The notes below the pieces were generated by a model. The model did no database searches. It was not told the origin of the DNA and saw only the letters and a program-made list of their open reading frames with translations. From the NCBI GenBank assembly GCA_024399535.1, contig JAKSNU010000002.1, forward strand, positions 1 to 53,646: a stretch of 53,646 nt of DNA, written 5' to 3'. This document shows, piece after piece, positions 1-53,646 of the stretch. Source of the stretch: Paludibacteraceae bacterium. GTDB lineage: Bacteria > Bacteroidota > Bacteroidia > Bacteroidales > Paludibacteraceae. The stretch's first letter is position 1; each line of letters opens with the position of its first letter. The position numbers and the translations under genes were made by a program.

Positions 1-51
1 CGCGACCCCAACCTTGGCAAGGTTGTGCTCTACCAACTGAGCTATTTCCGC
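1..51 (-). tRNA. tRNA-Gly (anticodon GCC), 3' part beyond the window edge
   Basis: Read on the minus strand, the sequence begins GCGGAAATAGCTCAGTTGG, a standard acceptor stem and D-arm. The anticodon stem CAACC/GGTTG follows, enclosing the loop TTGCCAA with anticodon GCC (glycine). Only the first 51 bases are present. The variable loop, T-arm and acceptor 3' strand lie outside the window, so integrity of the whole tRNA cannot be judged. A Bacteroidota promoter lies just upstream on the same strand. Confidence 0.93.
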
Positions 52-92
52 ATTAAAATTTTCAAGGGTGCTTCCCCTTCCGAAAGCGAGTG

Positions 93-124
93 CAAAGGTA
101 CGACTATTTTCGGACGTGACCAAA
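93..124 (-). promoter_or_regulatory. Promoter of the tRNA-Gly gene
   Basis: On the minus strand a TTTG (-33 element, plus-strand CAAA at 121-124) is followed after 20 bases by TACCTTTG (-7 element, plus-strand 93-100) and then GC. This is the Bacteroidota housekeeping sigma consensus TTTG-N19-20-TAnnTTTG, about 40 bases upstream of the tRNA. Confidence 0.75.
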
Positions 125-180
125 TGTTTTTCATATTTTTTTCAAAAAAAATTCATGTGCATATTTTTTGCCTGTTTTTC

Positions 181-211
181 TTGGCTGTTCCAAATATTAT
201 AAGTATCTTTG
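181..211 (+). promoter_or_regulatory. Promoter of the glnS operon
   Basis: TATCTTTG at 204-211, followed by CAC, matches the Bacteroidota -7 consensus TAnnTTTG. A TTGG at 181-184 with a 19-base spacer could serve as the -33 element. The predicted start of transcription is about 25 bases upstream of the glnS ATG. Confidence 0.7.
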
Positions 212-242
212 CACAATTATAAATATATATTTCGCTATAGTT

Positions 243-1934
243 ATGGATAAAGTGGAACTAAACAATGTGAATGCTGAGGATGAGAAGGTTAGCAAGAATT
301 TCATAGAGCAGATAGTAGAAAAAGACCTTGCCGATGGTCTCAACGGAGGTCGTATCCAGACCCGTTTTCCGCCAGAACCAAACGGCTATTTGCATATAGG
401 CCATGCCAAAGCTATCTGTATGGATTTCGGTATCGCCCGCAATTATGGCGGTACGTGTAACCTCCGTTTCGACGACACAAACCCTGTGAAAGAGGACACG
501 GAATATGTGGATTCGATACAAGAGGACATAAAATGGTTAGGGTTCCAATGGAATAATATCTATTACGCTTCAGACTATTTCGACAAGTTATATGAACTCG
601 CAATACGATTCATCAAAGAAGGAAAAGCTTATGTCGATGAACAGAGTGCTGAAGAGATAGCTGCACAGAAAGGCACGCCAACCCAACCCGGAACAAACAG
701 TCCGTTCCGCGACCGTCCGATTGAGGAGAATCTCGAACTGTTCGAGAAGATGAACCGAGGCGAAATCGAGGATGGACGGATGGTGCTCCGTGCAAAGATA
801 GATATGGCGCACAGCAATATGCACTTCCGTGACCCAATAATGTACCGCATCATCACTACACACCCACACCATCGTACCGGCACGAAATGGAAAGTATATC
901 CAATGTACGACTTCGCACACGGACAGAGTGACTATTTCGAAGGAGTGACCCACTCATTGTGTACTTTGGAATTTGAGGTTCATCGTCCGCTGTACGACTA
1001 TTTCCTCGACCAGTTCGCAACACCAGACTACCGCCCTAAACAGAGAGAGTTCAACCGACTGAACATAACATACACTGTGATGAGCAAGCGAAAAATGCTC
1101 GCTCTCGTCAAAGAGGGACTTGTCCGCGGATGGGACGACCCACGAATGCCTACAATATGCGGTCTCCGTCGTCGTGGATACACACCTGAGAGCATACGCA
1201 ACTTCATAAACCGAATAGGATATACCAAATATGAAGCTTTGAACGACGTCTCGTTGCTCGAAGCGTCGATACGCGAGGACCTCAAACCAAAAGCATATCG
1301 CGTATGTGCAGTTATGGACCCTATCCGTCTCGTGATAGATAATTATACAGGCGACGGGGAAATGGTGCAGATAGAGAACAATCCGGAAGACGAAAACGCA
1401 GGAATGCGAGACGTACGCTTCGGTCGCGAACTATGGATAGAGAGGGGCGATTTCCGCGAGGAGGCTGACAAAAACTTCTTCAGACTATCGCCTGGAGGAC
1501 GCGAAGTGCGACTGAAAGGCGGATACATAATCCAAGCTGTCGGTTGCGAGAAAGATGCGGAAGGAAACGTCACTACGGTACACGCAACATACGACCCGGA
1601 GAGCAAGTCGGGTACCGAAGGGGGAAACCGCAAGGTGAAGAGCACTATCAATTGGGTAGAGTGCCAGACAGCCTTAGATGCTGAAGTGCGTTTCTACGAT
1701 AGACTGTTCACCGAAGAGAATCCAGCAGCCTACGAGGGCGATTTCCGCGAGATACTCAACCCAGAGTCGTTGAAAATAGTATCTGACGCAAAGGTGGAGG
1801 CATTCCTCGGAAACGCTAAGAAGGGCGACAAATTCCAGTTCCTCAAGACAGGATATTTCAATACAGACGATGATACAGTTCCAGGAAAGTTGGTCTTCAA
1901 CCTTACGGTCAGCTTGAAGGAACAAAAAAAGTAA
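243..1934 (+). CDS. glnS: Glutamine--tRNA ligase
   Basis: Class I aminoacyl-tRNA synthetase that charges tRNA-Gln with glutamine in the cytoplasm. The 563-residue protein has PPEPNGYLHIGH with the HIGH signature at residues 51-54 and a KMSKS-like VMSKRK at about 279-284. The C-terminal half is the beta-barrel anticodon-binding region. PEPNG followed by HIGH and the FDDTNP motif near residue 76 separate GlnRS from the GluRS family. An upstream in-frame ATG at 168 exists, but the added residues resemble translated leader and precede the promoter, so ATG 243 is chosen. The next gene starts 4 bases after the stop, so this is the first gene of an operon. Confidence 0.96.
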   Translation: MDKVELNNVNAEDEKVSKNFIEQIVEKDLADGLNGGRIQTRFPPEPNGYLHIGHAKAICMDFGIARNYGGTCNLRFDDTNPVKEDTEYVDSIQEDIKWLGFQWNNIYYASDYFDKLYELAIRFIKEGKAYVDEQSAEEIAAQKGTPTQPGTNSPFRDRPIEENLELFEKMNRGEIEDGRMVLRAKIDMAHSNMHFRDPIMYRIITTHPHHRTGTKWKVYPMYDFAHGQSDYFEGVTHSLCTLEFEVHRPLYDYFLDQFATPDYRPKQREFNRLNITYTVMSKRKMLALVKEGLVRGWDDPRMPTICGLRRRGYTPESIRNFINRIGYTKYEALNDVSLLEASIREDLKPKAYRVCAVMDPIRLVIDNYTGDGEMVQIENNPEDENAGMRDVRFGRELWIERGDFREEADKNFFRLSPGGREVRLKGGYIIQAVGCEKDAEGNVTTVHATYDPESKSGTEGGNRKVKSTINWVECQTALDAEVRFYDRLFTEENPAAYEGDFREILNPESLKIVSDAKVEAFLGNAKKGDKFQFLKTGYFNTDDDTVPGKLVFNLTVSLKEQKK

Positions 1935-1938
1935 TACC

Positions 1939-3510
1939 ATGAAACATTTCTTAAATCTTATCAGAGAGAGTTCAATCAAGAACCCCAATGAAAAAGCCCT
2001 TTCCGATTATGGAGAGGATGTATGCTACACCTATGCCGAAATGGTGGAAGAGGTGGAGCGTGTCGCAGAATGGCTCACATCAATGGGCATAGAAGCAGGC
2101 GACCGTGTCGCAATATGCGGCAGAAGTTCATCGCACTGGGGAATATCGTTCCTCGCAACAGCCGTGATACGTGGAGTGGTGGTATCGATACTGCCGGATT
2201 TCACTGCCGAAAACATCACATATTTAGTGCGTCACTCGGGAGCAAAAGTGCTGATGGCTGGTCCGAACGTAATGTCGAAACTCGAAAAAGAGCAGATAGA
2301 CAATGTGAAGATTGTCGATATGGAGCATTGGTGCATACGCAACGGAGAGCAGATGGATTGCCAAACTCGCCGCGAATGGAAGGAACTCGACAATATCGAC
2401 GAACTGGTGCTCATCAATTACACATCCGGTACGACCGACAAACCGAAGGGGGTGATGATTACGAATCGTGCACTGAGCTCGAACGTCAATTATGCGCTCA
2501 AGACCATTGAAGTGCGTCGCGGAGATGCCATAGTGTCGATGCTGCCATTGGCACATATATTCGGAGTGATGTTCGATTTCGTTTACCAACTCGCAGGAGG
2601 TGCGCAAATAGTGTTCATGAAGAAGATGCCAACACCATCGCTACTGCTGAAAGCATTCAAAGAGGTGAAGCCATACATGATACTGACCGTTCCGCTTGTG
2701 ATTGAGAAAATCATACAAAACAAAGTGTTCCCTATAATCAACCAGCCTAAGATGAAGATGTTGTGGTACACCCCAACGTTGAAACACATCATCCGCAAAC
2801 GGGTTAAAGAGAACATCCTGCAGGCATTCGGTGGAAAACTTCGTTTCCTGATAGTCGGTGGAGCCGCTATGAATCTGCAAGTCGAGAAATGTCTGAAACA
2901 GATACGTTTCCCATATGCCAGCGGTTACGGAATGACCGAAGCTGCCCCTCTGATATGCTACGAGAACTGGTGGGACTATAAACAGGGGTCGGTCGGAAAA
3001 GTGGTTGAGAGAATGGAAATCCGCATTGATTCGGACGATAAATACCGAATCCCTGGCGAGATATTGGTTCGTGGCGACAACCTCTTCATAGGTTATTATA
3101 ATAATGTGGAGGCTACGAATGCCGCTTTCGACGAGTACGGATGGTTCCATACGGGCGACCTCGGAATCGTTGATAAAGAGGGAACCATTTATCTCAAAGG
3201 TAGATGCAAGAATATGATACTCGGTCCTTCAGGTCAGAACATATACCCAGAGGAGATAGAGACTAAACTTAACCTCATGGACAAAGTCGTGGAGTCGCTC
3301 GTTGTGGAAAGGGCAGGCAAACTCATAGCACTCGTATATCCAGACTATGACCAACTCGACGAAGAAAAGATAAAAGACGAAGTGCGCGAATGGTTGCTCT
3401 CGGTGAACCGCCAGCTGCCAAACTATTCGCAACTGTCGAAGATAGAACTCATGGAAGAGGAGTTCGAAAAGACACCTAAGAAATCAATCAAAAGATTCTT
3501 ATACAAATAA
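1939..3510 (+). CDS. AMP-binding long-chain acyl-CoA synthetase-like protein
   Basis: Member of the adenylate-forming (ANL) superfamily, 523 residues, which activates a carboxylate with ATP and usually transfers it to CoA. The P-loop-like motif YTSGTTDKPKG is at residues 161-171, followed by YGMTEAAP near 330 and GWFHTGDLG near 395. TPKKSIKRFLYK at the extreme C-terminus carries the expected catalytic lysine of the rotating C-terminal domain. Long-chain fatty acyl-CoA ligases are the closest family by motif pattern, but the true acid substrate cannot be read from sequence. It sits 4 bases after glnS and 13 before an aminotransferase; no functional link with glnS is implied. Confidence 0.85.
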   Translation: MKHFLNLIRESSIKNPNEKALSDYGEDVCYTYAEMVEEVERVAEWLTSMGIEAGDRVAICGRSSSHWGISFLATAVIRGVVVSILPDFTAENITYLVRHSGAKVLMAGPNVMSKLEKEQIDNVKIVDMEHWCIRNGEQMDCQTRREWKELDNIDELVLINYTSGTTDKPKGVMITNRALSSNVNYALKTIEVRRGDAIVSMLPLAHIFGVMFDFVYQLAGGAQIVFMKKMPTPSLLLKAFKEVKPYMILTVPLVIEKIIQNKVFPIINQPKMKMLWYTPTLKHIIRKRVKENILQAFGGKLRFLIVGGAAMNLQVEKCLKQIRFPYASGYGMTEAAPLICYENWWDYKQGSVGKVVERMEIRIDSDDKYRIPGEILVRGDNLFIGYYNNVEATNAAFDEYGWFHTGDLGIVDKEGTIYLKGRCKNMILGPSGQNIYPEEIETKLNLMDKVVESLVVERAGKLIALVYPDYDQLDEEKIKDEVREWLLSVNRQLPNYSQLSKIELMEEEFEKTPKKSIKRFLYK

Positions 3511-3523
3511 TAAAATTAAAGCT

Positions 3524-4708
3524 ATGAAATTTTCAAAGAATGTATCGTGCTTCCGTCCATCGCCAATCAGAGCGATGATGAAAGCTGTAGCAAATCCAAA
3601 CGTTATCTCGTTTGCAGGAGGTATGCCAGGTGAGGAACTTTTCCCTGTACAGGACCTCAAAGAGATGATTGCGGAGATGCCTCGCAAAGAGATGGATACC
3701 GCTTTGCAGTATGGTGCAACCGATGGTCTGCCTGTATTCAACAAATTCCTCACGGAGAAGATGCAGGAGCGTGGGTTCGATATGACAAAGAACCGCATCA
3801 TTGTCACTACCGGTTCGACTCAGGTAATGAACATTGTTTCGAAACTATTCCTCGATAATGGCGACACAATGCTCACCGAAGACCCAGTATTCTGCGGATC
3901 GGCAGGTGCTTTCTGCTCGTATGGAGCCAATATCAAGGGCGTGAAACTCGACGATGAGGGTATCATCATCTCAGAGCTCGAAAAGGCTCTCGAAAGCAAC
4001 CCTAAATTCATCTACACAACTCCAACATTCCATAACCCAGCAGGTCTCGCAATGTCTCGCAAACGTCGCGAGCAGTTCCTTGAGGTGATGGCTAAACATC
4101 CAGATGTAATCATACTCGAAGATGACGCTTACGGTCAGCTCTATTATGACGATAATGTGAAGAACGATATTGTGCCTATGAAGACATATGCTAAGAACGA
4201 ACAGCAGATAATCTACTGCTCGTCGTTCTCGAAAATCTTCAGCCCAGGTATGCGTATCGGTTGGATGATTCTCCCTAACGAGATGTACGAATATGCTGAG
4301 ATTGCAAAACAGTCAATGGACGCTTGCACACCATGTCTCTCACAGATGCTCGCTTACGAGTTCTGGAAATCAGGACGTATGGATCGCTATATCGCTTCGC
4401 TTCGTGCTGAGTACAAGAAACGTCGTGACGCAATGGTAGAGTGCATCAAGAAATATTTCCCTGAAGGAACATCGTTCGTCACTCCACAAGGTGGTTTCTT
4501 CCTCTGGGCAAAATTGCCAGATGCAATTGATATCGACAAATTGTTCGAAAACTGCTCGCAGCGAGGAGTGGTATTTGTAAAAGGTATCGCCTTCAGTGCA
4601 ACATACGAGAACAACCAGCACGTACGTCTCTCGTTCTCGAACACCAATACTGAGACTATCGAACGCGGAATAAAGATGATGGCAGAAGAGATGAAGAAAC
4701 TGATGTAA
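3524..4708 (+). CDS. PLP-dependent class I/II aminotransferase
   Basis: Fold-type I aminotransferase of 394 residues with no N-terminal DNA-binding domain, so not a MocR regulator. Visible features are the N-terminal SFAGGMPGEELFP motif typical of the 2-aminoadipate/LysN-like branch, TPTFHNPAG near residue 166, ILEDDAYG near 197 whose Asp and Tyr contact PLP, and YCSSFSKIFSPGMRIGW with the Schiff-base lysine at about K237. Arg near the end (VRLSFS) would bind the substrate carboxylate. Substrate is not determinable: 2-aminoadipate, branched-chain or aromatic amino acids are all possible. It is the last gene of the glnS operon, before a strong terminator. Confidence 0.88.
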   Translation: MKFSKNVSCFRPSPIRAMMKAVANPNVISFAGGMPGEELFPVQDLKEMIAEMPRKEMDTALQYGATDGLPVFNKFLTEKMQERGFDMTKNRIIVTTGSTQVMNIVSKLFLDNGDTMLTEDPVFCGSAGAFCSYGANIKGVKLDDEGIIISELEKALESNPKFIYTTPTFHNPAGLAMSRKRREQFLEVMAKHPDVIILEDDAYGQLYYDDNVKNDIVPMKTYAKNEQQIIYCSSFSKIFSPGMRIGWMILPNEMYEYAEIAKQSMDACTPCLSQMLAYEFWKSGRMDRYIASLRAEYKKRRDAMVECIKKYFPEGTSFVTPQGGFFLWAKLPDAIDIDKLFENCSQRGVVFVKGIAFSATYENNQHVRLSFSNTNTETIERGIKMMAEEMKKLM

Positions 4709-4724
4709 TTCATCCCGTTTGAAT

Positions 4725-4770
4725 AAAAAAAGAAAGGCAGCCGGTTTTTTGAGGCTGCCTTTCTTTTTAT
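4725..4770. terminator. Bidirectional intrinsic terminator
   Basis: An A-rich strand plus AGAAAGGCAGCC pairs with GGCTGCCTTTCT plus a T-rich strand around a loop of about ten bases. It has A-tract and T-tract on both sides, so it can stop transcripts from both directions. It lies between convergent genes and overlaps the last codons of coaC. Confidence 0.88.
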
Positions 4771-5294
4771 TTAAGATTTTCAACGTATTCAACAATTTTC
4801 GGAAGTTCCGGGAGACGACCGAGTCCTACCGAACCGCATGCTAAAGAACCGATGTCGGGATTCATCACATGGACATTTGGTAACTGCTGCAACGACTTGA
4901 TGTTGCGCTGTACAACGGGATGGGTGAACATACGGTCGTTCATTGCTGGACAGAGTACAACCGGTTTGTCGAACGCAAGGAAGGTGGTTGACAAAAGGTC
5001 GTCGGCAATGCCGTTTGCAAACTTGCCAAGGACGTTGGCTGTAGCAGGAGCTACGAGAAAGACATCAGCCCAATCGGCTATCGAGATATGGTCGGGCGAC
5101 CAGTTCTTCTGCTCAAACTGCTCGGTATATACCTTATGCTGACTCAAAGTCTGCAGTACGAGAGGAGTGACGAAATTCTGAGAATTCTCGGTCATGATGC
5201 AGGTCACTTGATGACCATTCTTGATGAAGAGACGAACCAATTCGGCAGTTTTGTAAGCTGCAATACCTGCTGATATTCCTAATGCTATATTCAT
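4767..5294 (-). CDS. coaC: Phosphopantothenoylcysteine decarboxylase, stand-alone (CoaC)
   Basis: HFCD-family flavoprotein that decarboxylates 4'-phospho-N-pantothenoylcysteine to 4'-phosphopantetheine in CoA synthesis. The 175-residue protein keeps the family residues: catalytic His at about 69 in DHISIADWAD, the FMN-binding PATAN at 83-87, the substrate clamp PAMN at 116-119 and the active Cys at about 153 in LACGSVGLGR. It ends right after the decarboxylase domain, whereas the usual bacterial CoaBC/Dfp protein continues for some 200 more residues with the ligase. The ligase is a separate gene at 8716-9354 on the other strand. Start ATG at 5294 fits the family start MxIALGISGGIAAYK; it lies 19 bases after the low-complexity gene, so both are probably co-transcribed. 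Confidence 0.9.
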   Translation of the reverse strand: MNIALGISAGIAAYKTAELVRLFIKNGHQVTCIMTENSQNFVTPLVLQTLSQHKVYTEQFEQKNWSPDHISIADWADVFLVAPATANVLGKFANGIADDLLSTTFLAFDKPVVLCPAMNDRMFTHPVVQRNIKSLQQLPNVHVMNPDIGSLACGSVGLGRLPELPKIVEYVENLK

Positions 5295-5313
5295 ATAATG
5301 TGTGCTTATTAAA

Positions 5314-6645
5314 TTATCTTCTGCGACTGCCACCAGACATACTGCCACCAGAGCGACTTCCGCCCATTGAACTTGAGCTCATCGAAGTTCCGCGACTGCC
5401 ACCACTGAACGAGCTGCTCGAACGTGAGCTTGACGAAGAACTTGAGCTCGAACTCGGACGGCTATAGGACGAGCTTGAACTCGGACGCATAGAGGAGGAA
5501 GATGTGGATCTCGTCGAAGTGGAAGAGGATGTGCTGGAGCTCGATGATGAAGAGGTGCTACGGGTGGAGGTTGAAGTAGATGTGCGAGGTGCGGTTGAGG
5601 TTGAAGTGCTGCGAGTCGTAGATGATGAAGTAGATGTGCGAGTTGCAGGGGTAGATGATGTGGAACGTGTGCTTATAGTGCCCGAACCAGTGCGAGTTCC
5701 GGTTGTGGTGGTAGTGCGAGTGCCTGTGGAAGTGGTAGTCGTGCTACGAGTACCAGTCGAAGTCGTACGAGTGCCAGTTGATGTGCTACGAGTGCCAGTC
5801 GAAGTCGTACGAGTACCGGTCGATGTAGTGCGGACACCTGTAGATGTCGTAGAGCGAGTGCCAGTCGATGTGGTTGATATTCTCGAAGGAGTGGTTGCTG
5901 CAACCGATCCACGGCGAGCTGAAGGAGTAGCTGCTACTCGTTCGCTATGAGTCTTGTAATCGCGTGCATAATCCTGACGGGAAATTTCGGCACGGCGAGA
6001 TTCGTAACGGGCGTTTGCATAATGCTGGATGTGGCGGTTGTAGTGAGGTGGCTCGCAATGCCATACATGGTGGTGGCAACGATGGTGGTAGATATATGGT
6101 CCGCAGCACCCATAGTGATAGTACCATCCAGGGTAGTAGCCCCAGTACCAAGGCGAATGCCAGCAGACATACCCAGGAGCCCACCAATAGTCGAAGATGT
6201 ATGGGCGTACAACATAAGTCGGAACAATGACATAGTCAGGACCATAAATGTAAGGGTCGCCAACTATTGTGACGGTAGCTGATTCAGGTCTGCTGCCTTC
6301 GATAAAGAGTGTTGCAACATCTTGGAACAGGTCGTCGCCGAGAACTGCCTGAAGCAGTACATAGTGTTCGCCTTGTTCGGTGATTTCGACAACACGGAGA
6401 TAATCAACATATCCATCGCGATTGAGGTCGAGATTGGTCAGTGGTGCACGAGGGTCGTTGAGAACCTTCTCAAAATCCTCGAGGGTATTAGATTCGCCGA
6501 AAGCACGAGCAACGGCTTCAAGGTCGAGATTATCAGAAACCTCATAAGTCTTAGCTGTAATTGTGACAGTCTTTGTCTTCTGTGCGAAGAGATTCATTGT
6601 CAACGATGCGGTCAGAACGACCATCAAAAAAGTTAATCTTCTCAT
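5314..6645 (-). CDS. Secreted low-complexity protein, aromatic/His/Cys segment and Ser-Thr-Gly-Arg tail
   Basis: 443 residues, not recognised as a characterised family. A signal peptide (about 1-21, ending LFAQ) precedes a compact domain at about 23-130. This contains NLDLNRDGYVDY, a dockerin/EF-hand-like loop that could bind calcium. Residues 130-215 are extraordinarily rich in Tyr, Trp and His and include HHRCHHHVWHC, a possible metal-binding cluster. From about 255 the chain is short repeats of the type TSTGTR, then poly-Ser, then a Gly-Ser-Arg tail ending SGGSRRR. The tail is strongly basic without acidic residues. It lies between aminopeptidase P (56 bases upstream) and coaC (19 bases downstream). 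Function unknown; an envelope-exposed location is inferred from the signal peptide. Confidence 0.75.
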   Translation of the reverse strand: MRRLTFLMVVLTASLTMNLFAQKTKTVTITAKTYEVSDNLDLEAVARAFGESNTLEDFEKVLNDPRAPLTNLDLNRDGYVDYLRVVEITEQGEHYVLLQAVLGDDLFQDVATLFIEGSRPESATVTIVGDPYIYGPDYVIVPTYVVRPYIFDYWWAPGYVCWHSPWYWGYYPGWYYHYGCCGPYIYHHRCHHHVWHCEPPHYNRHIQHYANARYESRRAEISRQDYARDYKTHSERVAATPSARRGSVAATTPSRISTTSTGTRSTTSTGVRTTSTGTRTTSTGTRSTSTGTRTTSTGTRSTTTTSTGTRTTTTTGTRTGSGTISTRSTSSTPATRTSTSSSTTRSTSTSTAPRTSTSTSTRSTSSSSSSSTSSSTSTRSTSSSSMRPSSSSSYSRPSSSSSSSSSSRSSSSFSGGSRGTSMSSSSMGGSRSGGSMSGGSRRR

Positions 6646-6701
6646 AACGGTTTGATTTTATGGTTTTGTATTTTAGACCATTGCTTCATAGTTAGGTTTA
6701 A

Positions 6702-8504
6702 TTACAATTTTGCACATTTAGCTTCGAGCCAAGCGAGTTCCTCGTTGTTCAGCAGAGGACGGAGTTCGCGAAGGACGAAAGCATGATATGAGTTAATCTG
6801 GAGGAGTTCGTCAGGAGTGAGCATAGAGATATCGATAGAGTTGCGGTCGTAAGGGAAGAGGGTGAGAGTGCGGAAATGGAGCCAGTGTGCGAAATCGTTC
6901 ACATTGTTCTCGTATTCAGCCACAACGACAAGATTCTCAATACGAACACCATGTTCGCCAGTGCGATAGATTCCAGGCTCGTTGGATACAATCATGCCAG
7001 GGAGCAAAATCTGAGGCACCTCGTTCAGACGGATGGATTGAGGACCCTCGTGGCAGTTGAGGAAATGGCCGACACCATGACCAGTGCCATGTCCATAATG
7101 GATTTCCTCGTTCCACATGAATTGACGTGCGATAGCATCAAGTTGAGCTCCACGAGTGCCGTAAGGGAAGAGCTGATGACCAAGGGCAAGATGACCCTTC
7201 AAAGTGAGGGTATAGTCGCGTTTCATGCGTTCGGTAGCCTTGCCGAGAGCAACGGTACGGGTGATATCGGTTGTGCCAGCGAAACAGCCATCTTCGTTTT
7301 CAATCATATATTGACCACCAGAGTCGAGAAGAAGGAAACTCTCGGCTTTGAGAGCGACATCTGATTCCTCGTCAGCTTCGTAATGAACAATAGCACCATG
7401 GGCACCAAAACCAGCGATAGTGCCAAAAGAATCGTCAATCGCACCTTGCTCGCGACGAAGCTCATGAAGCTTGTTGCCAACACCAACTTCGGTCACATTG
7501 TGTCCAGCTTTCATTTCAGCTTCGAGCCACATGAAGAGGCGGGTAAGGGCAATGCCATCGCGATGCATAGAATAGAAAGTACCAGCAAGTTCGGTTTGAT
7601 TCTTCACGCATTTAGTTGTGAAAATCGGCGAACCAATCTCGCGGATGGATGCTTTGGAAGTCTTTGCAGCTTTATAGAGAGCCCAGTTGCATTTCGTAGG
7701 GTCCATACCGAGAACAACATCCTCGCCAAGAGATTTAAGAACATTATATGTCTCGTAATAATCCTTGATGTCAACACCCGATTTCTCAAGGTAGGAACGC
7801 ATATCTGGGGTCACCTTGTCAAGCCAAGTGAAGAGAGTGGCATGCTGCATATTGACAAATGCCATAGCGATAATTTCAGGATTGAAAGCGATATCTCCAC
7901 CACGCATATTGAAAAGCCAAGCAACATCGCCAAGGTCGGTATAGAGCATAGAATTGACATTCAGAGCAGCCATCTTCTCACGAATACGAATCAGTTTGTC
8001 GGAAGTAGATTCACCAGAGAAACGCTCGTCGAGGAGAATGGTTTTAGAATCAGGAATAGAAGGACGATCCTTCCAAACAGCATCAATGAAATCGAAGTCG
8101 GTGAACATACTTATGCCGGCATTTCCGAGCTCAGTTTCAATCGAACGGAAATCGTTTATAGCAATCATCTCAGGATTGATAGCCACACGGTCGCCTTTTT
8201 TGAGTGTAGATATCAGCCAATCGGTGATGGATGGGGTGTCGAGTTCGCCATCCTTCATAAGGGTGAGACCCGATTTCTTAAGCTGTTCGCCTGCTTGAAG
8301 GAAGTAACGGGAGTCAGTCCATACGCAACCACCATCGCGAGTGATTACGGCTGTACCAGCTGAACCTGTAAAAGCCGAAATATAAGCACGTTCGCGCCAA
8401 TGTGCAGCAACGTATTCACTGCCGTGAGGATCGACTGACGGAACGATGAGAGCCTGTACGTTTTTGTCGCACATGAGGGTGCGAACATCATCCAATTGTT
8501 TCAT
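6702..8504 (-). CDS. Xaa-Pro aminopeptidase, M24B family, three-domain form
   Basis: Metallopeptidase of 600 residues that releases an N-terminal residue preceding proline. Two creatinase-like N-terminal domains (about 1-300) precede the pita-bread catalytic domain. The two-metal site is complete: Asp394 in LLLDSGG, Asp413 in TTDITRT, His476 in GHGTGHGVGH, Glu509 in SNEPG and Glu523 in RIENL. The ~600-residue length matches the eukaryote-like XPNPEP1 form rather than the 440-residue E. coli PepP. ATG at 8504 (MKQLDD) is chosen over an upstream start at 8957, because the extra 151 residues would cross the divergent promoter region and show no homology. No signal peptide, so cytoplasmic peptide turnover is likely. 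Confidence 0.93.
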   Translation of the reverse strand: MKQLDDVRTLMCDKNVQALIVPSVDPHGSEYVAAHWRERAYISAFTGSAGTAVITRDGGCVWTDSRYFLQAGEQLKKSGLTLMKDGELDTPSITDWLISTLKKGDRVAINPEMIAINDFRSIETELGNAGISMFTDFDFIDAVWKDRPSIPDSKTILLDERFSGESTSDKLIRIREKMAALNVNSMLYTDLGDVAWLFNMRGGDIAFNPEIIAMAFVNMQHATLFTWLDKVTPDMRSYLEKSGVDIKDYYETYNVLKSLGEDVVLGMDPTKCNWALYKAAKTSKASIREIGSPIFTTKCVKNQTELAGTFYSMHRDGIALTRLFMWLEAEMKAGHNVTEVGVGNKLHELRREQGAIDDSFGTIAGFGAHGAIVHYEADEESDVALKAESFLLLDSGGQYMIENEDGCFAGTTDITRTVALGKATERMKRDYTLTLKGHLALGHQLFPYGTRGAQLDAIARQFMWNEEIHYGHGTGHGVGHFLNCHEGPQSIRLNEVPQILLPGMIVSNEPGIYRTGEHGVRIENLVVVAEYENNVNDFAHWLHFRTLTLFPYDRNSIDISMLTPDELLQINSYHAFVLRELRPLLNNEELAWLEAKCAKL

Positions 8505-8542
8505 ATTTTTGTTGTTTTTATTGATTGCACAATTTGAGTTGG

Positions 8543-8573
8543 CAAAGTTAGTCATTAATTTTATAATGAGCAA
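8543..8573 (-). promoter_or_regulatory. Promoter of the aminopeptidase P operon
   Basis: On the minus strand TTGC (plus-strand 8570-8573) is followed after 19 bases by TAACTTTG (plus-strand 8543-8550) and then GCC, in good agreement with the Bacteroidota consensus. It is about 40 bases upstream of the ATG at 8504 and divergent from the coaB promoter. Confidence 0.72.
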
Positions 8574-8615
8574 GGTTTTGAATGGATTTTTATGTTGAAA
8601 AATATTTTGCTGAAA

Positions 8616-8649
8616 GTTGTGGCAGAAAGCAATAAAATTTGTAAATTTG
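8616..8649 (+). promoter_or_regulatory. Promoter of the coaB-recN-murA operon
   Basis: TAAATTTG at 8642-8649 followed by CAG matches the -7 consensus; GTTG at 8616-8619 is a weaker -33 candidate with a slightly long spacer (22). It lies 66 bases before the coaB ATG and is the only clear promoter before the first half of the long plus-strand gene series. Confidence 0.65.
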
Positions 8650-8715
8650 CAGCCGATATTGTATAATGTTGGAAACGTACATTGGAACTTATTCTGATGT
8701 GAAAATAGAAACGAC

Positions 8716-9354
8716 ATGAAGGTACTGGTAACAGCGGGTCCTACATACGAAAAGATAGACCCAGTCAGATTCATAGGCAATTTCTCGACAGGGAAGATGG
8801 GAGTAGCCATTGCTGCGGCATTTGCTGAGAAAGGCATTGAGGTAGAGTTCGTTTGTGGACCTATTTCAGCGGAGGTCCCAGATTCGCCACTTGTCCACAG
8901 AACTGATGTCGTTTCGGCTCGCGAGATGTATGATGCAGTGATGGAGAGGTTTGGCACGTGCGATGGGGCAGTGCTATGTGCAGCTGTTGCTGACTACACA
9001 CCGGCACATGTATATTCGGAAAAGGTGAAACGCGAGACAACAGGTCCGATGACTATTGAACTCGTACCTACGCAAGACATAGCTGCAGCGTGCGGACGAC
9101 AGAAAAGGGACGACCAGTTTATGGTAGGGTTTGCTCTTGAAACCTGCGACGAAATGGCTCATGCAGCTGACAAACTGAGACGTAAGAATTTGGATTTCAT
9201 CGTGATGAACTCGCTCAAAGTGCAAGGTGCAGGATTCGGAGTGGATACAAATGTGGTGACATTCGTCTATGCCGACGGGAGGACAGAGGAACTCCCGCTA
9301 ATGCCGAAAACAGAGGTTGCACGGGAGATAGTGAAACGTATTACAAGAAAATGA
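8716..9354 (+). CDS. coaB: Phosphopantothenate--cysteine ligase, stand-alone (CoaB)
   Basis: Joins 4'-phosphopantothenate and cysteine, with nucleotide activation of the carboxylate, in CoA synthesis. At 212 residues it holds only the CoaB half of the usual CoaBC/Dfp fusion. It begins directly at the Rossmann motif MKVLVTAGPTYEKIDPVRFI and carries NFSTGKMG, whose Asn22 corresponds to the Asn needed for acyl-adenylate use. AAVADY near 89 and EKVKRE near 102 supply the conserved Lys. The decarboxylase half is at 4767-5294 on the opposite strand. Position before DUF4835 and recN looks like the site where a fused coaBC would be expected in Bacteroidales (inference from memory of gene order). The next ATG overlaps or closely follows the stop. 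Confidence 0.92.
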   Translation: MKVLVTAGPTYEKIDPVRFIGNFSTGKMGVAIAAAFAEKGIEVEFVCGPISAEVPDSPLVHRTDVVSAREMYDAVMERFGTCDGAVLCAAVADYTPAHVYSEKVKRETTGPMTIELVPTQDIAAACGRQKRDDQFMVGFALETCDEMAHAADKLRRKNLDFIVMNSLKVQGAGFGVDTNVVTFVYADGRTEELPLMPKTEVAREIVKRITRK

Positions 9355-9362
9355 CAATCTAT

Positions 9363-9812
9363 ATGAAAAGGTTTTTATTCATCGTTGTAGCATTGATGGT
9401 ATCTGTTGTGATGTTCGGACAAAGAGAACATGTGACTCGTCGTGCCGGTCATATAACTCAAGAACGTAATGTGATAAGAGGTAATGTTGTGAAGAAAACT
9501 CCACCTGATATGTACCATTGTGCTGCATCACCAGAAGACGTGCAACTGATGCTCACGGCAATTAAGGGACAGAATTTCGAGGATAAGAAGCTCGAACTTG
9601 CCATTGTATTCGTTCGTATCAAACCAGTGACAGTTGAAGGTTTGAGAACACTGGTTGAAGCATTCGATTTTGACGATTCAAGGCTGGAGTTCCTGAAACA
9701 GGCATACACAATGTGCCCTAACAAAGAGAGATATTTCACGTTGTATGATGTGTTCTCGTTTCAGACCAATGGCAACAAGTTGCTGGAATATATAGGGTTG
9801 GAACGTTATTAA
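9363..9812 (+). CDS. DUF4476 family secreted protein
   Basis: 149 residues with a signal peptide (MKRFLFIVVALMVSVVMFGQ). The C-terminal ~90 residues show the DUF4476 pattern: blocks on a helical hairpin repeat, with FDFDDSRLEFLKQAY followed by CPNKERYFTLYDVFSF and a closing LLEYI. Function unknown; the domain occurs mainly in Bacteroidota exported proteins. ATG 9363 is preferred to the in-frame ATG 9351, which overlaps the coaB stop as ATGA, because it places the basic residues directly at the signal-peptide N-terminus. The earlier start would add four residues (MTIY) and cannot be excluded. Cleavage after FGQ is inferred. Confidence 0.78.
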   Translation: MKRFLFIVVALMVSVVMFGQREHVTRRAGHITQERNVIRGNVVKKTPPDMYHCAASPEDVQLMLTAIKGQNFEDKKLELAIVFVRIKPVTVEGLRTLVEAFDFDDSRLEFLKQAYTMCPNKERYFTLYDVFSFQTNGNKLLEYIGLERY

Positions 9813-9858
9813 CCCTCAATCAATACATAAGAACACTGGTGATAGTAAATTTATAGTT

Positions 9859-10779
9859 ATGAACAAGATAAGATTTGCGTTGTTGGGGTTGCTGATAGCA
9901 GGAAGTGTGATGGGGACGTACGGACAGGAGATAAAGTGGAACTTCATGATGAACACCTCGCAGGTGCAGGGAACTAATACGGCTGTATTCGATGCGTTGG
10001 AGAAAGATTTGAAGGAGTTCCTGAACAGCCATGTTTGGACCGACATGAAATACAAAGAGCAGGAGAGGATAGACGCAAACATGTCGCTTATCGTGAAATC
10101 GTATGCTGACGGACTGATGATGTGCGAGATGCAGGTGTCAGCCACACGACCAGTATATGGTACATCATATACCACAACCATTCTGAACGTAAGAGACCAG
10201 TCGGTGAATTTCCGCTATCAAGAGTTCGAGAAACTGGAAGTAGATGGTTCGTCGTGGGACAACAACCTAATGGCTATAGTGGCTTATTATTGCTACATGG
10301 TGATAGGATGCGACCTCGATTCGTACAGCGAGAAGGGAGGACAGAGCATGTTTGATGCAGCAAACCAGATAGTGGCAGTATGTCAAGCCAAGTCAGACGA
10401 AAACGAGTCGGCAGGATGGAAAGCATTCGAAAAAGGGGGTAGAAACCGTTATGCACTGGCAGGAAATATGGTTGACGCAAGATACGAGTCGGTCAGGAAA
10501 TTCTTCTATTCATACCATAGATTGGCTTTAGACAATATGGCGAAGAATGTGACCAACGGACGCGCAATGATAGCAGAAGGAATAGCAGCAATGCGCAAAC
10601 TGAACCGTGATTATCCAGGGTCGGCTATTATAGCTACGTTCCTCGATTGCAAAAACGACGAACTCATCAACCTGTTCAAGAAGGGAACAGACACCGAGAA
10701 AACAGATATGGTCGATGCATTGTCGGCTATGAATCCGACACTCACCAACAGGTATGAGGAGATAAACGGAAAACAATGA
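9859..10779 (+). CDS. DUF4835 family secreted protein
   Basis: 306 residues with a signal peptide (residues 1-22, ending TYGQ). The mature part starts EIKWNFMMNTSQVQGTN and matches the DUF4835 family pattern: an N-terminal beta-rich half with a paired-strand region (FRYQEFEKLEVDGSSWDNNL), then a helical half with SAGWKAFEKGGRNRYAL. The family is nearly confined to Bacteroidota and commonly neighbours coaBC and recN. Some databases associate it with type IX secretion (PorD); I have no direct sequence proof of that role. It starts 46 bases after the DUF4476 gene and ends 4 bases before recN, so it belongs to the same operon. Likely periplasmic or outer-membrane associated. Confidence 0.85.
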   Translation: MNKIRFALLGLLIAGSVMGTYGQEIKWNFMMNTSQVQGTNTAVFDALEKDLKEFLNSHVWTDMKYKEQERIDANMSLIVKSYADGLMMCEMQVSATRPVYGTSYTTTILNVRDQSVNFRYQEFEKLEVDGSSWDNNLMAIVAYYCYMVIGCDLDSYSEKGGQSMFDAANQIVAVCQAKSDENESAGWKAFEKGGRNRYALAGNMVDARYESVRKFFYSYHRLALDNMAKNVTNGRAMIAEGIAAMRKLNRDYPGSAIIATFLDCKNDELINLFKKGTDTEKTDMVDALSAMNPTLTNRYEEINGKQ

Positions 10780-10783
10780 AAAT

Positions 10784-12355
10784 ATGCTGAGAAATCTAAC
10801 AATATCGAATTACGTGCTGATTGAACGGGTAGAGGTTGAGTTCGAGAGAGGATTCAATGTCATCACTGGCGAGACAGGAGCAGGAAAATCAATCATGATG
10901 GGGGCATTGGGGCTGCTGATGGGAGTGAGGGCAGATAGAAATGCCATACGTGAAGGAAGCGAGAAATGTGTAGTCGAAGGCGTGTTCGAAAACGAAGAAA
11001 AGGAGGTGATTGTAAGACGGGAGGTGTGGCGCAACGGACGGTCAAGATGTTTTGTGGAGGATTCGCCAGTAAGTCTTGAGGAGATGCGGAGTACGGTTGG
11101 CGAAATGGTGGATATACATTCTCAACATGCTTCAGGATTCGTAGGTAACGAGACATTCAGAATGCAGATTGTAGATGCTGTGGCTGGTGCTGGAGATACA
11201 CTATCTGCATACACGGATATCTGGAAAGAGTATGCGAGAGTAGGGAAAGAACTCGAATCAGCAAAGGCAGAGATGGAGAGAATGGAACGAGAGCGTGACT
11301 ATACGGAATTTCAGGTTGAAAAACTCAGGGAAGCCAACCTAAGTGAGGAGGAAGACAGGCAACTCGAAGAGGAACTCGGACGGTTGGAACATGCCGAGGA
11401 GATGATGGAACAATACGGCAGAGCTCAAGAGGGATTGGAACAATCGACAGCCATAATCAAGGAGGTGGTTGATGCGTTGGAGAGAATATCAAAATATGCG
11501 ACCATCGAACCAATCGAGAGCATCCGCGAAGCATATATTACAATAAAAGATGCAACAGGCGAGATAAGCAGGGAGGCAGGGAACATAGAGATAAACCCCA
11601 GAAAGAGAGATGCCTTAGAGGAGAGACTCGGTACGATATACGATTTGGAGAAAAGATATGGAGCGAAGTCGTGTGGGGAACTGATTCAAGTAATGACCGA
11701 GATGGAGGCAAGGTTAGAGGGAATGGCGTCAACGGCTGAGAATGTAGAAAAACTGACAGAAAGGAAAAATGATTTATTTGCCAGACTATGCGATGCAGGG
11801 AAGAGACTGACTGAGAAACGACACTCCGCAATAACCATCATAGAGCAATCGGTCATGAAGGGAATGGAGTATCTTGGGATGAAGGGAGGCAGATTCGAGG
11901 TGAGGTTGGAGGCATGTGAATACGGTCAGAACGGAGGAGAAAAAGCAGAATTTATGTTTTCGGGCAACGAAGGAGTAGCAGTGGCGCCATTGGCTAAAAT
12001 AGCATCGGGAGGAGAGGTGTCGAGAGTGATGCTCGTACTGAAAAAACTGGTGGTTGAGAGTGTGGGGTTGGGAACAATAGTATTCGACGAGGCTGACAGT
12101 GGGGTATCAGGCGAGATGGGTGTTAAGATGGGCAACGTGATGAGCAAGATAGCCGAAGGATGTCAGGTGATAAGCATAACGCATCTTGCTTCGGTGGCTG
12201 CACAGGGAACGGCTCATTATAGAGTTTATAAAGACAACGAAGGAACTCATATCGGCAGAATCAGAGGCGAAGAGAGAGTAGTCGAGATAGCAGGAATGAT
12301 AGGCGATAAAGATGCTGGAGAGGTGGCAAGACGAATGCTTGGTAACAGAATATGA
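10784..12355 (+). CDS. recN: DNA repair protein RecN
   Basis: SMC-like ATPase acting in double-strand break repair. The 523-residue protein opens with the AAA/SMC N-terminal MLRNLTISNYVLIERVEVEF, and Walker A GETGAGKS lies at 29-36. A long coiled coil runs from about 140 to 360, rich in Glu/Arg/Met. The C-terminal half has the ABC signature IASGGEVSRVMLVLK, Walker B with TIVFDEADSGVSG and the D-loop, and ITHLASVAAQ. The usual RecN signature IDTGVSG is here ADSGVSG. It begins 4 bases after DUF4835 and is followed at once by murB (TGATATG). Codons are rich in AGA, GGA and ATA compared with glnS, probably reflecting low expression. Confidence 0.95.
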   Translation: MLRNLTISNYVLIERVEVEFERGFNVITGETGAGKSIMMGALGLLMGVRADRNAIREGSEKCVVEGVFENEEKEVIVRREVWRNGRSRCFVEDSPVSLEEMRSTVGEMVDIHSQHASGFVGNETFRMQIVDAVAGAGDTLSAYTDIWKEYARVGKELESAKAEMERMERERDYTEFQVEKLREANLSEEEDRQLEEELGRLEHAEEMMEQYGRAQEGLEQSTAIIKEVVDALERISKYATIEPIESIREAYITIKDATGEISREAGNIEINPRKRDALEERLGTIYDLEKRYGAKSCGELIQVMTEMEARLEGMASTAENVEKLTERKNDLFARLCDAGKRLTEKRHSAITIIEQSVMKGMEYLGMKGGRFEVRLEACEYGQNGGEKAEFMFSGNEGVAVAPLAKIASGGEVSRVMLVLKKLVVESVGLGTIVFDEADSGVSGEMGVKMGNVMSKIAEGCQVISITHLASVAAQGTAHYRVYKDNEGTHIGRIRGEERVVEIAGMIGDKDAGEVARRMLGNRI

Positions 12356-12356
12356 T

Positions 12357-13349
12357 ATGGAAAAGATAGATAATACATTTGGTGTAGGCGCAATGTGCAG
12401 GGAGAAGATGGAATTCCGAAATGACGAGGAGTTGAGGGAGTGTCTGTCGAAGGTGGTCGGAAAAAAATTTATGGTTGTAGGCGGTGGGGCAAACATCCTG
12501 TTTGTTGGGGATTATGATGGCATTGTGCTCCATTCGAAGATAAAAGGAATAGAGACAACTGAGGATAAAGAGGGAACGACGTTGGCAGTTGTGGGGAGTG
12601 GCGAGACTTGGGACGAATTTGTGGCGGAAATGGTGAAAAGAGGCTTGTGGGGGGTGGAAAATCTGTCGTATATCCCAGGAGAAGTGGGAGGAGCGGCAGT
12701 ACAGAACATAGGTGCTTATGGCGATGAATTCAGCAATGCGGCAGAGTGGGTAGAGGCAATAAGCATCAACGATGGTACGTTGAGGAGATTCGACATCAGC
12801 GAACTCGGCTATGGTTACAGATGGAGCGAGTTCAAAGGAAAATTTAAGGATAAGTATGTAATAGTGAGGGCATGTTTCAGATTGAGACGAGACGGTAAGC
12901 CGAATCTCACATACAAACCATTGGCAGAGGCATTTGCAGATACTGAAAATGTAAGATTGACAGATATTAGGGCAGAATTGGAAAAGATACGATGGGGAAA
13001 ATTGCCACGTCCCGAAGAGGTGGGTTCGGCAGGAAGTTTCTTCAAGAATCCAGTGGTCGGCAGGGAGGTGTATGAGTCGTTGGCTGAGAGATACCCCGAT
13101 ATGCCCCATTTCGAAGTTGAAGGGGGAGTAAAGATACCAGCTGGATGGTTGATAGAAAGATGCGGATTGAAAGGCTATAGGCACGGAACAGCCGGTGTGT
13201 GGGATAGACAAGCACTTGTCATGGTGAACTATGACCTCGGAGGAAGAAGAGCTTACGAAGATGTGGAGTATGTATATAGACACGTTATAGAGACAGTTCG
13301 CGAGGAGATGAAAATAGAACTCGAACCTGAAGCAATAATAATAAGGTAA
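12357..13349 (+). CDS. murB: UDP-N-acetylenolpyruvoylglucosamine reductase
   Basis: NADPH- and FAD-dependent enzyme that reduces UDP-GlcNAc-enolpyruvate to UDP-MurNAc, the second committed step of peptidoglycan synthesis. 330 residues, type I MurB. Visible are the FAD-binding VVGGGANILF near residue 40, SYIPGEVGGAAVQNIGAYG near 103-122, and GSAGSFFKNPVV near 222-233 with the catalytic Ser. A C-terminal KIPAGWLIERCG and final Glu-rich stretch follow (EIKIE-like). ATG 12357, one base after the recN stop, is chosen. The in-frame ATG 12312 would overlap recN and add 15 non-conserved residues. The pairing with murA two genes later concentrates UDP-MurNAc synthesis in one operon. Confidence 0.95.
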   Translation: MEKIDNTFGVGAMCREKMEFRNDEELRECLSKVVGKKFMVVGGGANILFVGDYDGIVLHSKIKGIETTEDKEGTTLAVVGSGETWDEFVAEMVKRGLWGVENLSYIPGEVGGAAVQNIGAYGDEFSNAAEWVEAISINDGTLRRFDISELGYGYRWSEFKGKFKDKYVIVRACFRLRRDGKPNLTYKPLAEAFADTENVRLTDIRAELEKIRWGKLPRPEEVGSAGSFFKNPVVGREVYESLAERYPDMPHFEVEGGVKIPAGWLIERCGLKGYRHGTAGVWDRQALVMVNYDLGGRRAYEDVEYVYRHVIETVREEMKIELEPEAIIIR

Positions 13350-13352
13350 GAA

Positions 13353-15239
13353 ATGTATAGTGTATCGGATTTGACAGTGAACTTCACGGGAGATCCATTG
13401 TTTGAAGGAATCTCGTTTGTGATGGCGGATAAAGAGAGAGTTGCACTATGTGGGAAAAATGGTGCGGGGAAGTCAACTCTGCTGAAAATATTTGCAGGGG
13501 TCAAAGAGCCGTCGGGAGGCAGTGTGTCAATGCCCAAGGGGACAAGAGTGGGATATCTGCCACAACATCTATTGACCGAGGACGGAAGGACGGTTGTCGA
13601 GGAGGTGAAACTGGCATACAGCGGTGTGACAGCAATGCGTGAGGAGGCAAACAGGATAGGCGAGCAGATAGCGACAAGAGAGGACTATGAGTCGGAAGAG
13701 TACCAAAAACTCATTGAGAGACTGAACGAAATAGAAGAGCGACTCGGTATGATGGGCGAGAGTGGTATGATGGGCGAAATAGAAAAGACAATGGTCGGAT
13801 TGGGGTTCAAAAGAACTGACCTTGAGAGACCATGCAGCGAGTTCAGTGGTGGATGGAGAATGAGGATTGAACTCGCAAAAATATTGCTTTCGCGACCAGA
13901 CCTGCTGCTATTGGACGAGCCGACCAACCATTTGGATATTGAGTCGATACAATGGTTAGAGGGGTTTCTGAAGACATCAGGCAGTGGGTTGATACTCGTC
14001 AGCCACGACAGGGCATTCCTCGATGCAGTAACGACACGTACAATTGAGATAACACTCGGGAGAATATATGATTATAAAGCATCATACTCAGGTTATGTGA
14101 AACTTAGGCTGGAGCGTAGGGAACAGCAGCTCCGTGCATACGAGAATCAGCAGAAAGTGATAGCAGATACCGAGGATTTCATTGAACGTTTCAGATATAA
14201 GGCGACAAAGGCAGTGCAGGTACAGAGCAGGATAAAAGCATTGGAGCGTATGGAACGTATTGAGGTGGATGAAATGGACAACAGTGCTGTCAGATTGAAA
14301 TTTCCACCTGCACCAAGGTCAGGTTCGTTGCCAGTTGAAGTGGAGGGAATGACGGTAAGCTACGGAGGACCAGAGATACTGAAAAACGTAGATTTACAGA
14401 TAAAAAGAGGCGAGAAAGTGGCATTCGTAGGGAAGAACGGAGAGGGGAAATCGACATTGGTGAAATGTCTGATGGAGTCGCCAGAGGTGGAGGTGAAAGG
14501 AACTTGCAAATTAGGATACGGTGTGAAAGTTGGTTATTTCGCTCAAAACCAAGCTTCGCTGTTGGACGAGACATTGAGTGTGTTCGATACAATAGATAGA
14601 GTGGCGGTAGGCGATATACGCACAAGAATAAACGACATACTTGGGGCATTCATGTTTGGAGGCGAGGCTTCAGAGAAGAAAGTCGGAGTGCTTTCGGGAG
14701 GGGAACGGTCGCGACTCGCAATGATACGGCTGCTGCTCTCGCCAGTGAATCTGCTGATACTCGATGAACCGACCAATCATTTGGATATGAGGACAAAAGA
14801 CGTACTGAAAGAGGCAATAAAAGCGTTTGACGGGACAGTGATTGTCGTTAGTCATGATAGGGAATTCCTCAGTGGTATGGTCGAGAAAGTCTATGAATTC
14901 GGGGGCGGCAAGATACGTGAGTGTCTCGGCGGAATAGAGGAGTGGCTCGAAATGAGAGCAAAAGAGAGAGCTGTCGAAAATGGGGATACAGTCAAGAAAA
15001 CAATTGATAGTATATCAACAGGAGGTAAGGGGGAGTTCGAAAGACGCAAAGAAGAGTCGAGACAGGCTAAAAAGGCGGAACGTGACAAGGAAAAATTGGA
15101 AGCTCAAATCGAGAAAACAGAAGCGGAGATAGCTGCAATGGAAGAGCGATTTGCAAAAGGCGAGACAAACGAAGAACTGATGAGACAGTATGCCGAAGCA
15201 AAGGAACATTGCGAGCAATTATGGGAAAAACTAATATGA
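13353..15239 (+). CDS. ABC-F family ATPase (Uup/YdiF-like)
   Basis: Soluble protein of 628 residues with two ATP-binding cassettes and no membrane segments, as expected for ribosome-associated ABC-F factors. First cassette: Walker A CGKNGAGKST near residue 31, signature EFSGGWRMR, Walker B LLLLDEPTNHLD near 188. The Arg/Glu/Gln-rich linker (P-site tRNA-interacting motif) is around 250-310. Second cassette: GKNGEGKST near 365, LSGGERSRL, LLILDEPTNHLD. A C-terminal charged coiled coil (about 560-628) resembles that of Uup and YdiF. EttA-type proteins lack this tail. Whether it acts in translation, stress or antibiotic tolerance cannot be read from the sequence. The start is 3 bases after murB. 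Confidence 0.92.
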   Translation: MYSVSDLTVNFTGDPLFEGISFVMADKERVALCGKNGAGKSTLLKIFAGVKEPSGGSVSMPKGTRVGYLPQHLLTEDGRTVVEEVKLAYSGVTAMREEANRIGEQIATREDYESEEYQKLIERLNEIEERLGMMGESGMMGEIEKTMVGLGFKRTDLERPCSEFSGGWRMRIELAKILLSRPDLLLLDEPTNHLDIESIQWLEGFLKTSGSGLILVSHDRAFLDAVTTRTIEITLGRIYDYKASYSGYVKLRLERREQQLRAYENQQKVIADTEDFIERFRYKATKAVQVQSRIKALERMERIEVDEMDNSAVRLKFPPAPRSGSLPVEVEGMTVSYGGPEILKNVDLQIKRGEKVAFVGKNGEGKSTLVKCLMESPEVEVKGTCKLGYGVKVGYFAQNQASLLDETLSVFDTIDRVAVGDIRTRINDILGAFMFGGEASEKKVGVLSGGERSRLAMIRLLLSPVNLLILDEPTNHLDMRTKDVLKEAIKAFDGTVIVVSHDREFLSGMVEKVYEFGGGKIRECLGGIEEWLEMRAKERAVENGDTVKKTIDSISTGGKGEFERRKEESRQAKKAERDKEKLEAQIEKTEAEIAAMEERFAKGETNEELMRQYAEAKEHCEQLWEKLI

Positions 15240-15248
15240 AGTATATAT

Positions 15249-16565
15249 ATGGCATCATTTCTGATTGAAGGAGGACACAGATTGCATGGGTCCATCGAAC
15301 CACAAGGAGCGAAAAACGAAGCATTGCAAGTGATATGTGCGGTGTTGCTCACAAAGGAGAATGTGACGATACACAACATTCCGAGAATACTCGACATACT
15401 GAATCTCATACAGTTGCTGAGGGATATGGGGGTTGAGGTCACAGAAGATCCTAATGACGAGAACACATTTACGTTCTGCGCGCGAAACATCAATATGGAG
15501 TATCTCGAAAGCGAAGAGTATTTCAACAGATGTGCACGACTCAGAGGTTCGGTGATGTTCCTCGGTCCGTTGGTGGCGCGAATAGGAAGAGTGTTCTATG
15601 CCAAGCCGGGGGGCGACAAAATAGGCCGTAGGCGACTGGATACACACTTTATCGGAATACAGAAACTTGGTGCTAAGATGGTGTATGACGATACACGAAA
15701 AGCATATTTGCTGGAGAGATTCAGCGACCTCAAAGGGACATATATGTTGCTCGACGAGGCTTCAGTGACCGGAACGGCCAACATCATCATGGCAGCAGTG
15801 ACCGCAAAAGGGACGACAACGATATACAATGCCGCCTGTGAACCATATATACAGCAATTATGCAAGATGCTCAACCAGATGGGAGCAAAGATATCCGGCA
15901 TAGCATCCAACCTCTTGACCATCGAGGGTGTGGAAGAACTGCATGGAGCAGAACATAGAATATTGCCCGACATGCTCGAAGTGGGTAGTTTCATAGGAAT
16001 GGCTGCAATGACGGGAAGTGAACTGACTATCAAGAATGTGTCGTACGAAAACCTCGGACCTATTCCCGATGCTTTCAAGAGGTTAGGAATAGACCTCAGA
16101 CAGGAGGGCGACGACATACACGTTATGGCGCAGAACCGTTATGAGATAGAATCGTTTATCGATGGTTCAATATTGACAATAGCCGACGCTCCATGGCCAG
16201 GGCTGACACCTGACTTGCTCAGTGTGCTTTTAGTAGTTGCCACACAGGCTAAGGGGAGTGTGCTGATACACCAGAAAATGTTCGAATCAAGGTTGTTCTT
16301 TGTTGATAAGTTGATAGATATGGGAGCACAGATTATCCTTTGTGACCCACACAGGGCAGTGGTCATCGGGCATGACCACCAGATGCAGCTCGTCTCGAAC
16401 AACATGACATCTCCAGATATAAGAGCGGGAATTGCACTGCTGATAGCAGCAATGAGTGCTAAAGGAACAAGCAAAATTGACCATATAGACCAGATAGACC
16501 GTGGCTACCAAAATATAGAGGCAAGATTGAATGCTATTGGAGCAAAAATCACGAGAATAGACTGA
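15249..16565 (+). CDS. murA: UDP-N-acetylglucosamine 1-carboxyvinyltransferase, Asp active-site variant
   Basis: Transfers enolpyruvate from PEP to UDP-GlcNAc, the first committed step of peptidoglycan synthesis. 438 residues with the inside-out alpha/beta barrel pattern: GAKNEAL with Lys22-Asn23, RLRGSVMFLGPLVARIG near 98-112, WPGLTPDLLS with the catalytic Asp near 310, and a C-terminal DQIDRGYQNIEARLNAIGAKI. In the mobile catalytic loop the sequence is KPGGDKIGRRRLD, so Asp123 occupies the position of Cys115 of E. coli MurA. That cysteine is the covalent target of fosfomycin, so intrinsic insensitivity is expected by analogy. It overlaps the next gene by one base (TGATG). Confidence 0.95.
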   Translation: MASFLIEGGHRLHGSIEPQGAKNEALQVICAVLLTKENVTIHNIPRILDILNLIQLLRDMGVEVTEDPNDENTFTFCARNINMEYLESEEYFNRCARLRGSVMFLGPLVARIGRVFYAKPGGDKIGRRRLDTHFIGIQKLGAKMVYDDTRKAYLLERFSDLKGTYMLLDEASVTGTANIIMAAVTAKGTTTIYNAACEPYIQQLCKMLNQMGAKISGIASNLLTIEGVEELHGAEHRILPDMLEVGSFIGMAAMTGSELTIKNVSYENLGPIPDAFKRLGIDLRQEGDDIHVMAQNRYEIESFIDGSILTIADAPWPGLTPDLLSVLLVVATQAKGSVLIHQKMFESRLFFVDKLIDMGAQIILCDPHRAVVIGHDHQMQLVSNNMTSPDIRAGIALLIAAMSAKGTSKIDHIDQIDRGYQNIEARLNAIGAKITRID

Positions 16566-17842
16566 TGAAAGAGGCATTTGTAAGAGATATGCAACGAGAG
16601 TTGGGCGAGCAAGAGGCTGCTGAACTCGTTGAGGCATTGAACGGAGAGCCGATTACCAGTATCAGACTCAACGACCGTAAGGAGGGAATGCCAATATGCA
16701 CTTTGGGAGAAACGGTGGAGTGGTGCAGATGGGGGAGATACATAGACGAGAGACCGAATTTTGCGACTGACCCGCTGTTCCATTGTGGCGGGTATTATGT
16801 GCAGGAGGCTTCATCAATGTATCTGTGGTGTATGATGGAGCGATATGTCCGGAAAGATGCTTTGGTCATTGATTGTTGTGCCGCTCCCGGAGGAAAATCC
16901 ACTCTCATTGCCCAATATCTGACTGAAGGCGAAGGCTTTGTGGTGAGCAACGAGTTTGTGGCAAAACGGGCTAATATACTTGCCGAGAATATGATAAAGT
17001 GGGGCTATCCAAACATGATGGTGACAAATAATGCGGTGAGCCATTTCGAAAACGTAGGGGCGATTTTCGATTGTGTAGTGGTGGATGCTCCATGTTCGGG
17101 CGAAGGAATGTTCAGAAAGGATTATAATGCGAGGGAAGAGTGGTCGGAGGAGAATGTGGCTATGTGTGTCGAGAGACAAAGGGAAATACTCCAGTCGGCA
17201 GCAAAACTCGCTAAAGAAGGTGGTGTATTGATATACAGCACCTGTACTTTCAATAGACGTGAGAATGAGGAGAATGTGGAATGGATGGCTCGGGAATATG
17301 ATTTTGAGATATTGGAACAACGCCATTTCTATCCACATCGAGACAAGGGCGAAGGTCTGTATATGGCAGTTTTGAAATGCAAAACGATAGGCAAAGTTGG
17401 TAAAATCGGAAAAAAGAGCAGTCTGAAAAAACTGAAAGAGCAGGCAGAGTGGTTGAAAGACAGTGAGGATTACGAACTGGTTGAGTTGAAAGAGCAGAGG
17501 TGTGCAGTAAGCCTGAAATGGGAAGAGACAATAGAGCGTATAGCAATGTGCGGAGCGAATATATTTGTCGTAGGAGTGCAATATGCTGATTTGAAGGGAA
17601 AAGAGTGGGTGCCTTCAGCTGGATTGGCATTGTCGCAGGCAGTAGATGAGAGCAAATTTAGCATCATAGATGCAAATTACGATACGGCGATGAGATACCT
17701 GAGGTGCGAAGCAATAACAGCAGGGACTGGCATCAAGGGAATAATGATGGTGAGATACGAAGGACATCCATTGGGATGGGTGAAGAATGTTGGAAACAGA
17801 TGCAACAACATGTATCCTGCCTATTGGAGGGTGAGATGTTGA
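16565..17842 (+). CDS. RsmF-like rRNA m5C methyltransferase (NOL1/NOP2/Sun family)
   Basis: SAM-dependent RNA cytosine-5 methyltransferase, 425 residues. The SAM-binding motif VIDCCAAPGGKST lies near 101-113. DAPCSGEGMFRK near 174-185 has the motif IV Cys, and YSTCTFNRRENE near 224-235 has the motif VI catalytic Cys. GEGMFRK followed by a C-terminal RsmF/RNA-binding segment (about 330-425, with SAGLALSQAVD and GHPLGWVKNVGNR) resembles RsmF/YebU rather than RsmB. It overlaps murA by one base and ends with a 75-base gap to the SPOR gene, which has its own promoter. The exact modified rRNA position is an inference left open. Confidence 0.88.
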   Translation: MKEAFVRDMQRELGEQEAAELVEALNGEPITSIRLNDRKEGMPICTLGETVEWCRWGRYIDERPNFATDPLFHCGGYYVQEASSMYLWCMMERYVRKDALVIDCCAAPGGKSTLIAQYLTEGEGFVVSNEFVAKRANILAENMIKWGYPNMMVTNNAVSHFENVGAIFDCVVVDAPCSGEGMFRKDYNAREEWSEENVAMCVERQREILQSAAKLAKEGGVLIYSTCTFNRRENEENVEWMAREYDFEILEQRHFYPHRDKGEGLYMAVLKCKTIGKVGKIGKKSSLKKLKEQAEWLKDSEDYELVELKEQRCAVSLKWEETIERIAMCGANIFVVGVQYADLKGKEWVPSAGLALSQAVDESKFSIIDANYDTAMRYLRCEAITAGTGIKGIMMVRYEGHPLGWVKNVGNRCNNMYPAYWRVRC

Positions 17843-17861
17843 AAAAAAAATTATGTTATAT

Positions 17862-17892
17862 TTTGCAGTACAGAATAAAAGTATTAACTTTG
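17862..17892 (+). promoter_or_regulatory. Promoter of the SPOR-rnz-floA-panD operon
   Basis: TTTG at 17862-17865, a 19-base spacer, then TAACTTTG at 17885-17892 followed by CGG: a near-perfect Bacteroidota promoter. It lies 26 bases upstream of the SPOR-domain lipoprotein ATG. Confidence 0.82.
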
Positions 17893-17917
17893 CGGCGATA
17901 AATAGATTGGCAAGATT

Positions 17918-18568
17918 ATGAAAACACAGTATAAGGTATTTATAGCCATTGCGGTAGCTATGTTGGCTATTGGATGCAAGATTCAAGACGCTCCCGGAGC
18001 ATATGCGCAGGCACAGGGTAAAGTTGATAAACAAAAGGTCGAAAAGCTTGAGGAAGAGGAAGTTGCACCTATACCAATGCCAGCGAAAATCAAGAGGAAA
18101 ATAGTATCAAACAGCAAGTCAGTGAGGGTCATAGATTCGGCGGACCTTGTGGTCAACGAACCATCGGCAGTGGTGGAGAGGGATCCCGAAATATATGTGC
18201 CTGAGAAAGATACAGTGAGCGAAACTATTGAGAAAGCTGCAATGGAAGCAGTTGAAAATGTAAAAGAACCTGTGGAAGAGCCAAAGGTGGAGGAGAATAC
18301 GCGAAAAGAGAAGTTTGATGTGGTCAATGGTCAAGGTGATGTAAAACTGAAAGCATACAATGTGGTAGTCGGGAGTTTTGGAAAGGAAGAAAATGCCAAA
18401 CGACTGAAAGAACAATTGAAACCTGAGTATGACCCTGTGGTAGTTGTAAATTCAAGGGGAATGTTCAGGGTGATACTTATATCGTACGACACATATGGCG
18501 AGGCAAAGAGCAAAATAGGGGATATAGTTGATGAATTCCCTGACGCATGGTGCCTCGTGCAAATATAG
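17918..18568 (+). CDS. SPOR-domain lipoprotein
   Basis: 216 residues. The N-terminus MKTQYKVFIAIAVAMLAIGC is a lipoprotein signal with the lipobox Cys at residue 20. A long acidic, Pro- and Glu-rich linker (about 40-135) leads to a C-terminal SPOR domain. That domain begins KAYNVVVGSFGKEENAKRL and continues through GMFRVILISYDTYGEAKSKI to a terminal WCLVQI. SPOR domains bind denuded glycan strands at septal peptidoglycan, so an outer-membrane-tethered role at division or cell-wall remodelling is likely. First gene after its own promoter; rnz follows with only four bases between stop and proposed start. Confidence 0.87.
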   Translation: MKTQYKVFIAIAVAMLAIGCKIQDAPGAYAQAQGKVDKQKVEKLEEEEVAPIPMPAKIKRKIVSNSKSVRVIDSADLVVNEPSAVVERDPEIYVPEKDTVSETIEKAAMEAVENVKEPVEEPKVEENTRKEKFDVVNGQGDVKLKAYNVVVGSFGKEENAKRLKEQLKPEYDPVVVVNSRGMFRVILISYDTYGEAKSKIGDIVDEFPDAWCLVQI

Positions 18569-18572
18569 GAAA

Positions 18573-19487
18573 TTGGATTACAGACTGAACATATTGGGGA
18601 GTGGGTCGGCAAAACCGATTTTTGGGAGGTTCCAGACATCGCAGATTCTCGAAATAAGAGAGAGACAATTTATGATAGACTGCGGTGAGGGAGCTCAGAT
18701 AAGGATGAGCCAAAATAAGGTGAGGACATCAAGGCTCAACCATATTTTTATTTCACATCTCCATGGTGACCATTGTCTCGGGTTGATAGGGTTGTTGTCC
18801 ACATTCGGAATGCTCGGACGGACAAACGAAATGGTGATACATTCAGCACCAGAACTCGAAAAACTGATTGGAGAACAATTGCGTTTCTTCATGCAGGGGT
18901 CGCAGTACGAAGTGCGTTTTGAACCATTCTCGCCATACCGTAGCGAGGTGATATATGAAGATAGGGCTGTGACAGTCAGAACATTGCCGTTGGTTCATAC
19001 CGTACCTACATGTGGATTTCTATTCGAGGAGAAGTGTTTGCCGAGACATCTGAACAAGCCGATGTGCGATGCATGGGAAGTGCCAATAGCATTTTATCAA
19101 CATCTTCAGGCAGGCGAAGATTTTGTAACTGACGAAGGCGAAGTGGTTGATAATTCGCGACTGACATTTGAACCTACACCGAGCAAGCGATTTGCTTACA
19201 TGAGCGATACGGCTTATACTGAAAAACATCTGGACGCAATAGAAGGAGTTGATTTGCTATATCATGAGACTACATATCTATCATCAGTTGATCCGTTGAA
19301 ACTGAAGACGAGAATGCATAGCTCGGCAGCACAGGCTGCAACATTGGCTAAAAAGGCTGGAGTGAAGAAACTCGTAATGGGGCATTATTCATCACAACAC
19401 AGAGATGTTTCGGAATTTGAACGTGAGGCGAGGGCGATATTTGCTGAAAGTTATGCAGCTACTGATGGAAGTGTCTTTGAATTTTAA
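18573..19487 (+). CDS. rnz: Ribonuclease Z, probable TTG start
   Basis: tRNA 3' endonuclease of the metallo-beta-lactamase fold, 304 residues from the proposed start. The zinc motif HLHGDH is at about 62-67, preceded by MIDCGEGAQ and IFISHLHGDH; later zinc ligands are in PLVHTVPTCGF, YMSDTAY and LVMGHYSSQH. There is no ATG at the family's usual start. The first in-frame ATGs (18528, 18531) lie inside the SPOR gene and add 14-15 residues without family resemblance. TTG 18573 gives MDYRLNILGSGSAKP, which agrees with the family N-terminus (xxLxILGCGSALP), and an AGGA lies just before it. Confidence 0.9.
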   Translation: MDYRLNILGSGSAKPIFGRFQTSQILEIRERQFMIDCGEGAQIRMSQNKVRTSRLNHIFISHLHGDHCLGLIGLLSTFGMLGRTNEMVIHSAPELEKLIGEQLRFFMQGSQYEVRFEPFSPYRSEVIYEDRAVTVRTLPLVHTVPTCGFLFEEKCLPRHLNKPMCDAWEVPIAFYQHLQAGEDFVTDEGEVVDNSRLTFEPTPSKRFAYMSDTAYTEKHLDAIEGVDLLYHETTYLSSVDPLKLKTRMHSSAAQAATLAKKAGVKKLVMGHYSSQHRDVSEFEREARAIFAESYAATDGSVFEF

Positions 19488-19490
19488 GTT

Positions 19491-20666
19491 ATGATGAAGA
19501 GGATATTGATGATATTGATTCTGTCGTGTGTAGCGGTGAGCGTAATGTTCGGGCAGAGCAGAAAACAGAAAGAGGCTGAAGAGATAAGGCAGAAAGCTAT
19601 TAAGGCATACGAAACATATAGGTTCGGCGAAGCGCGCGAGATGCTCGGAGAATATCTTGCCAACGACTATCGCGATATGACGAAGGATGAGGAGGTGGCT
19701 AAGATGCTGAATAAAGCCGAGCGAGCTGAAAATATGATGGATAGAGTTGAATCGGTAGCGATAACGGACAGCTTAGTGGTTGACAAAGGGAAGTTGCTCA
19801 ATGCATATCGGTTTGGCGAAGAAATCGGGCAAATGATAAAAACCGAAAAAGGGATAATGTATGTGTCGGGAAGAGGCGACAGAAGTGTATATTCGGAGAA
19901 TGGCGATATGTGGTGTTCTTGGAATGGAATAAGGAAGTTCAAGATAACGGAAGGGGTAAACACTATAGCCGACGAGGATTATCCATTTCTTATGACGGAC
20001 GGAGTGACGTTGTATTACGCTTCAAACAACGATGAGAGCATAGGGGGGTACGACATATTTATGACAAGATACAACAGCGAAGCGGAGAACTTTATGTTGC
20101 CGGTGCAGATGGGAATGCCGTTTAATTCGACTGCAAACGATTACATGATGGCAGTCGATGAATTTAACGGAATAGGGTGGTTCGCAACAGACAGAGGACA
20201 AGCAGAAGGGAAAGTGGTTGTATATCAATTTGAGTATAGCGAAGAGAAACGGCAAATAGACAATGTCAGTGATTCATTGCGTAGGGAATATGCTCAACTC
20301 AAGAGATATACAAGGAAAGAAAGCAAAAAAGTGAAAAGAGAAATTGCTGAAACCGAAATAGAGGGCGAGGGTATCAGTTTTAAGGTCAACGATTCGATAG
20401 AATACGACAATGTGAAGCAATTTAAGGATGCTGAGGCATTGAGACTATACGAACTGACAGCTGCTGAGGAGATGGAGGTTGTGATAAAAGAGATTGAACT
20501 CGAGGGTATGAGACGGGAGTACAGGACAAGCTGCGACAAAGCAGATATTGAAATATTGAAGCGAGAAATACTGAAATCAGAAGAGGAGATTATGCGGAAA
20601 AAAGACAAGATAAAAGACAACTATAATAAAATCAGAATAATAGAAAATAAAGCATATGGTAAATGA
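19491..20666 (+). CDS. Secreted PD40/WD40-like beta-propeller protein with coiled-coil tail
   Basis: 391 residues with a signal peptide (MMKRILMILILSCVAVSVMFGQ). Residues about 24-110 are helical and TPR-like (KAYETYRFGEAREML). The middle carries a blade of TolB/PD40 type, LMTDGVTLYYASNNDESIGGYDIFMTRYN, followed by the next strand pair GIGWFATDRGQAEGKVVVYQFEY. Only about two or three blades are evident, fewer than a complete propeller. Residues 255-391 are highly charged and predicted coiled coil. GGYDIF blades are common in Bacteroidota envelope proteins, including T9SS/OmpA-linked ones, but I cannot assign a role. The stop overlaps the NfeD start by 11 bases. Confidence 0.72.
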   Translation: MMKRILMILILSCVAVSVMFGQSRKQKEAEEIRQKAIKAYETYRFGEAREMLGEYLANDYRDMTKDEEVAKMLNKAERAENMMDRVESVAITDSLVVDKGKLLNAYRFGEEIGQMIKTEKGIMYVSGRGDRSVYSENGDMWCSWNGIRKFKITEGVNTIADEDYPFLMTDGVTLYYASNNDESIGGYDIFMTRYNSEAENFMLPVQMGMPFNSTANDYMMAVDEFNGIGWFATDRGQAEGKVVVYQFEYSEEKRQIDNVSDSLRREYAQLKRYTRKESKKVKREIAETEIEGEGISFKVNDSIEYDNVKQFKDAEALRLYELTAAEEMEVVIKEIELEGMRREYRTSCDKADIEILKREILKSEEEIMRKKDKIKDNYNKIRIIENKAYGK

Positions 20667-21126
20667 GGTAATAGTAGCCGTATTGGTGTTAGTCAGTGTG
20701 ATATTCCTTGTGATGGAGATATTCATCATTCCTGGAATATCGGTTTGTGCAATAATATCATTCATATTCGGAGGAGTAGCAGTTTGGTATTCGTTCACGA
20801 AAATCAGTGTGACGGCAGGTCTTGTCACAATGTTGATATGGTTGGTTGTGCTTGGAATAGGGATTTGGATATTCGTGCGCAGCAGGACATTGGACAAAAT
20901 GTCGCTCAATACTGAACTGAAGGATACCTCCAATTTGTACGAAATTGACAAAGTGAAAGTCGGAGATAGCGGGACAGCATATTCCAGACTTGCTCCAATG
21001 GGTAAAGTTACTATAAACGACAGAGAATTTGAGGCAAAATCGGCTGACGGTTTCATTGACCAAAAATCAGAAGTTGAGGTGGTTGGAATAGAGGACAACA
21101 AATTGATAGTTAAACTCAAAAAGTAA
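20656..21126 (+). CDS. NfeD-like membrane protein, short form
   Basis: 156 residues. Two or three hydrophobic segments (about 5-25, 30-48, 52-76) anchor it in the inner membrane. The C-terminal part from about 95 has the NfeD OB-fold pattern [27 protein letters not shown] (read as consecutive blocks) and [14 protein letters not shown]. It lacks the N-terminal ClpP-like protease domain of long NfeD. Short NfeD proteins are typically encoded next to flotillins, and floA begins 6 bases downstream, so a membrane microdomain role is inferred. Start ATG 20656 lies within the preceding gene, showing translational coupling. Confidence 0.88.
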
Positions 21127-21131
21127 TATAT

Positions 21132-22109
21132 ATGGAAATTTTAACGATTATTGCAATAGTAGTAGCTGTCATACTGCTATGCATCTTTTTCTATTTCGTG
21201 CCATTCTCGTTGTGGCTTTCAGCGAGAGTGTCAGGAGTGAGAATTTCATTGATACAGCTCTTTCTGATGCGAATCAGGAAGGTTCCGCCATCAGTGATAG
21301 TGAATGCTATGATTGAGGCTCACAAAGCGGGAATCAACATTTCGCGTGACGAACTCGAAGCTCATTATCTTGCTGGAGGACATGTGGTGAGAGTGGTACA
21401 TGCTTTGGTATCAGCATCGAAGGCTGACATCAATTTGTCGTTCAAGACAGCAACCAGCATTGACCTCGCAGGACGTGACGTGTTCGAAGCAGTACAGATG
21501 AGTGTAAATCCAAAAGTTATCAATACACCTGTTGTATCGTCGGTGGCAAAAGATGGTATTCAGTTGCTTGCCAAGGCGCGTGTCACAGTGAGAGCTAACA
21601 TCAAACAGTTGGTCGGTGGTGCTGGCGAAGAGACAGTCCTTGCACGTGTGGGCGAAGGTATTGTGTCGTCAATTGGTTCGAGCGAGAGCCACAAGAGTGT
21701 GCTCGAAAATCCTGATTCTATTTCGAAACTTGTGTTGTCGAAGGGACTTGATGCAGGCACTGCGTTCGAGATTCTCTCAATTGATATAGCAGACGTTGAT
21801 GTTGGCAAGAATATCGGTGCACAGTTGCAGATGGATCAAGCTAATGCTGACAAGAATATTGCTCAGGCGAGCGCAGAGAAACGTCGTGCTATGGCTATAG
21901 CTCAGGAACAGGAGATGAAGGCAAAGGCACAGGAAGCGAAAGCACGCGTTATCGAAGCTGAAGCCCAAGTGCCATTGGCTATGGCTGAGGCATTTAGAAA
22001 CGGCAATCTCGGCATTATGGATTATTATAGGATGAAGAATATGGAGGCTGACACCAATATGCGCCAAAGTATTGCGGGACCTGTCAAGGTTGACAACGAG
22101 AAGAAATAA
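21132..22109 (+). CDS. floA: Flotillin-like protein FloA (UPF0365)
   Basis: 325-residue SPFH/flotillin-family protein of bacterial membrane microdomains. One N-terminal hydrophobic hairpin segment (about 3-35) precedes [20 protein letters not shown], a family hallmark. The SPFH-like body follows, with [14 protein letters not shown]. The C-terminal coiled region is rich in Ala and Glu ([20 protein letters not shown], then [20 protein letters not shown]). Length and motifs agree with YqfA/FloA. It forms the standard nfeD-floA pair. Confidence 0.94.
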
Positions 22110-22116
22110 TCAAACA

Positions 22117-22965
22117 ATGAAGATAATAACAAGCGCAGCCGAACTCAAGGCTATATTAGCAAACGAGAGAGCTGGCAAGAGAGTCGGTTTCCTGCCAACA
22201 ATGGGCGCACTGCACGAGGGCCATCTGACGTTGGCTCGACGTGCTGTCAGCGAGAACGATATAGCCGTAGTTTCGGTGTTCGTCAATCCGACACAATTCA
22301 ACAATAAAACCGATTTAGAGACCTACCCACGTGATGTGGAGCGCGATGCTCGTCTGTTGGAAAGCGTAGGTGTGAAATATGTGTTCACACCTATAGCCGA
22401 AGAATTTTATACCAAAGAGGAGATGGAACAGCGTTTCCAATTTGATTTCGGCGGATTGGACCAGGTGATGGAGGGAAAATTCCGTCCAGGGCATTTCAAT
22501 GGTGTAGTGCAGGTGGTGAGCAAATTGTTCCAGATAGTTGAACCTGAAAGAGCATATTTCGGCGAGAAAGATTTCCAGCAACTTGCTATCATACGTCGTA
22601 TGGTAGAGGTGATGAAATTCAACATCGAGATAATCGGTTGCCCGATAGTCAGGGAGGCAAGTGGTTTGGCATTGTCAAGCCGTAACGCACTGCTTACTGA
22701 TGAACAGCGGAAAATAGCTACCAATATCCATGCGGTATTAGCTGAGAGCGCGACATTCTATAGCCAGACGACAGTCGGCGAACTTCATGATTCGGTCATA
22801 GCGGCAATCAATCGTCACGAAGGATTGGATGTGGAATATTTCGATATAGTCGATGGTCGTACATTGAAGAGCATTGACAGTTGGAATGCGAGCGAGGATA
22901 TCGTTGGATGTATTACAGTCTATTGTGGCAAAGTTAGGCTGATAGACAACATACGTTACAAATAA
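22117..22965 (+). CDS. panC: Pantothenate synthetase
   Basis: Condenses pantoate and beta-alanine with ATP to make pantothenate. 282 residues with the nucleotidyl-transferase motif [12 protein letters not shown] near residues 28-39, FVNPTQF near 60, the pantoate-binding GEKDFQQL near 149, and KMSKS-like ALSSRNALL near 185. ATG 22117 gives the family start [12 protein letters not shown]; the in-frame start at 22072 would overlap floA. Together with panD immediately downstream it supplies pantothenate to the split coaB/coaC enzymes in the same region. Confidence 0.96.
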
Positions 22966-22979
22966 AGATAGTGAGGGTT

Positions 22980-23321
22980 ATGTATATCAATTTATTGAAG
23001 AGCAAGATACATAGGGTGAAGGTCACCGAGTCAAATCTAAATTACATCGGCAGCATAACAATCGATGAGGATTTGATGGATGCAGCTGACATAATGGCAA
23101 ATGAGAAAGTACAAGTGGTGGACAACAACAATGGAGCTCGTTTTGAAACTTATGTCATACCGGGCGAACGGGGGAGTGGTGTCATCTGCTGCAATGGTGC
23201 AGCTGCTCATTTGGTTAATATTGGTGATGTTGTGATAATAATGGCATACACCTGGATTGAAAAGGAAGAAGCTAAACATTTCAAACCGAAAGTGATATTT
23301 CCGCTTGACAATAAATTATAA
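22980..23321 (+). CDS. panD: Aspartate 1-decarboxylase, pyruvoyl-dependent
   Basis: Makes beta-alanine from aspartate for pantothenate synthesis. 113 residues from ATG 22980 ([16 protein letters not shown]). With this start the self-cleavage site is exactly Gly24-Ser25 in NYIGSITID, as in E. coli PanD, which supports it over GTG 22971. [16 protein letters not shown] near 70-85 forms the active-site surroundings (Tyr58-equivalent region [10 protein letters not shown]). The stop codon overlaps a long terminator hairpin. Confidence 0.95.
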
Positions 23322-23381
23322 ACCATAAAATAGAGAGAGGGGCTCTGAATCTTTAGAGCCCCTCTCTCTATTTTATGGTTT
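23320..23381. terminator. Bidirectional terminator, 27-bp perfect hairpin
   Basis: Two 27-base arms (23320-23346 and 23355-23381) are perfectly complementary around the eight-base loop GAATCTTT. Each arm ends AT-rich and has a G/C-rich core with the GAGAGAGGGGCTCT sequence near the loop. It separates panD from the convergent trigger-factor gene and can act on both. Confidence 0.92.
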
Positions 23382-23393
23382 ATGCTGAATCAA

Positions 23394-24746
23394 TCAGGCT
23401 TCAAACATCTTGTTGAAGTCGTCAACCGATATTTCAGTTTCAGTCAGTTTTGCAGCATCACGCATTATGTTGACAACCTTCTCCTCAAGCACTTTTTCTG
23501 AGATATTGCGGAGAGTTTCCTCTTTCCCAGTGAACTCCTTAGTATAGTTGTCGAGTATATCGTCAGGCACTTCGGTCATACCGTATTGTGCAAACTGCAT
23601 ACGAGCCATACGGCGGGCGAAAGTCTTGATTTCGTCCTCTTCGATTTTGAGGTCGTGAGATTTAGCCATACGGTTCTTGAAGATATACCATTTCAAGTCG
23701 TCAAGCATAGCAGGGAAATCGTTATTCAGTTGCTCTTCGGTCATTTTCTCGTTCGTACGGAGCAACCAGCGGCGGAGGAACTCTTCAGGGAATACGAGTT
23801 TGCCCATCTTTTTGATGGCGAGAGCTTTTGCATCAATGCCGAGCTTGTATTCAGAATCCTCTTTGTAGTTAGCGCGAATGCCGTCAGCCACTTTTGTGCG
23901 GAACTCCTCTAATGATTTTACTGAGTCCTTGCCATATACCTTGTCAAAAAGCTCCTGGTTGACCTCTGATGGGGTATAGCGTACGATGTTGTTCACTGTC
24001 AAGTTGAAGTCTGAAGTCATCTCGGCAGCCTGCTCTTTGGTTATGCGGAGCATTGATGAGAGCTCAATGTCGCTGTCGTAAGCCTTTTTAGGGTTAAAGC
24101 GGATGACTGCACCTTTCTTTGCTCCATCGAGTAGTTTCTTCTGCTCTTCGTCCTTGATGTAATCAGCAGCCATAGTAGCTTCGTCAACGTGAATTCCGCC
24201 TTCGAGCGTATTGCCTTCAGCGTCGAGCTGATCCATCGAACCTTTAATCATATCTTTGCCGTGAGCTTCATCTACGTCGTTGTATTTGCCGAAACGAGCC
24301 GCATAGTTTTCAACCTGTTTGTCAACCATCTCGTCAGTGACTGTGATGTTGTAGTATTTCAGGTTGTCCTTTTTGTTCAGTGCAGGTTCGTAAGCAGGTG
24401 CTATACCCAACTCAAACTTAAAGTTGAAAGTAGTGTCGTTGTCGAAATCTACAGGCTCTTGGTCATCTACAGGGAGTGGTTCGCCGAGGATGTCGATATC
24501 ATTCTCGCGGATGTAGTTGAAGATAGCCTCTTGGAGGATACGGTTCAACTCATCGGCTTTAACGCCACGACCATACATTTTTTTAATCATGCCGAGAGGA
24601 GCCATTCCAGGGCGGAAACCTGGGATATTGGCACGACGGCGGTAATCGCGGAGTGCTTTATCCACTTTTTCAGCGTAGTCAGCCTCGTCAATCGAGATAG
24701 TCACGATAGCATTAACTTCGCTAACGTCGTTACGTGAAATGTTCAT
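23394..24746 (-). CDS. tig: Trigger factor, ribosome-associated chaperone
   Basis: 450-residue protein. The N-terminal ribosome-binding domain (about 1-115) contains the docking motif IPGFRPGMAP at about 41-50. The middle segment (about 150-245, ITVTDEMVDKQVEN onward) is where an FKBP-type prolyl isomerase normally sits; here it shows little resemblance to the FKBP core. The C-terminal helical arms include RRWLLRTNEKMTEEQLN and a long charged tail to residue 450. Conserved in Bacteroidota; acts on nascent chains at the ribosome exit. Monocistronic, with its own upstream promoter and the 27-bp terminator after it. Confidence 0.93.
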   Translation of the reverse strand: MNISRNDVSEVNAIVTISIDEADYAEKVDKALRDYRRRANIPGFRPGMAPLGMIKKMYGRGVKADELNRILQEAIFNYIRENDIDILGEPLPVDDQEPVDFDNDTTFNFKFELGIAPAYEPALNKKDNLKYYNITVTDEMVDKQVENYAARFGKYNDVDEAHGKDMIKGSMDQLDAEGNTLEGGIHVDEATMAADYIKDEEQKKLLDGAKKGAVIRFNPKKAYDSDIELSSMLRITKEQAAEMTSDFNLTVNNIVRYTPSEVNQELFDKVYGKDSVKSLEEFRTKVADGIRANYKEDSEYKLGIDAKALAIKKMGKLVFPEEFLRRWLLRTNEKMTEEQLNNDFPAMLDDLKWYIFKNRMAKSHDLKIEEDEIKTFARRMARMQFAQYGMTEVPDDILDNYTKEFTGKEETLRNISEKVLEEKVVNIMRDAAKLTETEISVDDFNKMFEA

Positions 24747-24803
24747 AATCAGATATTTATTTTAATTATTTATTAATTTTGCGTATATAGATATTCGAGG
24801 GTG

Positions 24804-24811
24804 CAAAGGTA
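24804..24811 (-). promoter_or_regulatory. Promoter -7 element of the trigger-factor gene
   Basis: On the minus strand TACCTTTG followed by CACC matches TAnnTTTG, about 60 bases upstream of the tig start. A clear -33 TTTG at the right distance is absent; only a T-rich stretch is present there. Confidence 0.55.
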
Positions 24812-25100
24812 CAACAAACTTTTGAAAGGAAAAAGGGAAAAAGGGAAAAATTATGAAAAAAGTTTTTTTTAGAGTGAGTCCATATTATTTTTACGCAGAA
24901 TACGTGTTTATGTTTTACGTAGAATTAGCAGAACCCGCAGCCCCTGTACCCCATAGTTCCGCTGCGGGGTTTGCCCTCGCACTCCTCAGTTCCGCTGAGG
25001 AGCCACCTGTCAAAACTCTGTTTTGATTGCTGCCGAACGTTCACCGTGCTGCGGTGCTTACCCGATGATGTCTCAGCCTGCGAAATGACCTATGCAACAG
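24812..25100. other. Intergenic region between the tig promoter and the lipase terminator
   Basis: No gene is supported here. The first 110 bases are AT-rich and contain two related pieces, TTTTACGCAGAATACG and TTTTACGTAGAATTAG. From 24940 the base composition jumps to GC-rich with paired hairpins. The 99-codon plus-strand reading frame at 24971 has no family resemblance and covers the hairpins, so it is not called. Confidence 0.6.
24949..25002. repeat. Pair of palindromic hairpins sharing the loop TTCCG
   Basis: CCCCATAG-TTCCG-CTGCGGGG (24949-24969, one mismatch and one wobble pair) and CTCCTCAG-TTCCG-CTGAGGAG (24982-25002, perfect 8-bp stem) have the same architecture and the same loop. 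They begin 33 bases apart. This looks like a REP-like palindromic intergenic repeat. Copies elsewhere in the genome cannot be checked here. Confidence 0.65.
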
Positions 25101-25137
25101 AAAAAATGCCAGTTGAAGAGTGTCCCCCGACTGGCAT
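25101..25137 (-). terminator. Intrinsic terminator of the lipase operon
   Basis: Read on the minus strand, ATGCCAGTCG pairs with CAACTGGCAT around a twelve-base loop (one wobble pair) and is followed by TTTTTTCTG. It lies about 45 bases after the lipase stop codon. Confidence 0.82.
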
Positions 25138-25180
25138 TATGGCTTTTCGCAATATAGTACTGTTCCGGAAGTACCGACAT

Positions 25181-26491
25181 TTAGTAATATTTACCCAGAA
25201 GAACATTTGCCATCATGATGGTCATGCCATAAACGTGCTCAAGAAGAGGATTACCGCCCATAATCGATGAACTTGGGGTATCAGGCGTGAGTACATAACT
25301 GTTTCGCAAACCTGCATAAGCGTTCACGAAATTGTTGTATGAGACGATTCCGTCAGGGTTGCAATGGAAGAACTGCAGAGGGTAGCGCGGCTGCCATCCG
25401 CTGCAGAGGTTCTGCCTGTCCATCATCGCCAACAGGGTGTTATAAGCCTCGGGATTGTTCTCAATATAATCCATATTGAGGATGTCGCTCAATCTGGCAT
25501 TGTTCAGCCGGATCATCATATCACAAATGCTCTCATCGTTGTTCCGGACAGCCTGTGGCACGCCGGTGGAAAGAGCCCAAGGGGTGAAGAAATCCTCATA
25601 ATTGAACAACGCCATCTCGTCAGGATAACTGTTGAACATACTGTTGATGACCAAAGGGATGACTGAACCGAGACCCATAACCTTTCCCGCCTGCTCATCT
25701 GCCACGAAGCTTTCGAATGTACATCTCAAATCGTATGGGCCGTCACCACAGATAACCTTCTTGATTCTGAGCTGAGCCTGCTGGCTGGCAGAAAGGGACT
25801 GAATGGTCCTCAAAGTTGCCAGGGAAACAGAACCGCCCTGCGAGTAACCGAGGATATAAGTATCAAACCTCTTGTCAAGATTGATTTTTTTCTGCTTTGC
25901 GAAAGAGAGCAAGGCGAAAAGCGCATCGGTGCTGGTACGCCCGTGAACCTCGGCATTCAGGTAAAGATCGGGATGACACGACGAGGCACCCACGCCGATA
26001 TAGTCTGGAAGAATACACAATGCGCCGGAGGCGGCAACAATTGCCTCGACAGAGGTCATATATGTCGGAACCATCGCTACGCCCATGTGAGTACCGTGGT
26101 TTACGAGCATAACCTTGTCGATCTTGCGCAGAAGTGGATAAATGACCTGTGCGGACACTGTCACATTCTGATTGGCGGCATCTTTGGTCACATAAGTGAT
26201 ATTTGCGATGCGGTAGAACAGCGGAAGGGATAACGTATTGTTATCTGCCACCTTCTGCCCTCCTACAGCCACGTCATACGCCCTATGGAGCTCGCTAAGG
26301 TCAACACCCTCAATGGCCTTCAAGGGACTCGTGACTGCATTGAAGAAATCAGTGCTTGACACATCCGATTCCTCAAGAACGGTAAATTCCACAACACGTT
26401 CTTCGTCAGCGGGTGCCATAAGCATTTCGTTCTTGTTGCACCCGACAAAACTGGCAACGATTGCCAGCAAAAGCAAAAAATTTTTTTTCAT
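25181..26491 (-). CDS. Secreted lipase/esterase-like lipoprotein (alpha/beta hydrolase)
   Basis: 436 residues. The N-terminus MKKNFLLLLAIVASFVGCNK is a lipoprotein signal with the lipid-modified Cys at 18. The body resembles secretory lipases: strand VMLVNHGTHMG near 127-137 (oxyanion loop) and ILPDYIGVGAS near 160-170. The nucleophile elbow GYSQGGS has Ser at about 217. CNPDGIVSYNNF near 375 is the probable acid Asp, and the conserved His is likely in LLEHVYGM near 420. It could release fatty acids from lipids or act as a carboxylesterase at the cell surface. Base composition is richer in GC and codons differ from nearby genes. A small lipoprotein gene lies 99 bases upstream on the same strand. 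Confidence 0.82.
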   Translation of the reverse strand: MKKNFLLLLAIVASFVGCNKNEMLMAPADEERVVEFTVLEESDVSSTDFFNAVTSPLKAIEGVDLSELHRAYDVAVGGQKVADNNTLSLPLFYRIANITYVTKDAANQNVTVSAQVIYPLLRKIDKVMLVNHGTHMGVAMVPTYMTSVEAIVAASGALCILPDYIGVGASSCHPDLYLNAEVHGRTSTDALFALLSFAKQKKINLDKRFDTYILGYSQGGSVSLATLRTIQSLSASQQAQLRIKKVICGDGPYDLRCTFESFVADEQAGKVMGLGSVIPLVINSMFNSYPDEMALFNYEDFFTPWALSTGVPQAVRNNDESICDMMIRLNNARLSDILNMDYIENNPEAYNTLLAMMDRQNLCSGWQPRYPLQFFHCNPDGIVSYNNFVNAYAGLRNSYVLTPDTPSSSIMGGNPLLEHVYGMTIMMANVLLGKYY

Positions 26492-26590
26492 ATTGAATTG
26501 TTTTTTATATTACAAGGTTAAGATTGTTTCACTGTGTTGGAGAATCTCGAGTACCTCTGCCGCGATGATATCCGAAACAGGCAGATTTTG

Positions 26591-26983
26591 TCACGAAGTG
26601 ATGGAATCATTTTTAATTGGAATCAATATCTGCTTACCTGCTGTATTGTTAGGCTCACCTGTAGTCCGGAAGTTCACTACAGTTGTGCCTACCTCTTTAT
26701 GCTTGGCATCGTAGGTTGTTGCAACGATGTCGTATTTTGTACCACCATTCAGACCTGCAGCCATAAATCCTTTGCTCTCGCCATATTCATTGCTTGTAGC
26801 TGTGCCAATCTGCAACTTGTACGAGACGGACTTTGCCGGGCTGTAGTCGCATTTTACCACTGCAGACGAGTCAGTTATTTCGCTTACTGTCACAGCGACT
26901 TCGCTCTGCTCCTTGTCCTTGTTGCAGCCAACGAGAATAGCCACAACCACGAATGCCATCACGGCAAAGATTGATTTTTTCAT
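26591..26983 (-). CDS. Small lipoprotein with one fibronectin type III-like domain
   Basis: 130 residues. The signal MKKSIFAVMAFVVVAILVGC has its lipobox Cys at 20, and NKDKEQ follows. The remaining ~100 residues have a beta-sandwich pattern seen in Fn3 domains: VTVSEITDSSAVVKCDYSP, then SYKLQIGT, then GLNGGTKYDIVATTYD and a last strand VVNFRTTG. The protein is a single domain and must act as a binding or structural module; no catalytic motif is present. It sits upstream of the lipase-like lipoprotein, with its own promoter, so the two are probably co-transcribed. Confidence 0.72.
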   Translation of the reverse strand: MKKSIFAVMAFVVVAILVGCNKDKEQSEVAVTVSEITDSSAVVKCDYSPAKSVSYKLQIGTATSNEYGESKGFMAAGLNGGTKYDIVATTYDAKHKEVGTTVVNFRTTGEPNNTAGKQILIPIKNDSITS

Positions 26984-27037
26984 TATGTAAAATTATTAAT
27001 AAGTTGATTTGTGCAAAAGTCAGCCGCATTCACGCTG

Positions 27038-27067
27038 CAAAGTTACGACATTTTTTTGAGTCGGCAA
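27038..27067 (-). promoter_or_regulatory. Promoter of the lipoprotein-lipase operon
   Basis: On the minus strand TTGC (plus-strand 27064-27067), an 18-base spacer, then TAACTTTG (plus-strand 27038-27045) followed by CAGC. It lies about 55 bases upstream of the small lipoprotein ATG. Confidence 0.68.
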
Positions 27068-27154
27068 TGCGTTCTTGTGAAAAAATACATTTTATTTTGT
27101 TTTTAACATTGAATGTATTTTTGTTTCACGCAAAACTTGCAGAAAATCGTGCTT

Positions 27155-27255
27155 TGCCTTTTCAGGGCGTTGGTGTTGTCCATGTAACCCAGGGTGTCGT
27201 GCTTCGCACTCTGCCCTGGACTAAAAGCTTGATGCCCTTTCAGGGCGTTGGTGTT
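27155..27255. repeat. Composite palindromic repeat element with 23-bp direct repeats
   Basis: Two 23-base copies of TGCCYTTTCAGGGCGTTGGT plus GTT (27155-27177 and 27233-27255) differ at one base and lie 78 bases apart. The second contains a hairpin GCCCT-TTC-AGGGC. Between them, CCAGGG and CCCTGG flank an inner GTGC-TTC-GCAC palindrome. The element is GC-rich in an AT-rich region and touches the 3' end of a broken gene. The overall plan recalls short palindromic intergenic repeats seen in Bacteroidales. Confidence 0.7.
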
Positions 27256-27440
27256 CAAAATCCATTGTACATCTTGGCGACGTTTGCCTATTTCATCCTG
27301 TGACTTCGCTGAGCAGGGGGCTTACTGTTGTTTACGGAGGTTACTCTCTCGGAGATAACGATTTTGCAATTAATCTGACGGAATGTCACATTGCCAAATG
27401 AACCTCTGATTCTGTTGTTGAAGCCTTTGAAAATTGCCAT
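27255..27440 (-). pseudogene. Broken small gene, MAIFKGF...GNVTFRQ family (DUF6266-like)
   Basis: Reading on the minus strand from ATG 27440 gives 50 residues, MAIFKGFNNRIRGSFGNVTF then RQINCKIVISERVTSVNNSK and PPAQRSHRMK. A TAG stop follows at 27288-27290. The frame then continues as ANVAKMYNGF to a TGA at 27255-27257. The N-terminal pattern (short Gly-rich start, GNVTFRQxNGK, TPAQRxxRMKxAN) is one I associate with DUF6266-like proteins of about 200 residues. In these, a Trp or Phe would sit at the TAG position; TGG to TAG is a single change. The gene is both nonsense-mutated and truncated exactly where the repeat element begins. Family name is tentative. Confidence 0.6.
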
Positions 27441-27506
27441 AATATAAAGATTTTAAGTTGATAAATGTTCTTTTCGGTATCGAAATGGGAGCGATTCCTT
27501 GCTGTG

Positions 27507-27561
27507 CCTCTGCATATCCTCTGCATATCCTCTGCTCATTCTCTGCTATTTCTCTGCTATA
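27507..27561. repeat. 11-bp tandem repeat, five copies
   Basis: CCTCTGCATAT occurs twice in succession, followed by CCTCTGCTCAT, TCTCTGCTATT and TCTCTGCTATA. These are five 11-base units with progressive divergence. It is upstream of the broken gene in its direction of transcription. The unit is not a multiple of three, so it is not a coding repeat in one frame. Confidence 0.8.
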
Positions 27562-27712
27562 TGAGCGGAGGGTCTCTTGAAGATTAGCAAAGTATTACTG
27601 GTATCATACTCAAATATCGAAGACTGTTCGGTCAGATATCGCTCTCTACTACTATTATGATGTTTTTTTCCCGTTTTTATCAAAAAAAAAATTTTTAATA
27701 GATAGAACTCAT

Positions 27713-27727
27713 GACATATCATATGTC
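27713..27727. promoter_or_regulatory. Perfect 15-base palindrome, possible operator
   Basis: GACATAT-C-ATATGTC is a 7-bp inverted repeat around one central base. It is centred about 28 bases upstream of the -33 element at 27748. A dimeric regulator could bind such a site; no regulator gene is adjacent. Confidence 0.45.
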
Positions 27728-27747
27728 TATATAGCTCTTTCAGAACT

Positions 27748-27776
27748 TTTGGTTTTCGTTTTATATGTTAATTTTG
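27748..27776 (+). promoter_or_regulatory. Distal promoter upstream of the giant repeat protein
   Basis: TTTG at 27748-27751, a 17-base spacer, then TAATTTTG at 27769-27776 followed by CAC. The spacer is slightly short. A transcript from here would start near 27783, about 620 bases before the giant gene, leaving either a long leader or an uncharacterised small RNA. Confidence 0.5.
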
Positions 27777-28084
27777 CACAATGTGTTATTTATTGCCTGT
27801 TGAGACTCGGTATCATAATTTTGTAATTGATTTTTTATTTCTATGTAAATTATTTACTCCTATTTTTTCATTATTAGATTATCAATTAGTAAGCCATTTG
27901 TTGAGGTTATTTTGCATTTATACTGTAGGAATGGAATTTATTTTGAGTGCTATTTTTAATATATAACTATGCTATATATCATATTTTTTGTGCATTATTT
28001 GCATGTAATTAGGTTGAAAAAATGTGCAACAACTTCATTGATAATTTGATAGCTTACGATTTATTCCTACTTTTTGATATAAAT

Positions 28085-28093
28085 GGGGGGGGG
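28085..28093 (+). repeat. Nine-G homopolymer tract
   Basis: Nine consecutive G in otherwise AT-rich DNA. It lies between a TTTG at 28073-28076 and an imperfect -7-like TATGTTGA at 28097-28104, in a spacer of 20 bases. Length changes by slippage would alter that spacing. Confidence 0.7.
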
Positions 28094-28147
28094 TAATATG
28101 TTGATATTCAACGATTTATCGGTGTAAAAAAATAAATCGCTGATTTC

Positions 28148-28178
28148 TTGTTTGTTGAGGAAAAAATTACTATCTTTG
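28148..28178 (+). promoter_or_regulatory. Proximal promoter of the giant repeat protein operon
   Basis: TATCTTTG at 28171-28178 followed by CAATG is an excellent -7 element. TTGT at 28148-28151 gives a 19-base spacer; an overlapping TTTG at 28151-28154 gives 16. Predicted transcription starts near 28185, leaving a leader of about 215 bases before ATG 28402. Confidence 0.7.
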
Positions 28179-28401
28179 CAATGTGAAAAAACGGAAATTT
28201 GTTTCTTTCATAATGATAAGCCCGTACCATATTTATTTGCAAATAGTGAATATGTTTGGATGGGTTTGAATATTTGTTTTTAATCCTTTGCAAAATATGC
28301 TTTGACGCCCCGAATTTGATATTATTATTTATCTCGGATGTGCGGAAATAAGGGATTGTATTTGAAATAATTTAATAAATAAAATATTGTTAACATTTAT
28401 T

Positions 28402-31400
28402 ATGAAAACAAAGAGTCACAAGTTCAAAACGGCATTATTGTTATTGATGCTGTTGATTGTGCCGGTCGCTGCAGCCGCGAAAATTAAATTGCAGGTTACT
28501 GGGACAAGTATTAAAACTGAGAAGCCTTTTGATGGAAACAACAAAGCAAAGGTTCTCTCGGTGGGAACTATCACTACTGCATTAGATCCTGAGCATCCAA
28601 ACATTGATGTCATGTGCGATGCTTACTATGACGATTCTAATGTGGGTGTAGGTAAAAGAATCACAGTTGTATTCAAGGTCGTAAATGTAGGAGAAGGTTC
28701 TTTGAGTCATGACAAGGACTATTACGATGCGCCTGATACAATTTTCCTTTACGATTGTCAAATCACACGACTCACGCTCAGTCTTGCAACTGCAGTCAAT
28801 GTTCAGAAACAGAAAGTATATGATGGCACAAATATTGCTCAGGTGAATGGAGTGCCAGCGCTTGCGGGAAAGGTTGATAACCATGGCGATGTCTATATTT
28901 CGGACATTCAGGCTACATATAATGACAAATATACTGGTTACTACGATAAGGTTATCATTGTGAAATATACAATCAGCGGTGCTGATGCAATATACTACAA
29001 TGCTCCTTTGGATGACCAGATTGACGAAGCATCAATTCTGCCAAAACAGCTCACGATAAGCGGTGTGGTTATCGGAGATAAGCAATACGATGGTAATAAT
29101 GTCGCTTATATTCAGGACTATGGTGAGTTGCATGGCATTGAGGGAAACGACGTTGTTTCGCTTTCCAGAACTGAAACGGTAGCGTTCTATGCCGATAAAA
29201 CTGCTGCTGACAACAAATCTGTTACGGTCACATACGTGTTGTCAGGTCAATATAAGGAACAATATATTGCTCCTATGCCTGAGACATTCACTTCGTCCAT
29301 CTCGAAACTTACTGTAAATGTCACTGGTACTACTATTGCTCCAAGAGATTATAATGGATCAGATGTGGCTACAATAAGAGATAGTGAAGTGGGAAGCCTC
29401 AATACTATCCTTCCAGGCGATAATGTTGTGCTCAAGGTTAGCTCTGCAAAATATGATGCGGCAAATGCTGGCACACATAATGTGAATGTCAACTATTACC
29501 TTTCGGGAGCAGATGCTGCCAATTATCAGCTGGGTCAGTTGCCAGTTGTCCAAGGCGTAATCAGACCTAAACAACTCACTATTTCTGGAGTTTCAATTAA
29601 AAGTTCAAAGGTGTATGACGGAAATGACAATGCAGGTTTCATTTCTGAAGGAACACTTAGCGGTGTCGTCGGTTCTGATGTGGTTGATTATACAGCGACT
29701 GCAAAATATGAAGACAAGAATGTCGGTTCTTACAAGAAAGTGACTGTCAGTTACACTATTTCGGAACAAGGTGGAACACAAAACTATATAGCACCTTCGC
29801 TCACTTCGATATTCCATGCGGATATTACTCCTAAACAATTATACATATCGGGATTTGAAATCGAGCCTACTAAGATATATGATGGAAAAAAGGTGTCGCT
29901 GATCAGGAATTACGGAATGCTGTCAGGTATTGTCAGTGGTGATAATGTCTCAATCAGTTCGGTAAATGCGGAATATGTTAACGAGTATGTGGGTAATTCG
30001 AAACCAGTGTATGTCGATTTTACATTAATCGGTGTTGACAAAGACAATTATGTCGCTCCAGAACAGCCAATTGGACTATCTGCTAACATCACTCCAAAAC
30101 AACTTACTGCTACAACTCCTTCAGTTGTGACTACAAAAACGTATGACGGAAACACCAATGCGTCTTTGACATTGGGAACTTTGGGTGGCAAGGTCGGTAG
30201 TGATGACGTGCAATTACGTGGTACGGCTTCGTATGAAGATGAAAATGTCGGTGGCAATAAACTTATAACTGTTGTCTATTCGTTAACTGGCAATATGGCA
30301 TCAAACTATATTGTTCCGGAAAATTATACTACTACAGGTTCAATTACCAAATCGACTTCTGCATCGGTAGTGCCAAATAGTGTCAAGTTTGACAAGAGCA
30401 AGACATACGATGGTACGACTGACATAGTTGTGACTGACAATGGAAAGTTACAGAATGTCAATCCTGGTGATGACGTGAGACTGATTGCAAAAGTCCGTTA
30501 TGTAGATGCAGATGCAGGAAATGGTAAGACAATTTTTATAGAATATGAGCTTGAAGGTGCCGACAAGGACAATTATGAGGTTCCTCAACCTGAAATATTA
30601 TATGACGGCGAGATTAAACCTAAACAGTTGACCGTATCTTCAATTCCAAACGTAAACGACAAGGTGTTCGACGGAACAACTGTTGCCGAGGTTGACGGTA
30701 CTGTAACTCTCACTGGATTGATTTCTGGAGATGATGTGACGGTAACGCCTGTTTGCAATTTTGATAATGCTACTGTAGGCGATAACAAACGTGTTTCTTT
30801 CACTTTCACTTTGGATGGTTTGGATAAGGGTAACTATATTGCTCCAACAACAACTTCTTCAAAGACGGCAAATATTATCAAACGACAACTTACGGCTGAT
30901 GCTCCTGTCATCACTAAAGGAAAGGTTTATGACGGAAATACAACGGCATCTGTAACAGCAACTGTAGATTTGCTTCACGGTTTGCAAACCGGATATACCA
31001 ATGTTACGCTTAAGGCTGTTGCAAACTATGCAGATGCCAAAGTGGGTACAAACAAGCAAATCACTGTGGTTTACACGATTGATGGTCAAGATGCCTTTAA
31101 TTATATCAAGCCTTTTGATTACCATGCTTACGATGGTTATATCACCCAAGCTTCGGCATTGACGGTTGAAGAGGGTAGCGTGGTGTACGAAAACGAGAAG
31201 GAGTATGACGGCAATGACACAATCCATGTGATTTATCCAGGTCGCTTGATAGGTGTAAATCCTAAGGATGATGTCAGACTCGTGGCAAGGGCGAGATACT
31301 CGAACGCCGATGCAGGTAGTGGAAAAATGGTAATTATTGAGTACGAACTTGTCGGTGCGGACAAGGATAATTATGTGAAACCAGCGCCTACAATTGAATA

Positions 31401-34400
31401 TACAGGTAATATCAAGAAGCGTAGGTTGAGTATAGTTACTGCACCAAATGCACTGAATAAGGTATTCGATGGAAATAGTGATGCATTGTTGACCAATACG
31501 GCTATCTTTTCAAATTTCATTCAGGGTGACGATGTGACTGTATCGTCAACAGGTGTATTCGACAATGCAATAGTTGGTGAGAATAAGAAAGTTACAATCA
31601 ATTACACCTTGTCAGGTGATGATATGAACAACTATTTCGCTCCTGCATCTACCAATACATATGCCTCGATTACTCCACTACAATTGGTTGCAGGTACTCC
31701 TGATATTACAATAAGCAAAAGCTATGATGGCAACAAGAATGCATTTGTCGTTCCTGGTAGTCTGGTGAATGTCGTTTCGGGTTATGCAAATGTAACTCTT
31801 ACTGCTAACGGGCAATACGATAATTCAAATGTAGGAACAGGTAAGACGATTACTATCGAATATTTCATATCAGGTGCAAATTCTTCTAACTATCTTAAAC
31901 CAGTGAATTATCAAATTTTCAATGGTGAGATAACCACTGCAGAGTCTGTTGTCGTAGATTTGGAAAGCGTTAAATTTGACTTGGGTAAGGAGTATGATGG
32001 TACTGACACTATACACATTATAAATAATGGAAAATTAGTGGGTACCGACCCTGCTGATAGTGTGACACTCAAGACCAAAGCGCATTATGAGAGTGCCGAT
32101 GCCGGCGAAGGCAAAATCATCATTCTCGAATACGAGTTGGAGGGACCTGGCAAAGATAACTATGGCAAACCTAAAAACGATACACTCAGAAATGGTGTGA
32201 TTGTTCCTATTCAGTTGGAGTTGCAAAATCCTTTGACTGCAAATGATACGACATTCAATGGCAGTACGATTGCTAAATTGTCAGGCTCTGCATCGGTCGT
32301 TGGTGTCCTCCCAATTGACTTGAACTCGGTTAGAGTCGTAGCAACAGGTGAATTTGTTGACGCTACTGCTGGGGTAAACAAAAAGGTCGTTGTAAAATAT
32401 ATGTTGGAAGGAGATGCAAAGATTAATTATTTGGCTCCTGCAAATACAGAAACCAAAGCAACTATCAAACAAAAACAGTTGAAAGCTTCGTCTCCTGTCA
32501 TAACAAAGACAAAAGAGTATGATGGTACCGTCAATGCAGTAGTGAAAGCAGGCACTCTTCTCAATCTTGAAAGTGGTTTTGAAAATGTCGTGCTGACTGC
32601 TAACGCTTCGTATGACACTAAGGAAAAAGGTTCAAATAAAACCATCACGGTATCATATACTATATCTGGCGATGACGCAATGAACTATATTGAACCTGTG
32701 GATTATAAAACTCACGATGGCGTCATAAACAAATCAGAGGCAATTTCGGTGGATTATGGTACAGTAGGATATAATAGCGAGAAGACATACGATGGCACAA
32801 ACATTATTGTCGTTACTGACAATGGCGAAATCTCAGGTGCTAACCCTAAGGATGATGTGTCACTCATTACTACGGCATATTATGATGATAAAAATGCCGG
32901 AGAAGGGAAACGTATAATCATTCATTATGAACTCGCAGGTGCTGACAAGGATAATTACGATACACCTGAAAATGATACATTATATAATGGTGTAGTCGTT
33001 CCTAAGCAATTAGTACTTGTTCAGGAGCCTATGGCTAAAGGCAAGGTATTTGATGGAACGATAGATGCAGAATTGTCGTCATCATTGATTGTATCTGGCA
33101 TATTGACAGGTCTTGGTGATGAGGCAACTGTGACGGCTAAGGGTGAGTTTGAAAATGCTGTGGTTGCAAATGGAAAATCAGTTACAATAACCTATTCTAT
33201 AACAGGAAGGGATAAAGATAACTATACAGCACCTAATGCGACATTCTCGACTGCAGACATAAGACCTTTGAAACTCACTGCCGGTATTCCTAACATTGTA
33301 AAAGTGAAGGAATATGATGGTGACAACAAGGCATGGGTGACTATGTCGTTGGATTCGTTGACCAACCTGAAGGAGAACTTTAGAAATCTGGAATTGAATG
33401 CAACAGCTACATATAATAACGAAAAAGTAGCAAGCAACAAGCAAATAACCGTACATTACGAATTGTCAGGTGTTGATGCCGTAAATTATATTGCTCCTAA
33501 CGACTATTACACATTTGATGGAGAAATCTTCAAGAATAGATCGTCAAAGGTTGTCGGTACACAAGTTGAAAGCATCAAGAATTACGATGGTGACACAAGA
33601 GTCACAGTATTGTCGGATGGCGAAATAAGTGGTAAGGGGGATGATGATGTGACGGTACAGGCTACTGCTAATTTCGAAACTCCAGAAGTAGGCAACAACA
33701 AGATGATTATAATCACTTATGAACTCATAGGTGAAGATCAGTTGAATTATGAAATTCCTGAGCCAGACACAATCTATGGTATAGTTTTACCTAAATTGGT
33801 ATATGTGACTGATGCAAGTGCAAATGACAAGTATTACGATGGTACGAAAAATGCTACGATTGATCTCTCATCAGCTTCGCTCGTCGGTCTGATTGGTGGC
33901 GATAATGTTAATATAACTGCTAATGCAAGCTTCAGCAAGAAGAATGTAGGATATCATCCTGTACTCGTTTCCTATTCGTTGTCTGGCGCAAGTGCTCAGA
34001 ACTACAACCTCGGTGACTCGGCAAATACAATCTTACATGCAAACATTATGAAAAAACCTGTATCGGTTGTTGATGTGATTGCTGAAGACGAACGCCAGTA
34101 CAATGACTCGACTGATATTTATGTTGTATATAGCGGACGTATAGATGGTCTGATTTCAGGTGACCATGTTGGAGTTGTAGCTACAGCTAAGTTCGACAGA
34201 AAATATGTAGGAATACGTAACGTCATCTACCATTTTGATTTTATCGGTGATACGACTAATTATGAGATTACAAATGTTGATAGTACTGATTATGCAGGAG
34301 GTAGAATTACTGCTGTAAAACCATATGTCGTTGGTACGGAGATAGATTCTGTTAAGGTGTATGACGGAACACGCAATGCTTGGGTGAGAAATGTAGGAAC

Positions 34401-36933
34401 ATTGTACGGCTTCAGTATGGACGGTATCATCCTGAATGCAGTCGCATACTATGCTGACGAGAATGTGGCAAATGCAATACCTGTTACTGTCACTTACACG
34501 ATTGGTGGTCCTAATGCCTATAATTTTGAAGTTCCTGAAAGTACACTGTTGCAAGCTGCAATTACTCCTAAAACTATCACAGTGGCAGGAACAGTTGTTG
34601 AGTCGCAGAAGGCATACGACAAGACAAATTCAATAGACGTACTTTACGATGGTGATCTTGTCGGTGTCTGTGGAACTGATAATGTGGGATTGAATGTCTC
34701 AGCACACTATGATGACATCAATGTGGGTAATGCGAAAACTGTAAGTGTACATTATTCTTTGACAGGAAGCAAGAGTGGTAACTATGAGGTGACTGACACT
34801 GTTCTGACTGCAGACATCAAGTGCAAGCAGTTAGGTGTTCAAGGTACGGTGGTTGATATGTCTAAGCAGTACGATGGTGATGACGATGCCAATGTTCAGA
34901 CAAGCGGATATTTGGTTGGCGTTGAGGCTGGTGATGAGGTCTATGTGACTGCTGAGGCTGAATATGGAAGTGTTGCTGTAGGTATCAACAAGATAATAAA
35001 TGTTGAATATACTATTGCTGGTCCTGATGCTGCAAACTATATCAAACCAAATGATTCGGTATTTACTACGAATGGTATAATTACTAAACGTCAGTTGTAT
35101 GTGTCAGGCATTAACCTCGACACGACCAAGGTTTACGATGGTAATACATTCGCAAATGTTTCAGTAAACGGCGCTGTCCCTGTATTTGGTGGCGACAATG
35201 TATCAGTAAATGCAATTGCTAACTATTCAAACAAAAATGTCGGTACTGATATGATTACGGTTCACTATCTCTTGACTGGCGATACTGCAAATTATTCGGT
35301 GCCTGATGATTTTGTTACGAATGGTTCGATAATCTGCAAACCTGTTTACATTACAGGTACTAAGGTGGATTCTGTGAAGGTATATGATGGTACAAGCAAT
35401 ATCAATATTATCGACAATGGCAACTCGTCCGACTTTATAATCGGAGATACAGTGGCTGTGGCAACGAATGCATTGCTCGTTGGCGAGACATTTGGAGTTG
35501 TTAATGAGGTGGCTGTCAATTATTATCTTACGGGTTCTGACAATGGTAACTATTGTGTTATGAATGAATACGATACATTGAAAATGAATGTGGTTATCAA
35601 TCCAAAACAAATTGATACGTCATTTATCTCTACTATATTCAATCCTGACAAGGTATATGATGCTACTGTGGCATTGAATGTAGTTGCCAACTTGAATCAG
35701 TCGTGTATAGTTGGTGGCGATGATGTTCAACTGAACACTATTGCTTACTATGATACCAAAGATGTCGGTACACGTACACTGACTATCAAGTACATGTTGT
35801 CAGGTGACGACTACGATAAATATGATGTGCCAGCTGATTTGGTATGTCAAGGTCATATCACTCCTTATCCACTTGCGATTTCACGACCTGTAGTCGATGA
35901 ATGGAAGATGTATGACGGTACTGATGTTGCTGCTGTATTAGGTAAGGCTTCTGCTACGAACCTGTTTACAGGCGATCAGGTTTATATCCTCACAAATGCA
36001 TCATACGATAATCCAAATCCAGGAACAAACAAATCGATTTATGCGCATTTCTCGACATATGGTATAGACGCTGCGAACTATACAGTGCCAGATACTATAT
36101 TATATTCAACTGCTGGAATAATATACGATACAATCGCACTGAAGGAGCAAACGAATGGTATGAAGTTTATCCCGGATGCTGTATCGTATTGTAAGGGAGA
36201 TAAGGTTACGCTCGGGTTTAATGTTATCAGTGGTGATCCAGTAGAATATCGTATGGAGTTCTTGGGCGAAGCCAAGAAACTATTTAAGGATTCGACATGG
36301 CGACCAACCAATGATGATAATACATTATCGTTCAACGTTGAACCAAGGGATGACGTACATGGTGTCTATAAAGGAATCATTATAATGAGAAATGAATTGC
36401 AGCAACGTGACGACATCAATGATAGATTGTATAGTGATACCTTTGAAATTAGAGTTAATATGTCAGCTGATGCTTATCTGACAAAGATGTACAGCGATGT
36501 CATTTCGCTCGTGCTCACTCATAGTGGCGATACATTCAAGACATATCAATGGTACAGGAATGGTGATATAATCCCTGGTGCGACGTTGCCTTATTACAAA
36601 GAGCAAGGTGGCTTGGACGGAGTATATTATGCAATTGTCAATATGGGTATGCCAACTGAGGAACGCACCTGCGATTCTCCTCTGTTCAAGGCTGGAAAGA
36701 ACGACGACAAACGCATTATGGCTTATCCTAATCCAGTGCAAGATCATGTGACATTGCGAATCGACAATTTCACTGACGAAACTCACACTATGAAGGTTGT
36801 CAATGCAATGGGTAATGTTTTGGAAACCCGGGAATTTGATGGTGATGTTCTTGATTTCAATATGGATGGGTATATACCTGGAATCTATACTATAACTATT
36901 GACGAATTACAAATAAAGGTAATAAAGAAGTAA
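28402..36933 (+). CDS. Giant secreted YDG-repeat protein with T9SS sorting domain
   Basis: 2843 residues. A signal peptide (MKTKSHKFKTALLLLMLLIV, cleavage after about residue 26) precedes about 29 tandem domains of roughly 88 residues (about 28480-36140). Each opens with K-x-YDG-x, has G-x-LxG-x-x-xGD-x-V in the middle, then NVG-x-xK-x-I-x-V-x-Y-x-L-x-G-x-D-x-x-NY, and ends with xPKQL. This is the YDG/MBG-type repeat pattern of large bacterial surface proteins. Residues about 2580-2770 are a non-repeat Ig-like region. The last ~74 residues, starting RIMAYPNPVQDHVTLRIDNF and ending IKVIKK, form a type IX secretion C-terminal sorting domain. ATG 28402 is chosen because it puts the basic residues at the signal N-terminus. 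The OmpA-family gene follows after one base. Role in adhesion or surface-layer formation is inferred. Confidence 0.9.
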   Translation: MKTKSHKFKTALLLLMLLIVPVAAAAKIKLQVTGTSIKTEKPFDGNNKAKVLSVGTITTALDPEHPNIDVMCDAYYDDSNVGVGKRITVVFKVVNVGEGSLSHDKDYYDAPDTIFLYDCQITRLTLSLATAVNVQKQKVYDGTNIAQVNGVPALAGKVDNHGDVYISDIQATYNDKYTGYYDKVIIVKYTISGADAIYYNAPLDDQIDEASILPKQLTISGVVIGDKQYDGNNVAYIQDYGELHGIEGNDVVSLSRTETVAFYADKTAADNKSVTVTYVLSGQYKEQYIAPMPETFTSSISKLTVNVTGTTIAPRDYNGSDVATIRDSEVGSLNTILPGDNVVLKVSSAKYDAANAGTHNVNVNYYLSGADAANYQLGQLPVVQGVIRPKQLTISGVSIKSSKVYDGNDNAGFISEGTLSGVVGSDVVDYTATAKYEDKNVGSYKKVTVSYTISEQGGTQNYIAPSLTSIFHADITPKQLYISGFEIEPTKIYDGKKVSLIRNYGMLSGIVSGDNVSISSVNAEYVNEYVGNSKPVYVDFTLIGVDKDNYVAPEQPIGLSANITPKQLTATTPSVVTTKTYDGNTNASLTLGTLGGKVGSDDVQLRGTASYEDENVGGNKLITVVYSLTGNMASNYIVPENYTTTGSITKSTSASVVPNSVKFDKSKTYDGTTDIVVTDNGKLQNVNPGDDVRLIAKVRYVDADAGNGKTIFIEYELEGADKDNYEVPQPEILYDGEIKPKQLTVSSIPNVNDKVFDGTTVAEVDGTVTLTGLISGDDVTVTPVCNFDNATVGDNKRVSFTFTLDGLDKGNYIAPTTTSSKTANIIKRQLTADAPVITKGKVYDGNTTASVTATVDLLHGLQTGYTNVTLKAVANYADAKVGTNKQITVVYTIDGQDAFNYIKPFDYHAYDGYITQASALTVEEGSVVYENEKEYDGNDTIHVIYPGRLIGVNPKDDVRLVARARYSNADAGSGKMVIIEYELVGADKDNYVKPAPTIEYTGNIKKRRLSIVTAPNALNKVFDGNSDALLTNTAIFSNFIQGDDVTVSSTGVFDNAIVGENKKVTINYTLSGDDMNNYFAPASTNTYASITPLQLVAGTPDITISKSYDGNKNAFVVPGSLVNVVSGYANVTLTANGQYDNSNVGTGKTITIEYFISGANSSNYLKPVNYQIFNGEITTAESVVVDLESVKFDLGKEYDGTDTIHIINNGKLVGTDPADSVTLKTKAHYESADAGEGKIIILEYELEGPGKDNYGKPKNDTLRNGVIVPIQLELQNPLTANDTTFNGSTIAKLSGSASVVGVLPIDLNSVRVVATGEFVDATAGVNKKVVVKYMLEGDAKINYLAPANTETKATIKQKQLKASSPVITKTKEYDGTVNAVVKAGTLLNLESGFENVVLTANASYDTKEKGSNKTITVSYTISGDDAMNYIEPVDYKTHDGVINKSEAISVDYGTVGYNSEKTYDGTNIIVVTDNGEISGANPKDDVSLITTAYYDDKNAGEGKRIIIHYELAGADKDNYDTPENDTLYNGVVVPKQLVLVQEPMAKGKVFDGTIDAELSSSLIVSGILTGLGDEATVTAKGEFENAVVANGKSVTITYSITGRDKDNYTAPNATFSTADIRPLKLTAGIPNIVKVKEYDGDNKAWVTMSLDSLTNLKENFRNLELNATATYNNEKVASNKQITVHYELSGVDAVNYIAPNDYYTFDGEIFKNRSSKVVGTQVESIKNYDGDTRVTVLSDGEISGKGDDDVTVQATANFETPEVGNNKMIIITYELIGEDQLNYEIPEPDTIYGIVLPKLVYVTDASANDKYYDGTKNATIDLSSASLVGLIGGDNVNITANASFSKKNVGYHPVLVSYSLSGASAQNYNLGDSANTILHANIMKKPVSVVDVIAEDERQYNDSTDIYVVYSGRIDGLISGDHVGVVATAKFDRKYVGIRNVIYHFDFIGDTTNYEITNVDSTDYAGGRITAVKPYVVGTEIDSVKVYDGTRNAWVRNVGTLYGFSMDGIILNAVAYYADENVANAIPVTVTYTIGGPNAYNFEVPESTLLQAAITPKTITVAGTVVESQKAYDKTNSIDVLYDGDLVGVCGTDNVGLNVSAHYDDINVGNAKTVSVHYSLTGSKSGNYEVTDTVLTADIKCKQLGVQGTVVDMSKQYDGDDDANVQTSGYLVGVEAGDEVYVTAEAEYGSVAVGINKIINVEYTIAGPDAANYIKPNDSVFTTNGIITKRQLYVSGINLDTTKVYDGNTFANVSVNGAVPVFGGDNVSVNAIANYSNKNVGTDMITVHYLLTGDTANYSVPDDFVTNGSIICKPVYITGTKVDSVKVYDGTSNINIIDNGNSSDFIIGDTVAVATNALLVGETFGVVNEVAVNYYLTGSDNGNYCVMNEYDTLKMNVVINPKQIDTSFISTIFNPDKVYDATVALNVVANLNQSCIVGGDDVQLNTIAYYDTKDVGTRTLTIKYMLSGDDYDKYDVPADLVCQGHITPYPLAISRPVVDEWKMYDGTDVAAVLGKASATNLFTGDQVYILTNASYDNPNPGTNKSIYAHFSTYGIDAANYTVPDTILYSTAGIIYDTIALKEQTNGMKFIPDAVSYCKGDKVTLGFNVISGDPVEYRMEFLGEAKKLFKDSTWRPTNDDNTLSFNVEPRDDVHGVYKGIIIMRNELQQRDDINDRLYSDTFEIRVNMSADAYLTKMYSDVISLVLTHSGDTFKTYQWYRNGDIIPGATLPYYKEQGGLDGVYYAIVNMGMPTEERTCDSPLFKAGKNDDKRIMAYPNPVQDHVTLRIDNFTDETHTMKVVNAMGNVLETREFDGDVLDFNMDGYIPGIYTITIDELQIKVIKK
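30371..33549 (+). repeat. Higher-order array: three-domain unit repeated four times inside the giant gene
   Basis: Domains 8-19 alternate strictly in three subtypes. Type A: SVxF-x-KxYDGT, VxxNG, DADAGxGK, ELxGADKDNY. Type B: KVFDG, xGDDVTV, FDNAxVGxNK. Type C: PxITKxKxYDG, a GLxxGYxNVxL loop, and a YDGxI linker before the next A. Successive A domains begin at about 30371, 31168, 31960, 32751 and the series ends at about 33549. That is a period of 791-799 bases. Confidence 0.85.
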
Positions 36934-36934
36934 T

Positions 36935-38491
36935 ATGAAAAAGTTGGTTATGATATTTGCTGCTGCTGCATTGATTTCTACAAATGCAGTAGCGGTGAAC
37001 TTGGAGGAAAAGAATGATAGTGCCAAAGCTGAGAAACGAGAATTGGCAGATTCGACCGTTGCACAATATTTTGCTTTTTCGTTCGGTGGTGGATTGAGTA
37101 CTATGTTGTATAAACCAATTGATGGCGTTTGGAATACTGGGTTCGGAGGTTCGTTCGAATTGGCATACCATGTTATGTTTAAGCCATCTTGGGGCTTGGG
37201 TATTGGAATTCAAGGAGTATATTTCAGTTCGTCTGCCGTATATAATTTCAATTATGGGATAGAAGGTTTGATGCATCGTGATGCTATTTTTGACAATAAC
37301 AAACCATATACTGAAAAATATGAATTCAGGAATTGGAAAGAGCGTCAGAACTTGGTGAATATTGAATTGCCAATCAAGTTGTTGTATAGACACCGTTTTG
37401 CTGATGCGTGGTCATTTGCTTTTAACCCTGGTATTATTCTGACTGTGCCAGTATATGGAACGTTGAGGTCAGATGGTGGTGAGGCAGAAGTGAGTGGATA
37501 TGTTCCTTCAACTAATGTTGAGTATAGAAATGTGGGACATCATTTCGAAACTTATAAAACAGGTGAATACAAAGATGTGATTTATAAATATTTCAATTTT
37601 GGTGTGTGCGCTGATTTAGGCTTCATTCATCATATCTCGCTCAAATCTGATTTATACCTTGGCCTATATGCAGAGTATCACATCTTGAACAGTATTAAAC
37701 CTACGAATGATTACATTGCTCAGGTGAAAGATATTGAGGATGTCAGAGATGGAAAATATATTTTTGATTACAAAGGTAGTTTCAGGTCTGATCGAGTGTC
37801 GAAGGTCAATCCGCTCTATGTAGGTGTCAAACTTGGATTCAGGTTCAGGGTGGATAATGCAATGGAAGAAAAGAAAAAGCTTGACGAAAAATTGGCACAA
37901 GGAAGACGCGATAAGGCTGCACTGGATTCTTTGAAGGCTAAATATGTGGCAGATTCACTTGCCGATGCAGAAAGAATGAAGGCTATGCGTGAATTGGCTG
38001 CTGAAGACTCGTTGGCTGCTGCTGACCGTTTACATCGTGAGCAGGGTGCTAAATCTGCTGTGGAAGGAGAATTGGCAAGATTGCGTGCGGAACACGATTC
38101 ACTACAGCGCAAACAGAAAGAAATCCTCGAACGTAAACGTATATCTGATCACATCAATAGCATTGCTCATTTTGATACTGCACAGGATTTCCCTTACATT
38201 GATGAGGAATCAGAAGATGCATTAAGAAGGTTGGCAGAACTTATGAAGGAAAATCCAAATATCTGGGTGACTGTATTTGGTCATGCTGATAATACAGGTT
38301 CTTATGATATGAATATCATCTACGGACAAAGGCGTGCTGAGGCAATGAAGAAAGTATTGATGAAGTACGGTGCAGATGGGTCAAGGATTATTCCTGTCAG
38401 CCGTGGAGACACTGACCCTGTTGCTTCAAATGACAACGAAGAAGGAAGACGTCTCAACCGTCGAGCTGAGATTGACATCCAGGAGAGATAA
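36935..38491 (+). CDS. OmpA-family outer membrane protein with N-terminal beta-barrel
   Basis: 518 residues. A signal peptide (MKKLVMIFAAAALISTNAVA) is followed by a beta-barrel-like region of about 290 residues with alternating aromatic strands (FAFSFGGGLSTMLYKP, ELAYHVMFKPSWGLGIGIQG). A charged coiled coil follows at about 295-405 (KLDEKLAQGRRDKAALDSLK, then RLRAEHDSLQRKQKEILERK). The C-terminal OmpA peptidoglycan-binding domain starts at about 410, with VFGHADNTGSYDMN and YGQRRAEAMKKVL and closing EEGRRLNRRAEIDI. This carries the Asp and Arg residues for diaminopimelate binding. The start is one base after the giant gene's stop, so translation is coupled. It probably anchors or supports display of the giant protein (inference). 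Confidence 0.88.
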   Translation: MKKLVMIFAAAALISTNAVAVNLEEKNDSAKAEKRELADSTVAQYFAFSFGGGLSTMLYKPIDGVWNTGFGGSFELAYHVMFKPSWGLGIGIQGVYFSSSAVYNFNYGIEGLMHRDAIFDNNKPYTEKYEFRNWKERQNLVNIELPIKLLYRHRFADAWSFAFNPGIILTVPVYGTLRSDGGEAEVSGYVPSTNVEYRNVGHHFETYKTGEYKDVIYKYFNFGVCADLGFIHHISLKSDLYLGLYAEYHILNSIKPTNDYIAQVKDIEDVRDGKYIFDYKGSFRSDRVSKVNPLYVGVKLGFRFRVDNAMEEKKKLDEKLAQGRRDKAALDSLKAKYVADSLADAERMKAMRELAAEDSLAAADRLHREQGAKSAVEGELARLRAEHDSLQRKQKEILERKRISDHINSIAHFDTAQDFPYIDEESEDALRRLAELMKENPNIWVTVFGHADNTGSYDMNIIYGQRRAEAMKKVLMKYGADGSRIIPVSRGDTDPVASNDNEEGRRLNRRAEIDIQER

Positions 38492-38534
38492 TCTTCGTTT
38501 GAAATAAGCGAAATATCTATATATGGTTCATATT

Positions 38535-38570
38535 AATATTTGCGGTCGCTCATAGTGACCGCAAATATTT
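38535..38570 (+). terminator. Terminator of the giant repeat protein/OmpA operon
   Basis: AATATTTGCGGTC (38535-38547) pairs with GACCGCAAATATT (38557-38569), with further pairing of GCT/AGT around the loop CAT. The strand then continues TTTTG. It lies about 45 bases after the OmpA stop. Confidence 0.82.
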
Positions 38571-38658
38571 TGTAAGCATTCTTTGAAATACATATATACA
38601 CATGATATCAAATGAAAAAAAAATTCATTGGTATGCGCTATATATGGATATTTTTTTG

Positions 38659-38666
38659 TAATTTTG
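38659..38666 (+). promoter_or_regulatory. Promoter -7 element of the rluB-manA-pgm operon
   Basis: TAATTTTG followed by CAGC matches the Bacteroidota -7 consensus, 60 bases before the pseudouridine synthase ATG. No good TTTG lies at the expected -33 distance. Confidence 0.55.
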
Positions 38667-38725
38667 CAGCGGATTTTCGTGGGACGTGATGTCTCGTGCT
38701 AAATCACAAAAAAAGTGTATAAAAA

Positions 38726-39784
38726 ATGGAAAAAGAACAATTAGGAAGATTCAGAAAAGCGCGTGGGAATGCCTTTGAATCAAAGAGTTTGAGTTTGAAA
38801 AACTTTCAATCAAAGAGGTTTGCGATGACTCGCGAGAGAAAAGAGGACACATTGAAGACGACTAAAACGTTGCATGTGGAGAGACCGATAAAGAAGGAAA
38901 AAGAGTTCGTCTTCGGTGAAAAACGAGATGGTTTGTACGGAGAAAAGAAGAAGTTTGCTTTCGAAAATAAGAAATTTAATAGTTTCGATCGGACAAAAAA
39001 AGTACAGAAGAGAGCGATAAGGGAGCATCATATTCAGCCAAACTATGATAGTACGCCTTTTATAGATTATTCGAAATCTATGCGGTTGAATAGATTTCTG
39101 GCTAATGCTGGAATATGTTCGAGAAGGGAGGCTGACAATTATATTGAAGCTGGTGTGGTGACTGTGAACGGAAAAGTGGTTTCGACTCTCGGCAGCAGGG
39201 TGGTGCCAAGTGTTGATAGGGTGATGTTTCATGACGAACCTGTCAAAATAGAACGCAGAGTTTATATCTTGCTGAACAAACCGAAAGATTATGTAACTAC
39301 TGTCGAAGATAATCATGCTACAAAGAAAGTCCTCGAACTTGTGAAAGGTGCATGCAGCGAACGTATTTATCCTGTAGGAAGGTTGGATAGAAACACTACT
39401 GGCGTGTTGCTGCTGACAAACGATGGTGAACTGACTTCGAAACTCACCCACCCATCTTTTAATAAGAAGAAAATTTACCAAGTGACTCTCGACAAGGATT
39501 TAAACGCTGAAGATGTTGAGAAAATCACGAAGGGTATTACGTTGGAGGACGGAGAAATAGCTGTAGATGAATTAAGCTTTGTCAAAGAAGATGACCGCAG
39601 AACGGTTGGTGTTGAGATACATTCAGGACGAAACAGAATCGTTCGTAGGATATTTGAATCGCTCGGATACAAGGTTGTGAAACTGGATCGAGTATATTTC
39701 GCTGGCTTGACTAAAAAGAACCTGCCACGAGGTAAGTGGAGATTCCTCAGCGAGCAGGAGGTGAACTATCTTAAAATGATGTAA
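38726..39784 (+). CDS. RluB/RsuA-type pseudouridine synthase with basic N-terminal extension
   Basis: 352 residues. The first ~115 residues are strongly basic and low in complexity (RKARGNAFESK, KRFAMTRERKED, KKEKEFVFGEKRDG, GEKKKFAFENKKFN). They probably form a disordered rRNA- or ribosome-binding tail. An S4 RNA-binding domain follows (MRLNRFLANAGICSRREADN near 118-137). The catalytic domain has GRLDRNTTGVLLLTNDGEL near 218-236 with the nucleophilic Asp, and GRNRIVRRIFESLGY near 295. Family members make pseudouridine in 23S rRNA (RluB, position 2605 in E. coli) or 16S rRNA (RsuA); the family cannot be split securely by eye. Four bases separate it from manA. Confidence 0.88.
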   Translation: MEKEQLGRFRKARGNAFESKSLSLKNFQSKRFAMTRERKEDTLKTTKTLHVERPIKKEKEFVFGEKRDGLYGEKKKFAFENKKFNSFDRTKKVQKRAIREHHIQPNYDSTPFIDYSKSMRLNRFLANAGICSRREADNYIEAGVVTVNGKVVSTLGSRVVPSVDRVMFHDEPVKIERRVYILLNKPKDYVTTVEDNHATKKVLELVKGACSERIYPVGRLDRNTTGVLLLTNDGELTSKLTHPSFNKKKIYQVTLDKDLNAEDVEKITKGITLEDGEIAVDELSFVKEDDRRTVGVEIHSGRNRIVRRIFESLGYKVVKLDRVYFAGLTKKNLPRGKWRFLSEQEVNYLKMM

Positions 39785-39788
39785 TGAG

Positions 39789-40766
39789 ATGAAACTATAT
39801 CCACTGAAATTCAAGCCGTTGTTGAAAAAGAAGGTGTGGGGAGGCGATAAAATTAGGAGTTTTTATCGGCACGATTCAAAGATGAATGGTGGCGTCGGTG
39901 AATCGTGGGACGTGGTGACAATTGACGAGAAAAACGACAGCGTGGTGGATAATGGCTATTTGGAGTCAAATACGTTGTCTGAACTCATTGAGGTCTATAT
40001 GGGCGAACTCATGGGCGACAAGATATATGATAAATATGGTTGCTGGTTTCCTCTGATAGTGAAGCTGATTGATGCCAGCGATAACTTGTCAATACAGGTA
40101 CATCCAGACGACGAAACGGCTAAACGTTATGGCGAATTTGGCGGAAAGAACGAGATGTGGTATGTGATACATGCCGAAGAGGGGGCTCAGGTGATGCTCG
40201 GATTCAACAGAGAGGTCAGTCAGCAGGAAATGGCGGAGAGATGCAAGAATGGGACGATAGAAGAGGTGATGGAGCATTTCGATGTCAGAAAAGGCGATGT
40301 GTTCTATATCCCTGCCGGGACAGTGCATGCTCTCGGCAAAGGATGTATGGTCGTCGAGGTGCAGGATGCTTCAGATGTGACCTATAGGTTGTATGACTAC
40401 AATCGGTTGGATGGTGGCCGTAAACGTCAGTTGCATGTGCGTGAGGGGTTGGAATCTATAGATTATGAACATTGGCAGGGACGTAAGGTTGGAGTACGCG
40501 AGGAGCTGAACAGCGTTGTTAATTTGGTGGATAACGATAGATTCAGGGTTAACCTCATTGATATAGATACAGAACGTGAATATGCCGCTGAGGATGCTGA
40601 AAGCTGTGTCGTACTTACAGTGGTCGAAGGGCATGTCACAATGGTATTTGATGGCGATTATCTGACTATTGCCGATGGCGAGTCGGTACTTATCCCGGCT
40701 GACATGGAGTGGGTAGTCCTGAAACCTACAGTCAGAACTAAAATTTTGGAAACTTCAATTCATTGA
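39789..40766 (+). CDS. manA: Mannose-6-phosphate isomerase, type I, short form
   Basis: Zinc enzyme that interconverts fructose-6-phosphate and mannose-6-phosphate. 325 residues, the short class (about 310-330) found in Bacillus and Bacteroidota. Cupin motifs: QVHPDDETA at 103-111 with the zinc ligand His105, the zinc Glu122 in KNEMWYVI, and PAGTVHALGKG near 175-185 with another ligand His. The C-terminal half, after DASDVTYRLYDYNR, is a second cupin-like domain. It is followed after three bases by the phosphohexomutase, so the two genes link hexose-phosphate interconversion and nucleotide-sugar supply. Confidence 0.93.
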   Translation: MKLYPLKFKPLLKKKVWGGDKIRSFYRHDSKMNGGVGESWDVVTIDEKNDSVVDNGYLESNTLSELIEVYMGELMGDKIYDKYGCWFPLIVKLIDASDNLSIQVHPDDETAKRYGEFGGKNEMWYVIHAEEGAQVMLGFNREVSQQEMAERCKNGTIEEVMEHFDVRKGDVFYIPAGTVHALGKGCMVVEVQDASDVTYRLYDYNRLDGGRKRQLHVREGLESIDYEHWQGRKVGVREELNSVVNLVDNDRFRVNLIDIDTEREYAAEDAESCVVLTVVEGHVTMVFDGDYLTIADGESVLIPADMEWVVLKPTVRTKILETSIH

Positions 40767-40769
40767 CAA

Positions 40770-42503
40770 ATGAAAGCAGACGATAAAGTTAGGGCAAAGG
40801 CTAACGCCTGGCTCGAAGGAAATTATGATGAAGCAACTAAGGCCGAAGTGAGACGAATGCTTGACGCTCAAGACCAAACAGACCTTGTAGAGGCATTTTA
40901 TAAGGACTTGGAATTTGGTACCGGAGGATTGCGAGGAATAATGGGTGTTGGGTCGAACAGAATGAATATATACACTGTCGGTGCAGCAACTCAAGGATTG
41001 TCGAACTATTTGTTGCGTATTTTTAAGGGACAGAGCATAAGTGTTGCTGTCGGACATGATTGCAGAAACAATAGCAGACTCTTCGCTGAGACTGTAGCTA
41101 ATATATTCTCGGCAAATGGTATAAAAGTATATCTGTTCGAATCGCTTAGACCAACACCTGAAATCTCGTTTGCTATCAGACATTTCGGTTGTCAGAGCGG
41201 TGTGATAGTTACCGCTTCTCATAATCCAAAGGCATACAATGGATATAAGGCTTATTGGGGAGACGGAGCGCAGATTGTGGCACCACATGATACGAACATA
41301 ATACGCGAAGTGGAGAATATCAAATCGCCTGACGAAATAAAATTCTCGCCAAGACCAGAACCAGAACTTATACAAAGTATTGGTGAGGATGTGGATTCTA
41401 TTTATCTTGAGAAGGTTAAGAGCGTGTTGCTCACTCCAGAGGCAATAGCCCAAAACAACGATATTAAGATTGTATATACTCCTATCCATGGTACTGGCAT
41501 AATGTTGATACCAAGATGTCTCAAGGAAATAGGTTTTACAAATGTGACGGTAGTCGAAGAACAGGCTGTCGTCAGCGGAGATTTCCCAACTGTGGTGTCG
41601 CCAAACCCTGAAGAACCTGCAGCACTTGACCTCGCTATCAAGAAAGCGAAAGAGATAGATGCTGATATCGTAATGGCTTCTGATCCAGATGCTGACAGAT
41701 TGGGTATTGCTGTCAAGAACCTAAAGGGAGAATGGACTCTTGTGACAGGAAATCAGACTGCAATGATGTTCACACATTATATATTGTCAAGGCGTAAAGA
41801 GACTGGCGATCTTAAGATGAATGATTTCATGGTTAAGACCATTGTAACCACCGAGATGATAAAACGAATTTGCGATAAATTTGGAGTTCAAATGGTTGAT
41901 TGCTACACAGGCTTCAAATGGATAGCAATGGAGATACGTAAAGCGGAAGGTGAGAAACGATACATTGGAGGAGGCGAGGAGAGCTATGGTTATCTGCCTG
42001 CTGATTTCGTGAGGGATAAGGATGCTGTCAGTTGTTGCGCATTGATGGCAGAGATGGCAGCTTGGACAAAGATGAAAGGAATGACTATGTACGAATATAT
42101 GCTGTCAATATATAAGGAGTTCGGATTCAGCAGAGAGAAGGGTATTTCGGTAGTCAAGGAGGGAAAGAGTGGTGCTGAAGAGATACAGCAGATGATGAAG
42201 AAATACAGATGTAATCCTATTCCTCAAATAAATGGGTCGAGAGTGGTGAAAATAAAAGATTATCAGATGCTCTCAGAACTGGATGTGCTGACAGGCGAGA
42301 GATATATGATAGATTTCGAGACGACATCAAATGTGCTGCAGTATTTTGCTGAGGATGGTACAAAGGTGTCAGTCAGACCTTCAGGTACTGAACCTAAGAT
42401 AAAATATTATATTGAGGTCAGTATGCCGATGGGGGATTACGACAAATGTGTCGAAGAGGCTGACAGACGAATCAAGGCTATTGCAGAGCAGTTTAATGAA
42501 TAG
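40770..42503 (+). CDS. Phosphoglucomutase/phosphomannomutase, alpha-D-phosphohexomutase family
   Basis: 577 residues. Four-domain phosphohexomutase with all signature loops: GTGGLRGIMGVG near 50, the phosphoserine loop TASHNPKAYNGYK near 146-158, metal-binding DPDADRLGIAV near 305, the sugar-binding GGGEESYG near 395, and the phosphate-binding RPSGTEPKIKYY near 530. Length and GTGGLRG motif fit the 570-residue phosphoglucomutase/PMM type (PgcA-like) common in Firmicutes and Bacteroidota. It should interconvert hexose 1- and 6-phosphates. Substrate preference between glucose and mannose is not evident. Its stop codon is inside the left copy of a 15-base direct repeat. Confidence 0.92.
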   Translation: MKADDKVRAKANAWLEGNYDEATKAEVRRMLDAQDQTDLVEAFYKDLEFGTGGLRGIMGVGSNRMNIYTVGAATQGLSNYLLRIFKGQSISVAVGHDCRNNSRLFAETVANIFSANGIKVYLFESLRPTPEISFAIRHFGCQSGVIVTASHNPKAYNGYKAYWGDGAQIVAPHDTNIIREVENIKSPDEIKFSPRPEPELIQSIGEDVDSIYLEKVKSVLLTPEAIAQNNDIKIVYTPIHGTGIMLIPRCLKEIGFTNVTVVEEQAVVSGDFPTVVSPNPEEPAALDLAIKKAKEIDADIVMASDPDADRLGIAVKNLKGEWTLVTGNQTAMMFTHYILSRRKETGDLKMNDFMVKTIVTTEMIKRICDKFGVQMVDCYTGFKWIAMEIRKAEGEKRYIGGGEESYGYLPADFVRDKDAVSCCALMAEMAAWTKMKGMTMYEYMLSIYKEFGFSREKGISVVKEGKSGAEEIQQMMKKYRCNPIPQINGSRVVKIKDYQMLSELDVLTGERYMIDFETTSNVLQYFAEDGTKVSVRPSGTEPKIKYYIEVSMPMGDYDKCVEEADRRIKAIAEQFNE

Positions 42504-42724
42504 AACTTACTATAGGTCACGACCTGCCGGGATTGGAAAATTCTACAAATTAAAAAATTAAAATGAGGCTATTCAGCTGTTTCAATGGCGGGCTGCATCC
42601 TTCGGGACAATTTCCTTCGGGAAATCGGCAGATTACAAAGAGCAGGGAACCTCAAATCCTGTAAGAGAATAGGAATTTTTTCTCAGCGAAGGGGGCGTGA
42701 CCTTTTTTTATAGAACTTACCATA
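42500..42724. repeat. Repeat-bounded spacer between the phosphohexomutase and PPi-PFK genes
   Basis: ATAGAACTTACTATA (42500-42514) and ATAGAACTTACCATA (42710-42724) are direct repeats with 14 of 15 identical bases, 210 bases apart. Just inside them AGGTCACG (42514-42521) and CGTGACCT (42696-42703) form an 8-bp inverted repeat. The interior includes the hairpins CC-TTCG-GG and ATTTCC-TTCG-GGAAAT. No coding sequence is supported. This is consistent with a small non-autonomous element or with a duplicated leader, neither proved. Confidence 0.6.
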
Positions 42725-42726
42725 AT

Positions 42727-44376
42727 ATGAAGAAAAGCTTAATAGAATTCGAAAGAGGACTATATAAACCAAAATTGCCCGAGACATTGCGATTCGGTGT
42801 TGAATTGCAGAAGCGTGAGACAGTGGAGGTGGCAGACGAGATAAAGGATATTTTCCCTCATACGAGCGGTTTGCCTGTCGTGAGATTCTTAAGAGGTGAG
42901 GAGAAGAAATATGAGCCAATAAACGTTGGTGTTATCTTGTCTGGAGGACAGGCTCCAGGGGGGCACAATGTAATAGCAGGATTGTTCGACGGGTTGAATC
43001 ATTTCAACTCGCGTTGTCGTTTATATGGATTCATCGGAGGACCAAGCGGACTCATTGATCATCAATATATCGAGATATCGTTCGACCAAGTAGATGAATG
43101 CAGAAATACAGGAGGTTTCGATATGATAGGTTCGGGACGTACGAAACTCGAAACTGAAGAACAATTCGAGAAAGGACGAGAGATATGCGAAAAACTTGGT
43201 ATTAAGGCACTTGTCATAATCGGCGGAGATGATTCCAATACAAATGCTTGTGTGTTAGCTGAATACTATAAGCGTAAAGGTTACAATATTCAAGTGGTGG
43301 GTTGTCCGAAAACCATTGATGGGGATTTAAAGAACGAATATATAGAGACCTCTTTTGGATTTGATACTGCATGCAAGGTCTATTCAGAACTCATAGGAAA
43401 CGTGCAGCGTGACGCTATATCAGCAAAGAAATATTGGCATTTTGTTCGACTCATGGGGCGGTCAGCTTCGCATATTACGTTAGAGTGCGCATTGCAGACA
43501 CAGCCTAACGTCGCTATAATAAGCGAAGAGGTCAGCGCGAAAAAAATGTCGCTCAACGATATTGTAGATGTTATTGTGGATTCTGTTGTAAAACGAGCAG
43601 AGGGAGGACAGAATTTTGGGACAGTCATCGTGCCAGAGGGGTTGATTGAGTTTGTGCCAGAGATGAAGAAACTTATAAAAGAACTCAACGATGCATTGGT
43701 GTCAGACTCAGAAGAATACAGTAAACTCAGAACGGATGATGACAAGCGATACTATGTAATGCAGTCTTTGTCGCGCGAAAGCCGTGATTTCTATGTTACA
43801 TTGCCAAACAAGATTGCAAAGCAGCTTGCGTTGGATCGTGATCCGCACGGAAATGTGCAAGTGTCAAAGATTGAGACAGAAGAGTTGCTCATAGAACTAT
43901 GTACGCAAAAATTGAAGAGAATGGCTGAAGAGGGGACGTTCAAAGGTAAATTTTCGGCATTGTCTCATTTCTTTGGTTATGAAGGAAGATGCTCATATCC
44001 AACGAATTTTGATTCAAATTATTGTTATACGTTAGGATTTACCTCAGCTGCACTCATAATGGAGGGAATGACTGGATATATGGTTAGTATCAAGCATCTT
44101 ACTGCACCGAGCGACCAATGGATAGCGGGAGGTGTGCCATTTACGTCAATGATGACTTTGGAGAAGAGAAAAGGTGTTGTGAAACCAGTTATACGTAAAA
44201 CATTGGTGGACCTTGATGATGAACCATTCAGTTTCTTTGAGGCTCACCGTGCAGAATGGGCTGACGCTACAAACACATATCTGTATCCTGGACCAATACA
44301 ATATTATGGTCCGACCGAGCTGTGCGATGCTACTACGATAACGTTGCAGTTGGAACACCCATATCATCATTCTTGA
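42727..44376 (+). CDS. pfp: Pyrophosphate-dependent 6-phosphofructokinase
   Basis: Phosphorylates fructose-6-phosphate reversibly with PPi in glycolysis. 549 residues, the long plant beta-subunit-like class. ILSGGQAPGGHNV near 75-87 is the first phosphate-binding loop. GGDDSNTNA near 168 has the second Asp in place of the Gly of ATP-dependent enzymes, a mark of PPi use. PKTIDGDLKN near 202 is the catalytic loop, and MGRSASHI near 251 binds the sugar phosphate. ATG 42727 (MKKSLIEFERGLYKPKLPE) is chosen; the upstream in-frame ATG at 42697 precedes the direct repeat. With pyruvate phosphate dikinase at 49285 this suggests a PPi-economising glycolysis. Confidence 0.94.
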   Translation: MKKSLIEFERGLYKPKLPETLRFGVELQKRETVEVADEIKDIFPHTSGLPVVRFLRGEEKKYEPINVGVILSGGQAPGGHNVIAGLFDGLNHFNSRCRLYGFIGGPSGLIDHQYIEISFDQVDECRNTGGFDMIGSGRTKLETEEQFEKGREICEKLGIKALVIIGGDDSNTNACVLAEYYKRKGYNIQVVGCPKTIDGDLKNEYIETSFGFDTACKVYSELIGNVQRDAISAKKYWHFVRLMGRSASHITLECALQTQPNVAIISEEVSAKKMSLNDIVDVIVDSVVKRAEGGQNFGTVIVPEGLIEFVPEMKKLIKELNDALVSDSEEYSKLRTDDDKRYYVMQSLSRESRDFYVTLPNKIAKQLALDRDPHGNVQVSKIETEELLIELCTQKLKRMAEEGTFKGKFSALSHFFGYEGRCSYPTNFDSNYCYTLGFTSAALIMEGMTGYMVSIKHLTAPSDQWIAGGVPFTSMMTLEKRKGVVKPVIRKTLVDLDDEPFSFFEAHRAEWADATNTYLYPGPIQYYGPTELCDATTITLQLEHPYHHS

Positions 44377-44397
44377 TAAAAAAATGTGTCGATTTTG

Positions 44398-44429
44398 TTT
44401 GGTGATGTGAAAAAGAATTGCTAAATTTG
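44398..44429 (+). promoter_or_regulatory. Promoter of the bamD-lysS-ppdK operon
   Basis: TTTG at 44398-44401, a 20-base spacer, then TAAATTTG at 44422-44429 followed by CAGG. It lies 15 bases upstream of the bamD ATG. Confidence 0.78.
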
Positions 44430-44443
44430 CAGGCTGAAAAAAT

Positions 44444-45271
44444 ATGTATAGACGAATTGGTTATATATTGATATTTAGCACGTTCGTGATGATGACTGGA
44501 TGTACAAGTTATGCGAAGCTTCAAAAATCTGATGATTATGAACTGAAGTATCGTATGGCTAAGAATTATCTTCAGGAGAGGCGCTATGTACGTGCAATAT
44601 CTCTATTTGAGGATGTTATGCCTAATTTCAGGGGGACATCGCAGGCAGAGGAAATAATATACCTGCTTGGGAAGTCGTATATGCTCTCTGATTCTAAAGG
44701 TACATCTGGCAATTATCTGTCAGCCAGCGAGTATTTCGATTCGTATCTTAGAAATTATCCAAAGGGGAAATTTGCTGAAGAGGTGCGTTTTCAGATAGCA
44801 TATTGTTATTATTTGGATTCGCCTGATGTGCGTTTGGATCAGACTGCTACTGAAAATGCAATATATTCATTCGCCGAGTACATTGAATTTTATCCTGCCG
44901 GAATACATGTCGAAGATGCTTACAGATACCTAAACGAAATGGAGGATAAGATGGCTGAAAAGATATTTGTTGCGGCTAAACTTTATTATGATTTGGGGTT
45001 GTATGGCGGCAATAATTACAAAGCTTGTGTGGTTACTGCCGAGAATATGCTCAAGGAATATCCTGATAGCAAATTTAGGGAAGACGCTGTATTCTTGATA
45101 CTTAAAGCTAAAGCAAAAGAGGCGCAATTGTCGGTTGCTGAAAAACAGAGCGAGAGATATAGCGAGGTGGTCGATGAATACTACAGATACGTCAACGAAT
45201 TTCAGAATGGTAAATATGTAAAAGATGCAGCTAAAATTCTGAAAGAGGCAAGACGTGTGGTGGGCGATTAA
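44444..45271 (+). CDS. bamD: Outer membrane assembly lipoprotein BamD
   Basis: 275 residues. The lipoprotein signal MYRRIGYILIFSTFVMMTGC has the lipobox Cys at 20. Five TPR-like helical repeats follow, beginning YELKYRMAKNYLQERRYVRA and continuing EYFDSYLRNYPKGKFAEEVR. The pattern and the length match BamD/YfiO, the essential partner of BamA that inserts beta-barrels into the outer membrane. It is first in its operon, followed 33 bases later by the RNA polymerase omega gene. Confidence 0.9.
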   Translation: MYRRIGYILIFSTFVMMTGCTSYAKLQKSDDYELKYRMAKNYLQERRYVRAISLFEDVMPNFRGTSQAEEIIYLLGKSYMLSDSKGTSGNYLSASEYFDSYLRNYPKGKFAEEVRFQIAYCYYLDSPDVRLDQTATENAIYSFAEYIEFYPAGIHVEDAYRYLNEMEDKMAEKIFVAAKLYYDLGLYGGNNYKACVVTAENMLKEYPDSKFREDAVFLILKAKAKEAQLSVAEKQSERYSEVVDEYYRYVNEFQNGKYVKDAAKILKEARRVVGD

Positions 45272-45304
45272 AATAAAAAGGAAAATAAATAAAACTAATA
45301 CGAT

Positions 45305-45622
45305 ATGGCAAGAAAATCAAACGCACCAGTGAACACAATCACGCGCGATATGAATGCAATGTGCGATCCGGTTGGAAATGTTTATGAGACAGTAAGAATC
45401 ATAGCAAAAAGGGCAAATCAGATAGCTATTGAGACAAAACATGAGTTGGATAAGAAATTGGCAGATTTCCAGACACAAAGTGATAACCTTGAAGAGGTGT
45501 TCGACAACAGGGAGCAGATAGAAATATCGCGTTATTATGAGCAGTTGCCAAAACCTACACTCCAAGCTATCAAGGAGTTTGAAGATGATTTGATTTATTG
45601 GAAGAATCCATCAAACATGTAA
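45305..45622 (+). CDS. rpoZ: DNA-directed RNA polymerase omega subunit, Bacteroidota type
   Basis: 105 residues. NTITRDMNAM, GNVYETVRIIAKRANQI and EQIEISRYYEQLPKPTLQA match the Bacteroidota omega/Rpb6-like protein. Omega stabilises the beta' subunit. The KRANQI helix is the conserved omega core, and the C-terminal EFEDDLIYWKNP part is lineage-specific. The lysS start is only four bases downstream. Confidence 0.85.
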   Translation: MARKSNAPVNTITRDMNAMCDPVGNVYETVRIIAKRANQIAIETKHELDKKLADFQTQSDNLEEVFDNREQIEISRYYEQLPKPTLQAIKEFEDDLIYWKNPSNM

Positions 45623-45626
45623 AACC

Positions 45627-47339
45627 ATGGAACTTTCGGAACAGGAACAATTCAGACGTCAGTCGTTGGACACATTGCGCGGAATGGGTATAGAGCCATA
45701 TCCGGCAGCTATGTACCCAACAGATGCGCTGTCAGAAGATATAAAAGCGAATTTCAAGGACGATGCAGGTGAACCTAAGATGGTCTGCATTGCAGGTAGG
45801 ATGATGAGCCGTCGTATCATGGGCAAAGCTTCGTTCATTGAATTGCAGGACTCTAAGGGGAGAATACAGGTGTATGTCACCCGAGACGATGTGAATACTG
45901 AGGCTCAGCCTGAGATGTACAACACCGTATTCAAGAAATTGCTTGATATAGGCGATTTCGTTGGAGTCAAAGGGTTTGTATTCAGAACGCAAATGGGTGA
46001 AATTTCTGTACATTGCAAGGAGTTGACAGTGCTCAGTAAGTCGCTCAGACCATTGCCAATAGTGAAGTATAAAGATGGCGTGGTATATGACGCTTTTGAC
46101 GACCCTGAGCAGAGATACCGCCAGAGGTATGTTGACCTCGTGGTAAACGATGGTGTGAAGGATATATTTCTGAAAAGGTCAAAAGTATATAGCTCAATGC
46201 GCGAGTTCTTCAACTCGTTCGGATATACTGAGGTTGAGACACCAATATTGCAATCTATACCTGGTGGAGCTTCTGCACGTCCGTTCATTACTCACCACAA
46301 TGCGCTTAATATTCCGCTCTATATGAGAATCGCCGATGAACTATATCTTAAGAGATTGATAGTCGGTGGATTTGAAGGTGTCTATGAATTCTCGAAAAAC
46401 TTCAGAAACGAAGGTATGGACAGAACTCACAATCCAGAGTTTACTTGTATGGAAATTTATGTTTCTTACAAGGACTACAACTGGATGATGGACTTCACTG
46501 AGAATATGATACGTAAGATTTGCCGAGACGTGAATGGAACTACAGTGGTGAAAGTGGGCGATCGCGAGATAGATTTCGGTCCAAAGTTCACACGTGTCAC
46601 AATGCTCGATTCCATCAAGTTCTTTACTGGCTATGACCTTAACGGCAAGAGCGAAGACGAAATTCGTCAGATTTGCAAGGAACTCAAAATGGACATCAAC
46701 GATACTATGGGCAAAGGAAAACTCATAGACGAGATATTCGGCGAGTTCTGCGAGGACAACTATATACAACCTACATTTATTACCGATTATCCTAAAGAGA
46801 TGTCGCCACTATGCAAACGCCATAGAAACAACAAAGACCTCACCGAGAGATTTGAACTTATGGTCAACGGTAAGGAATTGGCAAATGCTTATAGCGAACT
46901 GAACGACCCTATTGACCAGTTGGAGAGATTCCAGGAACAACTCAAACTGAGCGAAAAGGGCGATGATGAGGCTATGTTCATTGATAGGGATTTTGTACGG
47001 GCATTGGAATACGGTATGCCTCCTACTTCAGGTATGGGAATTGGAATGGACAGATTGGTCATGCTTATGACTGGACAATCAGCTATTCAGGAAGTTCTGT
47101 TCTTCCCACAGATGAAGCCAGAGAAGAAAGTTGTTAAAGATAGCACAGATAAATATGTCGAGATAGGAGTTCCCGAAGAGTGGGTCGAGCCATTGCAAAA
47201 ACTCGGTTATGATATGGTGTCAAAACTCAAAGGACTCAATCCTAACAAATTGTTCCAAGATCTCTGTGGATATAATAAGAAAAACAAACTCGGACTTGCT
47301 AACCCTCTGAAGGAAGCAGTCGAAAAATGGGTATTATGA
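45627..47339 (+). CDS. lysS: Lysine--tRNA ligase, class II
   Basis: 570 residues. The N-terminal OB-fold anticodon-binding domain (about 50-165, with GRMMSRRIMGKASFIELQDS) precedes the class II catalytic core. Motif 1 is TPILQSIPGGASARPF near 203, motif 2 FRNEGMDRTHNPEF near 255 and motif 3 GMGIGMDRLVMLMTG near 470. A C-terminal extension of about 70 residues (KPEKKVVKDSTDKYVEIGVP onward) exceeds the usual ~500 residues and is a known feature of some Bacteroidota LysRS. The stop overlaps the next ATG (ATGA). Confidence 0.96.
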   Translation: MELSEQEQFRRQSLDTLRGMGIEPYPAAMYPTDALSEDIKANFKDDAGEPKMVCIAGRMMSRRIMGKASFIELQDSKGRIQVYVTRDDVNTEAQPEMYNTVFKKLLDIGDFVGVKGFVFRTQMGEISVHCKELTVLSKSLRPLPIVKYKDGVVYDAFDDPEQRYRQRYVDLVVNDGVKDIFLKRSKVYSSMREFFNSFGYTEVETPILQSIPGGASARPFITHHNALNIPLYMRIADELYLKRLIVGGFEGVYEFSKNFRNEGMDRTHNPEFTCMEIYVSYKDYNWMMDFTENMIRKICRDVNGTTVVKVGDREIDFGPKFTRVTMLDSIKFFTGYDLNGKSEDEIRQICKELKMDINDTMGKGKLIDEIFGEFCEDNYIQPTFITDYPKEMSPLCKRHRNNKDLTERFELMVNGKELANAYSELNDPIDQLERFQEQLKLSEKGDDEAMFIDRDFVRALEYGMPPTSGMGIGMDRLVMLMTGQSAIQEVLFFPQMKPEKKVVKDSTDKYVEIGVPEEWVEPLQKLGYDMVSKLKGLNPNKLFQDLCGYNKKNKLGLANPLKEAVEKWVL

Positions 47340-47929
47340 GAAATATTAAAAGTGCACTTCTGTTGGTCGCAATGCTTGTAGCATTGACTGGTTGCAGTTT
47401 CCTGAGCGGAATAGTCAATATGACGAAATGCGAGTATAGTTACAAATCGGTATCTGACGTGAAAGTCGGAGGTATCGATTTCAGCAACCTTTCAGCAGTG
47501 TCGTTGATGCAGAATATGTCAACCATTTCGAAATTGTTGCAAGGCGATTTCAAGGATCTCCCTTTGGAATTGACAGTGAACCTCAATGTCAAAAATCCTA
47601 ATGAAGGTAAAGCAGCTATCAATGGTATGATATACACTATGAATATTGATGGTTTGGATGTGGCAGAGGGAAATCTCAGAAAATCGTTTTCGGTTGAAGG
47701 TGGCAAGACTGCAACATTGCCTTTGGTGGTGCGCACAAATCTCGGTAATATCCTTGATAAACAGAACAGAAGTACTGTCGTTGAAATTGTCAAAAACTTT
47801 GTCGGAATAAGCGGCAATAAGTCAAAGATAAAGATGAAACTCAGTCCGACAATCACAGGTCGCAATAACGAGCAACGCAAATTGATGACGGTACCTGTTT
47901 CATTTGAATACGGAGGAAAGAAGAAATGA
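47336..47929 (+). CDS. LEA-like (WHy-type) lipoprotein
   Basis: 197 residues from ATG 47336, which overlaps the lysS stop by four bases. The signal MRNIKSALLLVAMLVALTGC has its lipobox Cys at 20. The mature part is one beta-sandwich with the LEA type 2 pattern: KVGGIDFSNLSAVSL, then LTVNLNVKNPNEGKAAINGM and YTMNIDGLDVAEGN, where NPN is the diagnostic turn. The C-terminal third is basic (SKIKMKLSPTITGRNNEQRK). LEA-2/WHy proteins protect or bind hydrophobic ligands; the role here is unknown. An earlier in-frame ATG at 47327 would add three residues. Confidence 0.75.
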   Translation: MRNIKSALLLVAMLVALTGCSFLSGIVNMTKCEYSYKSVSDVKVGGIDFSNLSAVSLMQNMSTISKLLQGDFKDLPLELTVNLNVKNPNEGKAAINGMIYTMNIDGLDVAEGNLRKSFSVEGGKTATLPLVVRTNLGNILDKQNRSTVVEIVKNFVGISGNKSKIKMKLSPTITGRNNEQRKLMTVPVSFEYGGKKK

Positions 47930-49260
47930 TGGAGTGGTCGAGACTCATAACGACCAAAAGATTTGGCTTGGAGGAACTCTATCTGAAAAGTCACGATAGT
48001 CGTACTGAATTTCAGCGCGACTACGATCGTTTGATATTCTCGCCACCATTCAGAAGATTACAGAACAAAACGCAGGTTTTTCCTTTACCGGGAAGTGTGT
48101 TCGTACACAACCGATTGACTCATAGCTTGGAAGTGTCGTGTATTGGTCGTTCGATAGCTAATATAGTTGGTTCGGGATTGGCGCAGCGTCATCCCGAGAT
48201 GGCTACTATGTTCAGCGAGATTGGTACAATAGTTGCTACCGCATGTTTGGCACACGACTTAGGCAATCCGCCATTCGGACATTCTGGGGAGAATGCTATA
48301 GGTACCTTTTTCTCAGAAAGGAAAGGTCGTGAATACCGTAAAAGACTGAAAGTCTCAGATGATATGTGGCGTGACCTTGAGATGTTCGAGGGTAACGCCA
48401 ATACTTTCAGATTGTTGACTCATACCTTTGTTGGTCGTCGCGAAGGAGGTTTTGTTTTCACATATCCAACATTGGCTTCAATCGTAAAATATCCATTTCA
48501 GTCAATATATGCCGAACCAGGAAAACAGAAGTTCGGTTTTTTTGTGTCAGATATGCAGAATTACGAGAGGATAGCCAATGATTTGGGAATCATACGCGAC
48601 CCTCATAATCTCAATAAATATGCCAGATACCCTTTGGTGTATATAGTGGAGGCTGCTGACGATATATGCTATGAACTCATGGATATTGAGGATGCTTTCA
48701 AATTGAAAATCATAACTTACGACGATACGATAAGTCTGATGATGGGGTATATGGACGAGCGTAGGAGGAAAAGATCTGAAATGATATTCGAGAAAGTCGT
48801 TGACAAGAATGAAAGGGTGGCATATCTTCGAAGCACTGTGATGGGCATGATGGTGGACGGAGTGAGCAAAGTGTTTCTCGACAACGAGGAGAAGATACTG
48901 AACGGAGAATTTGAAGGTTCGCTCATTGATTCATTGCCAAGCGAATTGGGTGAAGCGTATAAAAGATGTGTAAAATTCTCGTACGAGAATATATATAAAT
49001 CGCATATGGTCGTTGATATCGAGTTAGCTGGTTATAAGATTATTTCTGAACTTATTGAACTGATGATGAATGCTGTGTTTGAACCTGATAAAGCATACTC
49101 GAAGCAATTGCTCAGCAGGATACCAGGTCAATACGATGTGAGGGCTGAAGATGATTATCTACGTGTGCAAAGCGTGCTCGACTATATTAGCGGAATGACC
49201 GATGTTTATGCATTGGACCTCTATTCAAAGATAAACGGTATGAGTCTGCCGAGAATATGA
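47926..49260 (+). CDS. dgt: dGTP triphosphohydrolase (HD superfamily)
   Basis: 444 residues. Hydrolyses dGTP to deoxyguanosine and triphosphate. HD-domain metal ligands are visible: His66 in RLTHSLEV, His110-Asp111 in AHDLGNPPFGHSGE, and the later Asp in VEAADDICYELMD near 245. The N-terminal SRTEFQRDYDRLIFSPPFRRLQNKTQV (blocks of conserved residues) is the dGTPase family signature. The length fits the type 2 dGTPase class of about 440-450. The start overlaps the lipoprotein stop (ATGATGG); either of two adjacent ATGs may be used. Confidence 0.92.
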   Translation: MMEWSRLITTKRFGLEELYLKSHDSRTEFQRDYDRLIFSPPFRRLQNKTQVFPLPGSVFVHNRLTHSLEVSCIGRSIANIVGSGLAQRHPEMATMFSEIGTIVATACLAHDLGNPPFGHSGENAIGTFFSERKGREYRKRLKVSDDMWRDLEMFEGNANTFRLLTHTFVGRREGGFVFTYPTLASIVKYPFQSIYAEPGKQKFGFFVSDMQNYERIANDLGIIRDPHNLNKYARYPLVYIVEAADDICYELMDIEDAFKLKIITYDDTISLMMGYMDERRRKRSEMIFEKVVDKNERVAYLRSTVMGMMVDGVSKVFLDNEEKILNGEFEGSLIDSLPSELGEAYKRCVKFSYENIYKSHMVVDIELAGYKIISELIELMMNAVFEPDKAYSKQLLSRIPGQYDVRAEDDYLRVQSVLDYISGMTDVYALDLYSKINGMSLPRI

Positions 49261-49284
49261 AAGTTATATAAATAATTATAGAAA

Positions 49285-52014
49285 ATGGAGAATAAGAAAA
49301 GAGTTTACACCTTCGGCAACGGATGCGCTGAAGGAAAGGCTGAGATGAGAGAACTCCTCGGAGGAAAAGGAGCCAATCTCGCCGAGATGAACCTGATAGG
49401 TGTGCCAGTACCTCCAGGATTCACTATTACGACAGATGTTTGCAATGAGTATTACGAACTTGGCAAAGATAAGGTTGTTGAGTTGTTGAGAGACGATGTC
49501 AACAAAGCGTTGGCTAAGATTGAAGAACTGATGAAATCAAAATTCGGGGACACAGCTAATCCTCTATTGGTTTCTGTACGTTCAGGAGCGAGAGCGTCAA
49601 TGCCAGGAATGATGGATACAATTCTTAACCTTGGTTTGAACGACAGTGTTGTAGCTGGAATGATCAAGAAGACCAACAATCCACGTTTCGTATGGGATTC
49701 TTATCGTCGTTTCGTGCAGATGTATGGCGATGTGGTGCTTGGCCTGAAACCTGTTAACAAAACTGACAAGGACCCATTTGAGGAGATTATTGACGAGGTC
49801 AAGAGCAAACGAGGCATCAAGCTTGATGTTGAATTGACCGTCGAGGACCTTCAGGAGCTTGTATCTAAATTCAAGGCTGCAATTCTTGAAAGGACAGGCA
49901 AGACGTTCCCTGAGGACGTTTACGAACAGTTGTGGGGAGCTATTTGTGCAGTGTTCGATTCATGGATGAACGAGCGTGCTATCCTCTATAGGAAGATGGA
50001 GCAGATTCCAGACGAGTGGGGTACTGCAGTTAGTGTTATGGCTATGGTATTCGGAAATATGGGTAATACCTCGGCAACAGGTGTTTGCTTCAGCCGTGAT
50101 GCTGCAACTGGCGAGGATTTGTTCAATGGCGAGTACCTCATCAATGCTCAAGGCGAGGATGTAGTAGCCGGAATACGTACGCCACAGCAGATTACCAAGA
50201 TTGGCTCGCAACGTTGGGCTAAACTTGCAGGAATCAGCGAGGAAGAGCGTTTGCAGAAATATCCTTCGATGGAAGAGGCTTTGCCTGAAATATATAAAGA
50301 ACTTGATGCAATACAGACCAAGTTGGAGAACCACTATCGCGATATGCAGGATATGGAGTTCACTGTTCAAGAGGGTAAACTCTGGTTCCTCCAGACTCGT
50401 AATGGCAAGCGTACAGGTCCTGCCATGGTCAAGATAGCAATGGATATGCTTCACCAAGGTATGATAACCGAGCAGGAGGCAGTGATGAGAGTTGAGCCAA
50501 ACAAACTCGACGAGTTGTTGCACCCTGTGTTTGACAAGGATGCTTTGAAAAAGGCAACTGTGTTGACCAAAGGTTTGGCAGCAAGTCCAGGAGCAGCATG
50601 TGGTCGCGTAGTATTCAATGCTGACGATGCTTCTGAGTGGGCTTCGCGCGAGGAGAAAGTTGTCATGGTTCGTATTGAGACATCACCTGAAGACCTTGCA
50701 GGAATGAATGCAGCTGAGGGTATTTTGACAGCACGTGGCGGTATGACTTCTCATGCTGCAGTTGTTGCTCGTGGTATGGGTAAATGCTGCGTCTCTGGTG
50801 CAGGCGAACTTGTGATAGATTATGCTACTAAGACCATCAACGTGGCTGGCAAGATTATCAACGAGGGTGACTATATCTCTATCAATGGTTCTACCGGCGA
50901 GGTATATCTCGGTGTAGTGGCAACTAAAGATGCCGAGCTAAACCAGGATTTCAAAGACCTCATGGCTTTGGCTGACAAATATACACGTCTGAAAGTACGC
51001 ACTAATGCCGACACTCCACACGATGCTCAAGTTGCACGTAATTTCGGTGCAGTAGGTATTGGTCTTTGCCGTACGGAACATATGTTCTTCGAGGGTGAAA
51101 AAATCAAGGCAATGCGCGAGATGATTCTTGCTGAGACTGAGGCAGGACGTCGCAAGGCATTGAAGAAAATATTGCCTTATCAGCAGGAGGATTTCAGAGG
51201 TATATTCAAGGCAATGGCAGGATGTCCTGTTACAGTGCGTCTGCTTGACCCACCTTTGCACGAGTTTGTGCCACACGAGGAGAAGGAGCAGAGAGAGTTG
51301 GCTGAGATAATGGGTGTTTCGTATGATTATATCCGCAATCGTGTCAACGCTTTGCACGAGGCTAACCCAATGCTCGGTCATCGTGGTTGTCGTCTTGGAA
51401 ATACATATCCTGAGATTACAGAGATGCAGACACGTGCGATACTCGGTGCTGTTCTCGACTTGAAAGCTGAAGGTATATATGCTATAGCTGAGATTATGGT
51501 ACCATTGACAGGTATCTTGTATGAATTCTCGAATCAGGAGAAGGTCATCCGCGATACGGCAGAACAATTGTTTGCTGAACGTAAGGACCGTGTTGAATAT
51601 AAGGTTGGAACTATGATCGAGATACCACGTGCTGCTTTGACTGCAAACCGTATTGCGACTAAGGCTGAGTTCTTCTCGTTCGGTACTAACGACTTGACAC
51701 AGATGACGTTTGGATATTCGCGTGACGACATTGCATCGTTCTTGCCAGCATATCTCAACATGAAGATATTGAAGAACGATCCATTTAGGGTTTTGGACCG
51801 CAATGGTGTAGGTCAGCTTGTACAGATGGCAACTGAGAAGGGACGTTCTATTCGCCCAGACCTCAAGTGCGGTATTTGTGGCGAGCATGGTGGAGAACCA
51901 TCATCAGTCGAGTTCTGCCATATGGTAGGTCTGAACTATGTCAGCTGTTCGCCATTCCGTGTGCCAATCGCACGTTTGGCTGCTGCTCAGGCTGCTATCA
52001 AACACGGCAAGTGA
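49285..52014 (+). CDS. ppdK: Pyruvate, phosphate dikinase
   Basis: 909 residues. Interconverts PEP, AMP and PPi with pyruvate, ATP and phosphate. The N-terminal ATP-grasp domain begins GKGANLAEMNLIGVPVPPGF. The swivelling phosphohistidine domain has GGMTSHAAVVARGMGKCC with His490. The C-terminal PEP/pyruvate barrel has GLCRTEHMFF and ends with the active-site CGICGEHGGEPSSVEFC near 860-876. It is last in the operon, with a perfect 20-bp terminator hairpin downstream. PPi made when it runs toward PEP could feed the PPi-PFK encoded at 42727. Confidence 0.97.
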   Translation: MENKKRVYTFGNGCAEGKAEMRELLGGKGANLAEMNLIGVPVPPGFTITTDVCNEYYELGKDKVVELLRDDVNKALAKIEELMKSKFGDTANPLLVSVRSGARASMPGMMDTILNLGLNDSVVAGMIKKTNNPRFVWDSYRRFVQMYGDVVLGLKPVNKTDKDPFEEIIDEVKSKRGIKLDVELTVEDLQELVSKFKAAILERTGKTFPEDVYEQLWGAICAVFDSWMNERAILYRKMEQIPDEWGTAVSVMAMVFGNMGNTSATGVCFSRDAATGEDLFNGEYLINAQGEDVVAGIRTPQQITKIGSQRWAKLAGISEEERLQKYPSMEEALPEIYKELDAIQTKLENHYRDMQDMEFTVQEGKLWFLQTRNGKRTGPAMVKIAMDMLHQGMITEQEAVMRVEPNKLDELLHPVFDKDALKKATVLTKGLAASPGAACGRVVFNADDASEWASREEKVVMVRIETSPEDLAGMNAAEGILTARGGMTSHAAVVARGMGKCCVSGAGELVIDYATKTINVAGKIINEGDYISINGSTGEVYLGVVATKDAELNQDFKDLMALADKYTRLKVRTNADTPHDAQVARNFGAVGIGLCRTEHMFFEGEKIKAMREMILAETEAGRRKALKKILPYQQEDFRGIFKAMAGCPVTVRLLDPPLHEFVPHEEKEQRELAEIMGVSYDYIRNRVNALHEANPMLGHRGCRLGNTYPEITEMQTRAILGAVLDLKAEGIYAIAEIMVPLTGILYEFSNQEKVIRDTAEQLFAERKDRVEYKVGTMIEIPRAALTANRIATKAEFFSFGTNDLTQMTFGYSRDDIASFLPAYLNMKILKNDPFRVLDRNGVGQLVQMATEKGRSIRPDLKCGICGEHGGEPSSVEFCHMVGLNYVSCSPFRVPIARLAAAQAAIKHGK

Positions 52015-52040
52015 TTTGTTTTTCTCACGCAGAATTATAG

Positions 52041-52086
52041 GAACAAAATAAAGACGGAGCACAAAAGCTCCGTCTTTATTTTGTTC
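52041..52086. terminator. Intrinsic terminator, 20-bp perfect hairpin
   Basis: GAACAAAATAAAGACGGAGC (52041-52060) pairs perfectly with 52067-52086 around the loop ACAAAA. A- and T-rich ends on both arms allow termination in either direction; it follows ppdK by about 26 bases. Confidence 0.9.
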
Positions 52087-52510
52087 GCCCAGCACGAACG
52101 TACTATAAACGTGTGCAAGATTGCAAAAACGGCGTAATGGACATATGTGGTGATAAAAATGTTTACACATTTTTTTAGTTTGTTTTTGATATAGATCTTC
52201 GAGTGTCATGACGTTATTATGAAATAACAAAAGGATTTTGAAGAAAATATTTGTATTGATTGTGGCAATTTCTTTCTTATATGTTTTGCAGGTTTGGGAA
52301 ATTGTTGTATCTTTGCAGCAGCAAACTGAGACAATGCCCTGTGCTGGTGATATTTGCAATTGCAGCACACCGTAGTGGTAAGTGGGTAGGTTGCAGACAT
52401 ATTGATTATTTGGTGTTTATTTGCGCTTAAGCATATAATGGTTTCACACCTTTTATATCCAAACTGGAGGATTCAGAAGCCAGGGTTTTCCGCAATAATT
52501 CATTTTTGTT
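52087..52510. other. Intergenic leader region of the leucine-rich-repeat gene
   Basis: No protein gene is supported. It contains an AT-rich segment, a promoter at 52285-52315, and a predicted leader of about 190 bases with a possible hairpin, TGTGCTG (52340-52346) pairing with CAGCACA (52363-52369). The 60-codon frame at 52402 overlaps the true start of the following gene in a different frame and is rejected. Confidence 0.55.
52285..52315 (+). promoter_or_regulatory. Promoter of the leucine-rich-repeat gene
   Basis: TTTG at 52285-52288, a 19-base spacer, then TATCTTTG at 52308-52315 followed by CAGC, matching both Bacteroidota elements closely. Confidence 0.78.
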
Positions 52511-53646
52511 ATGAAGAGATTTTTATCAGTTTTTTTGTGCCTGACAGTGTGCCTGTCGACATTTGGAAGTACGTTTGCAGTTGACGGCATTTGGTACACC
52601 ACTATCTATGGTCTGAATCGGGTGGAAGTGGCAAGAGGCAGTTATTCTGGTTCAGTTGTCATTCCTTCATCTGTAACATATAACAATGTAACATACAACG
52701 TGACATCTATTGGAGTTCGTGCTTTCTATGATTGCGGCGGTCTGACATCAGTGACCATACCCAATAGTGTGACTTCTATTAAAGATTATGCTTTTATGTA
52801 TTGCGGCAGTTTGACATCAGCGACAATACCAAACAGCGTGACTTCTATTGGAAAGGATGCTTTTGCCCATTGCTATAGCTTGACATCTGTAGCAATTCCT
52901 AACAGTGTGACTTCTATTGACACTGCTGCTTTTTATTGGTGCAGCGGTTTGACATCAGTGACAATTGGCAACGGTGTGACTGTTATTGATTTTGAAGTTT
53001 TTGGGAATTGCAGTAGTTTGACATCGGTAATTATCCCAAGCAGTGTGACTTCTATTAATTATTATGCTTTTGATAATTGTAGCAGCTTGTCTTCAGTGAC
53101 AATTCCTCAATGTGCAATGCCTTTATCACGTTGTTTTAGATATTGTCCTATTACAAACGTAACTATTGCAGATGGTGTTAACTCAATACCTTCTTATGCA
53201 TTCTATAGTTGCAGCAGCTTAACTTCAGTGACAATCCCAAACAGTGTGACTTCAATTGGAGAAGCCGCTTTTGATAATTGCGGCAGCCTGACCTCGGTGA
53301 CAATCGGAAACAACGTGACATCTATTGGTAAATTTGCTTTTGCATATTGTAGCAACTTGACTTCAGTGACTATACCCAACAGTGTGACTTCTATTGGTAG
53401 TTCTGCTTTTGCATATTGCAGCAGCTTGACATCAGTGACTATACCCAACAGTGTGACTTCTATTGGTGGATATGCTTTTTGCTATTGCAGCAATTTGACA
53501 TCAGTGACTATACCTAACAGTGTGACCTCTATTGGTGAATATGCTTTTTGGCCGTGTAAAAGTTTGACATCAGTGACGATACCAAATAGCGTGACTTCTA
53601 TTGGTGAATATGCTTTTTTTGGTTGCGACAGTTTGACGTCAGTGAC
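52511..53646 (+). CDS. BspA-like leucine-rich-repeat surface protein, 3' part beyond the window
   Basis: Open from ATG 52511 to the window edge (378 codons) with no stop. The signal peptide MKRFLSVFLCLTVCLSTFGS (continuing TFA) precedes a short lead-in domain, DGIWYTTIYGLNRVEVARGS. About thirteen 23-residue LRR_5/Treponema-BspA repeats with consensus LTSVTIPNSVTSIGEYAFxx then CSS follow. One degenerate repeat (PQCAMPLSRCFRYCP, about 53105-53148) interrupts the series. Repeats after about 53280 are almost identical at the DNA level, with a 69-base period. BspA-like proteins bind host or microbial ligands; many in Bacteroidota end with a T9SS sorting domain, but this end is not visible. Confidence 0.88.
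   Translation, partial: MKRFLSVFLCLTVCLSTFGSTFAVDGIWYTTIYGLNRVEVARGSYSGSVVIPSSVTYNNVTYNVTSIGVRAFYDCGGLTSVTIPNSVTSIKDYAFMYCGSLTSATIPNSVTSIGKDAFAHCYSLTSVAIPNSVTSIDTAAFYWCSGLTSVTIGNGVTVIDFEVFGNCSSLTSVIIPSSVTSINYYAFDNCSSLSSVTIPQCAMPLSRCFRYCPITNVTIADGVNSIPSYAFYSCSSLTSVTIPNSVTSIGEAAFDNCGSLTSVTIGNNVTSIGKFAFAYCSNLTSVTIPNSVTSIGSSAFAYCSSLTSVTIPNSVTSIGGYAFCYCSNLTSVTIPNSVTSIGEYAFWPCKSLTSVTIPNSVTSIGEYAFFGCDSLTSV

Follow-up and report, generated by a model that had tools for sequence, protein, structure and literature searches.

A giant YDG-repeat cargo of the type IX secretion system and a predicted eight-stranded barrel as members of a conserved gene pairing

Substrates of the type IX secretion system (T9SS) form complexes with an outer-membrane carrier. 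In the description of PMC12635249, type A substrates share the general carrier PorV, and each type B substrate has a carrier dedicated to it. Both PorV and the PorP-like carriers are 14-stranded barrels of the FadL family according to PMC9143113. The fates given for type A substrates in PMC12635249 and PMC9143113 are release and attachment to lipopolysaccharide. In the account of PMC9143113, a type B cargo associates with a PorP-like barrel; SprB-SprF of Flavobacterium johnsoniae and PG1035-PorP-PorE of Porphyromonas gingivalis are examples, and for PorP-PorE an OmpA-type domain is the proposed link to the cell wall.

The window studied here, the whole stretch of DNA that was analysed, comprises 53,646 nucleotides from a Paludibacteraceae bacterium. 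The bacterium carrying the locus is a gut bacterium. The locus consists of the gene of a giant T9SS cargo, P0001, and the gene of its partner, P0002, the open reading frame of which begins one base past the P0001 stop codon. The features are as follows.

28402..36933, + strand: giant T9SS cargo gene P0001, 2843 aa (ORF translation, Pfam)
28402..28479, + strand: probable signal peptide of P0001, about 26 residues (judged by eye)
28480..36117, + strand: 29 YDG domains of P0001 (Pfam; outer limits by eye from the repeat alignment)
36166..36687, + strand: pre-CTD module of P0001, aa 2589-2762, predicted beta-sandwich (Ig-like) (profile search, AlphaFold2)
36724..36930, + strand: type A T9SS C-terminal sorting domain (CTD) of P0001 (Pfam; NCBIfam on the isolated tail)
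36935..38491, + strand: partner gene P0002, 518 aa, with barrel, helical linker and OmpA domain (ORF translation, Pfam, model)
37064..37849, + strand: eight-stranded outer-membrane barrel, aa 44-305 (profile, structure model)
37859..38164, + strand: helical, coiled-coil-like linker of about 100 residues, aa 309-410 (structure model)
38195..38485, + strand: OmpA-type peptidoglycan-binding domain, aa 421-517 (Pfam, solved-structure matches, model)
38535..38569, + strand: hairpin that probably ends the unit formed by the two genes (MFE -24.1 kcal/mol, z -6.8; absent from the results of a separate scan)

Like SprB-SprF and PG1035-PorP-PorE, the P0001/P0002 pair would combine a T9SS surface protein with a barrel of its own, to which it is presumed to bind, and the two genes are adjacent, as are sprB and sprF. 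The SprB/SprF-type cargoes, however, carry a type B CTD, whereas that of P0001 is of type A. The PorP/SprF barrels have 14 strands in the description of PMC9143113 and the P0002 barrel has eight. Unlike PorP-PorE, P0002 contains the barrel and the OmpA domain in one chain.

The original prediction described the giant gene as encoding 2843 residues with a signal peptide, about 29 YDG domains and a T9SS sorting domain. This is borne out by the Pfam scan of the protein, which gives 29 stretches of PF18657 (YDG) over the cut-off and PF18962, and a signal peptide is recognisable by eye. The matches of a YDG search of the whole genome at E<=0.001 all lie within P0001; they number 27, of which 26 exceed the cut-off. 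The YDG copies share a mean identity of 29%, and a three-repeat higher-order period runs through repeats 7-20 of the array. At the DNA level, Tandem Repeats Finder detected no tandem repeats in the gene (longest period 500), and no solved structure matched the fibre by sequence at E<=1. Pfam shows no domain in P0001 besides YDG and the sorting domain, and the fibre looks like a pure stalk.

The predicted identity of the C-terminal tail as a sorting domain holds: P0001 scores 32.1 bits with PF18962 (cut-off 27), and its isolated tail scores 27.5 bits with TIGR04183 (cut-off 23), a model that was not matched by the whole protein among the 25 of 39 NCBIfam families listed. Pfam assigns the tail to PF18962, and the type B family PF13585 was not found in P0001; the sole PF13585 match of the genome lies elsewhere, at C3:14004. 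The genome contains 15 PF18962 matches, of which eight exceed the cut-off. It also encodes one PorP over the cut-off, located away from the P0001/P0002 locus and followed by genes that resemble PorK-L-M-N (of the right sizes, judged by eye). A PorV-type match under the cut-off lies beside an apparent cmk gene and is perhaps PorQ. The SprA model had no match in this 80%-complete assembly, a result that does not show SprA to be absent.

The partner was originally described as an OmpA-family protein with an N-terminal barrel and a coiled coil. Pfam and the structure model agree with this and place in P0002 an eight-stranded barrel followed by a C-terminal OmpA domain, which is the arrangement of OmpA itself. 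Among solved structures, the OmpA domain has matches to peptidoglycan-binding domains. OmpA is without the helical linker of about 100 residues and the long loops of the partner family, and in this family the OmpA domain is often missing, whereas the neighbouring cargo is not. The conserved part of the family is the eight-stranded barrel. Many partners lacking the OmpA domain terminate at the last barrel strand, so the barrel alone must suffice for the shared task.

Membership of the partner barrel in the PorP/SprF family was considered and rejected. The hhalign probability of the partner-barrel profile against 25 proteins from PorP/SprF (TIGR03519) loci, chosen there for their position and size, is 8.7%, and the barrel has eight strands. 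This accords with the original suggestion of a secreted fibre whose outer-membrane partner does not belong to the SprF class. P0002 has no TIGR03519 or PF11751 match in Pfam or among the 25 of 39 NCBIfam families listed. Two distant members of the partner family touch TIGR03519 with E values of 1.6e-4 and 3.7e-4, far under the cut-off, and one of these touches PF11751 at E 0.019. In logic, the pair resembles AtaA-TpgA, presented in PMC13082670 as a giant adhesin fibre with an anchor that is reinforced by a second protein. There, however, the secretion route is another, the adhesin itself supplies a membrane domain, and TpgA is periplasmic and has no barrel. In one relative the TpgA model matches the OmpA part and nothing else, with 35.2 bits, far under its cut-off of 350. 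A further likeness, drawn by description, is to PorG, an eight-stranded outer-membrane barrel with a cysteine-bearing C-terminal tail, since one clade of partners has C-X(1-2)-C tails. PorG is treated in PMC12635249 as a general T9SS component, whereas the partners are paired with cargoes, and P0002 is without such a tail, Cys225 being its only cysteine.

Directly before the sorting domain of P0001 lies a region in which Pfam gives no family above its cut-off. Alignment of the C-termini of 25 paired cargoes revealed a common, previously unnamed stretch of about 170 residues at this position, here called the pre-CTD module. Its near-invariant features are two cysteines near its ends (C2597 and C2757 in P0001), a YQWY-type core and the motif GL.G.Y. 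The AlphaFold2 model of the module with the CTD (270 residues) consists of beta structure throughout, with a mean pLDDT of 82.9 and a pTM of 0.58. Its best structural matches are Ig/FnIII chains; Foldseek and VIA-align returned many of these with similar scores, and neither pointed to a specific module relative. In other giants (G314, G539 and G445), the first half of the module is repeated in tandem. A module profile was trained initially on 25 cargoes, and a later one of 20 rows was used for the phylum scan, the 65 barrel genes and the 30 YDG genes discussed below. Below its strong matches, this profile finds weak ones in many Ig-like repeats among the matches listed in the phylum scan.

The occurrence of the pair in related genomes, as expected from the original prediction, is supported by several sets of loci. 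Among YDG loci of the same family, many giants have a barrel-OmpA gene directly downstream; in the same set several YDG genes are unpaired, some barrels lack OmpA and some paired cargoes lack YDG. A search with the barrel alone gave 20 loci. Each has a large gene immediately before the barrel, and all of these large genes match the module profile, which some of them helped to train. In the long loci, which were fetched for YDG, barrel or phylum matches and include near relatives, 65 distinct barrel genes were found; at 70% identity they reduce to 43 rows, P0002 included. The module gene is immediately upstream of the barrel gene in 62 cases and downstream in one. In the remaining two, C89 of the P0002 genome and L274, the neighbouring gene had no detectable module. 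The 62 upstream module genes (module E up to 0.0045) are on the same strand as the barrel, with gaps of -4 to 166 and a median of 24.5. In the genome of P0001, contigs C12, C34 and C67 carry pairs; those on C34 and C67, the latter in the order cargo-barrel-cargo, are additional to P0001/P0002, which gives at least two further pairs.

The YDG genes were counted in the opposite direction. Loci L068-L107 contain 35 of them, of which five with fewer than 700 downstream bases were omitted. A gene in L100 is a YDG gene in the reading of neighbouring genes and falls under the YDG threshold in this test. The module and the barrel occur together at 17 of the 30 YDG genes and are both absent at 13; neither was ever found without the other. 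As 13 of the 17 positive genes belong to the 20-row training set of the module, the informative half of the test is the 13 genes with neither. The Ig-like region of the original description, which was given no weight there, separates the 17 paired cargoes from the 13 others. The predicted module marks the barrel-paired cargoes.

The less biased tests of the pairing are the barrel loci outside the module training set and the phylum scan. The former were found via the partner protein or beside a known pair, and the pair is present in L046, L047, L048, L050, L054, L056, L095 and L096 and as a second copy in L089; in L045 it is seen weakly (module E 0.0039). For the latter, 395 genomes were searched separately with the barrel and the module profiles. 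All 18 strong barrel matches (E<1e-20) outside the P0002 genome adjoin a match among the module matches listed, on the same strand. Genus g66 accounts for 13 of the 14 genomes concerned, and the remaining genome belongs to another family. The cargo gene comes first in 17 of these pairs and the barrel gene in one, in G476. Among the 17, the barrel match at G539:C1:4400093 is truncated, and its cargo, L244, is the only module gene (E<1e-9) in the long loci without an adjacent barrel ORF. Six weak barrel matches (E 7e-7 to 9e-4) were also obtained outside the P0002 genome, and the three that were fetched are without a module.

Other CTD loci served as controls. None of 13 such loci in the genome of P0001, which cover its 14 other PF18962 matches, has a module match at E<0.01. 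In 30 CTD loci from three genomes, covering 30 of 127 CTD matches, the module was found in L161, which is a known pair, and weakly in L162 (E 9.1e-5), which has no barrel. On C14 of the P0001 genome, a cargo without the module precedes a gene that matches the barrel distantly (E 1.3e-7). Across the genomes sampled, the pairing of fibre and barrel genes is real and conserved, and its constant parts are the predicted module with the CTD on one side and the predicted barrel on the other.

The remaining parts vary. Pfam was run on seven paired cargoes besides P0001. Over its cut-offs, the L242 cargo has SprB repeats, Ig and MBG, L241 has SprB and MBG, and L251, L260 and L146 have HYR, IgGFc_binding and Glug, respectively; L141 and L259 have no domain over the cut-off. 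Por_Secre_tail exceeds the Pfam cut-off only in L242, is under it in L241 and is lacking in L251, L141, L259, L260 and L146. The NCBIfam type A model is nevertheless passed by six of seven tails, P0001 included. L141 and L241 pass TIGR04183 despite their missing or weak Pfam match, and L251 misses narrowly (22.8 against a cut-off of 23). On the barrel side, a tree of 66 barrels requires eight gains or losses of the OmpA domain, at least six of them forced by well-supported branches. To judge from these domain assignments, the repeats and the periplasmic part of the pair are exchangeable.

This exchangeability bears on the original form of the idea, in which YDG-repeat fibres pair specifically with anchors that carry an OmpA domain. 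Such a pairing is true of P0001/P0002 and of the same-genus relative G014. As a general rule, YDG with OmpA is refuted by the 30-gene test, in which 13 genes have neither module nor barrel; YDG cargoes precede only 22 of the 65 barrel genes, the OmpA domain is present in only 33 of the 65 partners, and the OmpA changes on the barrel tree also speak against it. We regard this version as very improbable. The pairing stands, while YDG and OmpA, present on one side or the other in a fraction of cases, do not define it. The idea of a two-part display system is partly supported, with binding and anchoring as its presumptive elements.

Two other explanations concern the task of the barrel. It might be a dedicated T9SS carrier: docked at the translocon instead of PorV, it would take over the C-terminus as this emerges, and that one fibre would depend on it for export. 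The one-to-one adjacency of cargo and barrel looks like that of a dedicated carrier, and PMC12635249 assigns one to each type B substrate. Against this, PorV is the general carrier for substrates with a type A CTD such as that of P0001; the PorV/PorP-like carriers of PMC9143113 are 14-stranded FadL-family proteins and this barrel has eight strands; and the OmpA tie to peptidoglycan in half of the partners is easier to reconcile with a permanent anchor than with a shuttle. We consider this role unlikely. Less likely still is that P0001 is an ordinary type A cargo, fixed to lipopolysaccharide by the sortase, with the barrel serving a separate task such as envelope stabilising or sensing. Such fates of type A substrates are known from PMC12635249 and PMC9143113, but this leaves unexplained why the barrel accompanies module cargoes and none of the module-less YDG cargoes, as well as the reversed gene order in G476.

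We propose, as the probable explanation of the sequence data, that a T9SS fibre is held by a barrel socket of its own, in P0002 with an additional tie to peptidoglycan via the OmpA domain. The T9SS would carry the fibre across the outer membrane. On the outside, the module and/or the CTD at the C-terminal end of the fibre would then dock on the long outer loops of its barrel, and the docked barrel would hold the fibre on its own cell. In the OmpA version, to which P0002 belongs, the linker and the OmpA domain would tie the barrel to peptidoglycan, so that the anchor could resist pulling. The outward orientation of these loops is assumed from OmpA. Measured in the barrel family alone, with segment limits set by eye and with strands that the model extends into L2 and L3, the conservation of the long loops L2 (1.51) and L3 (1.59) is like that of the less conserved strands (strand range 1.43-1.88), whereas L1 (1.11) and L4 (1.28) are below the strands. 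The conservation of L2 and L3 fits a docking surface and is no proof of one. A physical contact of fibre and barrel is what we infer. The divergence of the barrel correlates equally with that of the module (r 0.885) and that of the CTD (r 0.887) in 61 pairs, so the two cannot be told apart as the contact site.

More tentatively, the pairs may represent a third class of T9SS display beside PorV and PorP/SprF, in which a type A fibre is served by a dedicated eight-stranded barrel that recognises the pre-CTD docking module and in which the tail of the barrel sets the tether. If this is true, a barrel without a tail would be free in the membrane, one with OmpA, as in P0002, would be fixed to peptidoglycan, and one with a twin-cysteine tail would be joined by a disulfide to the moving GldK/PorK track. 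Type A T9SS proteins are known to be released or to be attached to lipopolysaccharide; giant type A fibres held by a non-covalent anchor would be a novelty. The open-licence PMC literature, searched by titles and abstract beginnings, yielded no description of such a fibre-barrel pairing or of YDG in the T9SS. The barrel together with the module of about 170 residues could serve as a sequence rule predicting which fibres are retained, what retains them and whether this hold is tied to the wall, and module, CTD and barrel together would constitute a portable display cassette.

C-X-C tails of SprF and PorG form a disulfide with GldK, as reported in PMC12635249. By analogy, this suggests that the fibres of some twin-cysteine partners are linked to the T9SS track. 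If so, such fibres would be pulled along the cell surface, also in bacteria for which gliding is not known, and these partners offer a direct way to ask whether non-gliders move surface fibres. Three partners without OmpA, those on C34 and C67 of the P0002 genome and the one in L089, have C-X-C or C-X-X-C tails, and the twin-cysteine partners form one clade of the barrel tree with a support of 99/99.

Among YDG repeats 7-20 of the giant gene (28402-36933), a higher-order period of three repeats was observed. Copies three apart share up to 54% identity, with a mean of 36%, compared with 29% overall. The YDG array appears to have grown in units of three domains. The same-genus relatives (L069, L070 and L071) encode a protein of about 448 aa with four YDG domains, for which neither the module, the stretch preceding the C-terminal sorting domain (CTD) in barrel-paired cargoes, nor a barrel was found. 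A CTD was detected in the L070 protein and, as PF18962, for the relative G014. Perhaps this short protein represents a free version of the fibre.

The module profile search revealed the first half of the module as tandem repeats in giant genes of other genomes:

G539:C1:911084-913633, tandem copies
G314:C20, tandem copies
G445:C20, tandem copies

This repetition indicates that the first half probably doubles as a stalk domain.

Cargo arrangements and twin-cysteine-tailed partner barrels were identified at the following loci:

L260 (own genome, C67) 1-11555, cargo-barrel-cargo array
L123 (own genome, C14) 4988-9555, cargo and overlapping gene
L259 (own genome, C34) 4359-5483, twin-cysteine C-tail barrel
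L260 3376-4359, twin-cysteine C-tail barrel
L089 8010-8873, twin-cysteine C-tail barrel

Both cargoes flanking the single barrel gene of L260 carry the module, and the second contains an IgGFc_binding domain (PF17517, E 9.6e-42). The 1035-aa cargo of L123 has a weak CTD, no module was found in it, and its gene is overlapped by 4 bases by a gene for a 487-aa protein, the C-terminal half of which is distantly matched by the barrel profile (E 1.3e-7). These two genes are possibly a diverged cargo/barrel pair. The twin-cysteine barrels, with the C-tail motifs CHC, CKNC and CNC, form a single clade in the barrel tree, and their tails resemble that of SprF/PorG. In the partners of L076, L095 and L096, the barrel is separated from OmpA by D-x-D-x-D-G-V-type repeats of a thrombospondin type 3-like kind; helices occupy this place in the window's partner.

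Upstream of the giant gene, one match to the TTTG/TANNTTTG promoter pattern was located:

27748-27776, promoter pattern match

It ends 626 bases before the start of the gene. Six matches were observed in the window, with 1.6 expected.
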